Origin: Planctomycetales bacterium ZRK34 | Lineage (GTDB): Bacteria > Planctomycetota > Phycisphaerae > Phycisphaerales > Zrk34 | Direction of reading: 5' to 3' | DNA length: 64,000 bases | NCBI GenBank assembly: GCA_014873095.1 | Contig: CP050848.1 | Coordinates: forward strand, 2,170,001-2,234,000 | Shown: positions 1 to 64,000 of the stretch, piece after piece | Numbering within the stretch: the first letter of the stretch is position 1 | Layout: each line of letters begins with the position of its first letter | The notes under the pieces: model-generated | Told to the model about the DNA's origin: nothing | Seen by the model: only the letters and a program-made list of their open reading frames with translations | Database searches by the model: none | Position numbers and translations under genes: made by a program

Positions 1-2
1 AG

Positions 3-725
3 TACTGGATCTATCACCCGTACACGCGCAACCCCGACAGCGCTTACGCGGCCGTGGAGAAGACCAAGCAGTTGCTCGCATCATACAGCCCTAAATACAA
101 GGTCTATCAGGGCGAAGTCGGCTGCCCGTCGATCCTCGAATGGACCCACGCCCTGGCCCATTACCCATGGACGGAGTACAGCCAGGCGAAGTGGGATCTG
201 CGCCGCATGGCCGGCGATCGCGTCCGCAGCATTCCGTCGAGCATCTTCACGATCATCGATCTGAAATACCCGAACATGCTGCAGTCGTTCGGATTGATTC
301 GCTCGAATCTGCTGCTCGAGTTCATCTACAAGCGGCCGGCTTACTACGCGGTTCAACACATGATGAGCTTCTTCGATGATGCGGTGAAACCCGTCGGTCT
401 GCTGGATTGTGAGTCCGACTGCCCGCGGAAGATCACGATCGCCGGCTTCGAAAAAGCTGACACGTCGGTCGCGCTGCTTTGGTACAGCGACCAGATTCCC
501 AACGACGATCTGGCCTGGGATCGCGTCGACCTGACGATCAAGGGCGTTACGTTCAAAGACCCCGTCTACGTGGAAATGATCACCGGCAAGGTCTTCGAGC
601 TGGATCAGTCCGCGTGGCAAAGCGCAGGCGGCAACACCACGTTCAAGCAACTGCCGATGTGGGACAGCCCGATGATGCTCGCCGAGCGTGCGCAGGTCGA
701 CCTTCGCAAAGACAGCCCCGAGTGA
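3..725 (+). CDS. Glycoside hydrolase-like protein, C-terminal part (5' end outside window)
   Basis: The reading frame is open from the first full codon and stops at 723-725, leaving 240 visible residues; the start lies upstream. The fragment resembles the end of a TIM-barrel (clan GH-A-like) glycosidase followed by a beta-rich tail. The visible YQGEVG segment (Glu at about residue 38) has the look of a nucleophile on a late barrel strand, and aromatic residues (YWIYHPYTR, WTEYSQAKW) are frequent. The next gene, a GH16 enzyme, starts 31 bp downstream, so the two probably form a polysaccharide-degradation operon. Family assignment is tentative because the N-terminal half is missing; a hypothetical surface protein is the alternative. 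Confidence 0.6.
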   Translation, partial: YWIYHPYTRNPDSAYAAVEKTKQLLASYSPKYKVYQGEVGCPSILEWTHALAHYPWTEYSQAKWDLRRMAGDRVRSIPSSIFTIIDLKYPNMLQSFGLIRSNLLLEFIYKRPAYYAVQHMMSFFDDAVKPVGLLDCESDCPRKITIAGFEKADTSVALLWYSDQIPNDDLAWDRVDLTIKGVTFKDPVYVEMITGKVFELDQSAWQSAGGNTTFKQLPMWDSPMMLAERAQVDLRKDSPE

Positions 726-756
726 TTCGGCTTACCACCAACAGGAACCCTTCGAC

Positions 757-1602
757 ATGAAATACTTCACATGGTTGGCACTGGGCCTGATCGCCTCGGC
801 GGCATGGGCTCAGGCGCCGGATTGTCCGATGCCGGGCGACTGGCGATTCGTGCCCGAGTTCAGCGATGAGTTCAACGCTGACAAGCTGGACGACGCCAAG
901 TGGTGGGACTTTAACCCGATGTGGGTCGGGCGCCGGCCGGGGCTTTATGTGCGTGAAAATGTCGTGGTCAAAGACGGCATGCTCCAGATCTCCACCACGA
1001 AGATGCCGCAGCGCCTGGAGACCGTCGAGAATCACGTGCGGGGGTTTCACACGTTCGCGACGGGCGCGATCAAGAGCAAGCAGCGGGTGCGATACGGTTA
1101 CTTCGAAGCCCGCTGCAAGGCGATGCCGTCGCATTGTTCCAGCGCGTTCTGGTTTTATGACCCGCTGGACCCGCCGAAGAAATATCAGAAGGGTTTCTAC
1201 TCCGAAGAGATCGACGTGTTCGAAGTCTTCGGCATGCCGGAGAAGATGAAGAACGTGTTGACGATGAGCCTGCACCGGCAGGAGACACCCTATGTCGAAG
1301 CGACGGTGCGGCTGAACAACGTGCTGAAGAACACGAAATGGAAGGCGCCGTTCAACTTCGCTGACGATTTTCACACGTTCGGTTTTCTCTGGACGCCGGA
1401 GGTGATGAAGTGGTATGTCGACGGCGTGGAGCGCTGGTCCGTGCCGAATGAGAACCATAAAACGGCGCTGACGGTGAACTTCGACTCGGAGACTTTCCCG
1501 GGCTGGAGCGGAATGCCGACGGTGGAGGAACTGCCGGCTACTTTTTATGTCGACTATCTGCGCTGTTGGCAGTTGCCTGAAATGAAGAAGGCAAACGAAT
1601 GA
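757..1602 (+). CDS. Secreted GH16 family glycoside hydrolase, beta-agarase/porphyranase-like
   Basis: Predicted secreted endo-hydrolase of 281 residues acting on an algal galactan. The chosen ATG follows an AGGA box about 10 bases upstream and gives a clean signal peptide (residues 1-19, ending AWAQA). The GH16 catalytic motif is EIDVFE, with E151 as nucleophile, D153 and E156 as acid/base. The preceding WVGRRPGLYVRENV segment (about 56-69) followed by KDGMLQIST matches the agarase/porphyranase branch rather than laminarinases. The protein is a bare catalytic domain with no CBM or sorting signal. Substrate (agarose, porphyran or carrageenan) cannot be settled by eye. A terminator hairpin follows directly. 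Confidence 0.88.
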   Translation: MKYFTWLALGLIASAAWAQAPDCPMPGDWRFVPEFSDEFNADKLDDAKWWDFNPMWVGRRPGLYVRENVVVKDGMLQISTTKMPQRLETVENHVRGFHTFATGAIKSKQRVRYGYFEARCKAMPSHCSSAFWFYDPLDPPKKYQKGFYSEEIDVFEVFGMPEKMKNVLTMSLHRQETPYVEATVRLNNVLKNTKWKAPFNFADDFHTFGFLWTPEVMKWYVDGVERWSVPNENHKTALTVNFDSETFPGWSGMPTVEELPATFYVDYLRCWQLPEMKKANE

Positions 1603-1604
1603 AA

Positions 1605-1633
1605 GAAGCCCACGGCTTGACGCCGTGGGCTTC
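1605..1633. terminator. Bidirectional terminator hairpin between GH16 and ppdK
   Basis: Perfect 12-bp stem (GAAGCCCACGGC / GCCGTGGGCTTC) with a 5-nt loop starts 2 bases after the GH16 stop codon. It sits between two converging genes, so it can end transcription from both. There is no long T tract on the plus side. Confidence 0.7.
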
Positions 1634-1659
1634 GGGGGTAATGAAGTTGTATTTGTCGC

Positions 1660-4308
<2,649 letters not shown>

Positions 4309-4392
4309 GGGGCTCGACCTTGATGGGGTTGAGGGGTGAATATCGCGGGCGATCGGCCTGTCCGTTTCGTCGGCCGACCAAAGAGCGTCGAG

Positions 4393-4398
4393 TATAGT
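4393..4398 (+). promoter_or_regulatory. Candidate -10 box of pabB (TATAGT), near-leaderless
   Basis: TATAGT lies only 8 bases before the pabB ATG at 4407. A start site 6-7 bases downstream would give a transcript with almost no 5' UTR. No Shine-Dalgarno sequence is visible, and no clear -35 box is seen. Confidence 0.4.
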
Positions 4399-4406
4399 AT
4401 GCACCG

Positions 4407-5741
4407 ATGTCAAGTCAATGCACACAATCCCTTGGCGACAGCGACCCGGCGCTCGCCGCGCTGGCGAAAATGCCGGTGAATCAGCCCGCCCTGCTGCTGC
4501 ATTCGGGGCGGCGCGATCCGCGCTGGTCGACACGATCGCTGCTGGCCGGCGAGCCGACAGTCTGGTTTCGCCACACCGTCGACGGCCGCTCGCACCTGAT
4601 CGGCGTCGAGCGTTCTCTTAGCCATAACTTGTGGCAGGACTTGCGAACATTACTGTACGACCCGGAGTTGCCCGGTCGGTGGATCGGCTACTTCAGCTAC
4701 GACATCGCCCGAGTCGTCGAGCCGCGCAATCTGGCGGAGATGGCGGTTTCGGATTGGCCGCTGGTCGAGTTGGCGTGGTGTCCGCATGCGGTTGAATACT
4801 CAGTCAACGACGCAACATACGATGAATCTCGTAGCTGCGATGCAGGGAATCACCTACGTGAATTCTGCGCGAATTTCACCCGTTCGCAATACGAGGATGC
4901 CGTCCGACACGCGTTGGACTACATCGCCGCCGGCGACATCTTCCAGGTCAACCTCGCCCAGCGATTCACGGCCGACTGGTCCGCCACACCGCGCCAACTG
5001 TATCACCGCCTGGCCAACATCAGTCCCGCATGGTTCGGCGCCTATCTCGAACTGCCGGATCAACGCGCCCTGCTGTCGACAAGCCCCGAACTGTTCCTCC
5101 GCGTCGAAGACGGCCACGTCACCACGCGCCCCATCAAAGGAACACGCCCCGCGCGGCGGGGTGACTTAAGTCACCCCGCCTCCAACTTGCGCACCGCCCC
5201 CAAAGACACCGCCGAACTGAACATGATCATCGACCTGATGCGCAACGACCTCGGTCGCGTCTGTCGCTACGGCTCCGTGCGCGTCACCGAACCCCGCGCC
5301 ATCGAAACCCACCCCACCATCCACCACGCCACCGCCACCATCGAAGGCGACCTGCACCCCAGCAAAGACATCGTCGATCTGCTCCGGGCCACCCTCCCGG
5401 GCGGCTCCATCACCGGCGCCCCCAAGGTCCGCGCCATGCAGATCATCAACCAGCTCGAACCGTCCCCCCGCGGCCCCTACTGCGGCTGCATCGGCGAAAT
5501 CTCCCGAGACCACCTCCAACTCAACATCGCCATCCGCACCATGCTACTGACCCCCAACCCCCAAAAGCCGAATGCTGAGCCCCCCTCCGGGGGCGAAGCG
5601 TCGGATTCACCAACCTGCAACGTCTCCTTCTCCGTCGGCGCCGGCATCGTCGCCGACTCCGACCCCGCCGCCGAATACGAAGAAACCCTCGACAAGGCCC
5701 GCGCGATGATGCACGCCCTCACCCCCGACGTTACCATTTAA
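4407..5741 (+). CDS. pabB: Aminodeoxychorismate synthase component I (PabB)
   Basis: Converts chorismate to 4-amino-4-deoxychorismate for folate synthesis, with a glutaminase partner (PabA) not in this window. The 444-residue protein has an N-terminal anthranilate-synthase-I-like region and the chorismate-binding domain from about 155. Signature motifs are PIKGTRPAR (Lys244), NMIIDLMRNDLGRV, GSITGAPKVRAMQII and GAGIVADSDPAAEYEETL. The PIKGT lysine is typical of PabB rather than TrpE. Two features are odd: a 26-base perfect palindrome lies in codons 250-258, and an extra Pro/Ser-rich stretch (about residues 383-403) encoded by a palindromic repeat interrupts the C-terminal domain in frame. A PabC-like lyase is encoded 3.3 kb downstream. 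Confidence 0.92.
   Translation: MSSQCTQSLGDSDPALAALAKMPVNQPALLLHSGRRDPRWSTRSLLAGEPTVWFRHTVDGRSHLIGVERSLSHNLWQDLRTLLYDPELPGRWIGYFSYDIARVVEPRNLAEMAVSDWPLVELAWCPHAVEYSVNDATYDESRSCDAGNHLREFCANFTRSQYEDAVRHALDYIAAGDIFQVNLAQRFTADWSATPRQLYHRLANISPAWFGAYLELPDQRALLSTSPELFLRVEDGHVTTRPIKGTRPARRGDLSHPASNLRTAPKDTAELNMIIDLMRNDLGRVCRYGSVRVTEPRAIETHPTIHHATATIEGDLHPSKDIVDLLRATLPGGSITGAPKVRAMQIINQLEPSPRGPYCGCIGEISRDHLQLNIAIRTMLLTPNPQKPNAEPPSGGEASDSPTCNVSFSVGAGIVADSDPAAEYEETLDKARAMMHALTPDVTI
5155..5180. repeat. 26-bp perfect palindrome inside pabB
   Basis: GGCGGGGTGACTT followed by its exact reverse complement AAGTCACCCCGCC. It is read in frame as part of RRGDLSHPAS, just after the PIKGTRP motif. Confidence 0.85.
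5566..5607 (+). repeat. In-frame palindromic repeat element in pabB (ERSEAS-type)
   Basis: The element contains GCTGAGC, a GCCCCC/GGGGGC hairpin core and GAAGCGTCGGATT. The flanks GCTGAGC and GAAGCGTCGGAT are shared with two elements in gcvP (51391-51420 and 51868-51892, opposite strand). Translated here it gives AEPPSGGEASD; in gcvP it gives AERSEAS. It adds a loop absent from typical PabB proteins. Confidence 0.7.
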
Positions 5742-5802
5742 CAGCGGGCTCGCCCCGCGTGGCCGTCCATCGTCACAAGCATCACCTCCAGGGGACTAAA
5801 AC

Positions 5803-6876
5803 ATGACGACGCTTCGCAACGCTGCCATGATCACATTGTTGACCTGCGCCATGGCACACGCCGACGGATTCAAGCTGATCCACCCAACGGGCATTGCCAT
5901 ATATACAATTCAGCCACGAGTCGTCACCGAATCTGTGCCACCAAACAGGTTGACTCCGCTGCCTGACACCGCTGACCCCACCAGTGTTCAAAAGCTTCTG
6001 CCGTGGACAATCCAGTTGATGACAAAACTCGAAGACATGGTCCGCAAACAACCGCCTCGCGGCGCGGACAAACTTGCCATGTCCGAGTTTTTCGGCCGTC
6101 AGCGTGATCAGGTCGGTCAGATCATCAACGACCTGATCGGCGTACCGATTCAGGGGCGCGTCGACATCGTGAATTTCGTCGAGCGCAAGCCGCCGACTCC
6201 GCCGCGGTATGTCGGTGACAATGCATCGGTTTCTCAGCGTGCGATATATGAGGGCCAGAAAAAACGATACGAAGTGCTCCTCGAAGATTTCCGCAAGCAG
6301 CGTTACATGATCGTGGCTCACATTCCCTGGCAGGCGCCGACGATCATCAGTCCCGCAGCCCGTGCGGAGGTTTCCGCCGCAGCGTCGGGTGAAGCCAAAA
6401 CCAAGGCGCGTCTTAAGTGGGAATCCCGCAAGCCGCATCATTTCGTGTATTTCTTCGGCGGTGATGAGGTCGCCGACTGGAAGCCTGGCCAAAAACGTGA
6501 AATCATCGGCCTGATCCAGTCCGCCGGCGTGTTTTTGTATGACGGCGGCTCGGAGTACAACAGCAAAGCAGGTTTCGGCGACGAGTATACATACACCGGC
6601 TTGGAGTTATTTCTGAAAATCGTTCCCGATCCGGGGCAGGCGATGGTGGCTGGTGAAGACCACGAGAAGGTTGCCGAGCCGGTGGTTGATTCCGCCGCCG
6701 CGGAGAAACTGCTGTTGATGGGACACAACTATCGACAGGCCAGGCGCTACGACCTCGCCCGCAGTCAGTATCAAAAGGTCGTCGATCAGCATCCGGACTC
6801 TGATGCCGCGAAAGTGGCGCTCAAGTGGATTCAGTTTGTGGACGAACAAGAGAATATGCAGCAGCCGGCGCCGTGA
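5803..6876 (+). CDS. Secreted protein with C-terminal TPR-like repeat, unknown function
   Basis: 357 residues, not recognised as a named family. The ATG follows AGGGGA with normal spacing. Residues 1-21 form a signal peptide (hydrophobic core ITLLTCAMAHA). The middle is charged and contains a KPPTPPRYV stretch and FVYFFGGDEVADWKPGQKREII. A single TPR-like unit is at about 305-345 (NYRQARRYDLARSQYQKVVDQHPDSDAAKVAL), typical of proteins that bind partners in the periplasm. The next gene, also secreted with repeat helices, starts 121 bp downstream, so the pair may work together at the envelope. This is inference. Confidence 0.75.
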   Translation: MTTLRNAAMITLLTCAMAHADGFKLIHPTGIAIYTIQPRVVTESVPPNRLTPLPDTADPTSVQKLLPWTIQLMTKLEDMVRKQPPRGADKLAMSEFFGRQRDQVGQIINDLIGVPIQGRVDIVNFVERKPPTPPRYVGDNASVSQRAIYEGQKKRYEVLLEDFRKQRYMIVAHIPWQAPTIISPAARAEVSAAASGEAKTKARLKWESRKPHHFVYFFGGDEVADWKPGQKREIIGLIQSAGVFLYDGGSEYNSKAGFGDEYTYTGLELFLKIVPDPGQAMVAGEDHEKVAEPVVDSAAAEKLLLMGHNYRQARRYDLARSQYQKVVDQHPDSDAAKVALKWIQFVDEQENMQQPAP

Positions 6877-6997
6877 TGTCGGTTGCATGTTCGATGTGTT
6901 GGGAACAATCCGGGGCTCCGGGGGCCGATGCAATCGTCATTACCCTCACAACCGGTCGCCCGATTCCGATGCAGTCCATCCATATGGAGACTGGATC

Positions 6998-8191
6998 ATG
7001 TCGCATGATTCGAGGATCGTCCGCTGGGTCGTCGTGTTTATTCTGGCGGGCATGGCACCGGTCTGCGCGCAGGACGCGCCGGAGCTGACACGTGAACAGG
7101 TTGTGGCCTTTGCAAAGGATCTGGCCCTGTCATTGAACAGCCGTGAAGCGGCCATGTTCAATGAGGCATGGAGCAACCGGGCGCTATTCGAGCGTGCGGT
7201 GCAGGGCATCCAGATGCCGAGTTCAGTGCGTCGTGGGTTCAGGTTGGGGCTCGACTCGAGTGGGTCGGAACTATCGCGCCAAATCGTGTTGCATGTGGCC
7301 AAAGGCGGCATCTACCGACTGCTGCACGTGCGCAAGATCGACGGCCACTACCGGGCGCTGTACCGCATGAGCTCACTGGAAGGGCTCAACTACCACGACA
7401 TCGTTTTGGCCCCTGGCTCGGACGGCCGCGTCCGCATCATCGATGTCGAGGTGGCCACGACCGGCGAACTGGTGAGCCAGTCGATGCGGCACAGATTATT
7501 ACAGCTTGTCGGTTCGACGAATCCACGGGTGTTCAAACGCCTCAGCGACTCGGAAAATGTCTATCTCGCTCATCTTGACGACATGTCCCGAATGCAGCAG
7601 GCGGCGAAAAATGACCAGTACGGTGAGGCGTTGCGGATTTATCAGAGCCTGCCCGAATCGCTTCGATATGACAGAAACGTCATGACGCTGGGGATTTTAT
7701 TCGCCAGCCGCATCAGTCGGAACGAGCAGTACCTGCAGATGATCTCAGAATATATCGAGCGATATCCCGAATCACTGAACGCCGATCTGATCGGCCTTGA
7801 CGCGTACTACCTGAATAAAAAGTGGGGGCCGGTGCTGCAGGCGATCAACAGGCTCGACAAGAAACTGGGTGGCGATCCATACCTGGATATTTTTCGTGGC
7901 AACGTTGCGCGTGAGCTGGGTATGAACAAGGAAGCCGCCAAATTGTTGCGTCGGGTGATCGCCGACGATCCGCGGCAGCCGGACGCATACTACCCGCTGA
8001 TCGAAATCATGTTGGAACAAAAGGATTGGGTCCAGGTGACTAAATTGCTGCTGGCGTTGCGTCGTGAAGCTGGCAGAGATCTCGGTGATTTGACGCGCAT
8101 CGACACCTTCGCCGGATACACCAAAACAAGGTACTACCAGAACTACATCAGCCACGTCGAAATCATGAGCGCCGTCCCAACTGGTCCATAA
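6998..8191 (+). CDS. Secreted TPR-repeat protein, unknown function
   Basis: 397 residues from the ATG at 6998, chosen because GGAGA lies 7 bases upstream and a signal peptide follows (VVVFILAGMAPVCAQ, cleavage near residue 25). In-frame codons upstream are not protein-like. The N-terminal half (about 30-200) is an unrecognised domain. The second half holds TPR-like helical pairs, for example YGEALRIYQSLPESLRYDRNVMTLG, and GMNKEAAKLLRRVIADDPRQPDAYYPL around residues 305-335. It probably acts as a periplasmic scaffold. It follows another secreted TPR protein on the same strand. Confidence 0.8.
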   Translation: MSHDSRIVRWVVVFILAGMAPVCAQDAPELTREQVVAFAKDLALSLNSREAAMFNEAWSNRALFERAVQGIQMPSSVRRGFRLGLDSSGSELSRQIVLHVAKGGIYRLLHVRKIDGHYRALYRMSSLEGLNYHDIVLAPGSDGRVRIIDVEVATTGELVSQSMRHRLLQLVGSTNPRVFKRLSDSENVYLAHLDDMSRMQQAAKNDQYGEALRIYQSLPESLRYDRNVMTLGILFASRISRNEQYLQMISEYIERYPESLNADLIGLDAYYLNKKWGPVLQAINRLDKKLGGDPYLDIFRGNVARELGMNKEAAKLLRRVIADDPRQPDAYYPLIEIMLEQKDWVQVTKLLLALRREAGRDLGDLTRIDTFAGYTKTRYYQNYISHVEIMSAVPTGP

Positions 8192-8206
8192 CAACGGGCG
8201 GTAGGT

Positions 8207-8212
8207 TATGAT
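8207..8212 (+). promoter_or_regulatory. Candidate -10 box (TATGAT) for a leaderless phzF-like mRNA
   Basis: TATGAT ends 6 bases before the ATG at 8219, which places the expected transcription start on the start codon itself. No ribosome-binding site is present upstream, consistent with a leaderless message. No -35 box is recognised. Confidence 0.45.
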
Positions 8213-8218
8213 ATAGGC

Positions 8219-9010
8219 ATGACCTTTCCGCTCTACCAGGTTGATGCGTTCACGGACACGGCGTTTGCGGGGAATCCCGCGGCGGTAGTGTTGATAGACC
8301 AGCCGGTCGATGCGCAATGGATGGGGCGCGTGGCGGCGGAGATGAATCTTTCTGAGACGGCGTTTGTCGAGCCACGTGAAACAGGCGTGTATGGATTGCG
8401 ATGGTTCACGCCGCGCGTGGAGGTCGATCTTTGCGGGCATGCCACGCTGGCGGCGGCGCACGTGTTGTGGGAGACCGGCGTCGAAGCGACCGAACTGCAT
8501 TTTGAAACACGCAGTGGGCGGCTGACCGCGGTGCGGCGCGGCCAATGGATTGAAATGAATTTTCCGGCGGACCCGTCCAAGGCAATCGTGGTGCCGCATG
8601 AATTGGAACCGGCACTGCGTGTGAAGCCGATGCATGTGCGGCGAGGCCGCGACGACATGCTCGTCGAGCTCGAATCCGCCGATGCCGTGCGGCAGGTTCA
8701 TCCGAATTTCAACAAGCTGGCCGCGCTGGCCGACGTGCGCGGCATCATCGTCACCGCGGCCAGCGATGACGACCGCTACGACTTTATCAGCCGCTTCTTC
8801 GCCCCGGCTGCCGGCATCGATGAAGACCCCGTCACGGGATCGGCCCACTGCACGCTCGGCGCCTACTGGGCCCAGAAGCTGCGTGACGACGACCTGGTCG
8901 GCTACCAGGCATCACCGCGCGGCGGGGTGGTGCGCGTGCGACTGGATGGCGATCGGGTGCGCCTCTCCGGCCAGGCGGTCACCGTCCTGCGGGGCGAGCT
9001 GACGGCGTGA
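8219..9010 (+). CDS. PhzF family isomerase/epimerase
   Basis: 263 residues covering the complete PhzF fold (two diaminopimelate-epimerase-like halves). The opening YQVDAFTDTAFAGNPAAVVL, NLSETAFV with the general acid/base E46, DLCGHATLAAAH, and DEDPVTGSAHC are diagnostic. Family members catalyse proton shifts on small molecules (for example trans-2,3-dihydro-3-hydroxyanthranilate in phenazine synthesis), but no phenazine genes are nearby, so the substrate is unknown. The start codon lacks a Shine-Dalgarno site and is preceded by a -10-like box. The next gene, a PLP enzyme, starts 48 bp downstream. Confidence 0.93.
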   Translation: MTFPLYQVDAFTDTAFAGNPAAVVLIDQPVDAQWMGRVAAEMNLSETAFVEPRETGVYGLRWFTPRVEVDLCGHATLAAAHVLWETGVEATELHFETRSGRLTAVRRGQWIEMNFPADPSKAIVVPHELEPALRVKPMHVRRGRDDMLVELESADAVRQVHPNFNKLAALADVRGIIVTAASDDDRYDFISRFFAPAAGIDEDPVTGSAHCTLGAYWAQKLRDDDLVGYQASPRGGVVRVRLDGDRVRLSGQAVTVLRGELTA

Positions 9011-9058
9011 TCGGCCGGTCGTTGACGAAACGCTCACCGTGCAGGACGATAGCGGGCC

Positions 9059-9973
9059 ATGAAGGTCTACCTCAACGGGAAATTCGTCGATGCTTCACGC
9101 GCCCGACTCAGCGTGTTCGACGCCTCGTTGCAGCATGCCGTGGGCCTTTTTGAAACCTTCCGCGCGTTCGGCGGCGAAGTCTTCCGCCTCCAGGCCCACA
9201 TCGAGCGCCTGATCACCAGCGCCCGCCAGCTTGGTTTGTCGGATCGATTGCGACCGGGCCCGCTGGCCGAGGCGGTCCGCGCCACGCTCGAAAAGAACAA
9301 CCTCACCGACGCCCGTATTCGATTGACCGTCACCGGCGGCGACCTGGGCCCGATCGCTCCGGCGACCGCGCGGCGCAGTGGCAAAAAGCATCAACCCGGC
9401 GTCCTCATCATCGCCACCGAGCCGACGGTCTACCCCGAGTCGCTGTTCACCGACGGCGCGCCCGTCGTCATCGCCGATCCCAAAGCCAACCCGTTTGATC
9501 CGCTGGCGTCGCACAAGTCGCTGAACTACTGGGTGCGCCTTCAAACCCTCGCCCAGGCCGCCGCGGCCAAGGCTGCCGAGTCGCTGTGGTTCATGGTGAC
9601 CAACCACCTCTGCGGCGGAGCGGTCTCCAACGCGCTGCTGATCAAAGATGGCCAGCTCTACTCGCCGATCGTGCGCGGCGAGGAGCCCGAAGGCTCGATC
9701 CCCTCGCCCGTGCTGCCCGGCGTGACGCGCGCCGCCGTGATCGAACTCGCCGAGTCGATGGATCTGCCGATTCATCGTAAGATGCTCACGATCAACGACG
9801 TCCTCGAAGCCGACGAACTGATGCTGACCAACAGCAGTTGGCTCATCCTGCCGGTCGTCCGCGTGGAGAAGGAAACCATCGGCGACGGCAAGGTCGGGCC
9901 GATCACGCAGCAGCTTCGCCAGCGACTGCTGCAGACCATCGCCGACGAGTGCGACCTCGAACCGAACTCATGA
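9059..9973 (+). CDS. Fold-type IV PLP enzyme: aminodeoxychorismate lyase (PabC) or branched-chain aminotransferase-like
   Basis: 304 residues of aminotransferase class IV. It begins VYLNGKFVDASRARLSVFD and has AVGLFETFRAFGG. The likely PLP lysine is K153 in SHKSLNYW. Also present are WFMVTNHLCGGAVSNALL and the phosphate-binding stretch LPGVTRAAVIELAE. The lyase PabC releases pyruvate from aminodeoxychorismate to give p-aminobenzoate. The presence of pabB 3.3 kb upstream on the same strand favours PabC, but IlvE-type or D-amino-acid aminotransferases share the same motifs. The downstream lipoprotein may overlap by ATGA or start 39 bp later. Confidence 0.85.
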   Translation: MKVYLNGKFVDASRARLSVFDASLQHAVGLFETFRAFGGEVFRLQAHIERLITSARQLGLSDRLRPGPLAEAVRATLEKNNLTDARIRLTVTGGDLGPIAPATARRSGKKHQPGVLIIATEPTVYPESLFTDGAPVVIADPKANPFDPLASHKSLNYWVRLQTLAQAAAAKAAESLWFMVTNHLCGGAVSNALLIKDGQLYSPIVRGEEPEGSIPSPVLPGVTRAAVIELAESMDLPIHRKMLTINDVLEADELMLTNSSWLILPVVRVEKETIGDGKVGPITQQLRQRLLQTIADECDLEPNS

Positions 9974-10011
9974 TCAAACGCCAACGTGCCAATTTTCCCG
10001 AGGAATACCCC

Positions 10012-10515
10012 ATGTTCATCCGCCTTGCCGTCGTCCCGTGTCTCGCGCTGCTGCTGGCGCTGAACCCCGGCTGTCAATCCGGCAACACCGGCTCGACACG
10101 CAACGGCGAATCGCAACGCCCCCATAAAAGCGAACTGTTGATCCGCACGGCCACCGTCGTGCTCGCCCAAGCTCTGATCGCCAAGAAGAACGCCGGCGAA
10201 CAACTGCCCGAAGACTTCCGCTCCAAGGAGTTCGCCGTCTCCGTGCTCGAATCGATCCGCCTGCAGTACCCCGGCGTGTTCATGGCGACCGATGCCCAGG
10301 AACGCCGCTTCGCCCAGGGTAAATTCGACAGCCGCGGCAACGCCAAACTCGTCGCCAGCGCCATCGCCGATCTGTCCGAACGCCACGTGCCGCTGACCAC
10401 GATGAACGCCTACCTCGCCGATGAGTTTCTCGCCGATCGCCTGCACGGCATTCGCCTGGAACTGGCCGCCCGCATGCTCGGCGCCCAGTGGCGCGTCTCG
10501 CAGGAACAATCGTGA
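10012..10515 (+). CDS. Small predicted lipoprotein, unknown function
   Basis: 167 residues from the ATG at 10012, which has a CGAGGA site 8 bases upstream and directly precedes a lipoprotein signal (LALLLALNPGC, acylated Cys near residue 23). An upstream in-frame ATG at 9970 overlaps the preceding stop as ATGA and would add 14 charged residues before the signal, which is less likely. The mature part is helical and charged (KSELLIRTATVVLAQALIAK, LADEFLADRLHGIRLELAAR) with no recognised domain. It is probably co-transcribed with the PLP enzyme. Confidence 0.75.
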   Translation: MFIRLAVVPCLALLLALNPGCQSGNTGSTRNGESQRPHKSELLIRTATVVLAQALIAKKNAGEQLPEDFRSKEFAVSVLESIRLQYPGVFMATDAQERRFAQGKFDSRGNAKLVASAIADLSERHVPLTTMNAYLADEFLADRLHGIRLELAARMLGAQWRVSQEQS

Positions 10516-10577
10516 TCCACGGGTAAATCTGCATTTTTCTGGGCCCCAAGTGCCAGCGCGGGGTGCTGTCCATTGAC

Positions 10578-11453
10578 ATGTCGACCCTCATCTTCCATCA
10601 CGGCGCGCTGGGCGACGGCGTGTTGATCTGGCCGCTGCTGCGGGCGCTTGTGCCCTGCACGCTGATCGGCCCGCGTGAAAAAGTTCGATTGGCGCAGGCA
10701 CAGATTCCGGGCGTCGATGCGCTGGATGGTGACAGCCCCGATTTCAGTCGGCTGTTCGCACCCGCCGCGGAGGCGGAGGTGTCCGATCATGTTCGGGAGC
10801 TACTCGGCGGCGCCGGCCGGGTGATCAGCTTCATCAGCAACGGTCGTGACGCATGGTCGGACAACGTACGCCGCATGGCGCCGCAGGCCCGATGCGTGTT
10901 TATTCAGCCGCACCCGTCGAGCGATCGGGTTGAACCCATCGCACGCTTTCATCTGCGTCAACTATTGGAACAGGGCATTGATGTCGACCCGGTCATGCCG
11001 GCGGCGCGCATGAACCCCGACGGGCCCGTTGTAGTCCATCCCGGCAGCGGGGGGCGCGACAAGTGCTGGCCGACCGAGCGGGTCGAAGCGTTGCTGTGTC
11101 ACCTGCGAGGCATCGGTCGACCGTCGGCGGTGATCATCGGCGAAGTCGAACGCGAGCGCGTTGCGACCGACGTGATCGATCGGTGGGAGCGACTGGCGGA
11201 GTTGATCGAGCCTGCATCGCTGATGGAGTTGGCTCGCGCGATCGGGGCTGCGTCGGTGTATGTCGGCAACGACAGCGGGCCGACGCATCTGGCTGCCCAA
11301 CTCGGTGTGACCACGATCGCCTTGTTCGGGCCGACCGATCCGCGTGTGTGGACCCCGGTCGGACCGCGCGTGCGCGTGCTCTGGCCGGGTGAGACCGCCG
11401 CGATGGACTGGCTGCCCGTCGAAGCGGTCGCTGAGGCGATTGCCTGCGGTTGA
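10578..11453 (+). CDS. Glycosyltransferase family 9 (ADP-heptose:LPS heptosyltransferase-like)
   Basis: 291 residues with the GT9 fold. The N-terminal nucleotide-free domain starts STLIFHHGALGDGVL (the GxLGD loop). The C-terminal donor-binding half has VVHPGSGGRDKCWP and the diagnostic VYVGNDSGPTHLAAQLG followed by ALFGPTDPRVW. Family members add heptose or another sugar to the lipopolysaccharide core on the cytoplasmic face of the inner membrane, which implies an LPS-like outer layer. A kinase of the InaA/WaaP type at 38-39 kb fits this. The start is the first ATG before the fold; a GTG 15 bases upstream is possible. Confidence 0.9.
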   Translation: MSTLIFHHGALGDGVLIWPLLRALVPCTLIGPREKVRLAQAQIPGVDALDGDSPDFSRLFAPAAEAEVSDHVRELLGGAGRVISFISNGRDAWSDNVRRMAPQARCVFIQPHPSSDRVEPIARFHLRQLLEQGIDVDPVMPAARMNPDGPVVVHPGSGGRDKCWPTERVEALLCHLRGIGRPSAVIIGEVERERVATDVIDRWERLAELIEPASLMELARAIGAASVYVGNDSGPTHLAAQLGVTTIALFGPTDPRVWTPVGPRVRVLWPGETAAMDWLPVEAVAEAIACG

Positions 11454-11490
11454 GGCGCTAGACTGTTCGACCCCCCATAAGGAGTTGATC

Positions 11491-12582
11491 ATGCGGATGC
11501 GACAGTGGTTGGTTGTGGCGTGGCTGTTCGTGGCGGTCTGCAGCGGCGCGGTACAAGCCCAGAGCGGCGACTTCGACACGCTCTACGCGAAGTTCACCGA
11601 CACATCGAGTCAGCTTCAGAAGCTGCGCGGCACCTTCGACGCGACCAGCGATCCCGCCGAGCAGAAGAAGATCGTCGAAAAGTACAACACACTCGTGACG
11701 CAGATTCAGCAGATACTCACGCCCCTGTCCGATGCCGCGATCACCGCATACAAAGCCGCGCCGAACAAGGATCCCAAACTCACCGCCTTCATGATGACCG
11801 TCGTCGGCGATCTGATCACGCGCGACCTCTACGAGCAGGCCCGTGATCTGACGACGCTGATGATCGACAACAACTACCCGAATCACGAGATTTACGAAGC
11901 GGCCGGCATGGCGGCGTTCGCCCTCGATGACTTCGATGCGGCGGCGCGTTACCTCGACAAGGCTAAGCAAGCCGGCCACACCAGCGGCCCGGCCGAGCAA
12001 TACGGCCCCTACCTCGATGAGTACAAAAAGCTCTGGGCCCGCGAGCAGAAACTCCGTGCCGCCGAGGCGAAGGCTGACGATCTGCCGCGTGTGAAATTCG
12101 AAACCACCGAAGGCCCGATCGTCGTCGAACTGTTTGAAAACGAAGCGCCGAACACCATCGCCAACTTCATCAGCCTGGTTGAAAAAGGCTTCTACGACGG
12201 CCTGAGTTTTCATCGCGTGCTGCCGAACTTCATGGCTCAGGGCGGCGATCCGCGCGGCGATGGCGCCGGCGGCCCCGGTCATGCCATCAAGTGCGAGTGC
12301 TACCGCGATGATGCCCGCATGCATTTCCGCGGCACACTCAGCATGGCTCACGCCGGTCGCGACACCGGCGGCAGCCAGTTCTTCATCACCTTTCTGCCCA
12401 CGCCGCACCTCAACGGCAAACACACCGCTTTCGGCCGCGTCATCGAGGGTTTTGACACGCTGACCAAACTGCACCGTGTCAACCCACGCGACGGACAGAC
12501 GCCATCGCGCATGACGAAGGTCACCGTCCTGCGCAAACGCGATCACGAGTACAAGCCGCAGACGATTCCCGCCCGCCGGTGA
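11491..12582 (+). CDS. Secreted cyclophilin-type peptidyl-prolyl isomerase with N-terminal helical extension
   Basis: 363 residues with a textbook AAGGAG site 6 bases before the ATG. A signal peptide (residues 1-23, ending GAVQAQS) is followed by a helical, TPR-like region to about 195, then a cyclophilin domain. That domain begins VKFETTEGPIVVELF and has SFHRVLPNFMAQGG (catalytic Arg), GSQFFITFLPTPHLNGKHTAFG and GFDTLTKL. The usual Trp of the cyclosporin site is replaced by His, as in many bacterial enzymes. It should assist proline isomerisation in the periplasm. A candidate -10 box TAGACT lies at 11459-11464. Confidence 0.93.
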   Translation: MRMRQWLVVAWLFVAVCSGAVQAQSGDFDTLYAKFTDTSSQLQKLRGTFDATSDPAEQKKIVEKYNTLVTQIQQILTPLSDAAITAYKAAPNKDPKLTAFMMTVVGDLITRDLYEQARDLTTLMIDNNYPNHEIYEAAGMAAFALDDFDAAARYLDKAKQAGHTSGPAEQYGPYLDEYKKLWAREQKLRAAEAKADDLPRVKFETTEGPIVVELFENEAPNTIANFISLVEKGFYDGLSFHRVLPNFMAQGGDPRGDGAGGPGHAIKCECYRDDARMHFRGTLSMAHAGRDTGGSQFFITFLPTPHLNGKHTAFGRVIEGFDTLTKLHRVNPRDGQTPSRMTKVTVLRKRDHEYKPQTIPARR

Positions 12583-12676
12583 ATGTGTGGACACGCAGCT
12601 AAGCCGTGGGAGACACACGGCATCAAGATCAGAGCAGCGTGCGTTGCCGCCTGGAATCAGCCGCCGGAGTAGTTCA

Positions 12677-13750
12677 TCAATTCGGCCACTTGCCGTCGAC
12701 GATCGGGCGGAGCGTGAGCTTTGACGGGTCGACGACCACGTGGCGCACGCGCTGACGTTTCCAGGTGTAGGTGATGTGTATGAGCCCGTCGTCGGACTGG
12801 ATCACGGCTGGGTATGAATACTCCCCGCGTTCATCTTCGAGTACGAGACCAGCCTGCCACTGCTCGCCATCTTCGCTGACGGCGAGGTTCAACGGCGAGC
12901 GGCCTTTGGTCGTGTGGTTGTAGATCAACACGAAGCGACCATCGCGCAATGTCACCGCGTCAAGTCCGCTGTTGTTGTTCGGCAGGTTGGTGGCGGTTAA
13001 CCCACTCCATGTGACACCGCCATCTGTGGATTGGATCTGAGCGATTTTGCGTTCCTGCGTACGGCAAAGCGCCTGCAATCGGCCATCGGGGTGGATGAGG
13101 ATCGTCGGTTGAATGGCATTGAACTGCCCCTTGAGCCCACCATGCATACCTGTCCGCGTCCATGTACGACCCCAGTCGGCAGTGCGCTCGAAATACACGC
13201 GCCACCCGTTGTTTTCATCGCTCGTTGGACAGATCAGTTGATCGCCGGCGAGAATCGGCTTGTTCTTGATCGGGCCGTAGATCCCTTCGGGCAGGCGGTG
13301 CGGCCACGACCAGGTCTTTCCGCCATCATCGCTGGTCGTCAGCATGCCCCACCACGCGCGCGGGTCGGGTCCCACCTTGTAAAACAGCAGCAACTTGCCG
13401 CCCGGCTGTTGAAACAGCACCGGATTCCAACACGGGTGGCGGACCACTTTGCCCTCGGCATCGGTGTACTGCACACCATCGGCCACCTTCATCGGCTCGG
13501 TCCACTGCCCGTCCACGTGCCGCGACACGTAGATGCACACATCAGGATTCTTCTCACGCGTGCCGCCAAACCATGCCGCCACCAATCCGCTGGGTGTTTG
13601 CACGATCGTCGACGCATGACACTGGGCAAACGGCGCCTGCTCATAGATGAACTCGCGCGTCACAACCGCCCCCGAATCAGCTCGCCCTATCGAGGTCAAC
13701 ATCACAACGCCCCCCACCACCGCCAGACAGATTTTCCCTGTCGTCAACAT
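12677..13750 (-). CDS. Secreted sialidase-like (BNR/Asp-box) six-bladed propeller protein
   Basis: 357 residues. The ATG at 13750 follows GGAGGT and leads a signal peptide (CLAVVGGVVMLTSIGRA). Asp-box motifs are at about 140-147 (SDDGGKTW), 190-197 (TADWGRTW), 241-248 (STDGGVTW) and 292-298 (SEDGEQW), marking a beta-propeller. The region FAQCHASTIVQTPSGLVAAWFGGTRE is typical of the planctomycete exo-sialidase-like family, where sialic acid cleavage is usually unproven. It may act on another acidic glycan. It is divergent from sodC. In-frame ATG codons upstream (13762) are alternative starts. Confidence 0.85.
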   Translation of the reverse strand: MLTTGKICLAVVGGVVMLTSIGRADSGAVVTREFIYEQAPFAQCHASTIVQTPSGLVAAWFGGTREKNPDVCIYVSRHVDGQWTEPMKVADGVQYTDAEGKVVRHPCWNPVLFQQPGGKLLLFYKVGPDPRAWWGMLTTSDDGGKTWSWPHRLPEGIYGPIKNKPILAGDQLICPTSDENNGWRVYFERTADWGRTWTRTGMHGGLKGQFNAIQPTILIHPDGRLQALCRTQERKIAQIQSTDGGVTWSGLTATNLPNNNSGLDAVTLRDGRFVLIYNHTTKGRSPLNLAVSEDGEQWQAGLVLEDERGEYSYPAVIQSDDGLIHITYTWKRQRVRHVVVDPSKLTLRPIVDGKWPN

Positions 13751-13903
13751 ATTGACCTCCATAGCTGCTCGCCTTACCCGAAAATTGCTGACCTGCTCAT
13801 CAGCACCTGTCGGATTGATCCGCCGCATGACGCCTCGTACGATGGCTCAACGCAGCACAGACAGATTAACTTTCATTTATCTCCAAAACAAAAGGTGACA
13901 CCG

Positions 13904-14461
13904 ATGATCCAACGTATCGCACTGTTGACTTTCGCACTCGCGGGCCTGCTGACGCTGACCGGCTGTCAGGACAAAATGATGACCTGCGATGCGTGTTGCG
14001 AGTTTGACACGCTCGTGGCCGTGATGCATCCGACCCAGGGCAACTCCGCGCACGGCATCGTCACATTCCAGTCCGTCGACGACGGCGTCAAGGTCGTCGC
14101 CGACATCCAGGGCCTGTCGCCCAACTCCAAGCACGGGTTCCACATCCACGAATACGGCGACTGCTCCAGCCCCGATGGCAAGTCCGCCGGCGGCCACTAC
14201 AACCCCGAAGGCCACGACCACGCCCTGCCCAACGGACACATGCGCCACGCTGGCGACCTCGGCAACCTCACCGCCGACGCCAACGGCAACGCCCACTACG
14301 AATACACCGCCCACAACATCAGTCTCTGCGGCATGACCAACCCGATCCTCGGCCGCGGCGTGATCATCCACGCCAAGCCCGACGACGGCGGCCAGCCCAC
14401 CGGCAACGCCGGCGCCCGCATCGCCTGCGGCGTCATCGGCATCGCCAAACCCGGCATGTGA
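13904..14461 (+). CDS. sodC: Periplasmic Cu/Zn superoxide dismutase lipoprotein
   Basis: Dismutates superoxide outside the cytoplasm. The 185-residue protein has a lipobox LTLTGC (Cys21) after a short signal, so it is membrane-anchored. Metal ligands are visible: H80 and H82 in GFHIHEYGDC, bridging H98 in GGHYNP, then H104/H115 and D118 (HAGDLGN), and H156 in VIIHAKPDD. C87 and C175 would form the conserved disulfide. AGGTGA precedes the ATG by 6 bases. A strong intrinsic terminator follows the stop. No associated copper chaperone is seen. Confidence 0.96.
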   Translation: MIQRIALLTFALAGLLTLTGCQDKMMTCDACCEFDTLVAVMHPTQGNSAHGIVTFQSVDDGVKVVADIQGLSPNSKHGFHIHEYGDCSSPDGKSAGGHYNPEGHDHALPNGHMRHAGDLGNLTADANGNAHYEYTAHNISLCGMTNPILGRGVIIHAKPDDGGQPTGNAGARIACGVIGIAKPGM

Positions 14462-14486
14462 TCCGATCACCCCATCCGCCCCACCA

Positions 14487-14514
14487 AACGCCGCGGCCGC
14501 CCGCGGCGTTTTTT
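14487..14514 (+). terminator. Intrinsic terminator of sodC
   Basis: Perfect 10-bp stem AACGCCGCGG / CCGCGGCGTT with a CCGC tetraloop and a run of six Ts, 25 bases after the sodC stop codon. Confidence 0.9.
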
Positions 14515-14552
14515 CATGCTCCAATCTGCAGATAAATGATCCGCCGTTCACA

Positions 14553-14580
14553 TTGACCCGGCCTCCAGACCGCGTAAAAT
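14553..14580 (+). promoter_or_regulatory. Promoter of tRNA-Glu (TTGACC-N16-TAAAAT)
   Basis: A -35 box TTGACC at 14553-14558 and a -10 box TAAAAT at 14575-14580 are separated by 16 bases and end 24 bases before the tRNA. The position relative to the tRNA supports it. Confidence 0.65.
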
Positions 14581-14581
14581 A

Positions 14582-14599
14582 TGCCCCATCGGCTCAGCC
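14582..14599. repeat. 18-bp direct repeat, copy 1 (leader of tRNA-Glu)
   Basis: TGCCCCATCGGCTCAGCC occurs here, between the -10 box and the tRNA, and again exactly at 14791-14808, beyond the tRNA. A partial duplication or the scar of an integration event at the tRNA locus would explain it. Confidence 0.85.
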
Positions 14600-14604
14600 G
14601 ACCC

Positions 14605-14677
14605 GCCCCCTTCGTCTAGTGGCCCAGGACACCGCGTTCTCATCGCGGTAACAGGGGTTCGACTCCCCTAGGGGGTA
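14605..14677 (+). tRNA. tRNA-Glu (anticodon CUC)
   Basis: Cloverleaf visible by eye. Acceptor GCCCCCT pairs with AGGGGGT (first pair G-U), the D-arm begins GTCTAGTGG, the anticodon stem CCGCG/CGCGG encloses loop TTCTCAT with anticodon CTC, and the T-arm AGGGG/CCCCT has loop TTCGACT. CCA is not encoded. The similarity to E. coli tRNA-Glu in the D-arm and T-arm is strong. Confidence 0.95.
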
Positions 14678-14952
14678 CTTTCTCATCAGTACCAGGCGGC
14701 AAATCACCGTTTTCAGGGGTAAAATCAACGTTTTCTTCTTCGTCGTGCTGCTTGTTACCGCTTGGTAGCGCCCCATTGCGCCCCATATTTTGCCCCATCG
14801 GCTCAGCCTTCGGGGCCAGCCCTGCCGCTTTATCCATCAGTTCCTCGCTCGCCAACAGATCGTGATTCGGCGCTATACAAGTCACTTTTCTGAATCCGGA
14901 TAAGAGCCAGAAAGTCGCACTCAATTTGGAGCAAAAACGGGGAGAAGCCGAT
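14678..14952. other. Gene-free stretch downstream of tRNA-Glu, possible integrase remnant
   Basis: About 275 bases with more A+T than the neighbours. It contains the second copy of the 18-bp direct repeat (14791-14808) and clustered GCCCCAT words. Reading the minus strand gives an open frame into the tRNA (for example LLASEELMDKAAGLAPKAEPMGQN). That could be a decayed tail of an integrase, but no recombinase motif remains, so I do not call a gene. Confidence 0.4.
14791..14808. repeat. 18-bp direct repeat, copy 2
   Basis: Identical to 14582-14599, 209 bases downstream on the other side of tRNA-Glu. Confidence 0.85.
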
Positions 14953-16479
14953 TCATGAGTCGATTGCTTTTGGGGACCGCTCACGGGATGGCGTCAGGTG
15001 TGGATAGGCCATGCTTAGCCACAGGGCAACGGTGACCAATGCCAGCAAGGTCGCGATGGGACGCGCCACCAGTCCCCAGGCGTGTCCGTCTGCGGTGTTG
15101 AGCGATTGGATGAACCGCTCTTCCAGCGGGCCGCCGAGGATCAATCCAAGGACGACCGGCCCCAGTGGAACGCTCCATCGGTCCAGGAAGAATCCGAGCA
15201 GCCCCATCGCGAGCATGACGCCGATGTCGAAGCTGCTGCCGCTGACGGCATACGCCCCAAGCGTGCAGAACAACACGATCGCCGGCATCAGCACCTTGTG
15301 AGGAATGCGCACGAGAAAACCACCGAGACGGATGGCCGCCAGCCCGACAGGGATCAACACCAGGTTGGCCATGAGAAACAGCCAGAAAATGCTGTAGGCC
15401 AGGGGCGCCTGCGCGGTGAAGATCTCCGGTCCGGGTTTGACGTTTTTCATCAGCAGCACGCCGATGACAATGGCGGTGATCGAGTCGCCGGGGATGCCGA
15501 ACACCAGGGCCGGCACCCATGCGGCGGCCAGTGCGGAGGAATTTGCTGTGGTTGCGTCGGCAGCGCCTTCAAGACGGGTTGCATCATCGTCGTGTGCAAT
15601 CGCGGCCTGCTTGCGGCGGGAGATTCCCAGTGACACCCACGCAGCGATATCCGCGCCAGCGCCGGGAAGCATGCCGACCAGCGCGCCGGTCAGGCTGGAT
15701 CGCAGGGTGATCAGACGACGTCGCCAGGCCGCTGGCAACACCTGTTGAAACAGATCACGCAGCAGAGTCATGCGCGGATGCGTTGTCGCCCGGTGCGACG
15801 GGTCGTTACCCGACGCCACGTTGCGCAACACTTCGGAGAGTCCGAACAACCCGATCATCGCGGGGATGAAATTGATACCCTGGCCAAGCTCCGGCTGGCC
15901 AAAGGTAAATCTCGCCTGGGTATGCACCGCGCTGAGCCCGACCGTCGACAGTAGAAGACCTATGAACAGCCCGCAAGCGGCACTGGCTTTGGATCCGCGT
16001 GAGGCGATCACGGCACAACTGAGCCCCAGCAGATACAGCCAGAAATATTCAATGACACTGAATTGTTCAGCCAGGCGTGCCAACTGGGGTGCGAACAACA
16101 TCAGCAGAAGCGCGCCAAGAATGCCTCCGATCACGCTCATACCCAGGCAAGTGCTCAACGCCAGCCCTGCCTTGCCGCGCTGTGTCAGGGTGTGCACGTC
16201 CTGGGAATAGGCGGCGCTGGACGGTGTGCCGGGGATACGCAGCAGCGCGTTGGGAATGTCGCCGGCGAAGATCGCGCAGGCCTCGAGCGTCACGATGGCG
16301 GCGATGGCGTGCAGCGGACTCAGGAAATAAGTCGTCGGCACAATCAGTGCGACAGCCATCGTCGCCGTCAGGCCTGGCACCGCGCCCATGAACACGCCAT
16401 ACACCGCTGAAATCAAGACCACCAGCCAGATCGTCGGATCAGCCAATTGCTCAGCAGCGGTGATCATCGCGTCAAACAT
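14953..16479 (-). CDS. tctA: Tripartite tricarboxylate transporter, large permease subunit TctA
   Basis: Large membrane subunit (508 residues, about 12 hydrophobic segments) of a Bug/Ttt-type secondary transporter that takes up small organic acids with a periplasmic binding protein. Family motifs are visible: VYGVFMGAVPGLTATMAVAL near the N-terminus, GIPNAL-like DIPNALLRIPGTPSSAAY, GMLPGAGADIAAWVSLGISR in the middle and VFGIPGDSITAIVIGVLLM. The ATG at 16479 gives the usual TctA start and lies 4 bases after the stop of the fused TctC-TctB gene, so the two are translationally close. It is the last gene of the operon that begins with the sigma factor at 23796. Confidence 0.94.
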   Translation of the reverse strand: MFDAMITAAEQLADPTIWLVVLISAVYGVFMGAVPGLTATMAVALIVPTTYFLSPLHAIAAIVTLEACAIFAGDIPNALLRIPGTPSSAAYSQDVHTLTQRGKAGLALSTCLGMSVIGGILGALLLMLFAPQLARLAEQFSVIEYFWLYLLGLSCAVIASRGSKASAACGLFIGLLLSTVGLSAVHTQARFTFGQPELGQGINFIPAMIGLFGLSEVLRNVASGNDPSHRATTHPRMTLLRDLFQQVLPAAWRRRLITLRSSLTGALVGMLPGAGADIAAWVSLGISRRKQAAIAHDDDATRLEGAADATTANSSALAAAWVPALVFGIPGDSITAIVIGVLLMKNVKPGPEIFTAQAPLAYSIFWLFLMANLVLIPVGLAAIRLGGFLVRIPHKVLMPAIVLFCTLGAYAVSGSSFDIGVMLAMGLLGFFLDRWSVPLGPVVLGLILGGPLEERFIQSLNTADGHAWGLVARPIATLLALVTVALWLSMAYPHLTPSRERSPKAIDS

Positions 16480-16483
16480 GTGC

Positions 16484-17809
16484 TCAGCCCAACCATCCGT
16501 AAGGCAGCGGCACACGCAACACCGTTGCGAACACCACAAATGTCACTCCCGCGAGAATCACTCCCGCCCCCAACGACCAGTACCATCGCACCCGCATCAT
16601 CATCATCAGCCCCGCTGACATGACTGCGGCGGTGATCAGGTAGCCTGCCGACTCAACCACCAGAACAAAGCCAATGACGCAGGCCATGATGCCCAACATC
16701 TCCGCGCCGCCACGGGTCAGTTTGATACGCCGATTCAAAATCTTTCGTGGTGTTTTGTCGCGACCATGCCATATCGCTCCCATCGACAAAACCAGCAGGC
16801 TCACCGCGGCCATCGGAAACACCATCGGCCCGAATCGACCTTCTGAGGTCTCCGCAAAAGCCTCGTTGCTCAACAACTTGCCGAACTGTTCGTGGTGCTG
16901 CGCCATCACCCGCTCGAACTCGGCAGGTCGGGCGATCCGACGGTTGAATCCGGCAGTGCGCATGAACTCGATGAATTGCGGCGATTCAGCCATCGTCGCC
17001 AGAGCATCGACCAGTGTGCGGACGACTTGCGTTTCGGCGCCAAGTGGCATGGCGATGCCGCGCCACCCGCCCATCGACCAGTCCACGTCCTGCTCCACGA
17101 ACGTCGGTACATCCGGGTAGGTTTCAAGGCGTTGCTGACTCATCACGCCCAGGCAGCGAACGCGTTGGTTATCCAGCAGCGTCTGGGCTTCGGGCAGCGA
17201 GCACGACACCACATCCACACCTCCGGCCAGCAACTCCTGCAGCGACGGCGCTGACCCGCCGATCGAAATCCATCGGATGTCATCCGGCCCCAAGTCGAGG
17301 CTGTTCAGCCATCCGGCCAGCGCCATGTGCCAGATACCGCCCCGCGCGGTGCCGGACGCTTTGAGGCGACCCGGATGATTCCGCACGGCCTCGGTCAGTT
17401 CCGCCAGGTTTGCCCACGGCGCCTCGGTGCGCACGAACAGCGCCGCGGCATCGGCGTTGAGCATGAGCAGCGGTTGGAAATCACGATAAGAAATGTTGGT
17501 CATGCGCTGATGGGGCAGCATGTTCAACTCAACGGTCGCCATGGTCAGCGTGTAGCCGTCGGGTCGCGCCAGGGCGCCGCGTGTATGACCAGTGACGCCG
17601 GCGCCCCCGGTGGCGTTGACCACGTTCACCGGTACGCCCAATTGCTGTTCCAACCCGAAGGCGACCTGGTGCGAAAGACGATCCGTACCGCCGCCCGCCG
17701 CCCACGGGCAAATCAGCACAATGGGTCGATTCGGATACGTCCCGTGACGTTCACACCCAGCCAGCGTGATCAGCATGCATGACCACACAACAACGATCAC
17801 GCGATTCAT
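16484..17809 (-). CDS. Fused TctC (Bug-type binding lipoprotein) and TctB (small permease) protein
   Basis: 441 residues combining two subunits usually encoded separately. Residues 1-19 are a lipoprotein signal (LAGC, Cys19). Residues about 25-320 are a Bug/TctC solute-binding domain: YPNRPIVLICPWAAGGGTDRLSHQ, GGAGVTGHTRGALARPDGYTL, DVPTFVEQDVDWSMGGWRGIAMP. Residues 322-441 contain four hydrophobic segments and end RVPLPYG, as in TctB. Its ATG overlaps the GH172 stop (ATGA), and tctA follows by 4 bases, giving a complete transporter from two genes. Tethering the receptor to the membrane may replace ligand-driven docking; this is inference. A sequencing error fusing two frames is unlikely because no frame break is seen. 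Confidence 0.88.
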   Translation of the reverse strand: MNRVIVVVWSCMLITLAGCERHGTYPNRPIVLICPWAAGGGTDRLSHQVAFGLEQQLGVPVNVVNATGGAGVTGHTRGALARPDGYTLTMATVELNMLPHQRMTNISYRDFQPLLMLNADAAALFVRTEAPWANLAELTEAVRNHPGRLKASGTARGGIWHMALAGWLNSLDLGPDDIRWISIGGSAPSLQELLAGGVDVVSCSLPEAQTLLDNQRVRCLGVMSQQRLETYPDVPTFVEQDVDWSMGGWRGIAMPLGAETQVVRTLVDALATMAESPQFIEFMRTAGFNRRIARPAEFERVMAQHHEQFGKLLSNEAFAETSEGRFGPMVFPMAAVSLLVLSMGAIWHGRDKTPRKILNRRIKLTRGGAEMLGIMACVIGFVLVVESAGYLITAAVMSAGLMMMMRVRWYWSLGAGVILAGVTFVVFATVLRVPLPYGWLG

Positions 17810-19347
17810 GGTTGAACCTCGGGGCGCGGATGCAGCACCGTACCGTCAGGCATCGTTGCCTTGAAGGCGAAGACCCAGCCGCCGTGGTTGGTCCCGGTCG
17901 TGTTCGACAACGTGACCTGTACGACATTGCGACCCTTTTTCAAATCCACCGGGATGCGGCGGCTGCGGAAGCTCGGTTGCGTGCCGAGATCCATCGGTTC
18001 ATCCGCGTTGACTTCGAGCACGGCCTGATCGTCGTATGCCAGTTGGATCACAGCGCGGCCGGCCTCGGGGGCTTCGACAACGGCGCGAGCCTTGCGCGCT
18101 TTGCCGGCGAAATGAACCCCGACGCCATGCTTGTGGGGCCGCTCGACGTGGTTGAAGTCGACAAACCCGTGAACGGCGCGGTGCGAACTCCAGCCCGATG
18201 GCGGCTGGTCGACATTCAACGGCTGACTGAGCGCGTCCTTGATCGCCGCGCCATCGGCGTTGTCCATCAACGGGCTGATCAGCCACGTGCCCGAATCCGG
18301 CAGCGGCAGGTCCATGATACCGCCGGGCGCCGGGGTGTCCGGCAGCATCACCTTGAAATCGGGACTTTTCACAAAAGGACGCGGCGCTGCGTTCTGATAC
18401 CAGTACACCATGGAGCAGATATTGTTCTGCATGCAACCGAAGCGCATGTGAATCGACTCGCGGAACGGGATCAGGTCGCGGGTGAAAAAGCGGTAGCCGA
18501 CCAGGCGCTGCACACGTCGCGCTTCGCCGATGTCTTCATGAGCGTAGTAAGGCATGCCGGCGTAGAGGTGCGTCTCCGGCGGATGATGCGCTCCGCCGTA
18601 GCTGGTGCCGAAGGTGTCTTCACCGCCGATGCCGCGAATGTAAGCGGGGTGATCGCCTTCGCCGTCGATGTAGATGTTCTCCGCGCCGCCGTGACTCCAG
18701 CGGTCGACATTGTCGATCAATCGCACGCCGTAGAAAAAGCCAACGAGCTGACCCGGGCCGTCGGCATCGAGCATGAGAAAGTCTTCGCCATAACGCGGGG
18801 TGGGATTTTCCTTGCGCCATCGAGCACAGAATCGGCGGGCCTCGGCCATCTCCTGATCCGGGTAGCGATGCCAGTCCACCTGCATGTAGCAGTGATTACC
18901 CTCGGGCCCGGTCTCCAGTTCGATGCGGGCGCCCCGAGCGAAGGGCATGTCGAAGTAGCAGTTGTAGCCCGAGTATTCCTTGACGCTCAGTTGCGGTGTA
19001 TTCACGTCGTAAGCGTCGACGCCGTGCATGACGCCGAAGAAGTCGCCGACGGGCGCTTCCACATGCGGCGTGTCTGATCCGTCAAAGTAGATTCGAAGGA
19101 TCATCTTGCGGTTGGCCATGCTGCTTTTGTGCGGATGTTTGAGCGTGACCCAGATGTGCTTGATGCACCCGGCGCCGTCGAGCGTCGCCCAGGTGCGTTT
19201 TTGATTGGGGCCGATGCCTTGTGTGATCGAGACACGATCAGGCACGGGCCGATCGGGCAGATTCAGATCAAATGGATTGTCGGATTGGGCGAACGAACCA
19301 GTCGCCGCGGAGGCGATGACGAGTGTGAGAATAGCTGTCAGACGCAT
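17806..19347 (-). CDS. Secreted GH172 (DUF2961) family glycoside hydrolase
   Basis: 513 residues. The ATG at 19347 starts a clear signal peptide (TAILTLVIASAATGSFAQ). The body matches the DUF2961/GH172 family: GPNQKRTWATLDGAGCIKHIW, LRIYFDGSDTPHVEAPVGDFFGV, YNCYFDMPFARGARIELE, GEDTFGTSYGG. The C-terminal 130 residues form an extra beta domain (NVVQVTLSNTTGTNHGGWVF). Characterised members act on fructofuranosyl or D-arabinofuranosyl linkages by an anomer-retaining mechanism, so the substrate is likely a furanosyl-containing glycan. It lies between a pseudopilin gene (37-bp gap) and the fused tctCB gene (ATGA overlap), coupling hydrolysis to uptake. Which Glu residues are catalytic cannot be assigned safely by eye. 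Confidence 0.88.
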   Translation of the reverse strand: MRLTAILTLVIASAATGSFAQSDNPFDLNLPDRPVPDRVSITQGIGPNQKRTWATLDGAGCIKHIWVTLKHPHKSSMANRKMILRIYFDGSDTPHVEAPVGDFFGVMHGVDAYDVNTPQLSVKEYSGYNCYFDMPFARGARIELETGPEGNHCYMQVDWHRYPDQEMAEARRFCARWRKENPTPRYGEDFLMLDADGPGQLVGFFYGVRLIDNVDRWSHGGAENIYIDGEGDHPAYIRGIGGEDTFGTSYGGAHHPPETHLYAGMPYYAHEDIGEARRVQRLVGYRFFTRDLIPFRESIHMRFGCMQNNICSMVYWYQNAAPRPFVKSPDFKVMLPDTPAPGGIMDLPLPDSGTWLISPLMDNADGAAIKDALSQPLNVDQPPSGWSSHRAVHGFVDFNHVERPHKHGVGVHFAGKARKARAVVEAPEAGRAVIQLAYDDQAVLEVNADEPMDLGTQPSFRSRRIPVDLKKGRNVVQVTLSNTTGTNHGGWVFAFKATMPDGTVLHPRPEVQP

Positions 19348-19384
19348 CGTGGTCCTTGTCCATGAACAGGAATGACGGGCGGCA

Positions 19385-20230
19385 TCACCACCAGTACGGC
19401 CGGTCGTCGCCGCCGTGGCTGTAGTGGGCGGAAAACGGATTGGGCGCCAACGGGCCGTTGTTCGTGCCCATCTGGTCGCGTGACACCCAGGCCGCCGAGC
19501 CGTCGGCATACACGCGGTTGGAGCCGACGATGGGGTCGGTGAAATCGGAATACGATCCGCCGGTGTATTGCGGGAAATAGCGGTAGTTCGACTCGGCGTG
19601 ATTGGCAAAGCCCCAGCGTTCGTTGCCGGCGTAGAAGCAGGCATCCGCGAGCATGACCCTGTCGGCGCGATTCTCGCTTATACGCAGCCCGGCCGCGGTG
19701 GGTTGATCGTCGTACCACTTGGAGAGGCCGGCCACCAGGCGTGTGTTGAACTTGGGGTCGGCCAGGCCGGGCAGGTACACCAGCGTCACGCCGTAGTCGT
19801 CGATCCGATTGACCCAACCGTCCTGCCAGTATTCATACGGCTCCCAGTCGTTGGGTAAACCGCTGCTGAGTATCGGCGGATCAAACGCCTCGCTGGAAGG
19901 ACACGAGATCATCTCCAGCGTGACGCCGTTGCGGATCAGCGGGTCGACGAGCGTCTGCTTGTTCCACTGGGCCGGGAAGGCGCGGGGGATCACCTTGGAA
20001 TTGATCAGCGGCAGGTGCCCGTAATTGCTGTCGGCATACATGAACGCGCAAAGCGTGATCTGCCGCTGGTTGGAAGCGCAGACCACGCGACGCGCCTGCT
20101 CCCGCGCCTTGTGCAGCGACGGCAACAGCAGCGCGATCAGCAGTGCGATGATCGACACCACCACGAGCAGTTCAATCAGTGTGAACGCTCGGGACCGTGG
20201 CGAATTCAATGGCGCCGGTGCAATCAGCAT
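19385..20230 (-). CDS. Type II pseudopilin-like (prepilin N-terminal, DUF1559-type) protein
   Basis: 281 residues. A short leader ends in SRAF, followed by the prepilin signature [20 protein letters not shown] and a charged helix ([19 protein letters not shown]). The C-terminal part is a globular domain with a [10 protein letters not shown] segment near the end, typical of planctomycete pseudopilins. These are thought to form short surface pseudopili or secretion machinery; function here is not known. GGAG precedes the ATG at 20230. An alternative ATG at 20299 overlaps the preceding PEP-CTERM stop as ATGA and would add 23 residues, hinting at coupled translation. Part of the sigma-led operon. 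Confidence 0.87.
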
Positions 20231-20295
20231 ATGCACTCCAAGTGCTTGATAAAGCGCTCGCTCAGGTTTCCCCGAGCGAGCGCAGCAGGCGGTGA

Positions 20296-21690
20296 TCATT
20301 TTCGCGAGCGGCGCAGGGCGGCAAGCACGCCGGCGAATCCCAGCAGCGAGGCGCTGGCCGGCTCGGGGATGGCGTGCACAAATGTCAATTGAAAGCCGTT
20401 GAGCACGGCTTCGGCATGATCGTTGATGGCCTGCACCTCGAGTAGTTCGATGATGATGTCATCGATGCCGTTGGCGGTGAAGTTGAAAGTGGCCGTGGCG
20501 ATCGAGGTCGGCGCGCTGCCTCCGGTCTGGATCAGATCATCGACGACCAATTGGTCGCTGCCGAGCGCATCGCTCAGCAGGATGTCGATGATGCCGTTGG
20601 CGACCGCCTGGTCGTGATGGAACGTGGTGATCTCGTAGACGCCGGCGTCGAGCCCGCTGAGCGTGAGAAAGAGGCTGTTGTCAGCCGTGTCGGTCAGGCC
20701 GTTGGCCTTGGCCTCATCGCCGAGCAGATCGCTGGCGTCTGCAAACGCGCCGGTGAGCGTTCCGCGATTGCGGAATCCGAGATTGGTGATCGGCCCGCCG
20801 ACATTGGGCGCCGAGAGCGTGACGTCGACGGTTCCGATGGAACTGGTGTACGTGTTGGTCTCGGTGGGGTCGCCGTTGGCGGCGGCGTCTGTAAAGGCGC
20901 GATAGCCGCCGAGCACGTTTTGACCGGTCGTGCCGATGTCGACGAAGAGTGTTTTGGCCAATGCAAAATCGACAGCCGCGTCGAAAAGTTGACCGCCGGC
21001 GGTGGTGAGTTTGGCCGGTCCCTGGTCGAAATCAATCAGTCCGAGCGCAACACGCTTGGCCGGGGCCTGCGTGGAACCGTCAAACAGCAGGTCGCCCTGG
21101 TCGTAGCTGAAAAGGATCGGATCGCCGGCTCCGGTTCCGCTGACACGGGAATCATAAGCGGCGACGGCCGCGTTGCTCGCCGGGGCCGCGAAACCCAGTG
21201 ATGTGTCGTCCATCGTGCCGCCGGACTTCACTGGATCGTTGTAAAAGGTCTGGTTGCCGGTGAGCCCGGCGCCCATGGGGTGGAAATTGTTGCGAACATT
21301 CAGGTCGTCGCGTTCGATGATGTTGGCTGAATTCGTCGCTCCGGTCATGTTCAATCCGTCCCACACGCCGACTTCCAGCGCCAGCACAGGCACGGCGGTG
21401 TTCACGAATGTGGGCTCGACATTGCCGGAGCCGACCGAAGAGGAGATCACGACCAGGTCCATGCCATTGGCGGCGGATGCCGGCGTGTTATGGTCCGTGA
21501 GGGTTACGGTGTGGCCGAGCGCTTCGAGTCGTGTTTTGATCGCATCATCGCCGCCCTGGTTGGTGTCGCCGTCAAGCGTGACCAGCAGGACATTGGCGGC
21601 AGGCGCGCCTGCTACCGCGACCAGCAGAATCGCGCAGGCAGCCAGCAGTTGCAGCATGCGGCGGAACGATGAGCATTGAGTCGACATCAT
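20296..21690 (-). CDS. PEP-CTERM sorting-domain surface protein
   Basis: 464 residues. A signal peptide ([19 protein letters not shown]) is followed by a domain resembling a class I glutamine amidotransferase-like or ThuA-like fold ([29 protein letters not shown]). Next comes a beta-rich region (about 210-430) and a C-terminal PEP-CTERM tail [24 protein letters not shown]. That tail directs processing by an exosortase, which is not encoded in this window. The ATG overlaps the FecR-LamG stop (ATGA). The position between the FecR protein and the pseudopilin is the same as in the locus at 58-64 kb. Its ligand is unknown. Confidence 0.88.
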
Positions 21691-23276
21691 GACTTGTTCT
21701 CCTTCGAAGATTGAACTTGGTTTGTTGTATTGGACTGGGAATCATGGCCGGGCTGGATCAGGGTCTGAATCTGCTGCGGCGAGAGTTCACCGCGATAGAT
21801 CTGCAGATCATCCACTTGGCCCTGGAAATACCCGAATGTTTTCTGATTCAGGCCGGTGACATATGAACCGATGTTCCACGCTGCGGGTTGATTGAAGTTC
21901 AGCATGCCGAAATCTGAGGGAATCGGCGTTTGGCTCATCAACTTTGCATTGACATACACAAGCAATGCGTTCGGCGTACGGATTGCCGCGATGTGATGCC
22001 ACCGCTGATCATTCACGCGAACCGCATCGACTTTCGCATTCACCTCGTGTCCCTCGGCATCACGCAAGTTGAACTCGATCGCTCCGTCATCGACCAGCAA
22101 TTCGATCTTGGGATTCTGGTCGGTGTCTTTCCGATAGAGCAGCGCACCGCGACCGGTCATCGAAGTGCTTACCCACATGGCGAGCGTGAAAGGATCACGG
22201 CCGAGTTGGACTGGCGGCGTGGTCACAATGCTTGCGAACTGATCCCGCCCGTTCAGTTTCAGCGATCGGCCGACCGGTCCCAGTGGCAGTTCACCCACGG
22301 GTCTTGTGCCATGCCACTGCGCGGCATTGCCAGACGGGCTGAGATCTTCCAATTTGCCATCAAGCCAATCGTCCAGTGGCCAGTGCCCCAACAGCTGGAT
22401 CGAATGGTCTTCCGCCGCGATGTCGGGGGATTGGGTTGAGTTCGAAACCGTCACCAGGCCGTCGGCATATTGCCCCACCATGCCGGTGACCAGCTCTTGC
22501 TCGACCAGTCGGCCATCACGATCGTAAGCGGTCATCTGCACGCGCCCTTGATACACCTCAACCCGCGAACGACCCGCCGGATCGACCACGGCCCGAAAGT
22601 GTGTGCCCAGGTCGACAAGCGTCATGCGGGGCAATTCCAGGGTGTACCCGCGGCCGCGCGGCTCGACCAACACCATCGCCTCGCCCATCGACAGCGAAGC
22701 GCGCATCAAATCGTCGAACTGAATCTGCGCCGGGCCCAGCAGCGTCAGTTGCACCCCGGAGTCCAACTGAACAACCGCCTGTCCCGGCCCCAGGCTCAAT
22801 ACCCCGTTTCCAATATCGTCACCGACTTTCACAGAACGCCACGCCTGGCCTTCGCTCCACTGCATGGTGGTTGAAGCCTCGACGACACGCCCCAACTGGT
22901 CGATGTTTGTCTGAGTCTGGTTCAATGGAGCATGAGGCCATGCCAGCCAGACGGTGATAGACAAGACGACCATCGCGGCCGCGGCTGCCCACCGCCGAAT
23001 GCGCGGCAGACGACGGGCAGGCGCCGGCCCCGCTCGGAACAGCGTTTCGATACTCTGATCAAGCAGCATGTTGGGCTTGGCGACCTCTCGCGCCGTCTGC
23101 GTCTGCAGGCAGAGCAACGCAAAAAGCCGCCGCCGCCGCGCATCCTGCTGCAGCGCTCGCCCGAAGTCAGCGACCTGCTCGTCGACCATCAGACCGTCGA
23201 GGTAGCAAAGCGCCTCCAGCACGAACGCTTCGTCATGTAACTGGATCGCGGGAATGGCGGCGGGAAGTTCAGCCAT
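21687..23276 (-). CDS. FecR-like transmembrane sigma regulator with C-terminal LamG domain
   Basis: 529 residues. The cytoplasmic N-terminus (1-92) contains a short helical region like anti-sigma proteins of planctomycetes (YLDGLMVDEQVADFGRAL). One membrane helix is at about 96-113 (WAAAAAMVVLSITVWLAW). A FecR-like domain spans about 150-280 (LTLLGPAQIQFDD, MTLVDLGTHFRAVVD, VEVYQGRVQMTAYDRDGRLV). The C-terminal LamG/concanavalin-like domain covers about 315-500 (LGHWPLDDW, PFTLAMWVSTS, WHHIAAIRTPNALLVYVNAKLM). It overlaps the sigma gene by 8 bases (ATGGCTGA), so the two are stoichiometrically linked. Likely role: sensing an extracellular glycan or surface protein and controlling the sigma factor. 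This is inference. Confidence 0.85.
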   Translation of the reverse strand: MAELPAAIPAIQLHDEAFVLEALCYLDGLMVDEQVADFGRALQQDARRRRLFALLCLQTQTAREVAKPNMLLDQSIETLFRAGPAPARRLPRIRRWAAAAAMVVLSITVWLAWPHAPLNQTQTNIDQLGRVVEASTTMQWSEGQAWRSVKVGDDIGNGVLSLGPGQAVVQLDSGVQLTLLGPAQIQFDDLMRASLSMGEAMVLVEPRGRGYTLELPRMTLVDLGTHFRAVVDPAGRSRVEVYQGRVQMTAYDRDGRLVEQELVTGMVGQYADGLVTVSNSTQSPDIAAEDHSIQLLGHWPLDDWLDGKLEDLSPSGNAAQWHGTRPVGELPLGPVGRSLKLNGRDQFASIVTTPPVQLGRDPFTLAMWVSTSMTGRGALLYRKDTDQNPKIELLVDDGAIEFNLRDAEGHEVNAKVDAVRVNDQRWHHIAAIRTPNALLVYVNAKLMSQTPIPSDFGMLNFNQPAAWNIGSYVTGLNQKTFGYFQGQVDDLQIYRGELSPQQIQTLIQPGHDSQSNTTNQVQSSKENKS

Positions 23277-23796
23277 GTTCAGCCTCCCGCGCCAACCGCT
23301 GGCGAATGCACTGTCCGAGCATGCGGTGGATGCGCGACAGCGTCACATAGACCGTATTCAACTTGCGGCCGGTCCGATTGGCCAGGTTCTGCCCGCTGAT
23401 GCCTTCAGCGTAACGCAGTCGGACCAGTTCAAGCGAGGTCGGCGCCAGTTGGTGAAGGCAGTGACGCAAAGCCGTCTGCATGGGCGTGCCATCAAATTCG
23501 CTCAGCGCTTTCCAGTCGTCTTCAAGCTGGTCGATCACGGCAATGTCGAGCGTCGCCACCTGCCTGGCGCGCTGCTGCAAAGCTTTGAGTGATTGCCGGC
23601 GCGCGGTCTCGCGAAGCCAGCCGCCCAGATGATCCAGATCATGAATCTGTTCCCGTCGCTCATACGCCAAAGCGCAAACTTCCTGAAACACATCCTCGAC
23701 CATGTCATCATTGCGTACGATCGCCAGGATGTACGACATCCATCGCGTCCGTTGTTGGATCAGCGTTGAGAAAAGAATTTTCGCATCGATCGCCAT
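23269..23796 (-). CDS. ECF-type RNA polymerase sigma factor (planctomycete family)
   Basis: 175 residues. Region 2 is at about 5-70 (YILAIVRNDDMVEDVFQEVCALAYERR) and region 4 near 120-165 (SLELVRLRYAEGISGQNLANRTGRKLNTVYVTLSRIHRML). There is no region 3, as expected for ECF factors. The ATG at 23796 begins MAIDAKIL. It is the first gene of a minus-strand unit whose next six genes overlap or follow closely, which suggests autoregulation of the operon. A second, very similar sigma/FecR pair is at the right edge of the window. An inverted repeat about 105 bases upstream (23901-23914) may be part of the control region. Confidence 0.92.
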   Translation of the reverse strand: MAIDAKILFSTLIQQRTRWMSYILAIVRNDDMVEDVFQEVCALAYERREQIHDLDHLGGWLRETARRQSLKALQQRARQVATLDIAVIDQLEDDWKALSEFDGTPMQTALRHCLHQLAPTSLELVRLRYAEGISGQNLANRTGRKLNTVYVTLSRIHRMLGQCIRQRLAREAEHG

Positions 23797-23900
23797 GGGC
23801 CTTCTTTCGGTACACAACCAGATACTCGAAAGGACCCAAATCTGTACATGAGGGATACACTTTTTTGCTTTACACCGCACCAGGCATGGCCACTGGGAGC

Positions 23901-23914
23901 GTAAATCTATTTAC
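23901..23914. promoter_or_regulatory. Inverted repeat upstream of the sigma-led operon
   Basis: GTAAAT-CT-ATTTAC, two perfect 6-base arms, lies 105 bases before the sigma start in an A+T-rich patch of an otherwise GC-rich region. It could be an operator or part of the promoter. Low confidence because a 6-base dyad can occur by chance. Confidence 0.3.
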
Positions 23915-24032
23915 AACAATGGTTAACCGCACTGCCAGGCTCGAAAACCAGTGAATGCCCCGAAGAGCCTTGTGACTGTTCGACGCCCCCTTGGGGTGTT
24001 GGATTCTGTCGTTGACGCGGCCTTTGGCTGCG

Positions 24033-25523
24033 TCATTTTCGTTTGGTGGGGTCCGGCATGAGGTGTTCTGACAATGGGACGGCTAACTGCTGGACGGTTT
24101 GGGCGTAGGCGGGGCGAGAGGCGAGATTGATCGTTTCGCTGGGGTCTTCGGTGTGATCGTACAACTCGCGGGCGATGACATGCTGGTCGTGGATGTCGCG
24201 CCACTCGGTATAGCGGAAGCGATCGGTGCGGATGGAGTAACCCATGGCCTTGAGCGGGTCTTTGTAGTTGGGATAGGCAGGTCGGCAGTGCCAGGTGAAT
24301 GCGGCGGATTTGATCGCGGCTTGCGGATCGTCCAGCACCGGACGCAGGCTTTTACCTTCCACATGTGACGGCACGGGCAGGCTGCATAAGTCCGCCAGGG
24401 TCGGGTACAGGTCGAGCAGCTCGACGAGGGCGTTGGTGCGGCGGCCGCCGGGGCGATCCGGCGTGGCGATGATCATCGGCACGCGAGCATCCAACTCAAA
24501 GTTCGATGTCTTGGCCCACAGCGCGTGCTCGCCGAGGTGGTAACCGTGGTCGGACCAGAACACGATGATCGTGTTGTCCGCCAGGCCCTGGCGATCGAGT
24601 TCGCCGACCACCCTGCCGATCTGCGCATCGACGTAACTGATCGCTGCGAAGTATGCATGCCGCAGCACCAGTTCTTCATCCGGCGTCGGCCGACCATTTT
24701 TACGACTCTTAAAATCACGGAAGATCTCACGGCAATCGTGCATCGCGATCGCCGGCACATCGATCGGCGGGTCGGAATTGGCCGGTGGTTTGATCTGCGA
24801 AGCGTCGTACATGTCCCAGTATTTTTTCGGCGCGTTAAACGGCGCATGGGGCTTCCAGAAACCGACCGCAAGGAACCACGGCCGATCTTTAGTCTTGCAC
24901 GCATCAAGCGCCTTGATGGCAAGGTCCGCAATGCGTCCGTCGAAATAGGCGCTATCCGGCACATCGCGCTTCTCGCAGCGCGGCACTTTCGTCAGGTTTG
25001 GCGGAACCTTGCCTTCAACCTTCGGCTTGTCGGCGCCGTGCGATCCGTAGTGCATCACCGCCGGCACGCTCCACGATGCCGCATCACCGTCGTAATCGTC
25101 GCTCAACCAGTTGTGGAAGACCTTGCCGATGCCCTGGGTGAAGTAGCCCTGCTGCTTGAAGTGTTGGGGCAGCGTGACGACATCGGGCACGCGCTTGCGG
25201 AAGTCGGTGCTGAGATTCCAGATGCGCAGCGACTCGGGGCGCATGCCGGTCAACAGTGAGGCGCGGGACGGGTTGCACACCGCCTGCTGGCAGTAGGCCC
25301 GGTCAAAGAGCATGCCGCGCCGTGCCAGGGCATCGATGTTCGGCGATTGAACAATCGTGTCGCCGTAGCAACCGAGTTCGACGCGCATATCGTCGACGGC
25401 GATGAACAACACATTGGGCCGCCGGGATTCATCAGCCGCGCAAGCGGATCGAACGCCGCCCAGCAGCGCCACGCACAGCCCCACCGCAAGCGTCAGTGAA
25501 CGGGCCATTTGTTGTTGAGTCAT
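24033..25523 (-). CDS. Secreted type I sulfatase, iduronate-2-sulfatase-like
   Basis: 496 residues with a signal peptide (LAVGLCVALLGGVRSACAAD). The formylglycine motif is CNPSRASLLTG with C83 as the residue to be converted. Metal-binding segments are PNVLFIAVDDMR near the N-terminus and FWSDHGYHLGEHALWAKTSNFE later. The latter, with the RVPMIIATPDRPGG region, fits the iduronate-2-sulfatase-like subfamily S1_7. It would remove sulfate from sulfated polysaccharides such as those from marine algae, in line with the GH16 and GH172 genes around it. Activation requires a formylglycine-generating enzyme encoded elsewhere. It diverges from the DUF1592 cytochrome gene. Confidence 0.92.
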   Translation of the reverse strand: MTQQQMARSLTLAVGLCVALLGGVRSACAADESRRPNVLFIAVDDMRVELGCYGDTIVQSPNIDALARRGMLFDRAYCQQAVCNPSRASLLTGMRPESLRIWNLSTDFRKRVPDVVTLPQHFKQQGYFTQGIGKVFHNWLSDDYDGDAASWSVPAVMHYGSHGADKPKVEGKVPPNLTKVPRCEKRDVPDSAYFDGRIADLAIKALDACKTKDRPWFLAVGFWKPHAPFNAPKKYWDMYDASQIKPPANSDPPIDVPAIAMHDCREIFRDFKSRKNGRPTPDEELVLRHAYFAAISYVDAQIGRVVGELDRQGLADNTIIVFWSDHGYHLGEHALWAKTSNFELDARVPMIIATPDRPGGRRTNALVELLDLYPTLADLCSLPVPSHVEGKSLRPVLDDPQAAIKSAAFTWHCRPAYPNYKDPLKAMGYSIRTDRFRYTEWRDIHDQHVIARELYDHTEDPSETINLASRPAYAQTVQQLAVPLSEHLMPDPTKRK

Positions 25524-25719
25524 GATCAACTGTAGGGGCACACGACGCGGCCGTCGAGATGTAAGACTTGTAATTGCTGTGATTAACACGTATCGCATGC
25601 AGGCTGAATCACGCTGGATCGACCACCGTGTATCCCCGATATATTTTACGGTTAAGCTTTGCTCGCGGTCGTGCAATATCCGATGTCGCCGGACGTTGTG
25701 TTCGGCGGAGGGGCGGTAG

Positions 25720-28167
25720 ATGATCCCTCGCACGATTGACCCGAACCAACCGCCCGCGGGTCTGAACCCGATGATGAATCACACCAGACAAGCTCAAAGC
25801 ATGTTGGGGCTATGGCTGTTGGCCGGCGCATTACTGGCCACAGGCGTGATGTTGCCGCGCGCCAAGGCATCGACCAACGATGCCGCGGCGGTGATGCAGC
25901 GCGGCAAGACGATCTACGAGAAGATGTGCGCCTCATGTCACGGCGACCAGGGCCAGGGCGTCAAATACGAATATGAAGACCCGCTGATCGGCGATCGGTC
26001 GCTCGCCTCGCTGACGCGGAAGATTGATCGGTCGATGCCGGAGGACGAGGAGGATTCGTGCGTCGGTGACGACGCCGCGGCGGTGGCGCGTTACGTGTAC
26101 GACACGTTTTACTCACCGCAGGCGCGGGCGGCGCAACTCGCCAAAATCAAACCCGACCTTCAGCGACTGACCGTGCCGCAGTATCGACGGACCGTGGCGG
26201 ACCTGATCGGCAGTTTCCGCAAAGGCTATGACAAGCCCTACACGGACAAGCGCGGCCTGTCGATGCGCATCAACGGACATCACCCCACCGAGAAAAAAGG
26301 CGATAAGAAAAAGTGGGTCGATCACCGCGAACTCGCCGGCGAAGTGTTCTACGAAATCGCGGACAAGTCGCCTTATGACGACATCGATCGCGGCGACCGC
26401 ATCAGTGTGACATGGGAAGGCTCGGTGCTCGCCGATCGCACGGGTGAATACGAATTCGTGATCCGCTCGCGCAACGGGTTCGACTTCTGGTTCAACGACC
26501 CCAACTGGCGCAACCCACCGCAGGTCGATGGGTCGGTCGTGTCGGGCAACGACGTGCGCGAGGTCAAATACAGCGCGTACCTGATCGCGGGCTGGGCGTA
26601 CCCGGTGCGGTTGAAATGGTCGCTGTCGGAAAAAGAAGCGACGGGGATGATCGAGTTGCAGTGGAAGCCGCCGGGCGGTGTGGCCGAGCGCATTCCGATG
26701 CGGGCGATGATGCCGTATGAGACGCCGAAGGTGGCGGTGGTTTCGACGCCGTTTCCACCGGACGATGCGAGCATGGGCTACGAGCGTGGCACGGCGGTGT
26801 CCCGCGCGTGGCAGGAAGCAACCATCCGCGCCGCCATCGAAGCGGCGAACCTGGTGGTTCGTGATCTCGACGAGCTGGCCGACATCAAGTCGGCGGATGA
26901 TCCGCAGCGCGAAGCGAAAGTTCGCAAGTTCTGCGAGCAGTTCGTCGCCCGCGCCATTCGCCGACCGCTGGACGATGATGCGAAAAAGCGATTCGTCGAA
27001 CACCCCATCAGTGGCGCCCCAGACACCGACGCGGCGGTCAAGCGCGTCGTGTTGATGACGCTGTGCTCGGCGGAATTTCTGTATCCCGAAGCGGGTGTGA
27101 CCCGGCCGGATGATTACGACGTGGCGGCGCGGTTGGCGCTGGCTTTGTGGGACTCGCTGCCGGATGACGAGTTGATCAAGGCTGCCGAACGCGGGCAGCT
27201 ACACGACCCCGAACACATCGCCAAACAGGCTCAGCGCATGCTCGCCGACCGGCGCGCCCGCTCGAAGGTACACGGCTTCTTCGACCACTGGCTCGAACTC
27301 GACCGCGCCAAAAACGTCAGCAAGGACGAAAAGGTTTTCCCGGAATTCGATGCGGCGTTGATGAACGACCTGCGCGTCTCGCTGGAGATGTTCCTCGACG
27401 ATGTGGTCTGGTCCGACGCGTCGGACTATCGCCAGTTGCTGCTGGCGAATTACCTGTACGTCAACGATCGCCTGCGCAAGATGTATGCCCCGCAGGCAAC
27501 CGACGCCGGTGACAAGCACGATGGTGAATTCGTCCGCGTCAATCTCAGCGGCGATCGGCGCAGCGGCGTGATCACACACCCCTATCTGCTGACCGCCTTC
27601 GCCTATCACAACGCCACCTCGCCGATCCACCGCGGCGTCTTTCTGACGCGCAACATCGTCGGCCGTCACCTCAAGCCCCCGCCGAAGGCGATCTCCCTGG
27701 CCGACGCCAAGTTCGATCCTTCGCTGACCATGCGTCAGAAAGTCACCGAGCTGACGCGCGACAGCGCCTGCATGTCGTGCCACGCCACGATCAACCCGCT
27801 CGGGTTCAGCCTCGAAAACTACGACGGGCTCGGCCGGTGGCGCAACGCCGATGCGAACGACAAACCCATCAACGCCGCCAGCGACTTCGCCGGCGACGAT
27901 GGCGACACCGTCCGCTTGGGCAGCGCCCGCGATGTGGCGGAGTTTGCCGTGAACTCGCGCCCGGCCCGGCGCGCGTTTGTCCGACAGATGTTTCACCATG
28001 TGACCAAACAGGACACCAGCGCCTACGGTATAGACACGCTGGATGACTTGGAAGCGTCGTTCGCCGAGTCGGGTTTCAGCATTCGCAAGCTGCTCGCATC
28101 GATCGCCGCTATCGACGCCGCGTACGGCCTGACACCCGCCACGGCAAGCCTTGGAGATACGCCATGA
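25720..28167 (+). CDS. Planctomycete DUF1592/DUF1588/DUF1585 c-type cytochrome with PA14-like domain
   Basis: 815 residues. The ATG at 25720 is backed by a GGAGG site; ATGs at 25771/25774 just before the hydrophobic signal (LWLLAGALLATGVML) are alternatives. A haem c motif CASCH (C70, C73, H74) is followed by a region with a PA14-like segment at about 210-330 (VTWEGSVLADRTGEYEFVIRS, GFDFWFND). Then come DUF1592/1588-type helices (ARLALALWDSLPDDEL, ARSKVHGFFDHWLELD) and a second CMSCH (C684, C687, H688) in the DUF1585-type end. Family members are large periplasmic cytochromes of unknown function always paired with DUF1552 proteins, as here with a 4-base overlap. Confidence 0.92.
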   Translation: MIPRTIDPNQPPAGLNPMMNHTRQAQSMLGLWLLAGALLATGVMLPRAKASTNDAAAVMQRGKTIYEKMCASCHGDQGQGVKYEYEDPLIGDRSLASLTRKIDRSMPEDEEDSCVGDDAAAVARYVYDTFYSPQARAAQLAKIKPDLQRLTVPQYRRTVADLIGSFRKGYDKPYTDKRGLSMRINGHHPTEKKGDKKKWVDHRELAGEVFYEIADKSPYDDIDRGDRISVTWEGSVLADRTGEYEFVIRSRNGFDFWFNDPNWRNPPQVDGSVVSGNDVREVKYSAYLIAGWAYPVRLKWSLSEKEATGMIELQWKPPGGVAERIPMRAMMPYETPKVAVVSTPFPPDDASMGYERGTAVSRAWQEATIRAAIEAANLVVRDLDELADIKSADDPQREAKVRKFCEQFVARAIRRPLDDDAKKRFVEHPISGAPDTDAAVKRVVLMTLCSAEFLYPEAGVTRPDDYDVAARLALALWDSLPDDELIKAAERGQLHDPEHIAKQAQRMLADRRARSKVHGFFDHWLELDRAKNVSKDEKVFPEFDAALMNDLRVSLEMFLDDVVWSDASDYRQLLLANYLYVNDRLRKMYAPQATDAGDKHDGEFVRVNLSGDRRSGVITHPYLLTAFAYHNATSPIHRGVFLTRNIVGRHLKPPPKAISLADAKFDPSLTMRQKVTELTRDSACMSCHATINPLGFSLENYDGLGRWRNADANDKPINAASDFAGDDGDTVRLGSARDVAEFAVNSRPARRAFVRQMFHHVTKQDTSAYGIDTLDDLEASFAESGFSIRKLLASIAAIDAAYGLTPATASLGDTP

Positions 28168-29486
28168 CGAGAATGAACCGCCGCGAATTTCTGCGCGACC
28201 TCGGACTGACCGCCGCCGCCGCCCCGTTCGTGATGGGCCTGCCGTCGGTCAGCGGGGCGAAGCTCGACCCGGCGCCGAAGCGGCTGATCATCATGTTCTC
28301 GCCCAATGGCACGATCCCCGAAGCGTTCTGGCCCGACCAGGCCGGCCCGCTGGAGACGATGAAGCCGATTCTGTCGCCGCTGGAGGCGCTGCGTTCGCGC
28401 ACGATGGTGCTCAAGGGCGTGTGCAACCAGGTACGCGGCGACGGCGACAACCACATGCGCGGCATGAGCTGCCTGCTGACCGGCCATGAGTTGTTTCCCG
28501 GTAACATTCAGGGCGGCTCGCACACCCCCGCCGGTTGGGCCAAGGGCATCTCCATCGACCAGGAGATCCGCAACTTTTTGCAGTCGAAGAAGGACACACG
28601 CACGCGCTTCGGGAGTCTCGAGTTCGGCGTGGCGGTGCCGAATCGCGCCGACCCGTGGACGCGCATGAGCTATGCGGGGCCGAACAAACCCGTCGCGCCG
28701 ATCGACGATCCCCGCCAGATGCTCGACAAACTCTACGGCTCGGCGCGCGACACCGCCGATGTGCTCAGCATCGTCGACGGCGTCAAAGACGACCTTCGCC
28801 GCGTCTCGGACAAGCTCAGCCCCGAAGACCGTCGCATGCTCGCCGAGCACATGGAGCTCGTGGCGGCGATGGAAACCAACCTGAAAAACGTCGACAGCGA
28901 CGATCAGCTCAACCACCCCGTGCCGGAGATCGATCCGACCATCGAGTTGGTCAACGACAACACGCCGACGATCAGCCGCATGCAAATCGACCTGCTGGTC
29001 AACAGCTTCGCCAACAACATGTCGCGCGTCGCCACGCTGCAGTTCATGCGCTCGGTCGGCCAGGCCCGCATGAACTGGCTCGGCGTCAAGTCCGGCCACC
29101 ACAGCCTTTCCCACGAGCCGGATAAAAACACCGAGGCCCACGAGAACCTGATCAAGATCAACACGTGGTTCTGCGGCGAACTGGCTTACCTGGCCAAGCG
29201 CTTAGCTGACACCCCCGAGCCCGGCGGCGTGGGCGGCTCGATGCTCGACAACACGCTGATCGTCTGGACCAACGAGCTGGGCAAGGGCAACAGCCACACG
29301 CTCAACAACATCCCCATGGTCCTCGTCGGCGGTGACAACCTCGGCATCAAGTCCGGCCGCTGCCTCGAACTGGACAAGGTTCCGCACAACCGCCTGCTGA
29401 TGACCTTCGCCCGCGCGATGGGCCACAACCTCGACACCTTCGGCCTGCCCCAACTCTGCGAAGGCGGCCCGATCAACCTCACATAA
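28164..29486 (+). CDS. Tat-exported DUF1552 protein
   Basis: 440 residues, overlapping the upstream cytochrome gene as ATGA. The N-terminus MNRREFLRDLGLTAAAA is a twin-arginine signal. The body has family features LIIMFSPNGTIPEAFWP, GDGDNHMRGMSCLLTG, GISIDQEI and LDNTLIVWTNELGKGNSHTLNNIPMVLVGG. The last segment and the overall plan resemble alkaline-phosphatase-superfamily DUF1501/DUF1552 proteins. It is expected to be exported folded and to work with the DUF1592 cytochrome, perhaps in a periplasmic redox or degradation process; no member has an agreed function. Confidence 0.92.
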   Translation: MTRMNRREFLRDLGLTAAAAPFVMGLPSVSGAKLDPAPKRLIIMFSPNGTIPEAFWPDQAGPLETMKPILSPLEALRSRTMVLKGVCNQVRGDGDNHMRGMSCLLTGHELFPGNIQGGSHTPAGWAKGISIDQEIRNFLQSKKDTRTRFGSLEFGVAVPNRADPWTRMSYAGPNKPVAPIDDPRQMLDKLYGSARDTADVLSIVDGVKDDLRRVSDKLSPEDRRMLAEHMELVAAMETNLKNVDSDDQLNHPVPEIDPTIELVNDNTPTISRMQIDLLVNSFANNMSRVATLQFMRSVGQARMNWLGVKSGHHSLSHEPDKNTEAHENLIKINTWFCGELAYLAKRLADTPEPGGVGGSMLDNTLIVWTNELGKGNSHTLNNIPMVLVGGDNLGIKSGRCLELDKVPHNRLLMTFARAMGHNLDTFGLPQLCEGGPINLT

Positions 29487-29656
29487 ACCGCCGGCCCACC
29501 ACCAAAACAGATCACCCCCAGCAGCACACGCATCGCATGGGATGCCGCCCTCACGTCGCACCCCGCCAGATTCACCCACGCCGCCCCCCCTCGAATCGTT
29601 CCCCCGCCTCCCCCGGCCTCCTTGTCGCTACATCACTGCGAATATTCGCCACTGAT

Positions 29657-29689
29657 CAAAGAACATATTTAAGTTAAATATGTTCTTTG
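29657..29689. repeat. A+T-rich perfect hairpin, 15-bp stem, 3-nt loop
   Basis: CAAAGAACATATTTA pairs perfectly with TAAATATGTTCTTTG around AGT. The composition stands out against the GC-rich surroundings. It could be a binding site or a transcript end, but the stem is not GC-rich and only a few Ts follow. Confidence 0.85.
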
Positions 29690-29720
29690 TTTTCGAGCTT
29701 GATATGAATTGGCTGTCGAA

Positions 29721-29827
29721 AGCATTTTGGGTCATTTCTGGCCGTGTGATAGCCGCGGGGTGGAAGCTCGCTGGTCCGCGGGCTTCCGCCCGCGGCTATG
29801 AAAGAAGGGGCGGTCAATAATTTCGCT
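29721..29827 (+). repeat. Intergenic repeat family C, copy 1
   Basis: About 105 bases match 58024-58126 with few differences, including a 30-base identical core (29776-29805 and 58077-58106). The element folds: AGCCGCG...GGAAGC pairs with GCTTCC...CGCGGCT. Both copies lie between genes. Confidence 0.85.
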
Positions 29828-29954
29828 ATGCGCTCCAAGTCATTACGATCATGTTTTGACATGGGGGTGTGTTTTGGGCGCCAGGGCGTGGGGCGGGGCG
29901 ATAACGGGGGCCGCGTGTTATGATGTGTTGATCACATTCACCGGGAGGTTTTTT

Positions 29955-30566
29955 ATGTCCATTCGACGCTCGCTGGTTCTGATGATCATGCTGGTGCTTG
30001 CCGCGACGCTGCTTGCCGGTGACGATGCGAATAACCCGCATGATCTGAAAACCCTCGCCGCGAAGCAGGCGTGGATCAGTCTGCAGCGCGACCTTGAAAA
30101 GCTCGACGCCCAATACCAGCGCGACCGGCAGGCTCGTATCCGTAAAGCCATCGTCGATCTCGAAACGGCCAAGGTGATGGCCGCTCAGGCCGTGAATGCG
30201 GATGAGATCGTGCGGATTGATCAAGTCGTCAACAGTCTGCGAGAGCAGGGCCCAGTCGGTCAGGCTGATTCAGAAATCAAACCAGTTTTTCTTTTGAAGA
30301 TTCAAGCGGTTGTTGATGGCGTTGACGAACTTCATATTTCAACTGGCGGTGCTCAATGGGTGAAGGGTCAAAACAAATGGCCTCCGAAAGTTCAATTGAA
30401 TGACATCGAGTGGAATCCAAAAGAACAGAATCGCTTGTCGAATGATGGCAACAATACATATCTTTCAAAATCTGCAGACATTGGCCGTGTGATGGTAATT
30501 CAGCGATCTGGTCGAGGGCCTGTAGAAGTGATTTCGGCGGGAAATGTTGTCAGGATTGCCCTGTAG
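29955..30566 (+). CDS. Small secreted coiled-coil protein, 3' end replaced by an IS insertion
   Basis: 203 residues as it now reads. GGAGG sits 7 bases before the ATG; residues 1-21 are a signal peptide (LVLMIMLVLAATLLAGDD). Residues about 22-97 are a charged, coiled-coil-like module (AKQAWISLQRDLEKLDAQYQRD). This is nearly identical in plan to the N-terminus of the protein at 36331-36966, while the C-terminal halves differ completely. The last codons and stop come from the left end of an IS element. Without the IS and one target copy, the frame continues into 31589-31652 and gives a 221-residue protein ending GHYSVTLGFSD. Function unknown. Confidence 0.85.
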   Translation: MSIRRSLVLMIMLVLAATLLAGDDANNPHDLKTLAAKQAWISLQRDLEKLDAQYQRDRQARIRKAIVDLETAKVMAAQAVNADEIVRIDQVVNSLREQGPVGQADSEIKPVFLLKIQAVVDGVDELHISTGGAQWVKGQNKWPPKVQLNDIEWNPKEQNRLSNDGNNTYLSKSADIGRVMVIQRSGRGPVEVISAGNVVRIAL

Positions 30567-31579
30567 AAAAGCTCTGATGTTCGGCGCGTGTTCGGTTGCG
30601 CGGTTGGGTCCAAGGCGTTAGATGATGAACGATGAGCCTGACATCCAAGTCGCCACGGAGGGTGACGGCGATGGCCCTGGGGGTCGGCCGGCGGGTGCTG
30701 CCGCGCTACGGTCACCGGTTCTCGCGTCACGACTTCACGCTGCCGCAGTTGTTCGCCGTCCTCGTACTGCGGCAGTTCACACGCAACGACTATCGCGGCA
30801 TCGTCGCCATGCTCATCGACTGGCCGACGCTGTGCAGCGACATGCAGCTTGCGAAGGTGCCGCACTTCACCACGCTGCAGAAGGCCGAGCGACGGCTTCT
30901 GCGCGACGCGCTGATCCGCCGCATGCTCGCGCAGACCGTGGCGCTGTTGCATCGTCATCCGGACACATCGCTGGAGACTTCGCCGCTGATCGCCGAAGCG
31001 ATCGACACTGCCGCTGCCGACTCGACGGGCTTCGAACTCGACGGCGCCAGCCGATACTTTGTGCGAAGAAAAGCGCGATCGCCGGGTTTGTATCAAACCA
31101 CGACCTATCGCCGATTCGCCAAACTCGGCGTCGTGGCCGATTGCGACAACCACCTGATCCTCGGCACCCACGCCACGATGGGCCCGCGCCCCGATGTCGA
31201 TCAACTGCTGCCGCTGATGGGCGGCATGTGCGTCAACGCCGTGCCGCAACGGCTGATCGCCGACGCCGGCTACGACTCCGAACCCAACCACATCCTGCTG
31301 CGCGAATACCTGAACATCACCTCGCTGATCCCCGCCACCGCCGGTCGTCCGACGCTCAAACTGCCGACCGGCAAATGGCGTTACCTCATGGCCACCGCCT
31401 TCGACGACGAGACCTACGGCCAGCGCTGGCAGGTCGAGACCGTGATGTTCATGCTCAAGCGCCACTTTGGCTCCGCCCTGACATCACGAAAGTATCAAAC
31501 CCGCCGCCGCGAAATGAACCTCCGCGCCGTCACCCACAACCTGATGATCCTCAGATTTGCAGAGCTTTTCTACAGGGCA
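30557..31579 (+). mobile_element. IS4-like insertion sequence, 1,023 bp
   Basis: The ends are perfect 20-bp inverted repeats (TGCCCTGTAGAAAAGCTCTG at the left, its complement at the right). They are bounded by a 9-bp direct repeat TGTCAGGAT at 30548-30556 and 31580-31588, a target duplication. The element holds one DDE transposase gene. A 9-bp duplication is usual for IS4-type elements. Perfect ends and target copies suggest a recent insertion. Confidence 0.95.
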
Positions 31580-31669
31580 TGTCAGGATACGATTTGTCGA
31601 TCGACAGCCAGGTGCTGGTCACTATTCGGTGACACTTGGATTTTCCGATTAATCCCCTTCCAAGACTGA
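30632..31669 (+). CDS. IS4-like DDE transposase, reading out of the IS
   Basis: 345 residues as an open frame. DDE features: ADSTGFELDGASRYFVRRK (first Asp), LIADAGYDSEPNH (second Asp), and QRWQVETVMFMLKRHFG (the Y-(2)-R-(3)-E-like region with the catalytic Glu). The frame has no stop inside the element: it passes through the right inverted repeat as AELFYRA and continues 30 codons into the disrupted host gene before stopping at 31667-31669. The native protein is probably meant to end near the IS boundary or use a stop made by the target site. Start ATG 30632 has no strong ribosome site. Confidence 0.88.
   Translation: MSLTSKSPRRVTAMALGVGRRVLPRYGHRFSRHDFTLPQLFAVLVLRQFTRNDYRGIVAMLIDWPTLCSDMQLAKVPHFTTLQKAERRLLRDALIRRMLAQTVALLHRHPDTSLETSPLIAEAIDTAAADSTGFELDGASRYFVRRKARSPGLYQTTTYRRFAKLGVVADCDNHLILGTHATMGPRPDVDQLLPLMGGMCVNAVPQRLIADAGYDSEPNHILLREYLNITSLIPATAGRPTLKLPTGKWRYLMATAFDDETYGQRWQVETVMFMLKRHFGSALTSRKYQTRRREMNLRAVTHNLMILRFAELFYRACQDTICRSTARCWSLFGDTWIFRLIPFQD
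31589..31652 (+). pseudogene. Detached 3' end of the small secreted protein gene (split by the IS)
   Basis: Joining 30556 to 31589 restores the frame exactly: AT + A gives Ile, then RFVDRQPGAGHYSVTLGFSD and TAA at 31650-31652. This tail has alternating hydrophobic residues typical of a last beta strand and fits the beta-rich C-terminal half of the upstream part. Confidence 0.85.
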
Positions 31670-31760
31670 TCTTCAGTCAGCACTTCGAATTACAAGGGCG
31701 GCCCGGGCGATCGCGCACGCATGCGCGTCGCACTGACGTGCGACGCACCGGGGTGGGGTG

Positions 31761-32864
31761 TCAGTCGCCGAAACTGGTGCCGATGGCGCGGGCGGCCTGG
31801 ATGATGGGGTGGTCGAGGGGGACTTTGCGCTGTTTGTTGGCAGCGCGGAGCAGGTCGACGTCGGTGACGGTGTGGCCCTGCATGACAACCAGGCGGTTGC
31901 GTTTGCCCTGCACGAGCAGGTTGATCGCCTGGTTGCCGAACTGCGTGGCGAGCACGCGATCGGCGGGGGTGGGGGTGCCGCCGCGCTGGACGTGGCCGAG
32001 CACGGTGCAGCGGGTTTCGATTTTCGTGCGCATCTGAATTTCGTCGGCGAGCACTTCACCAACGCCGCCGAGCTTGATCGGGTCCGGCGAAGAAGGGTCG
32101 ACCTTGGCGACGACCTGCTGACCGCCGCGCGGCCGGGCGCCCTCGCTGACACAGAGAATCGTGAACCGCTTGCCGCGGCGCGACCGGTGCCGCACGTACT
32201 CACACACCGCATCGATGTCGTACTCGATCTCCGGCAGCAGAATCACATCGGCGCCGGAAGCGACGCCCGAGTGCAGGGCGATCCATCCGGCATTGCGGCC
32301 CATGACTTCGACGATCATCGCGCGGTGGTGCGAGGCGGCGGTGGTATGAATGCGATCCAGCGCGCCGGTGGCGACATCGACGGCGGTCTGAAAGCCGAAT
32401 GTGACGTCGGTGCCTTCGAGATCGTTGTCGATGGTTTTGGGAACACCGACGCAATTGATGCCGTGGTTGACGAAGTTGGCGGCGCCGCTCATGGTGCCGT
32501 CGCCGCCGATGACGATCAGGGCGTCGAGCCGATGGCGGCGGATGTTTCGCAGGCACAGCTCGGTGAGGTCTTCGAAGATCGGCTTGCCGTGTTCATCCTC
32601 GGCGACGGCGTAGCGGGCGGGGTCGGCCTTGTTGGAGGTGCCGAGGATGGTGCCGCCGAGCGTGAGGATGTTGGACACATCGTCGGGGCTCAGGCGGTGG
32701 ATGCGGTTTTCGATGAGGCCGAGGAAGCCGTCCTCGATGCCGAAGACTTCGAGGTCGTGCTGGTAGAGGGCGGTTTTGGTGACGGCCCGGATGACGGCGT
32801 TGAGTCCGGGGCAGTCGCCGCCGCCGGTGAGCACGCCGAGTCGCTGGATGGGCTGCGAGGTCAT
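31761..32864 (-). CDS. pfkA: 6-phosphofructokinase (group III type)
   Basis: 367 residues. It phosphorylates fructose 6-phosphate in glycolysis. Motifs: LTGGGDCPGLNAVIR (14-26), IGGDGTMSGA with G123, VPKTIDNDLEGTD (K143, catalytic D146), VEVMGRNAGWIALHSG and GHVQRGGTPTPADRV. Gly in GGDG is the residue associated with ATP use, while Lys in PKTIDND is that seen in PPi-type and group III enzymes, so ATP is the more likely phosphoryl donor but PPi cannot be excluded. The ATG at 32864 follows an AGGA box; an ATG 12 codons upstream is possible. No partner gene is adjacent. Confidence 0.94.
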   Translation of the reverse strand: MTSQPIQRLGVLTGGGDCPGLNAVIRAVTKTALYQHDLEVFGIEDGFLGLIENRIHRLSPDDVSNILTLGGTILGTSNKADPARYAVAEDEHGKPIFEDLTELCLRNIRRHRLDALIVIGGDGTMSGAANFVNHGINCVGVPKTIDNDLEGTDVTFGFQTAVDVATGALDRIHTTAASHHRAMIVEVMGRNAGWIALHSGVASGADVILLPEIEYDIDAVCEYVRHRSRRGKRFTILCVSEGARPRGGQQVVAKVDPSSPDPIKLGGVGEVLADEIQMRTKIETRCTVLGHVQRGGTPTPADRVLATQFGNQAINLLVQGKRNRLVVMQGHTVTDVDLLRAANKQRKVPLDHPIIQAARAIGTSFGD

Positions 32865-33128
32865 GGGCGAGGGTTCCTGAGGGGTCGGATCGCAAGTCAT
32901 TGTAATGTTGTCGGTTCGCGGCGCGAGGGGGCGTGAGTCAGGGCAACCCGCAATTGTACGGGCCCGGCAAACGTTGGATTTTCTCCGCACCATGACGTCG
33001 ATGGCGACGTATGATGCATATTGGCACTGCAGAAATGACGAAAAATCGTCCCTCGCGTGACGCAAGGTGCGGACATACACTTAAAAGCTACGCTTTGAGG
33101 CTCAAACCCTATCGCCGGAGAACCCCCC

Positions 33129-34586
33129 ATGTCGAAATTGACCCGCCGTCATTTTGTTCAATCATCCGCCGCCCTCGCCGGCTCGGCCCTGGCGCTGAGT
33201 CCGCTGTCGAAGGCGCGCGGCGCCAACGATGACATCCGCCTGGCTTTCGTCGGACTCGGCGGACGTGGCGGCGGCCACGTCGGTTGGTTCGGCAAGCAGA
33301 AAGGCACGCGCGTCGTCGGCCTGTGCGATCCCGATGAAAGCCGCCTCGGCAAGTGGGCTCAGAAGCACCCCGACGCCCAGGCGGAGAAAGACATCCGCAA
33401 GATTCTCGACAACAAGGATGTCGACGCCGTCGTCATCGCCTCATGCAACCACTGGCACTGCCTCTCCGGCATCTGGGCGGTGCAGGCCGGCAAGGACGTG
33501 TATGTCGAGAAGCCGATTTCGAACAACGTCTGGGAAGGCCGCAAGCTCGTCGAAGCTTCACGCAAGTACAACAAGATCGTGCAGGGCGGCACGCAGCAGC
33601 GCAGCGATCCGCTGCAATCCGAGATCAAGGAGTTCCTCGACACCGGCAAACTCGGCAAGGTCCAGTACGTCCGCCTGAACCGCTTCGGCGTCCGCGCGTC
33701 GATCGGCAAGCGCGATACCCCGCTGCCCTGGCCCAATGATGTCGACAAGGATCTCTGGCTCGGCCCCGCACAGGACCAGGACATCTACCGCGAGAAACTG
33801 CAGTACGACTGGCACTGGGACTGGAACACCGGCGCCGGCGAACTGGGCAACTGGGGCCCGCACATCACCGACGACTGCCGCAACGTCGCCTTCCGCGATC
33901 GCATCGCCCTGCCCAAGCGCGTTGTCGCCGGCGGCGGCCGCTTCGCCTGGAACGACGGCGGCAACACGCCCAACACCCACTTCATCTACTACGACACCGG
34001 CGAAGTCCCGGTCGTCATGGCGGTGCACAACCTCCCGCTGAAGGCTGGCACCAACCAGGGCGATGTTTACGAACGCCTGCGCACCCGCGCCTTCCTGATC
34101 ATTCAGTGCGAGAACGGTTACTACGCCGGCGGTCGCGGCGGCGGCTCGGCCTACATGAACGACGACATCCGCAAGCCCATCAAGAAGTTCAAGGGCGACG
34201 GCGGCGGCGGTCATGCAGCCAACTTCCTTCAGGCTGTCCGCTCCCGCAAGCGCGAAGATCAGAACGCCGAGATCGAGCAGACCCACTACTCCTCGGCTTG
34301 GTGCCACCTCGGCAACATCGCCTACCGCCTCGGCCAGGCCTACAACCACGACCAGGCCATGGAGCGCGTCAAGGGCTACGGCCCGTGGGAAGAACTCGTC
34401 GAAGGTTTCGAAAAGCATTGCGAAGCCAACGAGATCAACCTCACCGCCGCCGGCGCCAAGCTCGGGCCTATGCTCGAAATCGACGTCAAGAACGAAACCT
34501 TCGTCGGCCCCACCGCCACACCCGAAGCCAAGGCCCTGCTCACCCGCAAGTACCGCAAGGGCTACGAGATCACCGACAACGTCTGA
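33129..34586 (+). CDS. Tat-exported Gfo/Idh/MocA family oxidoreductase
   Basis: 485 residues. A twin-arginine signal (TRRHFVQSSAALAGSALAL) leads to an NAD(P)-binding Rossmann domain (IRLAFVGLGGRGGGHV, residues 35-50) with NHWHCL and the catalytic YVEKPIS lysine. The second, alpha/beta domain contains DWHWDWNTGAGELGNWGPHITDD, with the His typical of this family. Family members oxidise or reduce sugars or inositols; the substrate is unknown and the exported location is a planctomycete speciality. The gene stands alone between pfkA and a BNR_4 gene, and a good terminator follows. Confidence 0.92.
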   Translation: MSKLTRRHFVQSSAALAGSALALSPLSKARGANDDIRLAFVGLGGRGGGHVGWFGKQKGTRVVGLCDPDESRLGKWAQKHPDAQAEKDIRKILDNKDVDAVVIASCNHWHCLSGIWAVQAGKDVYVEKPISNNVWEGRKLVEASRKYNKIVQGGTQQRSDPLQSEIKEFLDTGKLGKVQYVRLNRFGVRASIGKRDTPLPWPNDVDKDLWLGPAQDQDIYREKLQYDWHWDWNTGAGELGNWGPHITDDCRNVAFRDRIALPKRVVAGGGRFAWNDGGNTPNTHFIYYDTGEVPVVMAVHNLPLKAGTNQGDVYERLRTRAFLIIQCENGYYAGGRGGGSAYMNDDIRKPIKKFKGDGGGGHAANFLQAVRSRKREDQNAEIEQTHYSSAWCHLGNIAYRLGQAYNHDQAMERVKGYGPWEELVEGFEKHCEANEINLTAAGAKLGPMLEIDVKNETFVGPTATPEAKALLTRKYRKGYEITDNV

Positions 34587-34611
34587 TCTCGGTCACAACC
34601 TCACCAGCCAC

Positions 34612-34648
34612 ACGCGGCTCGGGCTCCGGCCCGGGCCGTGTTGTTTTT
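34612..34648 (+). terminator. Intrinsic terminator after Gfo/Idh gene
   Basis: A 13-bp stem with two G-U pairs and a TCCG tetraloop (34612-34641) is followed by TTGTTTTTT, 25 bases after the stop codon. Confidence 0.85.
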
Positions 34649-34662
34649 TGAAGCGGTCCACC

Positions 34663-34687
34663 GTTTAGCCGGCGAGCTTGCTCGCCG
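34663..34687 (-). repeat. Intergenic palindromic repeat family B, variant copy
   Basis: Reverse complement is CGGCGAGCAAGCTCGCCGGCTAAAC. Compared with 34739-34763 the stem has G-C changed to A-T on both sides, a compensatory pair. Confidence 0.85.
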
Positions 34688-34738
34688 CGTGAGTGGTCGT
34701 GTTTTAAAATGGCCCGCGCCGAATGATGTCATCTCAAA

Positions 34739-34763
34739 CGGCGGGCAAGCCCGCCGGCTAAAC
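34739..34763 (+). repeat. Intergenic palindromic repeat family B
   Basis: 25 bases: hairpin GGCGGGC-AA-GCCCGCC followed by GGCTAAAC. Identical to 37089-37113, and inverted relative to 34663-34687, so the two nearby copies can also pair with each other. Confidence 0.9.
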
Positions 34764-36092
34764 CTATTTCCCCAGGTCAATCAGGCGGAGCGTGGAGGGT
34801 TTGGGCAAGTCGCCCTTGCGGGGGCGATCGCGATGGGAGTCGAGCGTTTCCCACGTGAGGAAGAAACGGCCGTCGCCTTCGCCTGCGTCGGCTTTCACGT
34901 GTTTGCGCATGCCGGGGAAGTCGGATTCGATCTTGCGCAGCGCGTGCGGCACACCCGGGCGATCCGAGGGCGGGGCTTGGGCCCCCGCGATGGGTTTAAG
35001 CGTGGTCTCATCGAGCACCCATGTGCCGCCGCCACCCGGACGACGGCCGTGCAACGTCAATCGCCCGCCCTCGATGGGCTCGACCGCCCCGACGCCGACT
35101 TCGAACCCGATCGATCCACCGCCGGAAAAGTCCCAGCGGTAGTCGTCCCAGTCGCTGACCTGCACGATGTTCCAACCGTCTGATTCACGACGGGCCGCGT
35201 AGATCTGCGTGTGACCCTTCGCATCGTATTTGTGATACGTGACGATCGGACGTTGCTGATGGTCGAAGCCGAGTTTGACGTTGCCATTGATCGCCCCGCC
35301 GCCGGGCGGCACCGGATCAACAATGTCGCACGTGTTGATATTAATCGGTAAATCAAGGGGTTTGCCAGCCGAGTCGGTCCAAGCAATCAAATCATCACTG
35401 CGGGCGTAGCTGACATCGTGATTGGTCGCGCAGTCGGGCGTGTTCCGCCAGATCCACACGATGTGAAACCGCCCGTCGGGGCCGAGCTTCGGGACTGAGC
35501 AGTAGGCGTTCATCTTGCCGAGCCCTGCCGTGAGCGGCTCATCCATCAGTCGCTGCCACGTTCGGGTCTTCTCGTCGTAACGATTGTAGATGTCGTCACC
35601 GTTGCCGCTGGAACCGTCGCGGTAGCGGAAGATCAGAGCGCCGTTGCGATCATGCAGGAAGATGGGATACGTGGCCCGCCGCTCGCGCTTTGGCCCGACC
35701 ATGTGCTCGACGCGCTGCAGCGTCGACGCATCCATCGGCCTGGTCGACCGCAGATAAAACAGCGGCACGCAATGCATATCACCCGCCAGGTGGAGATGCC
35801 CTTCGCGGTCGATCGCCATCGCAATGTAGTTGTGTGAATCCCACCCGGTGACGCGCGGCAGCTTCGTGAAGGTCCACGTCTCAGAATCCAGCGACCGCTG
35901 CGCGACGGTCATGCGCCGCTCGGCATCGTAGTATGCGACGAACTGTTGGTCACCATGGGTCAGCAGACAGAACCGCACCGGATGCCCCGCCCAGACGGGT
36001 TCGATATCGATCACGCGCACCTCGGCGCAGGCCACGACACCCATCACGCTCAGCGTGAGAGTCGTCACGATGAAAGTTGTCAGTTGATTCAT
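34764..36092 (-). CDS. Secreted BNR_4 repeat protein, possible polysaccharide lyase (PL24/PL25-like)
   Basis: 442 residues with a signal peptide (LTLSVMGVVACAEV). The sequence is a beta-propeller of the BNR_4 type, with WDSHNYIAMAIDREGHLHLAGDMHCVPLFYLRS near the N-terminal third, the most conserved signature of that family. Also typical are VEHMVGPKRERRATYPIFL and IYNRYDEKTRTWQRLMDEPL. Characterised BNR_4 proteins include ulvan lyases of PL24 and PL25, so a role on an acidic algal polysaccharide is plausible, but catalytic residues were not verified. The ATG at 36092 is preceded by an in-frame GTG. The gene ends 1 base beyond a family B repeat. Confidence 0.75.
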   Translation of the reverse strand: MNQLTTFIVTTLTLSVMGVVACAEVRVIDIEPVWAGHPVRFCLLTHGDQQFVAYYDAERRMTVAQRSLDSETWTFTKLPRVTGWDSHNYIAMAIDREGHLHLAGDMHCVPLFYLRSTRPMDASTLQRVEHMVGPKRERRATYPIFLHDRNGALIFRYRDGSSGNGDDIYNRYDEKTRTWQRLMDEPLTAGLGKMNAYCSVPKLGPDGRFHIVWIWRNTPDCATNHDVSYARSDDLIAWTDSAGKPLDLPININTCDIVDPVPPGGGAINGNVKLGFDHQQRPIVTYHKYDAKGHTQIYAARRESDGWNIVQVSDWDDYRWDFSGGGSIGFEVGVGAVEPIEGGRLTLHGRRPGGGGTWVLDETTLKPIAGAQAPPSDRPGVPHALRKIESDFPGMRKHVKADAGEGDGRFFLTWETLDSHRDRPRKGDLPKPSTLRLIDLGK

Positions 36093-36166
36093 CACACAAG
36101 GTCAACGGATCGAAATCACCCGTTAATGCCGACACAAAGGCATGACCCGTGGGAAGGCCGCGCGAG

Positions 36167-36249
36167 GGTGCCACACACCGCGCTTCGTGGTGTGTGTTCG
36201 ATGCATGATGCGACTTCACACACCGCCCAAAGCAGCGGTGTGTGGCACC
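36167..36249. repeat. Nested inverted repeat (family D, GTGTGTGGCAC)
   Basis: Outer arms GGTGCCACACACCGC (36167-36181) and GCGGTGTGTGGCACC (36235-36249) are perfectly complementary. Inner copies of CACACACCGC/GGTGTGTG give a branched fold. No coding potential. Confidence 0.85.
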
Positions 36250-36330
36250 CGCCGGAAGAAATTGATCATGAATGCATCAGGGCATCTTCGACGGTGGTGA
36301 ACGAGGGATCGAAGCCTGCAATCGCTTCGC

Positions 36331-36966
36331 CTATTTAACTCGCATCAGATTTCGGTTGTTGCCGTTGATCGGCTCGTTGTATCTTGAGCGGTACTGATTG
36401 CACCATTCCCAGTGGGCTTGGTAAGCCCCAGTGCCATCCTCATTCATCTCGAAGATCCGCCCAGATACGGCAAGTCGCTTTCCGTCCAATGGGATCCATG
36501 GGAGCTGATCTTTGCCGTTTTGGATAACAAACCCATCATAAAATTCGTAAGTTTCGAGTTTCGTTTTCCACTTGGTTCCAATCAGACGTTCTCTAAGATC
36601 GTCTCGATCGCGTTGGAGTTGTTTCAAATCAAGCGTGGTTGCCGGCCCCGCCGTTGTGGTCACTTCATTGCCTTGTTTCAGTTCTGTAACCGCCTTGTCC
36701 AACCGCACGATCTCGTCTGCGTTCGCCGCTTGGGCCGCCTGGACTTTGGCGCGTTCGAGGTCGGTGATGCCTTGGTTGATGCGCACCTTGCGATCGCGCT
36801 GATACTGGGCTTCGAGTTTGTCGAGGTCTCGCTGGAGACTGATCCACGCCTGTTTACCCGCCAAGGTCGTCAGGCCGTACGGATTGTTCACATCGTCGCC
36901 GGCGAGGACGGTTACGGTGACAATGAGCGTGATACATGTGATCAGTGCGCGGGGGCGCAATTTCAT
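36331..36966 (-). CDS. Small secreted coiled-coil protein, paralogue of 29955
   Basis: 211 residues with a signal peptide (LITCITLIVTVTVLAGDD) and GGGAG 8 bases before the ATG. Residues 21-97 match the N-terminal module of the IS-disrupted gene at 29955: AGDDxNNP, AGKQAWISLQRDLDKLEAQYQRD and QAANADEIVRLD are shared almost exactly. The C-terminal half (about 105-211) is unrelated: GTKWKTKLETYEFYDGFVIQ, WIPLDGKRLAVSGRIFEMNEDG, which reads like a small beta-barrel seen in lipocalin-type or DUF-type ligand binders. Function unknown; a conserved anchor or oligomerisation module with exchangeable heads is my interpretation. Confidence 0.82.
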   Translation of the reverse strand: MKLRPRALITCITLIVTVTVLAGDDVNNPYGLTTLAGKQAWISLQRDLDKLEAQYQRDRKVRINQGITDLERAKVQAAQAANADEIVRLDKAVTELKQGNEVTTTAGPATTLDLKQLQRDRDDLRERLIGTKWKTKLETYEFYDGFVIQNGKDQLPWIPLDGKRLAVSGRIFEMNEDGTGAYQAHWEWCNQYRSRYNEPINGNNRNLMRVK

Positions 36967-37088
36967 GTCAAAAACTCCCGAATATTCAAGTGTTGAGTTT
37001 CATGATAACCGCCGGCGGCGATCAGGAGAATACATCGAAACGTGATTGTCACTTTGCGCCTTCGCGCCTTTGCGAGAGGTTCTGCAAG

Positions 37089-37113
37089 CGGCGGGCAAGC
37101 CCGCCGGCTAAAC
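37089..37113 (+). repeat. Intergenic palindromic repeat family B, third copy
   Basis: Identical over 25 bases to 34739-34763, located just after the end of the STAS gene. Confidence 0.9.
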
Positions 37114-37121
37114 GGGGACCG

Positions 37122-37463
37122 TCAATTCACCAGCGCTTCTTCGACGGTGGCGAAGGACGGAATCGCTTCGTCGATGCGCGTGACGTGGAAGGCCTCGGCG
37201 ACGTGGCCGCGCAGGCCGGCGATTTTGCACAGACCGCCATGACGCTTCAGGTTCAGCCGCAGTTCGATGATCGCGCCGATGATCATGCTCGAAACGAAAT
37301 CCAACTGGGGCATGTTCAACACGACCACGGTGGGCTGGGTGCGGGCGACTTGCTGGAGGGTGTGTTGGAGATCGGCGATGTCGTCGAGATGACCTTCGCC
37401 GCGAAGGGTGACGACCAGGCCGCGCGGATCATTGTCGTCGATTTCGATCTTCAGCGTTTGCAC
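37122..37463 (-). CDS. STAS-domain anti-sigma factor antagonist-like protein
   Basis: 113 residues from the GTG at 37463, giving a bare STAS domain. Strand-helix pattern: LVVTLRGEGHLDDIADLQHTL, TVVVLNMPQLDFVSSMIIGAI (the phosphorylatable Ser-Ser region of anti-anti-sigma proteins), and LCKIAGLRGHVAEAFHVTRID. Such proteins bind anti-sigma kinases in partner-switching systems, but no kinase is nearby. The start is uncertain: an ATG at 37529 would overlap the divergent hemQ start and carry an unrelated N-terminus. The gene lies divergent from hemQ with a 64-bp gap. Confidence 0.78.
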   Translation of the reverse strand: MQTLKIEIDDNDPRGLVVTLRGEGHLDDIADLQHTLQQVARTQPTVVVLNMPQLDFVSSMIIGAIIELRLNLKRHGGLCKIAGLRGHVAEAFHVTRIDEAIPSFATVEEALVN

Positions 37464-37487
37464 GAGAAACCATTGTACCGAGTGTGT

Positions 37488-37493
37488 TAGAAT
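37488..37493 (+). promoter_or_regulatory. Candidate -10 box (TAGAAT) for hemQ
   Basis: TAGAAT lies 34 bases upstream of the hemQ ATG and leaves room for a leader with the ACAGGAG ribosome site. No clear -35 box. Confidence 0.4.
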
Positions 37494-37527
37494 ACGAAAA
37501 GGAAAATCCCCCACAGGAGTCACCACC

Positions 37528-38280
37528 ATGGCCGCCCCCCCCACAGCCGGCGCCCCCGGCCGCCCGCAGGTCGAAGCCCCCGATATCGACGAGCACGGAT
37601 CACCGATCGACGGCAAGCCGCAAGTTTCGACCCGCCGGTTGTTTATGCAGCTTCAGGCCTTCGGCGGATGCACCAACGTCAACGAGGTCATCCGGGCGGT
37701 GCAGGCGGCGGAAATCCCCGCGACCGTCTACGAAGACGTCAACGATCCCCACGGCGTGGCGGTCGTGACCTGGTCCGAACAGGCCGATCACTTCGTCGGC
37801 CCCTTCCGCCAGTTGCTCAACTACGAGCCGTTCACCACGCTGGTCCACAAGCCGCAGTACACCATGTTCGGGCGGACCTACTCGCTGGGCTACGAGCGTG
37901 ATCTCAACGACTGGCTCTTCGAAAAGCCGATCCACAACGCGACCAATCCCGACTGGCCCTGGGCCGTGTGGTATCCGCTGCGCCGCAGCGGGCGCTTCAT
38001 GCAGCTCGACGATGCCGAGCAGCGCAAGATTCTGATGGAGCACGGCCACATCGGCATGGCCTTCGGCATGGCTGACTATGCCCATGACATCCGCCTTGCC
38101 TGTCAGGGCCTCGATGCCAACGACAACGATTTCGTGATCGGTCTGCTCGGCAAGGAGCTCTACCCGCTCAGCGCGATCGTGCAGGCGATGCGCAAGACCA
38201 CGCAGACCTCACAGTATCTCGAAAAGCTCGGGCCGTTCCTCGTCGGTCGGGCGGTGTACCAGAACCGCGGCGACCAGTAA
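37528..38280 (+). CDS. hemQ: HemQ / chlorite dismutase family protein (coproheme decarboxylase)
   Basis: 250 residues of the chlorite-dismutase family. ACAGGAG precedes the ATG. The core matches HemQ: AVWYPLRRSGRFMQL with Tyr149, then MEHGHIG with the proximal haem-ligand candidate H172, NDNDFVIGLLGKELYPLSAIVQAMRKT and the C-terminal GPFLVGR. HemQ converts coproheme III to haem b in the coproporphyrin-dependent route. True chlorite dismutases differ in the distal Arg, which is not evident here. The N-terminal 35 residues are Pro-rich and variable. It converges on the kinase gene with a single base between the two stops. Confidence 0.85.
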   Translation: MAAPPTAGAPGRPQVEAPDIDEHGSPIDGKPQVSTRRLFMQLQAFGGCTNVNEVIRAVQAAEIPATVYEDVNDPHGVAVVTWSEQADHFVGPFRQLLNYEPFTTLVHKPQYTMFGRTYSLGYERDLNDWLFEKPIHNATNPDWPWAVWYPLRRSGRFMQLDDAEQRKILMEHGHIGMAFGMADYAHDIRLACQGLDANDNDFVIGLLGKELYPLSAIVQAMRKTTQTSQYLEKLGPFLVGRAVYQNRGDQ

Positions 38281-38281
38281 G

Positions 38282-39124
38282 TCAGCCGGTCGCGTTGCCG
38301 GGGTGACCGGGCAAATCGCGATAACGGCGGTGGCGATAGATCCGCCGAAGATATGGTGTCATGCCCTCGATCAGTTCGCGCGTCGTGACCTGCCAGCGTG
38401 GGTGGATCGTTTCACGATAGCCACGCAGAAACTCCGCCATCTCGCGCGTCGAGAGCTTCAGCCCTGACCGCTCGTGTTTGCCGCGCGCCCGAGCCAGCGA
38501 CCACAAGCACCGCCCGCGTGTGAACACCTTCGCCCACGGGCCGGTCGCTTCACGATCGATCATCACCAACTCACCCCGCCGCCACGGCTGCCTCGGTCCG
38601 TTACCATCACGATCACTGATGATCAGATCCTTGGTGCGCACCACCTGGAAGAAACCCTGCGCGTGCAGCCGCCCGATCAATCGCCCCGCCGCCTGCCAGA
38701 CCCGCCGCCGCGCCATCGGGTCATACTCCGCCAGCGCGTGCGTCATGTCCGGCCCGTCGATCGCCTCGGTGATGATGTACCCTTCGACCGGAACCCCCAT
38801 CACGCGCCGCTCGCCGAATGCCAGCACCGGCGCCACCGGAATCCCCACCGCAGTCAGCCGCCGCGCCAACATCGCCTCGCGCCCCGCCGCGGTGCGCGGC
38901 AACCCCAGCCGAAGCAACACCCTCAACTGTTTGAACGGGTGCGGCTCACGCTCGCATTTGAAATAGACACATCGCCCCCCACTGCCCAACTGAAGCTTCC
39001 GCACCTGTCGCCCCGGCTCCTGGGCCACCATCTCGCCCGGCGGCTGTTTCATCAGCGCATCAGGATCGCTCAGCAGATTGGGTGCTGAGGCAAAATCAGC
39101 GCCTGACTTCTGAAGGAACCACAT
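38282..39124 (-). CDS. InaA/WaaP-like lipopolysaccharide kinase family protein
   Basis: 280 residues with a protein-kinase-like fold of the LPS kinase family. GSGGRCVYFKCER contains the ATP-binding Lys region, then REAMLARRLTAVGIPVAPVLAFGER, GYIITEAIDGPDMTHAL (hinge), LIGRLHAQGFF (catalytic loop degenerate), and DREATGPWAKVF. Family members phosphorylate sugars of the LPS core. It fits with the GT9 gene at 10.6 kb. Here it ends the amino-sugar transcription unit, about 90 bases after the beta-helix gene. The start at 39124 has a GGGG box; an ATG at 39142 is possible. Confidence 0.78.
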   Translation of the reverse strand: MWFLQKSGADFASAPNLLSDPDALMKQPPGEMVAQEPGRQVRKLQLGSGGRCVYFKCEREPHPFKQLRVLLRLGLPRTAAGREAMLARRLTAVGIPVAPVLAFGERRVMGVPVEGYIITEAIDGPDMTHALAEYDPMARRRVWQAAGRLIGRLHAQGFFQVVRTKDLIISDRDGNGPRQPWRRGELVMIDREATGPWAKVFTRGRCLWSLARARGKHERSGLKLSTREMAEFLRGYRETIHPRWQVTTRELIEGMTPYLRRIYRHRRYRDLPGHPGNATG

Positions 39125-39212
39125 AATGTTAACCCCGCTCATAGCGTGCTAGCCAAGCGGTAACAATACGAATCGCGGGTAATGTGGTCAAGTAAATATT
39201 TCTGCAAACCAC

Positions 39213-40601
39213 TCAGGGAGCTAGGCCCGCCGCCTTGAGCAGGACCGGGTCGATGTGATTGCCTCCGCCGCCGATGATCGACACCGGCTTCGAAGACGTT
39301 TCAGCGCGATCATCACGAATCAGCCATCCCGCCACACGGCTGTCGCTGACATCTTTCAGCAGCAGACCGGTGCCATCACAGTCGAGGATCGTGCCATTCG
39401 ACAGATTCATCCGCCGGCAGCGATCAATCGTCACGGCAGCTTCCGCATGATGAACGCCCACCACGTGCAGCCCGCTGATCGTGCAGTCTTCGCTGTCGCG
39501 CAGGACGATGCGGTTGGTCGCCCGGGTCGAGTCGCCATAGGCGTAACGCGGATTGCGATCGAAACTGTTAGCCCCCATGACGACGCTGGCGCATCGCTCG
39601 ATCAGCAGGTTATGATCGAAGCCCATCCACATCGTGTTGCCCGTCATCGTCACACCCCGGCAGTCGCGCAGATGAACATTGGTCTGCACATCGCTGAGCA
39701 CATTGCCGGTGATGGTGACGTGACCTTCGCGAACGAGCGGCTGCTTCTCGGTCGGCTCACTGCGCCCGAAGATGCGGATGTTCGCCGAGTCGGGGGCCTG
39801 GTGGTTGTGCTGGATGGTGCAACCGGTGATGGCGACTTCACCCGTGCCGTATCGACTGTCCGTGCAATCGATCAACACGTTGGCGGTCGGCTCGCGATCG
39901 GCGCCCATGTTGGATTCGAGATCGCACCCGGCGATGTGGAGATTGCGGACATTGCCGGCCCGGCTGACGATGCCGCCGCCGTCGTTGTAGCTGATGTGCG
40001 AGCCGGTGATGTTGATCTGATGCAGGTTCACATCGTCGAGGTAGACCCCGACGCCGCGATTGTCGTATAGGTGAACATTGGCGATGACGACGTTGCGGTT
40101 GTTTTTGACCAAGCGGATGGCGTGACGGCAATTGCGAATATGCACGCGGGTGATGGTCAGTTGCATCGTGTAGGCCGCCTCGATGCCGTCGGCCTCGTCG
40201 TGCTCGGCGGTGATGCCGATTCCATCAATCAGCGGCATGCGCTGGCGCTGCCAGACGCGATCGTCGAACCCCTTGGGGTTTGCGGATCGGTCATGCGTGC
40301 CGACGATACGCACCGCCGGCCCGGGGCCGTGCATCACGAGCGTGGCCACACCGCCGCCGTGCAGACTGGTCCAGCCTGCCTTATCGAGATCGATCAGAAG
40401 CGACTGCGTGATGCGGTACTCACCGCGCGGCAGGCGCACCTCACCGTCGGCATCGAGCATCTTCTGAATGGCCGCCGTGTCGTCGGCTTTCCCGTCGCCG
40501 ACGGGCCCGCTGGACGCTGTATTCACAGGTCCCGCCGCGAGGATCATCACACCGATCGCTGTCAGCAGCACGATCGCCGCGCCGCGTTGGATGGTACTCA
40601 T
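39213..40601 (-). CDS. Secreted right-handed parallel beta-helix protein (pectate-lyase-3-like)
   Basis: 462 residues. A signal peptide (AAIVLLTAIGVMILAAGPVN) is followed by the GDGKADDTAAIQKMLDADGEVRLP opening typical of pectate lyase superfamily beta-helices. Repeating short turns ending in N or D fill the rest (ITRVHIRNCRHAI, VIANVHLYDNRGVGVYL, VAITGCTIQHNHQ, VTMTGNTMWMGFDHN). Such proteins cleave or bind polysaccharides, but no catalytic residues can be named. It lies 13 bases from the Gfo/Idh gene in the amino-sugar operon, which suggests a role in an extracellular step of that pathway. Confidence 0.85.
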   Translation of the reverse strand: MSTIQRGAAIVLLTAIGVMILAAGPVNTASSGPVGDGKADDTAAIQKMLDADGEVRLPRGEYRITQSLLIDLDKAGWTSLHGGGVATLVMHGPGPAVRIVGTHDRSANPKGFDDRVWQRQRMPLIDGIGITAEHDEADGIEAAYTMQLTITRVHIRNCRHAIRLVKNNRNVVIANVHLYDNRGVGVYLDDVNLHQINITGSHISYNDGGGIVSRAGNVRNLHIAGCDLESNMGADREPTANVLIDCTDSRYGTGEVAITGCTIQHNHQAPDSANIRIFGRSEPTEKQPLVREGHVTITGNVLSDVQTNVHLRDCRGVTMTGNTMWMGFDHNLLIERCASVVMGANSFDRNPRYAYGDSTRATNRIVLRDSEDCTISGLHVVGVHHAEAAVTIDRCRRMNLSNGTILDCDGTGLLLKDVSDSRVAGWLIRDDRAETSSKPVSIIGGGGNHIDPVLLKAAGLAP

Positions 40602-40614
40602 CGATCGACCTCCG

Positions 40615-41961
<1,347 letters not shown>

Positions 41962-42007
41962 GATGCACCTCGTGGTTGTGTGTTTCGGCTTGCGTGTTCA
42001 TGTGTGG

Positions 42008-42736
42008 TCAATGTCCGGCGGCGGCGCGATCCAGGTAAACCGCCACGCTCGGGTGGTTCTGCAGAATCGACGCCGGCGCCTCGGGTGAAACCGGCCCGTA
42101 CAAACACCGCTCGACAGCCTCGGCCTTGCGCTGGTCCGGCACCGAGCAGATGATCGCTTTGCTTTTCATGATCTGACGGATCGACATCGAGATCGCCTGC
42201 CGCGGCACGGCTTCCAGCGATTCGAACCACCCCTCGCCGTGCTGCTGACGACGACATGCCTCATCGAGATCGACGACCAGGTAAGGCCGCTCGGTCTCGA
42301 AGTCCGCCGGCGGATCGTTGAAAGCCAAATGACCGTTCTCACCAATACCGACCATCGCCACGTCGATCGGCCCTTCGTTCAACAGCTTGCCGATGCGTTT
42401 GCACTCGGCCTGCGGATCGTGCGCCTCGCCATTGATATACGTGAAAGATCGCAACGGCACCTTGTCGACGACACGCTGTTTCAGATAACCCCGAAACGAC
42501 GCGGGATGCGACATCGGCAGTCCGAGATACTCATCCAGATGAAACCCATCGACCTTAGCCCAGTCGATGTCATCCGCCTGCGTGAGCGTATCGAGTGTGT
42601 CGAACTGCGAAGCGCCGGTGGCGACGATAATACGGGCGCCGCCTCGCTCGGCGATGGCCCGGCGGATCAACTTCGCGCCGTGTTCGCCCGCCGCGCGGCC
42701 CATGGCCGGTGCATCCTCAAATATGTGAATCTCCAT
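42008..42736 (-). CDS. nagB: Glucosamine-6-phosphate deaminase
   Basis: 242 residues. Converts glucosamine 6-phosphate to fructose 6-phosphate and ammonia in the cytoplasm. The active-site segments are [11 protein letters not shown] (D68), [14 protein letters not shown] (H136, D141) and the substrate-binding [11 protein letters not shown]. The usual family length is about 240-265. It follows the Nramp-like transporter by 31 bases and the deacetylase NagA is two genes upstream in the same unit, so the operon takes N-acetylglucosamine 6-phosphate to glycolysis. No PTS or GlcNAc kinase is seen in the window. Confidence 0.93.
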
Positions 42737-42767
42737 GCGTCGGGGTCCTTCATGCGTGTGTCGAGGT

Positions 42768-44108
42768 TCAGGTCAATTGCAGATACAACCGCCAGCCGGT
42801 GCGGATCGCCAGCAGCAGGGTCAACACCACCGCCGCGGCGCACATCAACTTCATCCACATCGGCACGTGTCGCCCGGCCCGCACCTTCGGGCGCGTCGCC
42901 AGGTACAACACCGCCGCCGCCAGCACCGGCACGCCCAGCACCGTCAGCGCCTGAGCGAACACGATCACGCCGATCGTGCTGACGCCCGCGGTAACCGTCA
43001 GCAACGCGGCGATCATGCCGACGGCCAGCGCGCCGGTGGTCATCACCTTCGGGCCCAGGCCGTCGATCTTCGCCCCGAGCCCGAGCGAGTCGGAGAAAAT
43101 CGTGCCACCGATGATCGCATTGATGATGAACGGGTTGAACGCCCCGGCGAACAGCCCCACGCTGAACAGCAGCGTCGCCGCCGGACCGAACAGCGGTTCC
43201 AACTGATCCGACACATCGCTGACGCTGCGCAAGGCGGTCGGCTCGATACGGCCGAACAGCACCGCCGCGCTGGTCATCATGATCATCGCGCTGAGTATGC
43301 CCAGTGTGGTGATGCCGACGATCGAGTCGATCAAACCCTTGCGAGCATCGGTGACAGTCCAGCCCTTCTCGCGAACGAGGTATCCCTGGTAAAACGCCGC
43401 GGCAACCGAGAACGTCGTCATCACCATGCCCTGCACCGCCCACAGCGGATCGACGATCGCGCCCGCCTGTTCATACGGCATCACGCCCCCCGCAGGTATG
43501 TGCGGCACGAGCCCCTTGAGCGCGCCGATCAGCGACGGCCGGGCAAAAATCAGATTCGCCGCAAACGCCAGCACCATCACGCCGACCATCAGCTTCATCA
43601 AATGTTCGAGCTTCTTGTACAACCCCCGCAGCGTGAACAGCAACACCACGACAAACCCGTTGAACCCGATCAGGATCACCGCCGGCAGCACTTGCCCTTT
43701 CAGCGCCGACCCCTCGGCCGGCCGACCCGTGGTCAATTCGAACAGCGGTTCGATCACGGCCAGAATCGCCATGTTGTTGCTCGTCTGGTAGCACGCGATG
43801 ATCAGAAAGATCACGAGCCCGACGAAAGCGGTCAGCGGTCGGCCGGCGTTGGCCGCCAACTCATCGCACATCGATCCATTCTGCACTACGCCCAGCCGCG
43901 CGCAGATCGCCACCATGGCGATCATGAACACGACCGCCCCGGCCAGTGCCCAAAGCATTCCGTATCCGTATTCCGTGCCGACTTTCGACGCGATCAGAAT
44001 GCTGCCCGGACCCAGCACAACCGAAGCGACGATGATCGCCGGGCCGATCGCTTTGAGCATGTCCAGCGGGCCGCGCCGCGCGGAGGGAGTCGTCGACGGA
44101 GTGCTCAT
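42768..44108 (-). CDS. Nramp-family-like membrane transporter lacking canonical metal-site motifs
   Basis: 446 residues, about 11-12 hydrophobic helices in the Nramp (LeuT-fold) arrangement. The first helix has [19 protein letters not shown]. The canonical DPGN motif of metal-transporting Nramps is GPGS here (33-36), and the helix 6 region (about 224-242, [16 protein letters not shown]) lacks the MPH motif. A divalent-metal role is thus doubtful. It is embedded in the nagA/nagB operon, overlapping the nagA stop by one base, so a sugar or amino-sugar substrate is my inference. Homologues are commonly annotated as Nramp divalent metal transporter. Confidence 0.85.
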
Positions 44109-45061
44109 CAGTTAGGCCTCGCATGCAGGGTTTCATGACGCAACACAGCCAGCGGATTGGCGTGTGTCATCTGGTGAATCTGTGCTTCGGTCAGATGCAG
44201 ATGTTCAGCGAGATTCGAAGCCGCATCGGGCAGCGTCGTGCACGACCCGGCGAGATAGCCGGTGTCGCCGTAGCGCGCCACGCGATCGGGCCCGACATCG
44301 ATGCCCAGTTCACCGAGGCTGTATCGACCCGGGCCGAGGCCCGCCGCGGCGATGGCGTCGCTGACGATGATGCACCGCTCGGGCCCGGCGCAACGGACAT
44401 AATTACCCAGCGCAAACCATGGCACGTGAATCCCATCGGCAATGAAACACAGCCACAATCGATCCGACAGGCTCAGCGCCCGCTGGATGATGTTGTCATG
44501 ACGATCGACCTGCGCCGCGCAGCCGTTGCCCAGATGGGTGAACAGGCTGAGCCCGGCTTCGATCGAGTCGGTCAGTAGATCCAGCGGCGTGTCGCAATGA
44601 CCGGCCGAAACGAGGATACCCTGCTCGGCCAGATGTCGTGTCACGCGTAATGCGCTGTCACGCTCCGGCGCCAGCGTCATAAGACTGACGACGCCGCCGC
44701 CGGCATCGATCAACCGATCGACATCGTCCACGCTCGCGGGGCGCACATGTTCAGCGGGATGAGCGCCGACGTAGCCGATCGTCTCGTTGAGAAACGGCCC
44801 TTCGACATGCACGCCACGCACAACCCGGCGAACCTGTTCGCTTTGCTCGCAGAAGTTCGCCAGCCGCGCGATGCGCTCGGCCATGCGTGGCAGCGCATCG
44901 GTGATGACTGTCGCCAGCACACCTTCGACGCCGTCGGCCTCCAGCCGGGCGCACACCCGCTCGACCTCGTCGAGGCTCAACTGCGGCGCGTTGAAATCGA
45001 CCCCGGCATACCCGTTGATCTGCAGGTCCATGTAGCCAGTATGTTTCGTGTAATCAGTCAT
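44108..45061 (-). CDS. nagA: N-acetylglucosamine-6-phosphate deacetylase-like amidohydrolase (short form)
   Basis: 317 residues of the amidohydrolase fold. It starts MTDYTKHTGYMDLQINGYAG, so the metal-associated D-x-Q-NG strand is at the extreme N-terminus and the small beta-sandwich domain found in longer NagA proteins is missing. Other motifs: GVHVEGPFLN, AGHCDT (metal His), THLGNGCA, FIADGIHV and IVSDAIAAAGL (catalytic Asp). It removes acetate from GlcNAc-6-P for NagB. The next gene is a 1-base overlap. The truncated form may be common in planctomycetes, or the start may be missed: in-frame upstream codons overlap the LacI gene. Confidence 0.87.
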   Translation of the reverse strand: MTDYTKHTGYMDLQINGYAGVDFNAPQLSLDEVERVCARLEADGVEGVLATVITDALPRMAERIARLANFCEQSEQVRRVVRGVHVEGPFLNETIGYVGAHPAEHVRPASVDDVDRLIDAGGGVVSLMTLAPERDSALRVTRHLAEQGILVSAGHCDTPLDLLTDSIEAGLSLFTHLGNGCAAQVDRHDNIIQRALSLSDRLWLCFIADGIHVPWFALGNYVRCAGPERCIIVSDAIAAAGLGPGRYSLGELGIDVGPDRVARYGDTGYLAGSCTTLPDAASNLAEHLHLTEAQIHQMTHANPLAVLRHETLHARPN

Positions 45062-45071
45062 GAAATCAGGC

Positions 45072-46112
45072 TCAACTGGACCTGCGAACCCGCAGCAGGG
45101 GTTTGATGGTAACTGTTCGACCAGACGTCGATTTCTGACCACCGCCAGCCGTTTCACACAGCAGATCAAGCGCCGCGGCGGCATACTGGGTGTGCTGTTG
45201 ATCGATGCTGGTCAGTTCGGGCTCCACCGCCTCGGCGATGTCGAGGTTGTCATATCCGACAATGGCCACCTCATCCGGCACACGCCGCCCGCGAGCGCCG
45301 AGCCGCTTGATCAGGCGAACCGCCCACACATCGTTAGGCGCGACGATCGCCTCGGCCCCGCGTTCATCAACCAGCACATCGATCGCGCGCTCGATCACAT
45401 CGTCTGTCGGATCAGCCGTCTGGCAGTCGGCGTTATAGATCAGTTCGTCGTCGACCTCGATGCCGCGTGACTGACAGGCCGCCTGATATCCCTCGCGGCG
45501 GAGATCGCACAGGGCGTCTTCCTCGTTCCAGAGCAGCATGCCGACGCGGCTTCGCTGGCGGTCGAGCAGATGACCGGTCGCCTGAAACACACCATCGGCG
45601 GTGTCGACGCGAACACACATGCCGCCGGGCCGCAGCGGCTGGCCGTGCATGACGATGTTGCGGCGATGGGCCAGCGACGGATCCAGCGAACTGCGATACC
45701 CGCGCATCAGGTCCAGCAGACAGATCACGCCTTCGACGCCGCGGCTTTCAAAGTCGTCTAGGTAAGCGTCGATGCCGGTCGGATCGCTGTGCACCTGTCC
45801 GATCATGAGTCGATACCCGCGCCGGCCAGCCTCCTGCTCCAGGGCGGACAGGCGGCTGTACATGACCGGGGCGTTGACCGTGTCGAGGATCACACCGAAC
45901 AACTGGCTGCGCACCCCGCGAAGTTGTTGAGCCATCAGGTTTGGGCGATAGTTCATGCGGCGGGCGATGGTGAGAATTTTTTCGCGTGTCGCTTCAGAGA
46001 CGCGCACATGATCGCCGCCGCTGCCGTTGAGCACGCGGCCAACGGCGACGCGCGAAACTCCCGCAGCTTTGGCGATGTCGGAAAGTCGTGCAGGGCCCTT
46101 GGTGTCGGTCAT
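45072..46112 (-). CDS. LacI-family transcriptional regulator
   Basis: 346 residues from the ATG at 46112 (an in-frame GTG is one codon upstream). The N-terminal HTH is ARLSDIAKAAGVSRVAVGRVLNG with the hinge-helix region NYRPNLMAQQLR. The effector domain follows (FGVILDTVNAPVMYSRLSALEQEAGRRGY, VAIVGYDNLDIAEAVEPELTSIDQ). It sits inside the amino-sugar operon, 10 bases before nagA and 22 after the Gfo/Idh gene, so it probably controls its own operon. A dyad between the -35 and -10 boxes of the promoter at 47216-47245 is a candidate operator. Confidence 0.93.
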   Translation of the reverse strand: MTDTKGPARLSDIAKAAGVSRVAVGRVLNGSGGDHVRVSEATREKILTIARRMNYRPNLMAQQLRGVRSQLFGVILDTVNAPVMYSRLSALEQEAGRRGYRLMIGQVHSDPTGIDAYLDDFESRGVEGVICLLDLMRGYRSSLDPSLAHRRNIVMHGQPLRPGGMCVRVDTADGVFQATGHLLDRQRSRVGMLLWNEEDALCDLRREGYQAACQSRGIEVDDELIYNADCQTADPTDDVIERAIDVLVDERGAEAIVAPNDVWAVRLIKRLGARGRRVPDEVAIVGYDNLDIAEAVEPELTSIDQQHTQYAAAALDLLCETAGGGQKSTSGRTVTIKPLLRVRRSS

Positions 46113-46134
46113 CACAAACTCACTGATAATACGT

Positions 46135-47166
46135 TTATTTCGCGATGTTTTCGGGAGTTTTCAGCAGTTCGGCCAGCCGCTGGTCAGCTTGTTGTCGCGC
46201 CTGGTCGAGCACTTGCTTGACGCTGACGGGCTGACCGCCGCGGCGATGCGATTCGTCGGCCGCTTCCATGAAAGCATACACCGCCAGCGTCTGCTCAGCG
46301 GTGACCGGCGGCTTGCCCGTGCGGAACATTTTCACGATGTCGACAAGCAGCGGGCGGTAACCCTGATACGAGCCGAGGTCCATGATGCCTTTTTCACCAA
46401 AAGCTCGACCCCCGTAGCTGTGCTTGCCCGCGACTAAACCACGAAAAGTGCCGATGCGCCCGCCTGGCCATTGGCCGACGACAACATCAGTTGAGTCGGT
46501 TTTGTATCGCGTGACTGTCTGACAATCGTTGCCCATGAGCATGACCAGCGGCTCGACGCCGTGTATGCCGTACCAGAACAGGTCGGGGTGGCGCGGCTCG
46601 TAGCTGCAGGGACTGAACGTCTCGGCGCCGAGCACGCGGCCGATCTTGCCGGCCATCACCGCGGGCGCATTTTCGATGTAACGTAACGACGACGCGCTGT
46701 ACACCGGCACGTGATAATGCTCCGCCGCTTTGAAGATGATGACGGCATCAACCAGCGACGCGGCGATCGGCTTGTCGATGAACACCGGCTTGCCGGCCCG
46801 CATGACCGCCAGCGCCTGGGCCAGGTGCGGACGGCCGTCGTTGGTTTCCAGCAACACCACATCAACGCGCTGCAGTAGCGCGTCGATCGAATCGACGATG
46901 TCGATGCCCATGTCACGATACTGCTGAGTGTATTTCGGAATGCGGCTGACGCTGGATTCGATGTCGGCACTGCCGTGGGGATAGGCAGCCACGACACGGA
47001 AGCCGGCCAGGTCATCCCCGGGCTCGGGAGCGTTCAGCAGCTTCGCAAAGGCGGGCGCGTGCGAAGTGTCGAGCCCGATGACGCCGACCTTCACGGGCTC
47101 CTGCGCCCGGGCCGCCCCCGCCAGCACGAACACTGCGATGACTAGACATGCAGCCCTGTTGATCAT
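46135..47166 (-). CDS. Secreted Gfo/Idh/MocA-like oxidoreductase
   Basis: 343 residues. Unlike the two other Gfo/Idh proteins here, it has a Sec-type signal (LVIAVFVLAGAARAQE) and no twin arginine. The Rossmann-type strand reads VKVGVIGLDTSHAPAFAKLL and the catalytic motif FIDKPIA. The middle has ESSVSRIPKYTQQYRDMGID and FSPCSYEPRHPDLFWYGIHGVEPLVML. GAGG is 7-8 bases before the ATG. It is the first gene of the amino-sugar operon, downstream of a strong promoter. A cofactor is questionable in a Sec-exported protein. Confidence 0.87.
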   Translation of the reverse strand: MINRAACLVIAVFVLAGAARAQEPVKVGVIGLDTSHAPAFAKLLNAPEPGDDLAGFRVVAAYPHGSADIESSVSRIPKYTQQYRDMGIDIVDSIDALLQRVDVVLLETNDGRPHLAQALAVMRAGKPVFIDKPIAASLVDAVIIFKAAEHYHVPVYSASSLRYIENAPAVMAGKIGRVLGAETFSPCSYEPRHPDLFWYGIHGVEPLVMLMGNDCQTVTRYKTDSTDVVVGQWPGGRIGTFRGLVAGKHSYGGRAFGEKGIMDLGSYQGYRPLLVDIVKMFRTGKPPVTAEQTLAVYAFMEAADESHRRGGQPVSVKQVLDQARQQADQRLAELLKTPENIAK

Positions 47167-47215
47167 GGTGTCGCCTCGCCCTGATGACGGCAAATGTATC
47201 GTGACATCACCGGTA

Positions 47216-47245
47216 ATTATAAAACGCCCCGAGTCGGGGCGTCAA
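47216..47245 (-). promoter_or_regulatory. Promoter TTGACG-N18-TATAAT with a dyad in the spacer (amino-sugar operon)
   Basis: On the minus strand -35 TTGACG (47240-47245) and -10 TATAAT (47216-47221) are 18 bases apart and end about 50 bases before the Gfo/Idh start at 47166. The spacer region contains the dyad ACGCCCCGA-C-TCGGGGCGT, which may be an operator for the operon's LacI regulator or the upstream gene's terminator. Confidence 0.6.
47224..47242 (-). terminator. Hairpin ACGCCCC...GGGGCGT with T-rich tail
   Basis: Nine complementary bases per arm with one central base. On the minus strand it is followed by TTTTATAATT, 38 bases after the stop of the PEP-CTERM LamG gene. It overlaps the promoter of the next operon. 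Confidence 0.6.
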
Positions 47246-47279
47246 GGGGGTTGCGGGATTAGACCGCCGGGTGGGTGGA

Positions 47280-49331
47280 TCAGCGGCGGCGGCGACGGGC
47301 AGCCCCGACGGCCAGCAGGCCGAGCATGGACACGGCCGAGGCCGGCTCGGGGATCACCAGCGTCAGGCGGAACGCGTCCAGTGAAACGCCATCTTCGCGG
47401 GGCTGGAAGCGAAGCGTGTAGCTCTGACCGGCCACCAGCCGCCAGCCGGCGAGCGTCTCACCGCCGCCGGCGTCGGTGCTCTCAACCGCACCCATGTTCA
47501 ACCAGCCGCCAAACGAGGCGTCGCCGTTTTCGACGAAGCGATACCAGTCGGCGATGTCGCCGCCGAGCCCGTCTTCGAGACCGAGGATTCGAGCGTAGAG
47601 CGAATCGCTGTCACCACTGAATCCGTCGAAGCGGACCGAGAGCTGATAGAACCCGGACATCGGGGCGGTGATGTCGAAGTCGAGGTACGGACCGTCGTCG
47701 ACGGTGGCGGTGGTGTTGTAGATGTTGTTGTTGTCGTCGAGAACCTGCATGTAGTGACCGTTCTGCGCGTTGGCGAACTTACCGCCATCGCCGATGACCT
47801 CACCGTCGCCGAGGTTGCCCGTGCCGGCGTCGGCATCGACAAGCTGCCATGACTGGCCGGACCCGTTGTCGCCGCGGCGGGTGTAGTGCTCGGCCTCGAC
47901 TTCCAACTGGAGACCGGACACCGTCGGGCCCACACCGGTCGGCGCCGCCAGCACTTCGGGCTGCAACACCCAGGCGTCGACAGCCGCGGCGTCTTCACGC
48001 TGCGAGTAGCGGAGCGTGTATTCACCGGCGGAGGTGAAGTTGAACGTGATCGGATTACCGGCCGCGCCGGCAACATTGACCTCGGCTTCGCCGGTGCCGT
48101 CCCAGGAATTCGTGGCGAAGTTGCCATCGAGCGAAGCGCCCAGGGTCATTTCGTACCAGTCGGTGCCGACACCTTTGATTTCGACGATGTCGACGAACAG
48201 CGAATCCGACGAGCCGGCCGTTCCGGACGTGGTGGCATTGCCATCCCAGCGGGTGTAAAGCTGATAAACGCCGGGCGTGTCGATCTGAATCTTGTACTCG
48301 ATGGAGGGCGCGCCGTTCGGAGTGCCGGGCGAGCCGTTGTCCGGCAGCGACTGCACATACGTGCCGCGCGCATTGGTGAGGGTTCCGGCGCCAGCGCTTT
48401 CATCGGGTACGATCCGCCACCCGTTGGCGCCATCGTCGCTGCGGCTCATGAACACTTCGCCTTCGCCGACAATTCGATCGCTGGTGTTGTTGGCGGCGGT
48501 GTAAACAAAATCTGTCGTGTCGTAGTGGTACACAGCCGCGTGGTACTGATCGGTCACCTGCTGGCTGGTCAGGTCGGTGTTGTAGACAGCGACTTCGTCC
48601 ATGTATCCGCCGTACTGACGATTCAGGTGGTTGCCGCCGGAGCCGAGCTCGCCGAGGCGGACTTCATCGGAGAAGTTGAAGTTGTTGAAAGCGCCGCTGC
48701 CGGAAGCGACGTTGTTGCCGTCGACGTAGAGGTTGATCTGGCCGGAGCCCTGGTTCCACGTGGCGGCGACATGATGCCACGCACCGTCGTCGAGATTCGC
48801 ATCGCCGGCGGTCTGCACATTCACGTTGGTCGCGCCGCGTGCGAACAGTCGCAACTCACCGGTCGGCTGAATGCCCAGGTGCAGTTCGTTCTGCCCGCCG
48901 AACCCGTCGCCGCCGCCTTCATCGGTGCCGTAGAACAGACCCACCGCATCAGTATCCGAAAGCTGCAGCGCGGACGTGTTGACCCACATCGAAACCGACC
49001 CGGCGGCCGAGCTCATGTTCACCGCCGTGGGAACAGTCACGCGGCTCGAGCTGCTGGAAGCATCCAACAGCGCCGAGGTGTTGGTCGAAGTAAACCCGCG
49101 GTAAGTCAGCGGTCGCGGGGCGGTCGACTGGTTCACTGTCACGCCCGCGCCGTAAGCGCCGTCGTTGGACCCGACCGCATCGGCGGCCGTGGTACCGGAC
49201 GCTTCATTGAAGTTGTAGTAGGCGGCCGCACCCTGGTCGATGCGCGTAACGTCTTCATATGTGATAGCGCCGAATGCAGGCCCCGCCGCCAGCGCGGCAA
49301 CCATGCCACAAATCATCTTCTTGATTTTCAT
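47280..49331 (-). CDS. PEP-CTERM surface protein with LamG and two CBM-like domains
   Basis: 683 residues from the ATG at 49331, which has GAGG 5 bases upstream; an ATG at 49346 is possible. A signal peptide (ICGMVAALAAGPAFGA) is followed by a LamG domain (about 35-260: AAAYYNFNEASGTTAADAVGSNDGAYG, SVSMWVN, GAWHHVAATWNQGSGQINLYVDG). Two similar beta-sandwich modules of the CBM6/CBM35 type follow (about 285-460 and 475-665), each ending in an YTLRxxxREDxxxxDA motif. A C-terminal IPEPASAVSMLGLLAVGAARRRRR targets exosortase. A sugar-binding surface protein is likely. A promoter with a GC dyad in the spacer is upstream. Confidence 0.88.
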   Translation of the reverse strand: MKIKKMICGMVAALAAGPAFGAITYEDVTRIDQGAAAYYNFNEASGTTAADAVGSNDGAYGAGVTVNQSTAPRPLTYRGFTSTNTSALLDASSSSSRVTVPTAVNMSSAAGSVSMWVNTSALQLSDTDAVGLFYGTDEGGGDGFGGQNELHLGIQPTGELRLFARGATNVNVQTAGDANLDDGAWHHVAATWNQGSGQINLYVDGNNVASGSGAFNNFNFSDEVRLGELGSGGNHLNRQYGGYMDEVAVYNTDLTSQQVTDQYHAAVYHYDTTDFVYTAANNTSDRIVGEGEVFMSRSDDGANGWRIVPDESAGAGTLTNARGTYVQSLPDNGSPGTPNGAPSIEYKIQIDTPGVYQLYTRWDGNATTSGTAGSSDSLFVDIVEIKGVGTDWYEMTLGASLDGNFATNSWDGTGEAEVNVAGAAGNPITFNFTSAGEYTLRYSQREDAAAVDAWVLQPEVLAAPTGVGPTVSGLQLEVEAEHYTRRGDNGSGQSWQLVDADAGTGNLGDGEVIGDGGKFANAQNGHYMQVLDDNNNIYNTTATVDDGPYLDFDITAPMSGFYQLSVRFDGFSGDSDSLYARILGLEDGLGGDIADWYRFVENGDASFGGWLNMGAVESTDAGGGETLAGWRLVAGQSYTLRFQPREDGVSLDAFRLTLVIPEPASAVSMLGLLAVGAARRRRR

Positions 49332-49392
49332 TTCAACCTCATTCACCGAAATGGATGCAGAATCTCATTCACCCAAACTGCTACTCATGTTT

Positions 49393-49422
49393 AATATACC
49401 CCCGATTACCGGGGCGTGACAA
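49393..49422 (-). promoter_or_regulatory. Candidate promoter TTGTCA-N18-TATATT with dyad in the spacer
   Basis: On the minus strand TTGTCA (49417-49422) and TATATT (49393-49398), 18 bases apart, precede the PEP-CTERM LamG gene by 62 bases. The spacer contains CCCCG-GTAAT-CGGGG, similar in placement and base content to the dyad at 47224-47242. Confidence 0.5.
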
Positions 49423-49486
49423 GAGAAAATCACAAACCCGTGCGGAAATGTGAAGCTGGGTAAAAAACGGCCGGTTTTCCGGTGTT

Positions 49487-50656
49487 TTAACGCCGTTTGA
49501 CGTCGCGGCCGGCCTTGTCGAAATTGTCCCGCAGGTTGCCCGAAAGGATGCCGCGAGCGTCTCCGGGATCGTCAAACTGCCAGATCCGAATCGACGCAAA
49601 ACGCACCTGGGCCGTCCGCCATGCCGCCGGTCCGCCCCACTCCGGCAGCCACACGCCCAGCGTCATCTGCCCCCCCATCGCCGGCACATGCTTCGTGTTG
49701 CGACCGATCAGCCGCCCGTCGATCCAGTGCGTCGCCGACACCCCCGCATGCACCGCATACCGATCGGGCCCCAACCGCTTCAACGGATTGCCCAGGTACT
49801 TCTCAAACGCGACCGCCTTATCCGCCACCCACCAATAGCCTTCAAATTCCACCACCTGCTCGTCGGTGATCTCCGGCAGCTCGCGCAGCTCCGTTCGCCA
49901 GTCAGTCGTATACGTGTGGTATTCACCGTCGGCAATGGGGCCGACCTCGTAAGTTTGCCAGTCGTAGCGGTTCTGACAGAACGTGTTGTACAGACCATGA
50001 TCGAAGTCGCCGCGCTTGCCGAGTTCGGGGAAGTCGATTTCCGACCAGTACTCATTCTGCGGCCCGTTGTACGCCGGCATGTGCGGGTTGTACATCGGCG
50101 TCGCCTCGACGAATTGTTCCTTCATCTCGGGCGGCACCTGCACCCACCGATACCCATACGTCCACAGCGCCGGCACACACCCCTTCGGCCGCGCCGGGTC
50201 CGCCGGCCCGCCTTCGTGCGGCTGCTTCGACCCGACCTTCATCACGATCTCGAATCGACCCGAACAGAAAAATTCGTGCGACACGATCACCCCGCCGACG
50301 CGATCGGCCTTGCCCCACCGCCCGACGATCGGCCCGTCGTATTCATCCCCGTGCGCCCGGCACACCAGCACCGGCTTCGTCTTGCCGCCGACTTCATCCT
50401 CGACGAAGAACACGTTCTCCGGCACCACCCCGTGATTGCCCGCCCCCCAGTGATTGCGCGGCACATACCACGTTTCTTTGTCGAGTTCGCCCCCAGCAAA
50501 ATGTTCATCAACAACCTGCCGCGCTTGTTCCGGCAGCGCCGGCACCTGCGCCTGACAGCCGGCAACACAAACTAATTGAACCACCAAGGCGCCAAGGACA
50601 CCAAGCAAGAGAATGTTGACAGGATGAACAGGATAACAACAGGATTCAATTGGCAT
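49487..50656 (-). CDS. GH16-like secreted lipoprotein (kappa-carrageenase/agarase-like) with repeat-derived signal peptide
   Basis: 389 residues from the ATG at 50656. GH16-like motif EIDFPE (E206, D208, E211) within NEYWSEIDFPELG, with GRFEIVMKVGS before it, an open cleft Trp-rich segment (ALWTYGYRW) and VSATHWIDGRLI near the end. The lipobox VAGC (C34) follows a hydrophobic ILLLGVLGALVVQLVCV stretch. Residues about 8-26 lie within the left arm of a long inverted repeat (50578-50714) present on both strands, so the repeat supplies the signal peptide. Upstream in-frame codons (up to 50734) are repeat translation and are not trusted. It may be recently altered at its start. The substrate is unknown. 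Confidence 0.8.
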   Translation of the reverse strand: MPIESCCYPVHPVNILLLGVLGALVVQLVCVAGCQAQVPALPEQARQVVDEHFAGGELDKETWYVPRNHWGAGNHGVVPENVFFVEDEVGGKTKPVLVCRAHGDEYDGPIVGRWGKADRVGGVIVSHEFFCSGRFEIVMKVGSKQPHEGGPADPARPKGCVPALWTYGYRWVQVPPEMKEQFVEATPMYNPHMPAYNGPQNEYWSEIDFPELGKRGDFDHGLYNTFCQNRYDWQTYEVGPIADGEYHTYTTDWRTELRELPEITDEQVVEFEGYWWVADKAVAFEKYLGNPLKRLGPDRYAVHAGVSATHWIDGRLIGRNTKHVPAMGGQMTLGVWLPEWGGPAAWRTAQVRFASIRIWQFDDPGDARGILSGNLRDNFDKAGRDVKRR

Positions 50657-50714
50657 CCTGTTCATCCTGTCAACTGCTTTTTTCTTCTTGGTGTCCTTGG
50701 CGCCTTGCTGGTTC
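50578..50714. repeat. 137-bp inverted repeat (GGCGCCAAGGACACCAAG type)
   Basis: Left arm 50578-50634 and right arm 50655-50714 are near-perfect reverse complements, each about 57-60 bases, around a 20-base loop. Both arms carry GGCGCCAAGGACACCAAG and TTGACAGGATGAACAGGAT. Read outward from either side they produce a similar peptide (QGAKDTK, VDRMNR). The left arm overlaps the start of the GH16-like gene. Confidence 0.92.
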
Positions 50715-50744
50715 ACGTATTTCATTTCGATCACCGAAAGCGCG

Positions 50745-53681
<2,937 letters not shown>

Positions 53682-53756
53682 CGAAGTTCTCTTTTCGGGG
53701 TTCAAGCCCCAAGTTTATCAGCCGCGGGCGCGGTCGCAAACAGGCGGGTAGAACCC

Positions 53757-53762
53757 TATGAT
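53757..53762 (+). promoter_or_regulatory. Candidate -10 box (TATGAT) for cbiX-like gene
   Basis: TATGAT 59 bases before the ATG at 53822; no convincing -35 box. A CTGGAG ribosome site is near the ATG. Confidence 0.35.
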
Positions 53763-53821
53763 AGCACTCGTAACAGACCCGAAACGAAAACTCCGGTGAG
53801 TCGAATTTTCCTGGAGATCGC

Positions 53822-54286
53822 ATGACCGAATCCCTGGACCACAATCAGATCGGCATCATCGTGGTCGACCACGGCTCGCGCCGGCCCGAGTCCAACGATC
53901 TGCTGCTGGCGGTCGTCAAGCTCTTCGCCGAACAGAGCGATTACCCGATCATCGAGCCGGCCCACATGGAGCTGGCCGAGCCCACGATCGAGCAGGCGTT
54001 TGACCGCTGTGTGCAGCGCGGGGCGAAGGTCGTGGTCTGTCATCCGTTTTTCCTGCTGCCGGGCAAGCACTGGAACCAGGACATCCCCAATCTGACCGCC
54101 GCCGCCGCCGGCAAGCACCCGGGCATCCGCTGGATGGTCACCGCGCCGATCGGCATGAACGAGAAAATGCCGCTGGTGATGAACGATGCGATCGATCACT
54201 GCCTGATGCACGTGCAGGGCAAGGCCGATGAGTGCACCGTCTGCGCCGGCACGGGCAAGTGTCAACTGCACACCGTCGACGGATAA
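53822..54286 (+). CDS. Short CbiX/SirB-type chelatase
   Basis: 154 residues, one domain, the short archaeal-like/SirB size class. GIIVVDHGSRRPESNDLL contains metal-site H17; VVCHPFFLLPGKHWNQDIPN contains H74 and H83. Family members insert cobalt, nickel or iron into tetrapyrroles. A distinctive C-terminal tail has Cys138, Cys141 and Cys147 (CTVCAGTGKC), which could bind a metal or an Fe-S cluster. CTGGAG precedes the ATG by 7 bases. It diverges from gcvP; no other cobalamin gene is near, though HemQ at 37.5 kb works on tetrapyrroles. Confidence 0.88.
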   Translation: MTESLDHNQIGIIVVDHGSRRPESNDLLLAVVKLFAEQSDYPIIEPAHMELAEPTIEQAFDRCVQRGAKVVVCHPFFLLPGKHWNQDIPNLTAAAAGKHPGIRWMVTAPIGMNEKMPLVMNDAIDHCLMHVQGKADECTVCAGTGKCQLHTVDG

Positions 54287-54294
54287 AAGAAGAA

Positions 54295-54317
54295 GCCCAC
54301 GCTTTGGAAGCGTGGGC
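54295..54317. terminator. Bidirectional hairpin between cbiX-like and protease genes
   Basis: Perfect 10-bp stem GCCCACGCTT / AAGCGTGGGC with a TGG loop, located between two converging genes. The word resembles the hairpin at 1605-1633. Confidence 0.7.
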
Positions 54318-54347
54318 CTCGGGGAATTTGAATTGGGGATGTCGGAC

Positions 54348-55376
54348 TCAGGCCTTGCGCCGACGACGCACGATCATGATCATGCCGACGCCGAGCAGCC
54401 CCATCGTGGACGGCTCGGGCACCGCGGTGATCAGCAGAGTTGGCTTGCCGCCGCCTTTGCCGTTGCCACCACCTCCGCCGCCGCTACCACCCTTGCCGCC
54501 ACCCTTACCGCCGCCGCCGTCGCCGAGGCCGGTGTAGCTGTTGATCCAGTCGATAAACTGCGACACGCGGGTGTAGCCGCCCACATCGCCGTAGTCTGAA
54601 TCCGCAACGCCATCCAGTCGCCCCCAACCGAACGAGGTGATGCCGGCCAGCAGATCGATGCCGTCGACATTGATGAACAGGCCGCCGCCGCTGTCGCCGG
54701 GCGCGGTCATGTATTCCAGATCGAGCGGGGTCGCCGAGCCGAAGTTGTTGTCGGCCGTGGTGTGCGGATTGTCGAAGTCGGTCAGCAGGATGCGGTCGTT
54801 CTTGCCGGGGGTGTTGTACGAGGCATCGATGACGTTGTTGCCGGCGCGCTTGACCAGCGACCCGGACTGCCAGCCGGTCAGGCCGGTGCCGGTGGTGCCG
54901 AAGCCGACGGCCGTGGCAATCTCGCCGACTTCATTCTTGCCGGTGTAAAGCTCCGCCGCGGCGAGGCCCGTCTGCAGGACCAGGTCGTCGGAGAAGTGGA
55001 CCAGACCGATGTCGTAACCCTTGCCGAGGTTGCCATCCCAGTTGGAGTGGGCGAAGTACTGGTCGGAGGCGAAGTTCTGGCCGCCGATTTTGAAAGTCAG
55101 GCTGGTGGTGGTGGATTCGGAGACGTGGCCGGCGGTCAGCACCCAGTTGTTGGCGATCAGCACGCCGGAGGCGGCGAAGCCGTAGGAGCCGCCCGAGTCG
55201 GTGCCCGTACCGATGAACTGCCCGACGCTGGCGTAGGCCGATGAAGCGCCGGCCAAGTCGAGATACAGCTGATCGGAACGGTCATCGCGGATGGTCCCGG
55301 CGAAGGCGCTGCCGGCCGACAAAACGCACAAAGCCATAATTGCCATGCGGATAGAATGAGCTTGAAGGGATTCCAT
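54348..55376 (-). CDS. Trypsin-like serine protease with Gly-rich linker and PEP-CTERM tail
   Basis: 342 residues. Start at 55376 with AAGGAG 9 bases upstream (55382 is an alternative). The signal (MAIMALCVLSAGSAFAG) precedes a chymotrypsin-fold domain with the triad H84 (LTAGH), D122 (YDIGLVHF) and S229 (APGDSGGGLF). A Gly/Lys-rich linker (about 287-314) is followed by VPEPSTMGLLGVGMIMIVRRRRKA, the exosortase tail. The anchoring suggests processing of proteins on the cell surface. The gene has its own candidate promoter (55461-55489), and converges on the cbiX-like gene. Confidence 0.93.
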   Translation of the reverse strand: MESLQAHSIRMAIMALCVLSAGSAFAGTIRDDRSDQLYLDLAGASSAYASVGQFIGTGTDSGGSYGFAASGVLIANNWVLTAGHVSESTTTSLTFKIGGQNFASDQYFAHSNWDGNLGKGYDIGLVHFSDDLVLQTGLAAAELYTGKNEVGEIATAVGFGTTGTGLTGWQSGSLVKRAGNNVIDASYNTPGKNDRILLTDFDNPHTTADNNFGSATPLDLEYMTAPGDSGGGLFINVDGIDLLAGITSFGWGRLDGVADSDYGDVGGYTRVSQFIDWINSYTGLGDGGGGKGGGKGGSGGGGGGNGKGGGKPTLLITAVPEPSTMGLLGVGMIMIVRRRRKA

Positions 55377-55460
55377 ACCCATAGACTCCTTTTTCTCGGA
55401 TGTATGATTGCCTGATCTCTGCCCCGATGCGGTTGCCCACGTTGACGTGCGGACAATCGG

Positions 55461-55489
55461 ATAATACCCCACGCTCGCAGGGTGGGCAA
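55461..55489 (-). promoter_or_regulatory. Candidate promoter TTGCCC-N17-TATTAT for the protease
   Basis: On the minus strand TTGCCC (55484-55489) and TATTAT (55461-55466), 17 bases apart, precede the protease start by 84 bases. The spacer again holds an imperfect dyad (CCCAC...GTGGG). Confidence 0.45.
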
Positions 55490-55514
55490 GAAAATTTTGC
55501 ACACCTGTGTCAAA

Positions 55515-55529
55515 CCCCCGGAATCGGGG
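55515..55529 (-). terminator. Short GC hairpin just after yqeY-like gene
   Basis: CCCCG-ATTC-CGGGG immediately follows the stop codon on the minus strand and ends in GTTT. The stem is only 5 bp, so it is weak. Confidence 0.35.
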
Positions 55530-55964
55530 TCAACCCCCGCGGAGGGCCGCCACCACCTGGGCGACGTCCTTGCCGTCGACGGTGGCCCCGGTTGATTTGA
55601 GGTGTTTCATCGCCACGCCGGTGGCCGCTCCGGCGTTGGGGGCATTGCGGATCGCCTCGTCCACCGGCGCCAGGGCCGCCTTGATCTGGGCCTGATCCAG
55701 CGTCTGGGGCAGCAGTTCCGACAGAATGCGGTTTTCCTCGGCCAGCTTCGCTTTGACCGCCTCGTCGCTGGTGACCGCGGCCGTCTCGTCGTTGGCCTTG
55801 ATGATCTTCCGCAAAACCTTGACCGCTTCATCATCGCTGAGACTACCCGTGCGCGACTGGGTGAGCTGCAGATCGCCCAGGGCCACCCGCAGAATCTCCT
55901 TCTCCTGGGCGCGACCGGCCTTCATCGCATCGATCATCCGCTTTTTCACATCGTCAATCAGCAT
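55530..55964 (-). CDS. GatB/YqeY domain protein
   Basis: 144 residues of the YqeY family (homologous to the tail domain of GatB). GGAG is 8 bases before the ATG at 55964. Pattern: KKRMIDAMKAGRAQEKEILRVALGDLQ, DEAVKVLRKIIKANDE, ENRILSELLPQTLDQAQI, NAGAATGVAMKHLK, VDGKDVAQVVAALRGG. The protein may bind tRNA, but no specific function is settled. It is cytoplasmic, with a short hairpin after its stop. It lies between the protease and the ybaK-like gene, on the opposite strand to the latter. Confidence 0.92.
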   Translation of the reverse strand: MLIDDVKKRMIDAMKAGRAQEKEILRVALGDLQLTQSRTGSLSDDEAVKVLRKIIKANDETAAVTSDEAVKAKLAEENRILSELLPQTLDQAQIKAALAPVDEAIRNAPNAGAATGVAMKHLKSTGATVDGKDVAQVVAALRGG

Positions 55965-56148
55965 GGGAAAGTCTCCGATTTTCAGCGTCATCAACGCTCA
56001 GCAGCATCCTAAACCCCGCCGCCCCGCCTGCCAAGCGGAAGCGGATCAACCCGCGGTCTAGAATGGCGCAGAGTTTCCGACCGGCGCCGCCGTGCGCCGT
56101 CGTGCGGCGGCCGCCGATCGCACCCCGCGATCCGTCAGGAGGCCGCCC

Positions 56149-56622
56149 ATGTCACTGAACCACGTCAAAACATTTCTCGATGAGCACCAGATCCGTTACG
56201 TGACCATCAGCCACAGCCCCGCCTACACCGCCCAGGAAATCGCCGCCTGTGCCCACATGCCCGGCCGCGAAGTCGCCAAGAGCGTCATCGTCAAACTCGA
56301 TGATGAGTTGGCCATGGTCGTGATGCCCGCCCCGATGAAGGTCGACCTCGAACTGCTCCGCCATGCCACCGGCGCTCGGGATGTCGCGCTGGCCGATGAG
56401 AACGAGTTCGTCGACCACTTCCCCGACTGCGAGGCCGGCGCCATGCCGCCGCTGGGCAATCTCTACGGCATGAAGGTCTACGTGGCCGAGTCGCTGGCCG
56501 ACGACGAACTCATCGCCTTCAACGCCGGCTCGCACACCGAGTTGATCCGCATGCGCTTCGACGACTTCAAGCGTCTGGTCAACCCGGTCATCGCCCCGCT
56601 GGGCATGCCGCTGTCGGTCTGA
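56149..56622 (+). CDS. YbaK/EbsC-type aminoacyl-tRNA deacylase-like protein
   Basis: 157 residues, AGGAGG 6 bases before the ATG. Family pattern: LDEHQIRYVTISHSPAYTAQEIAACAHMPGREVAKSVIVKL contains the catalytic Lys (KSVIV); the end has GAMPPLGNLYGMKVYVAESL and IAFNAGSHTELIRM. Such proteins trans-edit mischarged tRNA, for example Cys-tRNA-Pro or Ala-tRNA-Pro. A -10 like box TAGAAT is at 56059-56064. Downstream is a 562-bp region with no gene. Confidence 0.92.
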   Translation: MSLNHVKTFLDEHQIRYVTISHSPAYTAQEIAACAHMPGREVAKSVIVKLDDELAMVVMPAPMKVDLELLRHATGARDVALADENEFVDHFPDCEAGAMPPLGNLYGMKVYVAESLADDELIAFNAGSHTELIRMRFDDFKRLVNPVIAPLGMPLSV

Positions 56623-57184
56623 GTTGGGGGAAAGGGGATGGGGGCTGGGGGATGGGGAGAAGGGACACCGTGTGCCCAACGCCGACGCTGAGGTCTTCCG
56701 AAGCGTCTGGTCCGTATCGAGGCGCGCGCACGTCACGACAAAAAACACCCGATTGACATATCCATGATTCGTGCGCGCCGATCGCGGTTTTAGCGCCGGT
56801 ATCCCCGCTCAATCTCCGCCGGCGCGCACACGCGTGTCGCCTCGTCGCGCCGGTGCGCACCGGCGCGGCAAAAATCACCTTGTTTAAAGCGCTTTTCGTC
56901 CGTTTTTTGCCGTTTGGCGCGCACATGCATGGCAAACGGCGACGCCTTCGTGCGCGCGCCCCTGATACCCACGCAAAAACGCCCGTGCGCGCACAAACAC
57001 GTCGTGATAATTCAGTACATTTTGCAGTTTTTGAAAATTCCGCGACGGCTTCGTGCGCACAAAACGTGTCCACCCACCAGAGCCCGGAGCGTGAGCGACG
57101 CGGTACTGTGGCACAGCCGCCCTCGGCTGTGCTCAAGTCATCGCCCGCACAGCCGGGGGCGGCTGTGCCACAGGTTGGAATCGG
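56623..57184. other. Gene-free 562-bp region with GTGCGC/GCGCAC cluster
   Basis: No convincing gene on either strand. From about 56716 to 57057 the words GTGCGC or GCGCAC recur at least eight times (near 56716, 56768, 56820, 56854, 56917, 56946, 56982 and 57050). It includes a 22-bp perfect palindrome CGCGCCGGTGC/GCACCGGCGCG (56846-56867), between A+T-rich patches. The last 80 bases hold the inverted repeat at 57106-57173. The role is unknown. Confidence 0.6.
57106..57173. repeat. Inverted repeat (family E, CTGTGGCACAGCCGCC)
   Basis: 16-base arms CTGTGGCACAGCCGCC (57106-57121) and its complement (57158-57173) flank further short GGCTGTG/CACAGCC copies. Located at the 3' end of the next minus-strand gene. 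Confidence 0.85.
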
Positions 57185-57934
57185 TCACACCCAGCGGCGC
57201 TTGAGCGCGGCGAGGGTCAACAGCCCCAAGCCGGCGGGCAGCGCGGCGGGAGTCGGCAGCAGCGCGGTGTTGGACAAGGCGTTGAGGGCGGCGCTGTCCA
57301 GGTCGACGGTGGTGGAGAAAACGAAACGGTCGAGGGAGTAGCCGCTTTCGCGATCGTCGATGTTGAACTCGAGCACCTGCCCGACCTGTCCGGCAGTGAC
57401 GGTGTAGGTGTCGCCGGCGTTGCGCCAGAAGTAGAGCCCTTCGTGGGGGTGGTTGATCGGATCGTTGTCCGGGCCGCCGGTGGAGTCGAGCACGTTGGCG
57501 GCAGTGTTCCAGTCGCTGGGCAGATAGACCGAATCTTCGTTGCCGTAGTTGGTGGTGTTGGAGACGTCTTCGAAGTGGGAGTAGTGGTAATACAGACGGT
57601 AATCACCGGCCTGTGCGAAGGTGATCTTGTAGGTGATGGTGGAGGAATGGTCGGCGTTGGAGACGCGGGTGTCGTCGAGGATGGCGGCTCCGCCGGAGGC
57701 GTTGGTGTCGGACGGCAGGGCCTCGGAGCCGAAGCTGGTGGTGTAGGTCGGCGTGGTGTCGATGATGATAAAGCCCTTGTCGGGGCTGGTGTCGTGTCGG
57801 ACGAGGCTGTCAAAAAGCTCAGCTTCGAAAGCGACATAGTCGTCGCCGCCGCCCTGCTCATAAATCACGCTGGCGGCCGCGGGCATGGCGCAGACCGCCA
57901 CCAGGAGCATCGACAGAATCGTTGAGCGCTTCAT
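57185..57934 (-). CDS. Secreted CBM-like protein with PTPAALPAGL-type C-terminal anchor
   Basis: 249 residues; GGAG 7 bases before the ATG. Signal peptide (ILSMLLVAVCAMPAAAS), then a single beta-sandwich module similar in pattern to CBM6/35 domains: YVAFEAELFDSLV, STITYKITFAQAGDYRLYYHYSHF, YGNEDSVYLPSDW, YSLDRFVFST. The C-terminus LLPTPAALPAGLGLLTLAALKRRWV is a sorting-type tail with hydrophobic helix and basic end but no PEP motif; planctomycetes use this variant. The gene follows a pseudopilin (58132-58851) with a family C repeat between them, so it is near but probably not within the sigma/FecR locus at 58-64 kb. Confidence 0.82.
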   Translation of the reverse strand: MKRSTILSMLLVAVCAMPAAASVIYEQGGGDDYVAFEAELFDSLVRHDTSPDKGFIIIDTTPTYTTSFGSEALPSDTNASGGAAILDDTRVSNADHSSTITYKITFAQAGDYRLYYHYSHFEDVSNTTNYGNEDSVYLPSDWNTAANVLDSTGGPDNDPINHPHEGLYFWRNAGDTYTVTAGQVGQVLEFNIDDRESGYSLDRFVFSTTVDLDSAALNALSNTALLPTPAALPAGLGLLTLAALKRRWV

Positions 57935-58023
57935 TCCTTGTCTCCTTTGCAAACGCACTGGATCGGGGACCTCAGAGAAGGGTCATTGTAACCGGAGAGG
58001 CGTGCGAGCGACATGAAAATTTA

Positions 58024-58126
58024 GAGCATTTATGTCATTCATGGTCGCGTGACAGCCGCGAGCGGAAGCTCGTGGCCCGCGGGCTTCCGCCCGCGGCTAT
58101 GAAAGAAAACGCGGTCAGAAAATTCG
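58024..58126 (-). repeat. Intergenic repeat family C, copy 2
   Basis: Matches 29721-29827 over about 105 bases, with a 30-base identical core (58077-58106) and the same hairpin arms. It separates the pseudopilin gene from the preceding CBM-like gene. It ends near the pseudopilin stop. Confidence 0.85.
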
Positions 58127-58131
58127 CTGGA

Positions 58132-58851
58132 TCACGGGCGACGGGGGTCGGAGCGGACGGCGGTGCGGATGCCGTCCTGCGAGATGAGTTCGGCATGCAT
58201 GTCGCCGAAGAGCATGTTGACGTTCAGCAGATGATGCCAGCGGATGCGGTAGTGCCAGCGGGCGTCGTTGCCGGGGGCGCGGGGCACATCGTACCAGGCG
58301 TTGTTCAGGTCGAGCGTGCCCCAGGTCCAGCCGTTGGGGCAGAGATCGCCGTCGGCGGCGTAGGCATAACTGGCTGGGTCGTACACATCGGAGAGTTTGA
58401 ACACACCGTCGCCGTCTTTGGCGGTTCCGTAGAGCGTGTGCTCGGAGAACATGTAGCTTGAGCCGCGCTTGAAGTCGGGGTGCTTGCCGTAGGCCCACCA
58501 GTTGTAGAGCGTCGGATCGGGGTCGTTGGGACACATGAACACTTCATCGGTTTGCGTGTAAGGATAGAACTGCTGCTGGGGCGGCATGGCTTTGCTGCTC
58601 CAGCCGGCGTTGTTGTTGGAGGGGTTGACCACCTTATCCGGGCTGACGCCGACGCCGTATGGAAACAACTGCTTGTAATCGTAAGCGTAGAACTGCAGGC
58701 AAAGCCCGATCTGTTTGACGTTGGCGCCGCAGGCGACGGACTTGCTGACCTCGCGGGCCTTCTGCAGCGAGGGCAACAGGATGGCGATCAGCAGCGCGAT
58801 GATGCTGACGACGACGAGCAGTTCGATGAGTGTGAAGGCGCGGCGGGACAT
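58132..58851 (-). CDS. Type II pseudopilin-like protein (prepilin N-terminal, DUF1559-type)
   Basis: 239 residues. The leader is only MSRRA before [20 protein letters not shown]; the next helix is QKAREVSKSVACGANVKQIGLCLQFY. The C-terminal part contains NMLFGDMHAEL, similar to the GD-H segment typical of these pseudopilins. As in the operon at 19-20 kb, it comes immediately downstream of a PEP-CTERM protein gene (108-bp gap). The order sigma, FecR, PEP-CTERM, pseudopilin is thus the same in both loci. Function in surface fibre or secretion assembly is inference. Confidence 0.88.
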   Translation of the reverse strand: MSRRAFTLIELLVVVSIIALLIAILLPSLQKAREVSKSVACGANVKQIGLCLQFYAYDYKQLFPYGVGVSPDKVVNPSNNNAGWSSKAMPPQQQFYPYTQTDEVFMCPNDPDPTLYNWWAYGKHPDFKRGSSYMFSEHTLYGTAKDGDGVFKLSDVYDPASYAYAADGDLCPNGWTWGTLDLNNAWYDVPRAPGNDARWHYRIRWHHLLNVNMLFGDMHAELISQDGIRTAVRSDPRRP

Positions 58852-58958
58852 GGCTGGTGTTCCTATCTGATCGGTCCGGCCGGCGGGGCCGGGTGTGTCC
58901 CCCGGAATGTGTGGTGAAAAGCGGCCGCTCGGCTTTCGCCGGACGACCGCGCAGGCGT

Positions 58959-60506
58959 TTATGCGAGGTCGCGGCGACGACGGATCAGACCGAGGCCGGC
59001 CAGGCCGAGCAGCGCGAAGGTCGACGGCTCGGGCACGGACACGGCGGAGGCGAATGACCAGTTCAGCACGTTGTGCTCTTCGCCTTCACCGCCGGTGTTG
59101 GCGACGAACCCGACATACGCCTCGCCGCTGGCGTCGGCGACGTCGGACAGGTCGACCGCCTGGTCGTTGATCAGGAGCAGGCCGTCGAAATACACGTCCA
59201 TGAGCCCGTCGACATACTCGACGCGCACGCTGTGCACGCCGCTGTCGCTGAGGTTGTCGATGTTCAGGGAGGTGGCGTCCAGGTTGACGGTGACCAGGCG
59301 GGTTCCATCTTTGCGGATGGCCAGCAGGGCGGCGCTGGGTTCGCTGTTGCTGAAGCTGTCGAGTTCGATGGCGACGGAGCCGGTGGCGCCGGCGCGTCCG
59401 GGGTTGTACCCGGTCAGGCCGTTGTCCTGAATCATGAAGCTCATGCCGTCGGCGCCGAGGGAGCCGTTAAACCCGTCGGGGCTGATGTTGGGAAACTCGA
59501 AGTCGAACTCGGTGACGAAGCCGTGCTTAACGGACTGTTTTTCCTTGAGCCAGGCGGACCCGCCCTGCGACAGGTCGTTGGAGGTCACCTGGAGGAAGGT
59601 CGAGCCGCTGGTGACCAGGCCCGTGGAGCCGGCGCCGGTGTTGACGAACTCGAACTGCGAAGCGGAGGCGGCGGAGAAGTCCGGGGCGAAGTTGAAGCCT
59701 TTGCCATTGGTGTCGAAGACGGCGTTGACGTTGTCGATGTCGTGGGTGGCGTCGGAGCCACCGGTGCCGGAGCCGAAGGCGATGCGGGCTTCATACGGCA
59801 GAGCGCCGGCGATGACCGCCCTGTTGAATACGGTCACGGGCGCGCCGGGGGTGCCGTAGGCGTCGGGGGTGATCACGAGGGTGACGGCAGTGCCGTTGGT
59901 GGTGTACTCGAAGGTGGCCTGGGCGTGATGCCAGTCGCCGGAGGTGAGGTTGAAGCTCAGCGGACCGGAGACGGCCCGGTCGGGCTGCCCGTTGTAGCCG
60001 ATTTCGACGTGGTTGTTGTTGGTTTCGGTCGGGCCGTAGTTGTTGTTGTAATCGTCGATGCCGATGTTCAGCGATTTGGCAGGCGCGCTGTGCTGGGCGA
60101 AGTTGGCGCCGTCGCCGGTCGTGCCGTAGTTGGCGGTGCTCAGCAGGCTCATGCCCAGGCCGTCGGCGGGGGTGCCGGTGGTGTTGGTGATGCGGAAGTC
60201 GTAGTCGACGGTGATGGTCTGGTACAGGCCGAGTGCCGTGCGATCGAAGGCGACGGTGTTGCGCTCGTTGCCGACCTCGGGGATGAGCTGGAGGTAGTCG
60301 CCGATTTCGGTGTGGGCGGCGTCGTTCATGATGACGGGGGGATTGTCGCCGGCGCTGTTCCACTCGCGGAGGGAGTAAGCGGTGCCGGCGGTGTCGAAGT
60401 CGGCGACGGTCGAGGCGGCCATCGCCGGGGCGGCGACCAGCACGCTGGTCAGCGCGGCGCCGAGCGTGATGTTTCGCAGGTTTTGTCGCATCTCATTCAG
60501 TCTCAT
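58959..60506 (-). CDS. PEP-CTERM surface protein with two lectin-like (concanavalin-fold) domains
   Basis: 515 residues. Signal peptide (ITLGAALTSVLVAAPAMAAST), an N-terminal beta-sandwich (about 30-265, TVDYDFRITNTTGTPADGLGMSLLS) and a second L-type-lectin-like domain (about 270-490: GFVTEFDFEFP, GADGMSFMIQDNG, GSVAIELDSFSNSEPS, HSVRVEYVDGLMDVYFDG, EAYVGFVANTGGEGEEHNVLNWSF). Tail VPEPSTFALLGLAGLGLIRRRRDLA. GGAG precedes the ATG. It is a tandem paralogue of the neighbouring gene (60623-62218), suggesting duplication. It probably binds carbohydrate at the cell surface. Confidence 0.9.
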   Translation of the reverse strand: MRLNEMRQNLRNITLGAALTSVLVAAPAMAASTVADFDTAGTAYSLREWNSAGDNPPVIMNDAAHTEIGDYLQLIPEVGNERNTVAFDRTALGLYQTITVDYDFRITNTTGTPADGLGMSLLSTANYGTTGDGANFAQHSAPAKSLNIGIDDYNNNYGPTETNNNHVEIGYNGQPDRAVSGPLSFNLTSGDWHHAQATFEYTTNGTAVTLVITPDAYGTPGAPVTVFNRAVIAGALPYEARIAFGSGTGGSDATHDIDNVNAVFDTNGKGFNFAPDFSAASASQFEFVNTGAGSTGLVTSGSTFLQVTSNDLSQGGSAWLKEKQSVKHGFVTEFDFEFPNISPDGFNGSLGADGMSFMIQDNGLTGYNPGRAGATGSVAIELDSFSNSEPSAALLAIRKDGTRLVTVNLDATSLNIDNLSDSGVHSVRVEYVDGLMDVYFDGLLLINDQAVDLSDVADASGEAYVGFVANTGGEGEEHNVLNWSFASAVSVPEPSTFALLGLAGLGLIRRRRDLA

Positions 60507-60622
60507 GGTGCATCTCCATTTTCGATGACCGCGAGGCGTCGGCTCGCAGGCATGGGGGGTTTGGTTTTTTCAAAGCGGTCACGCGGCTTTCACCGCGCGA
60601 CCACATGCAGGCGGACCCTGAT

Positions 60623-62218
60623 TCAGGCGATGTCGCGGCGGCGACGGATCAGACCGAGGCCGGCCAGGCCGAGCATCGCGAATGTCGACGGTTCGGGGAC
60701 AGCGGAGACAAAGGCCCAACTCAGCACGTTGTGCTCTTCGTTGGCGCCGCCGGTGCGGGAGACAAACCCGACCCATGACTGACCGCCGGCGTCCATCGCG
60801 CCGATGGCGGCCAGGTCGACGGCGAAACCGTCGATGACTTTGACGTCGTCGAAGTACAGCGTGATTTCACCGTTGAAGTATTCCACGCGGACATCATGGG
60901 GACCGGAGTTCGACAGGTCGTTGATGCTCAGCGAGCTGGTGGCCAGGTCGTAGGTCAGCACATCGGCGCCGCCGGCCCAGAGGGTGATGTGGGCGGAACT
61001 GGGTTCGTTGGCGGCGTCGCCGTTGTCGTAGCTGTCGAATTCGATGGTGAAGGCATTGGCGCCGGGGCCGGTTTCGGTGGTGTTGACGCCGGTGCCGATG
61101 TTCTGGATGACGAAGCCCATGCCGTCGGCGCCGGAGGTGCCGTTGGTGGTGGGCATGTCGAGGGTGAACTCGGTGACGAATCCGTCGCGGACGGACTGCT
61201 TGGTGTTGTACCAGGCGGAGCCGCGCTCGTCGTTGTCGGCATCGGTGAGGTGGATGTAGGTGGCGCCGCTGGTGACCAGACCGGTGGGGGTGGCGTCGCC
61301 GGAGTGGTTGAAGGTGAAGTCGGAGGCGATGGCGGCGGAGAAGTCGGTGACGTAGTTGAAGCCTTTGCCATTGGTGTCGAAGACGGCGTTGACATTGTCG
61401 ATGTCGTGGGTGGCGTCGGAACCGCCGGTGCCGGCGCCGAAGGCGATACGCGCTTCGTAGGGCAGCACACCGGCGATGAGGGCCTTGTCGAAGACGGTGA
61501 CGGGCGCGCCGGGGGAGCCGTAGGCATCGGGGGTGATCACGAGGGTGACGGCGGTGCCGCCGCTGACGTATTCGAAGGTGGCTTCGGCGTGGTGCCAATC
61601 GCCGGAGTAGAGGCTGAAGGCGGTGATGTTGGAGACGGCCAGGGAGGCGGCGCCGTCGTAGCCGACCTCGGCGTGGTTGTTGGACGGATCGAAGTGGGGC
61701 GCGGCGGCGCCGTTGTTGTAATCATCCAGGCCGAGGTTCAGCGAATCGGCGGGCGCACCGAACTGGGCCAGGCTGGCGCCGTCGCCGGATGTGCCATGGT
61801 TGGCGGTGCTCAACAGGCTCATGCCCAGACCGTCGGCGGGGTTGCCGGTGGTGTTGGTGATGCGGAAGTCGTAGCTGACGGTGATCTTCTGGTACAGGCC
61901 GGGATCGGTCAGATCGAAGGCGATGGTGTTGCGCTCGGAGCCGGTCTCGGGAACGAGTTGGAGGTAGTCGTTGATCGCGGCGTGGGCGGCGTCGTTCATG
62001 ATCACGGCATGATCGCCGTCGCCGGTGCTGGACCACTCGCGGGTATTGAACTGCGTGGTCGACGGGCCGGAAGCCGTGCCGGGGAATGAACCGGTGACCG
62101 ACTCGAAGTCAGCGACGGTCGAAGCCATCGCGGGCACCGGGACGACCAGCAGGCCGGCGGACATCAAACCCGTGCATAACAGGTTCATCAGGCGTTGAGG
62201 CATCTCATTCAGAGTCAT
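60623..62218 (-). CDS. PEP-CTERM surface protein with two lectin-like domains (tandem paralogue)
   Basis: 531 residues. Almost the same architecture as 58959-60506: signal (LMSAGLLVVPVPAMAST), N-terminal beta-sandwich (ITVSYDFRITNTTGNPADGLGMSLLS), and L-type-lectin-like domain (GFVTEFTLDMPT, GADGMGFVIQNIG, NAFTIEFDSYDNGD, HDVRVEYFNGEITLYFDDVKV, GQSWVGFVSRTGGANEEHNVLSWAF). Tail VPEPSTFAMLGLAGLGLIRRRRDIA. The ATG lies within the end of the FecR-lectin gene (14-base overlap), so the two are co-translated. Both copies keep the asparagine/aspartate-rich loops typical of lectin metal sites. Confidence 0.9.
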   Translation of the reverse strand: MTLNEMPQRLMNLLCTGLMSAGLLVVPVPAMASTVADFESVTGSFPGTASGPSTTQFNTREWSSTGDGDHAVIMNDAAHAAINDYLQLVPETGSERNTIAFDLTDPGLYQKITVSYDFRITNTTGNPADGLGMSLLSTANHGTSGDGASLAQFGAPADSLNLGLDDYNNGAAAPHFDPSNNHAEVGYDGAASLAVSNITAFSLYSGDWHHAEATFEYVSGGTAVTLVITPDAYGSPGAPVTVFDKALIAGVLPYEARIAFGAGTGGSDATHDIDNVNAVFDTNGKGFNYVTDFSAAIASDFTFNHSGDATPTGLVTSGATYIHLTDADNDERGSAWYNTKQSVRDGFVTEFTLDMPTTNGTSGADGMGFVIQNIGTGVNTTETGPGANAFTIEFDSYDNGDAANEPSSAHITLWAGGADVLTYDLATSSLSINDLSNSGPHDVRVEYFNGEITLYFDDVKVIDGFAVDLAAIGAMDAGGQSWVGFVSRTGGANEEHNVLSWAFVSAVPEPSTFAMLGLAGLGLIRRRRDIA

Positions 62219-63773
62219 GACGTATCTCCGTTCTCAAGTTTCCAACACGTTCTGAGGGGTTAGAGTTTTCAGGGGAATCGGCGTGGTTCGTATCGGGACC
62301 CAGCGCGGCAAACCAGCAGTCGCGCACCAGGTGCAACTCGCTGGACCCACCCGTGCGGGCGCCGAAACCGAGCCACACCGCCGAAAGCGGACCGCCGCTC
62401 GAATCAGTCAGCTTCACCGGCAAATTGCGGACAATCCGCTGACCGTCCAGCGACACGCTGAGTCGGCCGCTGATGCACCACACGCGCACGCGGTGCGATC
62501 CGCTGTCGGTCAGATCACGCAGACCAAACGGCAAAGCCGCCAGATCGATGCGGGCCAGGCGCGGGTTGTTCGGCGTGATCACATCAACAAACGCGGCGCT
62601 CGGGTCGCCGGCCTCGGCGTTGCGATAGCTGTCGAAGGTGATGCCGAACACCTGCGGCGAAGGCGCATCGCGACCCGATGCCCCGTTGCCCGTCGGCGGA
62701 TCAGCAGCGATGAAAAATTTCAGCCAGTCGGCGCCGGTGCCCTGGCCGTCAGCGAATTCAAACTCGAAGGTGCAAACGAAGTCGGATGCACCGGCCGCCA
62801 GCGGCATCGCCCGGCGTGTGACCACCGCGCCGAATTGACTGAACTCGTTGGGGTGCAGCGAGAGCGTGTCGGCGACGAAGTACGGGCCTTCGGTGGCGGC
62901 GGTCATCGCGCCGGCGCCGGCCAGCGGATCAACCTCGCCCCTGATCAGCGGGGTCATCATCTCGAATCGGCCGTCGTGGACCACCATCCCCTCGGCCGCG
63001 CGAAGCCTGCGATGCTGAACGACCCCGCGCGAAGCGTCGGTGTAACGCAGCTCGACTTCGCCTTCGACGACCCGCACAATCGAACACCCATCGCGCAGAT
63101 CGGCAACACCCGCCGGCACCACGTCGAGCCCGAAGCGCGTGCCCAGGTCGACGACCGACAGCGTGCCCTGACCGGCCGGCGCTTCGACGACGAACCCGTG
63201 CGCCGCCTCCGGCACGTAGGCCGACATCGAGCCGGCCGCCAGTCGCCCGCGGTTGGGCCCGACCATCTCGAATTCACACGGGCCGACCAGGTCGACCACA
63301 GCAGTCGAGTTGAACATGATCTGTGCTGAGCCGGCGGTCAGCTTCAGCAGCCCCGCCGAAAGTTCACTGCCCAGCGTCATCGCATCGCTGCCGCCGCCGG
63401 TGGTGGCCTGGTTGTCGAAGACCGCGCCGTCGGTGTTGGTCAGCATGGCCACGATCGGCTTGGCGGAGTCGACATGCGATGTCTGCGGGCCCGGCTGCAG
63501 GATAAACCAGGCTGTCACCGCCAGCGCGATCATCGCGGCGGCGGCGTAGACCCCGACGGCTCGAAGACTCGCCATCGGGCTTGCGGGGATGGACTTGCTC
63601 TGTGTGCGCGGGCATTCAAACACGAGCGCCGCCAGTCGGCAATGCTCGATGAAGGCAGCCCGCGCTGCAGGGTCGTGACGCATCAGGTCGTTGAGCGCGG
63701 CACGATCCTCGGGCTCGCCGCCGTCGAGGTAGCGCGTGATCAGCAGATCGAGCTGGGCAGTCGTGTCAGCCAT
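62205..63773 (-). CDS. FecR-like transmembrane sigma regulator with C-terminal lectin-like domain
   Basis: 522 residues. Short N-terminal cytoplasmic helices (LITRYLDGGEPEDRAALNDLMRHD), one membrane helix at about 72-93 (AVGVYAAAAMIALAVTAWFIL), a FecR-like domain (about 150-270: VDLVGPCEFEMVGPNRGRL, LSVVDLGTRFGLDVVP, VRVVEGEVELRYTD) and a C-terminal lectin-like domain (about 290-500). That domain has VFGITFDSYRNAEAGDPSAA, HRVRVWCISGRLSVSLDGQRI and AVWLGFGARTGGSSELHLVRDCWF. It shares the same pattern as the lectin domains of the two PEP-CTERM proteins downstream. It overlaps the sigma gene as ATGGCTGA, exactly as in the 21-23 kb locus. Confidence 0.87.
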   Translation of the reverse strand: MADTTAQLDLLITRYLDGGEPEDRAALNDLMRHDPAARAAFIEHCRLAALVFECPRTQSKSIPASPMASLRAVGVYAAAAMIALAVTAWFILQPGPQTSHVDSAKPIVAMLTNTDGAVFDNQATTGGGSDAMTLGSELSAGLLKLTAGSAQIMFNSTAVVDLVGPCEFEMVGPNRGRLAAGSMSAYVPEAAHGFVVEAPAGQGTLSVVDLGTRFGLDVVPAGVADLRDGCSIVRVVEGEVELRYTDASRGVVQHRRLRAAEGMVVHDGRFEMMTPLIRGEVDPLAGAGAMTAATEGPYFVADTLSLHPNEFSQFGAVVTRRAMPLAAGASDFVCTFEFEFADGQGTGADWLKFFIAADPPTGNGASGRDAPSPQVFGITFDSYRNAEAGDPSAAFVDVITPNNPRLARIDLAALPFGLRDLTDSGSHRVRVWCISGRLSVSLDGQRIVRNLPVKLTDSSGGPLSAVWLGFGARTGGSSELHLVRDCWFAALGPDTNHADSPENSNPSERVGNLRTEIRHDSE

Positions 63774-64000
63774 CAGCCACCTCCATCCGCCGCCGCACAC
63801 AATCCGCCAGCACCCGATACACCCGCGAAAGCGACACGTACAACGACCCGCGCGGCCGCTTCAGCGATTGGGCCATCTGCTGCCCGCTGAGCCCGTCGGC
63901 ATAACGCATCTCGATCAGCCGCCGCGCCTTGGGGTTCAACTCGCTCAGACACTGCCGCAGGGCGTCGACGCGCGTCGCCTGCCCCGGCTGATCAAACGCC
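63766..64000 (-). CDS. ECF-type sigma factor, C-terminal part (5' end outside window)
   Basis: The open frame enters from the right edge and stops at 63766. The visible 78 residues contain region 4: ELNPKARRLIEMRYADGLSGQQMAQSLKRPRGSLYVSLSRVYRVL. It is clearly similar in pattern to the sigma factor at 23269-23796 (LRYAEGISGQ..., LNTVYVTLSRIHRML). Region 2 is outside the window. It ends in frame with an 8-base overlap into the FecR gene. Confidence 0.87.
   Translation of the reverse strand, partial: AFDQPGQATRVDALRQCLSELNPKARRLIEMRYADGLSGQQMAQSLKRPRGSLYVSLSRVYRVLADCVRRRMEVADG

Follow-up and report, generated by a model that had tools for sequence, protein, structure and literature searches.

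A small palindromic element inserted between two genes probably replaced the front of the signal peptide of a GH16-like enzyme in this Planctomycetota genome, and the enzyme is probably still routed through Sec; with fair confidence, we prefer this explanation of the sequence. The window (the whole 64-kb stretch of DNA analysed, genome positions 2170001-2234000) contains the following features of the locus, all read on the minus strand.

50745..53705, minus strand: gcvP (glycine dehydrogenase; PF02347, PF21478), the upstream gene, with its stop about 30 nt before the repeat
49487..50734, minus strand: GH16-like secreted-enzyme gene, frame open across the whole repeat, with candidate starts GTG 50734, ATG 50725, ATG 50665 and ATG 50656
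50687..50715, minus strand: outer 5' arm, encoding NQQGAKDTK, polar and basic
50650..50674, minus strand: inner 5' arm, holding the in-frame ATG 50665 and ATG 50656
50615..50639, minus strand: inner 3' arm, reading ATCCTGTTCATCCTGTCAAC on this strand and encoding HPVHPVN; inner module at 34 of 40 own-genome loci
50577..50605, minus strand: outer 3' arm, LGVLGALVV in the GH16-like frame; arm motif present in 20 of the 40 loci of this genome
50546..50575, minus strand: apparently retained native signal-peptide end, LVCVAGCQAQ (Cys codon 50555-50557), aligning with the signal-peptide end of a repeat-free ortholog

Nested hairpin and start of the GH16-like gene

The region 50577-50715 was predicted to fold into a nested hairpin with a minimum free energy of -98.5 kcal/mol (z -14.8), compared to a mean of -38.7 kcal/mol for shuffled sequences, none of which (0 of 200) equalled it. 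The outer arms of 29 nt each and the inner arms of 25 nt, which are 92% complementary, together pair about 50 to 55 bases per side, in agreement with the original prediction of a long inverted repeat pairing over nearly 60 bases. At 0 mismatches, each of the two core motifs was confined to the GH16-like locus within the window. A match of the inner hairpin (50612-50677) to the Rfam family mir-2985 was rejected as almost certainly meaningless (25.7 bits against a gathering threshold of 68).

Read from ATG 50656, the inner and outer 3' arms encode approximately residues 7 to 27, including ILLLGVLGALVV, which is the only strongly hydrophobic N-terminal stretch of the protein; this matches the earlier claim that an arm encodes residues 8 to 26 and most of the hydrophobic signal. 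The ATG at 50656, from which the gene had been proposed to start, does exist, but its use is not established: it is buried in a very stable predicted stem (unpaired probability of 0.02), which might hinder translation, and the n-region read from it has no K or R. ATG 50665 is likewise paired in the predicted mRNA. Since ATG 50725 and GTG 50734, which follow closely on the gcvP stop, are more open (unpaired probabilities of 0.62 and 0.82, respectively), we favor one of these as the probable start, which would be reached via coupling to the gcvP stop and would give a long basic n-region.

Two further parts of the original prediction stood only partly. The protein was called a lipoprotein, and a V-A-G-C lipobox is indeed present, but this assignment is doubtful because the lipobox is not conserved with the ortholog from genome G015, which has a type I site (VWA/AD, the slash marking cleavage) and no cysteine there. 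It was also called GH16-like; Pfam PF00722 scores of 19.4 and 20.7 bits were both under the cut-off of 22, but the E-x-D-x-x-E catalytic motif of GH16 is present in this protein and the ortholog (EIDFPE and ELDFPE). A PDB sequence search with the GH16-like protein gave no match, and its AlphaFold model was poor, with a pLDDT of 42.9 that was too low to use. Elsewhere in the window, at 47280-49346, is a LamG-domain protein with a C-terminus resembling a PEP-CTERM sorting tail.

A repeat-free ortholog and the origin of the signal peptide

The GH16-like protein was matched in 18 of the 201 genomes of the order, with full-length matches only in its own genome and in G015, a member of the same family. 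As the original prediction had proposed, a relative without the repeat could thus be compared: this closest ortholog (58% identical) is free of the repeat and carries an ordinary signal peptide of its own. From its second ATG, the N-terminus is MRINRSRVCLLAMFASLGVASVVWA/ADEGTPLPAVPDG, giving the signal peptide MRINRSRVCLLAMFASLGVASVVWA/AD. In the alignment, the counterpart stretch of the GH16-like protein consists of the repeat-encoded ILLLGVLGALVV followed by the native LVCVAGCQAQVPALPEQ. The hydrophobic peak stood at 3.09 in the repeat-bearing sequence, at 1.82 on joining the flanks directly and at 2.45 in the G015 ortholog; signal peptides were judged by hydrophobicity and the look of the cleavage site. 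Given the ordinary signal peptide of the ortholog and the retained native cleavage region, an existing signal peptide appears to have been truncated and patched. Most likely, the repeat replaced its front rather than producing secretion from nothing. The two outcomes originally offered, a newly created signal or a destroyed start, are refined accordingly, to a signal that was probably patched, not invented.

In the explanation that we favor, a small palindrome, either mobile or copied and forming a nested hairpin of about 140 bp, inserted into the narrow interval after the gcvP stop, where it deleted or pushed aside the first part of the sequence encoding the following gene's signal peptide. 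Translation would then cross the element, with the 5' arm providing a basic, polar n-region and the 3' arm a hydrophobic h-region, and these would join the native cleavage region, the enzyme probably still entering the Sec pathway. Such a replacement would work because, in at least one frame, the 3' arms have many codons with T as the second base, and the 5' arms are polar. What we infer from the DNA is that the element inserted, which start codon is used and that the enzyme is indeed secreted.

The repeat family and its genomic positions

A search of the 5.71-Mb single-contig genome with the 148-bp element gave at least 76 matches, which were merged by hand into about 40 loci (L047 to L086); 40 of 83 first-look candidates were scored, and this list is possibly incomplete. 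By fuzzy matching, 34 of the 40 loci had the inner module, 20 had an outer arm and, at the threshold used, 12 had the pair of outer arms. When 20 fuller copies were aligned, 80.4% of the cells paired in the nested structure, versus 34 to 45% when the alignment was slid. Covariation of the hairpin was modest, with 22 to 127 of 500 shuffles reaching the observed values depending on the measure, and conserved structure is therefore not claimed for the element. The most stable predicted folds among the 20 copies were those of L060 (-102.3) and the GH16 copy (-98.5), which for the latter fits a recent copy. With its dispersed copies and terminal inverted repeats, the element is an interspersed palindromic repeat of the MITE/REP-like kind.

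The strict inner module was present in 6 of the 392 genomes of the phylum, own genome included, where it had 16 forward matches. The outer arm alone occurred in at least 116 stretches in many phyla, 80 of them among the matches listed, which included Cyanobacteria, Verrucomicrobia, Sorangium, Lentisphaerae and Planctomycetes records. At these 80 listed cross-phylum loci, an inverted partner was found within 220 nt for 36 of the 90 arms and the inner module near none of them. The repeat had been assigned to a class found between genes in GC-rich genomes; its copies are interspersed and usually intergenic, but the outer arm, being in many phyla including cyanobacteria, is not confined to GC-rich genomes.

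In its own genome, where the elements are mainly intergenic, the element edge lay a median of 13 nt from the 3' end of a neighboring gene, with 26 of 45 edges no more than 20 nt away; for 5' ends, the median was 65.5 nt, and 3 of 32 edges came within 20 nt. These counts used a simple codon-usage gene finder, whose gene starts are guesses, and left out L048, which had no match at the threshold used. Since the elements settle just behind stops, in tightly packed operons they would land on the signal peptide of the next gene.

Side observations were made at three loci of this genome. At L077 (2829-3151; genome position approximately 3831667-3831989), three tandem 126-bp copies with differing outer arms (CTCCGTGG type) lie in 42-codon steps within a 448-aa open frame, about 1 kb from a RAYT-like gene. 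At L063 (3001-3029), a lone outer arm is situated at the overlap of two genes, and a 144-aa open frame begins inside the arm (MNHQGAKGTKVDMIMSQISGPDELT...). At L056 (1655-3151), the element directly precedes the apparent native signal peptide of a sulfatase-like gene, and the frame is open through the element.

Other putative repeat-derived signal peptides and alternative explanations

By eye, 1 of the 40 own-genome loci serves as a signal-peptide donor. Repeat-arm signal peptides thus look rare in this genome yet not unique, as others appear elsewhere in the order. Screening of 56 distinct arms from order-level loci yielded a single candidate, L227, which is identical to locus L311, and a set of 184 arms gave 32 read-through frames, of which 5 rows (4 genes) were judged by eye to be donors; the remaining frames were rejected because they start shortly after the arm or have an N-terminus that is not signal-like. 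In G021 (L311), the sequence is MAVQSKALLLLSAFICVHLWFTSSASA/AENG, where an outer-arm copy supplies the start codon and AVQ and a second repeat the hydrophobic part. In G031 (L303), three consecutive genes have signal peptides with YLCLSVLICGYLSL, HLCLSVFICGCLSL or an interrupted version, and in G081 (L376) a TPR protein has FLHLCLSVFICNSLTVTANA/AKLG. A long G031 protein (open frame of 1009 aa) has an n-region derived from small hairpins, as do G042 and G111; these hairpins are absent from the G135 ortholog.

Among the 90 arms of the 80 listed loci from many phyla, no convincing donor was seen by eye. In an 800-kb sample of G031 (40 evenly spaced 20-kb pieces; 523 genes called, 165 of them signal-like by a crude rule), there were 31 arms, and upstream of three genes an arm was in frame but was not needed by any of them. 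Reliance on a repeat arm in 0 of these 165 genes indicates that repeat-made signal peptides are uncommon.

The clearest case is a cluster of three neighboring genes in genus g26, which was compared among four congeneric genomes. Its squalene-cyclase-like gene (PF13243) in G031 is 98, 93 and 87% identical to those of G111, G042 and G135, respectively. The signal peptide includes an A-type arm (ATCTGTG repeats) in G031 and G135, a C-type arm (CTCTGTG repeats) in G111 and a C-type arm followed by a degenerate A-type arm in G042, so that one protein in four species has four differently assembled signal peptides. Across the cluster, 7 of the 12 gene copies had a match to a repeat arm that exceeded those of all 129 control windows, which were drawn from coding parts; two further copies, not counted, looked repeat-derived by eye, and three did not. 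In six outgroup genomes, 0 of 17 copies matched an arm better than the controls (of 18 possible, gene 2 in G081 was not found). The g26 cases were reached outward from repeat-rich genomes and are therefore not an unbiased count. In G111, the N-terminal coding region of gene 2 (L393) also holds a GTCATTCCCGC...GCGGGAATGAC palindrome, together with a GAAATCCGAAATC repeat, suggesting repeated insertions at one spot. At the GH16 locus as well as in the g26 cluster, part of the putative signal peptide comes from a repeat, and repeat-free relatives keep their own.

The hydrophobicities of the arms in their three frames were 2.15, 1.36 and -0.36 for the outer 3' arm of the GH16 copy, 2.30, 1.90 and 2.54 for the A arm and 2.00, 1.56 and 2.06 for the C arm, and 206 of 20,000 random 30-mers of the window reached 1.9. 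The 5' arms were polar in every frame. We propose that this combination, 3' arms hydrophobic in one to three frames and polar 5' arms, is the reason why the elements are able to replace a signal peptide. With frames in register, a codon with T as its second base in one arm corresponds to a codon with A there in the other, and therefore a palindrome that is read through is, in our reading, polar and then hydrophobic, the order of a signal peptide. Whether palindromic repeats repeatedly supply some Planctomycetota with signal peptides in a frame-tolerant manner, with the signal peptides of orthologs in one genus having switched repeat families while the mature squalene-cyclase-like proteins stayed 87 to 98% identical, we consider evenly balanced.

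The preference of the elements for gene 3' ends would also suit an ordinary intergenic hairpin behind gcvP (a terminator, mRNA stabiliser or passive repeat) that destroyed the GH16-like start, leaving a hydrophobic frame by chance and a silent or decaying gene. The base pairing of the starts within the element, the near lack of donors in the wide scan and the evenly spaced sample and the fact that one in three frames of this arm is strongly hydrophobic by chance point the same way. However, the gene body is intact, is 56% identical to the ortholog over the alignment and keeps the E-I-D-F-P-E motif, the frame is open across the whole element, and 50725 and 50734 offer accessible starts in frame; we regard this explanation as unlikely, though deserving some weight. 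A start downstream of the repeat, such as the in-frame GTG 50545, would make the protein cytoplasmic and the repeat a mere leader. This is improbable, as GTG 50545 is paired (unpaired probability of 0.03) and lacks a clear ribosome-binding site, the ortholog belongs to a secreted type, and the retained LVCVAGCQAQ resembles a signal-peptide end. A selfish element that codes for protein, like the Rickettsia RPEs, and is under selection for an open frame on entering genes would account for both strands being open through the GH16 copy (139 aa plus, 415 aa minus) but is very improbable, as stops or short open frames predominate among the 30 peptide matches in the own genome, and the elements are mainly intergenic.

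Relation to known repeats and significance

Replacement of a signal-peptide front by a palindrome resembles the case of the Yersinia RU-2/YPAL element in YPO1552, where the repeat forms residues 1 to 30 of a predicted signal peptide (1 to 41) and relatives without RU-2 have unrelated signal peptides of their own (Delihas 2007, PMC2759123, PMC2229807). By analogy, in both cases a small mobile palindrome would form part of the signal peptide and repeat-free relatives keep their own. Unlike YPO1552 as described there, the present case is from another phylum and has a close repeat-free ortholog and a retained native cleavage region, and the g26 orthologs carry different repeats at the same place. 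The RPEs, as outlined in a MITE review (PMC10969869), are palindromic repeats of about 150 bp adding in-frame peptides to genes. They share with the present elements the contribution of an in-frame peptide, but are described as lying often inside genes of many functions, whereas those described here are mostly intergenic and contribute a signal peptide.

The REP and REPIN sequences, associated with RAYT transposases, are described as short extragenic palindromes in many copies (PMC3733652, PMC2817692, PMC3116915). The present elements are likewise many-copy palindromes, and this genome has eight RAYT-like (PF01797) genes, but they differ from the REPs so described in their long nested arms and 8- to 9-nt internal periodicity. 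Copies were found within the 1.5-kb flanks of only one of the eight PF01797 loci; a RAYT partner was therefore rejected, and no mobiliser is claimed.

No open-licence PMC paper was found with the literal element sequence, and in such papers the only precedents found for repeat-made signal peptides were those of Delihas and the RPEs. A repeat-made signal peptide is therefore of a known kind; what sets the present case apart is its host group, a native end that was retained, the recurrence in several genes and the repeat-to-repeat turnover between species, and no report of these was found in open-licence PMC papers.

The finding shows how protein export could be rewired or rescued by junk-like repeats, and offers a simple coding reason for palindromes suiting the role of a signal peptide. 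It is also a warning that gene callers may misplace the start of a secreted protein when such a repeat is close by. The g26 cluster provides a direct test case, with one protein and four signal-peptide assemblies in four species.

Follow-up and report, generated by a model that had tools for sequence, protein, structure and literature searches.

A planctomycete sigma/FecR/PEP-CTERM/pseudopilin module whose anti-sigma tail often resembles the neighbouring surface protein

What does an anti-sigma factor sense when its outer tail is of the same kind as the surface proteins encoded beside it? This question is raised by the right edge of the window (the whole 64,000-nucleotide stretch analysed here), where genes for a sigma factor, a FecR-like anti-sigma factor, PEP-CTERM proteins and a pseudopilin follow one another. 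The genome holds about 93 such modules, this region among them, and each is probably a self-contained glycan-sensing and glycan-capturing unit, a reading in which we place about as much belief as doubt.

The two sigma/FecR loci of the window

The cluster at the right edge lies entirely on the minus strand. Its ECF sigma gene enters the window with the 3' part (63766..64000; TIGR02989 and Sigma70_r4_2), has its stop at 63766 and continues past the window to ~64287; called on flanking sequence, the whole gene (G000:C1:2233796-2234266) scores 117 bits against TIGR02989. The stop overlaps the ATG start of the FecR gene by the 8 bases ATGGCTGA (63766..63773), an arrangement indicative of translational coupling. 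The FecR-like anti-sigma factor (62205..63773, 522 aa) comprises a cytoplasmic N-terminus, a transmembrane (TM) span at about residues 72-92 in a TM scan, a FecR-type periplasmic part and an L-type-lectin tail (62205..62936), a homologue of the lectin domain at the C-terminus of each adjoining cargo protein. The N-terminal 270 aa of the FecR protein share 44% identity with the paralogue that heads alignment A1; the Pfam search gave no PF04773 match for this protein, and a contig search with it as query found no named relatives.

Two PEP-CTERM surface proteins come next, paralogues that are 63% identical. Protein 1 (60623..62218, 531 aa) has two lectin-like domains, with Lectin_legB at 54.9 bits, PEP-CTERM at 26.4 bits and a match to ERGIC-53 chains at 8.5e-7, while protein 2 (58959..60506, 515 aa) reaches 45.4 bits for Lectin_legB and 27.9 bits for PEP-CTERM; against TIGR02595 (cut-off 16) the two score 22.8 and 25.7 bits. 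As in the PEP-CTERM/exosortase system, a signal peptide, a C-terminal PEP motif, a TM segment and a basic cluster are found, and the genome holds two exosortase genes. The pseudopilin-like protein (58132..58851, 239 aa) matches PF07963 (N_methyl, 26.4 bits) and PF07596 (SBP_bac_10/DUF1559, 36.9 bits), both above cut-off, and its prepilin N-terminal methylation motif is likewise recognised by TIGR02532 above cut-off. The order sigma, FecR, two PEP-CTERM and pseudopilin given by the initial annotation is thus confirmed, and a third secreted protein follows as a further gene of the cluster (57185..57934, 249 aa), with a signal peptide and a PEP-CTERM-like tail, PTPAALPAGL...KRR, whose PxPAALPAGL-type class occurs in 64 of 120 module cargo proteins. 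No TonB-dependent transducer is present among the proteins of this operon, and the FecR tail is an L-type lectin, not STN.

The annotation had described the FecR tail as being of the same lectin kind as its two PEP-CTERM neighbours, which both sequence and predicted structure bear out. The tail matches Lectin_L-type at E 5.1e-8 and is 33% identical to the C-domain of cargo 2 (E 1.6e-23), the match being limited to the C-terminal lectin domain; the cargo also exceeds the PF00139 cut-off, and the curated cut-off of PF18483 is missed by the FecR tail and both cargo proteins. An AF2 model of the tail matches plant lectins and ERGIC-53, and structure prediction assigns tail and PEP-CTERM C-terminal domain to the same fold: the FecR tail and cargo models match L-type lectins of the PDB with Foldseek E-values of 3e-7 and 1.4e-9 (probability 1.00), at TM ~0.5 and with models of moderate confidence. 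Alignment A2 shows that the tail keeps equivalents of Asp121, Asn156 and Gly251-Gly252 of ERGIC-53, which bind mannose (PMC3912170). For the lectin family, in which binding residues were examined, the Asp, Asn and Gly-Gly of a predicted calcium-dependent sugar site are conserved in both FecR tail and cargo.

The other locus of the window, also on the minus strand, has the same layout, with a sigma factor (23269..23880; TIGR02989, 100.9 bits), a FecR protein with a LamG tail (21687..23276; PF04773, 26.6 bits; PF13385, 67.2 bits), a single PEP-CTERM cargo (20296..21690) and a pseudopilin (19385..20299; PF07596 and PF07963 above cut-off). Sigma and FecR genes overlap by the same 8 bases (23269-23276), and the two FecR proteins of the window are only 28% identical over their aligned part. 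This cargo is not ConA-like: Pfam detects no ConA domain in it, and the FecR tail scores -1.3 bits against it, which is why the lectin locus alone of the two matches. The earlier argument, which counted LamG as another concanavalin-fold domain, finds no support here, as the cargo of that very locus does not match its tail, and the lectin locus is no "second copy" but one of ~95 FecR homologues in the genome.

The module and its tail-cargo matching across the genome

Across the 5.7-Mb genome, 93 of these homologues were mapped and two FecR places were left unmapped, with genes called by our own script on 1.33 Mb around the FecR genes, so that starts are approximate; PF04773 itself is found at 37 places. 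A TM-like stretch is present in 88 of the 93 FecR proteins, and weak zf-HC2 and DUF4880 matches in the N-termini of two paralogues only suggest sigma binding or inhibition. The gene order is not random: a sigma gene lies directly upstream of FecR in 90 of 93 loci, and the first downstream gene is PEP-CTERM-like in 82, against tails of this kind on ~4.5% of non-module genes. Two outcomes had been named as refuting the annotation's reading, unlike folds in the FecR tail and the adjoining PEP-CTERM proteins and a random gene order; both checks came out in favour of that reading. Three of the 93 FecR proteins were themselves flagged as PEP-CTERM by pattern, false positives on inspection. The first downstream genes that are neither PEP nor pilin, scanned at 10 loci, include those for a sulfatase, GH88, a melibiase, an alpha-L-fucosidase and BNR proteins.

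Sigma and FecR genes overlap by 4 bases at 60 loci and by some 8 bases at 18, and the exact ATGGCTGA overlap occurs at 2 of 93, namely the two loci of the window. The shared 8 bases pointed out by the annotation are therefore real, but the weight laid on their identity is not warranted; judged from these counts, translational coupling is what is conserved, rather than the exact sequence. When the regions preceding 90 sigma genes were searched for promoters, no credible shared motif emerged, and sigma autoregulation is therefore unsupported here.

Of 88 loci compared, 43 have a FecR C-terminal region homologous (>20 bits) to the PEP-CTERM protein encoded downstream in the same locus, spanning 33 tail families, whereas permuting tail-cargo pairs, which keeps domain frequencies, gave a mean of 1.4 and a maximum of 7 in 10,000 permutations. 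Matching is thus genome-wide and highly significant, and the suggestion of a general modular system was right. Reversed queries gave 0 matches, and profile-boosted searches added only 2 loci, for a total of 45. Tails did not match pseudopilins (0/77, and 0/31 in genome G003), which are rejected as an alternative partner, and other downstream genes (1/55) or upstream genes (1/86) hardly did; at the level of homology, tail matching is specific to PEP-CTERM cargo. What holds across the 33 families is relatedness of tail and neighbour, rather than a shared ConA fold. No tail match is detectable in 45 of 88 modules, about half, and the first locus of the window is one of them.

The pattern extends, in weaker form, to a second genus (8/41 against 0.26 permuted). 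One module is common to both genera with its tail-cargo pairing kept, which places the origin of at least one pair, by sequence comparison, before the split of the two genera. More distant genomes sampled gave no tail-cargo match above 20 bits, and in 9 genomes of the family the only matches of the window's lectin tail are its two neighbours. The idea that modules of G003 are without PEP-CTERM for want of an exosortase was rejected, that genome having two exosortase genes.

Candidate signals for the FecR tail

In about half of the modules, then, the tail is related to the neighbouring surface protein, which suggests that each anti-sigma tail and its own surface protein recognise a common sugar or a common partner; the surface protein is probably controlled by the neighbouring anti-sigma factor. 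Tails recognised by Pfam are binding modules (LamG, F5/8-C, CBM4_9, CBM96, NPCBM, HpiC1-like and L-type lectin), and many others, a cluster of eight included, are without a Pfam match, so that "glycan-binding" is extrapolated for these. Under the glycan-sensing model, the glycan of a module would enter the periplasm and be bound by the FecR tail, in the lectin locus by the L-type lectin through its putative calcium-dependent site. Binding would inactivate the FecR protein, probably through proteolysis in successive steps, as in FecR and RsgI, and free the sigma factor to transcribe its own operon; the additional surface binding protein and pseudopilin fibre would capture the sugar. The need of tail and cargo to recognise one and the same glycan would be why the tail copies the cargo domain. 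Planctomycetes are known to bind dextran on pili-like fibres and to accumulate it in the periplasm (PMC5394234).

Three other explanations have to be weighed against glycan sensing. Were these ordinary sigma/FecR-LamG operons without special logic, the matching would be an artefact of common ConA-like domains; LamG is indeed abundant (104 genomic matches), and the first locus shows no match, yet 43 matches are observed where the frequency-preserving permutation expects 1.4, and with all LamG/lectin tails removed (themselves 11/21) the count is still 32/67 against 0.7. The latter permutation refutes the artefact for this genome, and we give it next to no credence. It is unlikely, to a lesser degree, that the tails are an evolutionary by-product, gained by fusion with or duplication of the adjoining cargo domain and serving as structural caps without a matched sensing role. 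Tail turnover is fast: among 91 FecR proteins paired with their nearest FecR relative by N-terminal part, only 7 have a tail homologous to that of the relative. Matched tails mostly find their closest relative in the adjacent gene, as local capture predicts. Set against this are the pair that predates the split of the two genera and was kept in both, the origin of the shared domain in PEP-CTERM genes and never in the equally near pseudopilin (0/77), and the sugar-site residues kept by the lectin tail.

As the main rival to glycan sensing, we regard it as possible, if still doubtful, that the signal is the cargo itself. During export, the FecR tail would pair with its counterpart domain in the PEP-CTERM protein of the same module, and free or stalled periplasmic cargo would protect or destabilise the anti-sigma factor, which would report the state of export or assembly, not sugar. 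The FecR family offers a direct precedent, since FoxR has a C-terminal STN-like subdomain structurally homologous to the signalling domain of its surface partner FoxA, and contact between the two shields FoxR from proteolysis (PMC11637429). The matching singles out the neighbouring cargo and, in 16 of 22 long cargo proteins, falls in the half beside the PEP-CTERM tail (in the lectin locus, in the C-terminal domain only). However, the recognised tail families (F5/8-C, CBM4_9, CBM96 and LamG) are typically ligand binders rather than self-associating domains; half of the loci are without a matching partner, and the lectin tail retains its sugar-site residues.

Relation to known systems and meaning

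By analogy, a sigma/FecR system with glycan-binding tails would work like the biomass sensing of clostridial SigI/RsgI, without being a member of that system. In Clostridium thermocellum (PMC4711584, PMC12203970), too, sigma and transmembrane anti-sigma genes adjoin in several parallel pairs per genome. The outer tail of RsgI is a CBM or GH, that of RsgI6 being a GH10 57% identical to Xyn10D (PMC4711584); anti-sigma tails thus resemble secreted proteins in both cases, here, as homology indicates, the cargo of the operon itself. Unlike SigI/RsgI, the sigma factor is a TIGR02989 ECF protein with region 4, the periplasmic part is of the FecR type instead of the autocleaving RsgI domain, the envelope is Gram-negative with ~93 pairs instead of 8-9, and the operon itself encodes the cargo, which carries PEP-CTERM tails, along with a pseudopilin. 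FecI/FecR/FecA signalling (FoxR/FoxA, PupR/PupB; PMC11637429, PMC9249621) likewise has a FecR protein whose C-terminal subdomain is homologous in fold to the signalling domain of the surface partner, but here there is neither an STN tail nor a TonB-dependent transducer in the operon, and the tail domain is large (~230 aa) and varies by locus. The cargo signal peptide, PEP-CTERM tail and exosortase genes are those of the PEP-CTERM/exosortase system, whose proteobacterial genes are linked to sigma-54-type sites (Haft et al. 2006, PMC1569441), whereas each cargo here has its own ECF sigma and FecR genes.

The tail-cargo pattern is not described in the literature found by a limited search, an absence that is no proof of novelty. 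Tentatively, and with more doubt than confidence, these proteins might represent an undescribed anti-sigma class that exists in over 90 parallel copies per genome. Many of its members would have taken their sensor domain from the very surface protein under their control, and specificity would be rewritten with each new cargo (33 tail families in 43 matched loci). Through homotypic pairing the cargo might act as its own signal, so that each surface protein would have a private secretion-feedback loop.

In most bacteria with many sigma/anti-sigma pairs, nothing hints at the signal of each pair. Here a comparison of the sensor tail with its neighbour makes the input of dozens of anti-sigma factors predictable from sequence and testable singly. 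The arrangement also suggests a way for one genome to hold ~90 surface programmes in parallel, and for evolution to re-aim a sensor, namely by giving it a domain of the protein that it regulates. Polysaccharide utilisation loci of Bacteroidetes likewise occur in parallel by the dozen, and many have an ECF sigma/FecR pair to themselves, but here there is no SusC/SusD pair and the surface proteins are PEP-CTERM proteins and a pseudopilin. If the ligands are glycans, the modules would be a counterpart of these loci, possibly tied to the dextran-binding, pili-like fibres of planctomycetes.

Organisation of the module in ZRK34

The lectin locus at the right edge of the window (57185-64000, minus strand) comprises an ECF sigma gene (63766 to about 64287, running past the window end; gene call and TIGR02989 match), a FecR-like anti-sigma gene (62205-63773) whose C-terminal region, here called the tail, matches Lectin_L-type at E 5e-8, under the curated cut-off, genes for two PEP-CTERM surface proteins, cargo 1 (60623-62218) and cargo 2 (58959-60506), which match the legume-type lectin family PF00139 over its cut-off (54.9 and 45.4 bits, respectively), and a pseudopilin gene (58132-58851). 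This order agrees with the initial annotation, which missed a third PEP-CTERM-like secreted protein of 249 aa behind the pseudopilin (57185-57934, minus strand), ending in PTPAALPAGLGLLTLAALKRR. A trypsin-like protease with a PEP-CTERM tail is encoded nearby (54348-55502, minus strand).

The first locus (19385-23880, minus strand) has the same order with a single PEP-CTERM gene, and its surroundings resemble a glycan-utilisation region (12677-25733, minus strand), with sulfatase, DUF2961 (GH172-like), TctC/TctB, TctA and BNR genes. The sigma-FecR overlap ATGGCTGA is indeed identical at both loci, but this exact sequence occurs at just these two, both within the window, and thus has no special meaning.

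Rather than a second copy, as previously described, the lectin locus is one among about 95 homologues retrieved from the genome with its FecR protein, and TIGR02989 sigma genes adjoining FecR homologues are about equal in number. We fetched 1.33 Mb around the FecR genes (23% of the genome), called genes with our own script and PEP-CTERM tails by pattern match, and mapped 93 FecR loci. Gene order, for which a genome survey had been proposed, is not random: sigma lies directly upstream of FecR at 90/93 loci, overlapping it by 4 bases at 60 and by 8 at 18, while the first downstream gene is PEP-CTERM-like at 82/93, the background rate of the tail pattern being 28/620 in genes outside modules. One or two PEP-CTERM genes are followed by a pseudopilin at about 70 of the 93. 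Of the 120 module cargo proteins, 39 carry a classical PEP tail and 64, plus variants, a second tail class, PxPAALPAGL...RRR; with two exosortase genes in the genome, two sorting routes may exist. The PSCyt/PSD1, SBP_bac_10 and TIGR02989 content points to a planctomycete genome.

Homology between FecR tails and neighbouring cargo

About 230 aa of C-terminal sequence from each FecR were scored against all 120 PEP-CTERM proteins encoded downstream, the latter trimmed of signal peptide and tail; the comparison covered cargo within the 1.33 Mb chosen around FecR genes. The cognate pair exceeded 20 bits at 43 of 88 loci, against a mean of 1.4 and a maximum of 7 in 10,000 permutations of FecRs among loci, which carry no model of relatedness, a minor concern given 33 families; 0.8% of non-cognate pairs passed the threshold. 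The first PEP-CTERM gene alone likewise gave 43 in that run, and a reversed-query control gave 0. Since the 43 matched tails belong to 33 families, matching is not due to one expanded family; with LamG/lectin tails removed, 32/67 matched (0.7 permuted), and these tails alone gave 11/21 (1.6 permuted). Tails matched 0/77 pseudopilins of their own locus, 1/55 other downstream genes and 1/86 upstream genes. Tail-cargo identities are mostly 26-62%, and in long cargo (>350 aa) the match lies in the half beside the PEP-CTERM tail in 16/22. Profile searches lift the count only to 45/88, with a bimodal outcome, so about half of the modules are unmatched at the sequence level. At one locus, F1420535 (G000:C1:1417553-1422073), PEP-CTERM is absent downstream and the LamG tail finds its match in LamG PEP-CTERM genes immediately upstream, perhaps a rearranged module with matching kept.

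The lectin-locus tail aligns with the C-terminal lectin domains of both neighbouring cargo proteins, at 33% identity for cargo 2 (E 1.6e-23) and 32% for cargo 1 (E 6.6e-18), and has no significant match in their N-terminal domains; these two neighbours are its sole detectable relatives in nine genomes of the family. AlphaFold2 models of tail and cargo domain, built from a three-sequence alignment with moderate confidence (pLDDT 65 and 71, pTM 0.69 and 0.75), match PDB L-type lectins (best E 3e-7 and 1.4e-9, probability 1.00, TM about 0.5). Models and identities together make both L-type-lectin-like, bearing out the proposed likeness of fold. The parallel argument for a concanavalin fold at the first locus fails: the FecR tail there is LamG, yet the cargo is not ConA-like. 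Equivalents of the mannose-binding residues of ERGIC-53, Asp121, Asn156 and Gly251-Gly252 (PMC3912170), align in all three lectin domains, within the segments GAD, FDSYRN/FDSYDN/LDSFSN and TGG, in that order.

Tail exchange and distribution among relatives

FecR N-termini are all related, but tails are exchanged: in only 7/91 cases is a FecR tail homologous to that of the FecR whose N-terminus is nearest. For most matched loci, the closest tail relative in three genomes is the neighbouring cargo. One module is common to two genera (F1978253 in ZRK34, FG005_143 in G005, a genome of the same family), with identities of 50-51% between FecRs, 60% between cargo and 33-48% between FecR and cargo; in a tree, the two cargo C-halves form a clade without either FecR tail, while sister status of the tails is left unsettled. 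Identities and clade together suggest that this pairing predates the genus split and was kept.

FecR counts within the family range from 0 to about 98. G005, with 98, has the gene order of ZRK34, and 8/41 loci sampled from its better-scoring FecRs matched (0.26 permuted). In G003, with 53, the module is sigma-FecR-pseudopilin without PEP-CTERM, exosortases being nonetheless present; one contig carries such modules in tandem, about nine FecR genes in 40 kb (L137-L156). More than 100 TIGR02989-like sigma matches occur in the 5.7 Mb of ZRK34 and several same-family relatives have few FecR genes; as a side reading, the expansion would be of very recent origin or highly unstable.

At class level, 26/150 genomes contain FecR relatives; sigma adjoining FecR is the rule there, and cargo varies. 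In G027 (L191-L198), sigma-FecR pairs precede giant secreted proteins about 1200-2000 aa long, one of which, when scanned, showed galactose-oxidase/kelch, fn3, PASTA and F5/8-C domains. G070 cargo consists of LamG proteins with dockerin-like ends or of pseudopilins; by eye, dockerin-like repeats (e.g., DLNGDCQVNLDDFAVIAGNWL) close proteins downstream of sigma-FecR (L199-L206). No cognate match >20 bits was found in these two genomes. The core of the system is sigma-FecR plus a secreted protein, and the form with matched PEP-CTERM cargo seems to be a lineage-specific elaboration.

Possible roles of the FecR tail

Tail-cargo likeness could be a by-product of gene fusion. This is less likely, since at least one pair has been kept in two genera and the tail shares its domain with the PEP-CTERM protein rather than with other neighbours. 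The main rival to the glycan sensing preferred below is homotypic sensing, in which the tail senses the cargo itself, as in FoxR/FoxA, where the FecR-type tail has the same fold as the signalling domain of its partner and binds it, a contact that protects the anti-sigma factor (PMC11637429). No promoter motif was found upstream of the sigma genes, so autoregulation is not supported by motif.

The sequence shows the coupling of sigma and FecR genes, their order, the tail-cargo homology and the fold; for the function of the module, we infer and prefer glycan sensing by the FecR tail, by analogy with RsgI. Most Pfam-recognised tails are binding modules (LamG, L-type lectin, F5/8-C, CBM4_9, CBM96, NPCBM, HpiC1-like, with an NHL propeller in one), and among the genes after modules are those for sulfatase, GH88, melibiase, fucosidase and BNR proteins. 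The RsgI6 GH10 tail is 57% identical to Xyn10D, RsgI tails resembling the regulated enzymes (PMC4711584). Pili-like fibres of planctomycetes bind dextran, which these bacteria store in the periplasm (PMC5394234), where a FecR tail would meet it.
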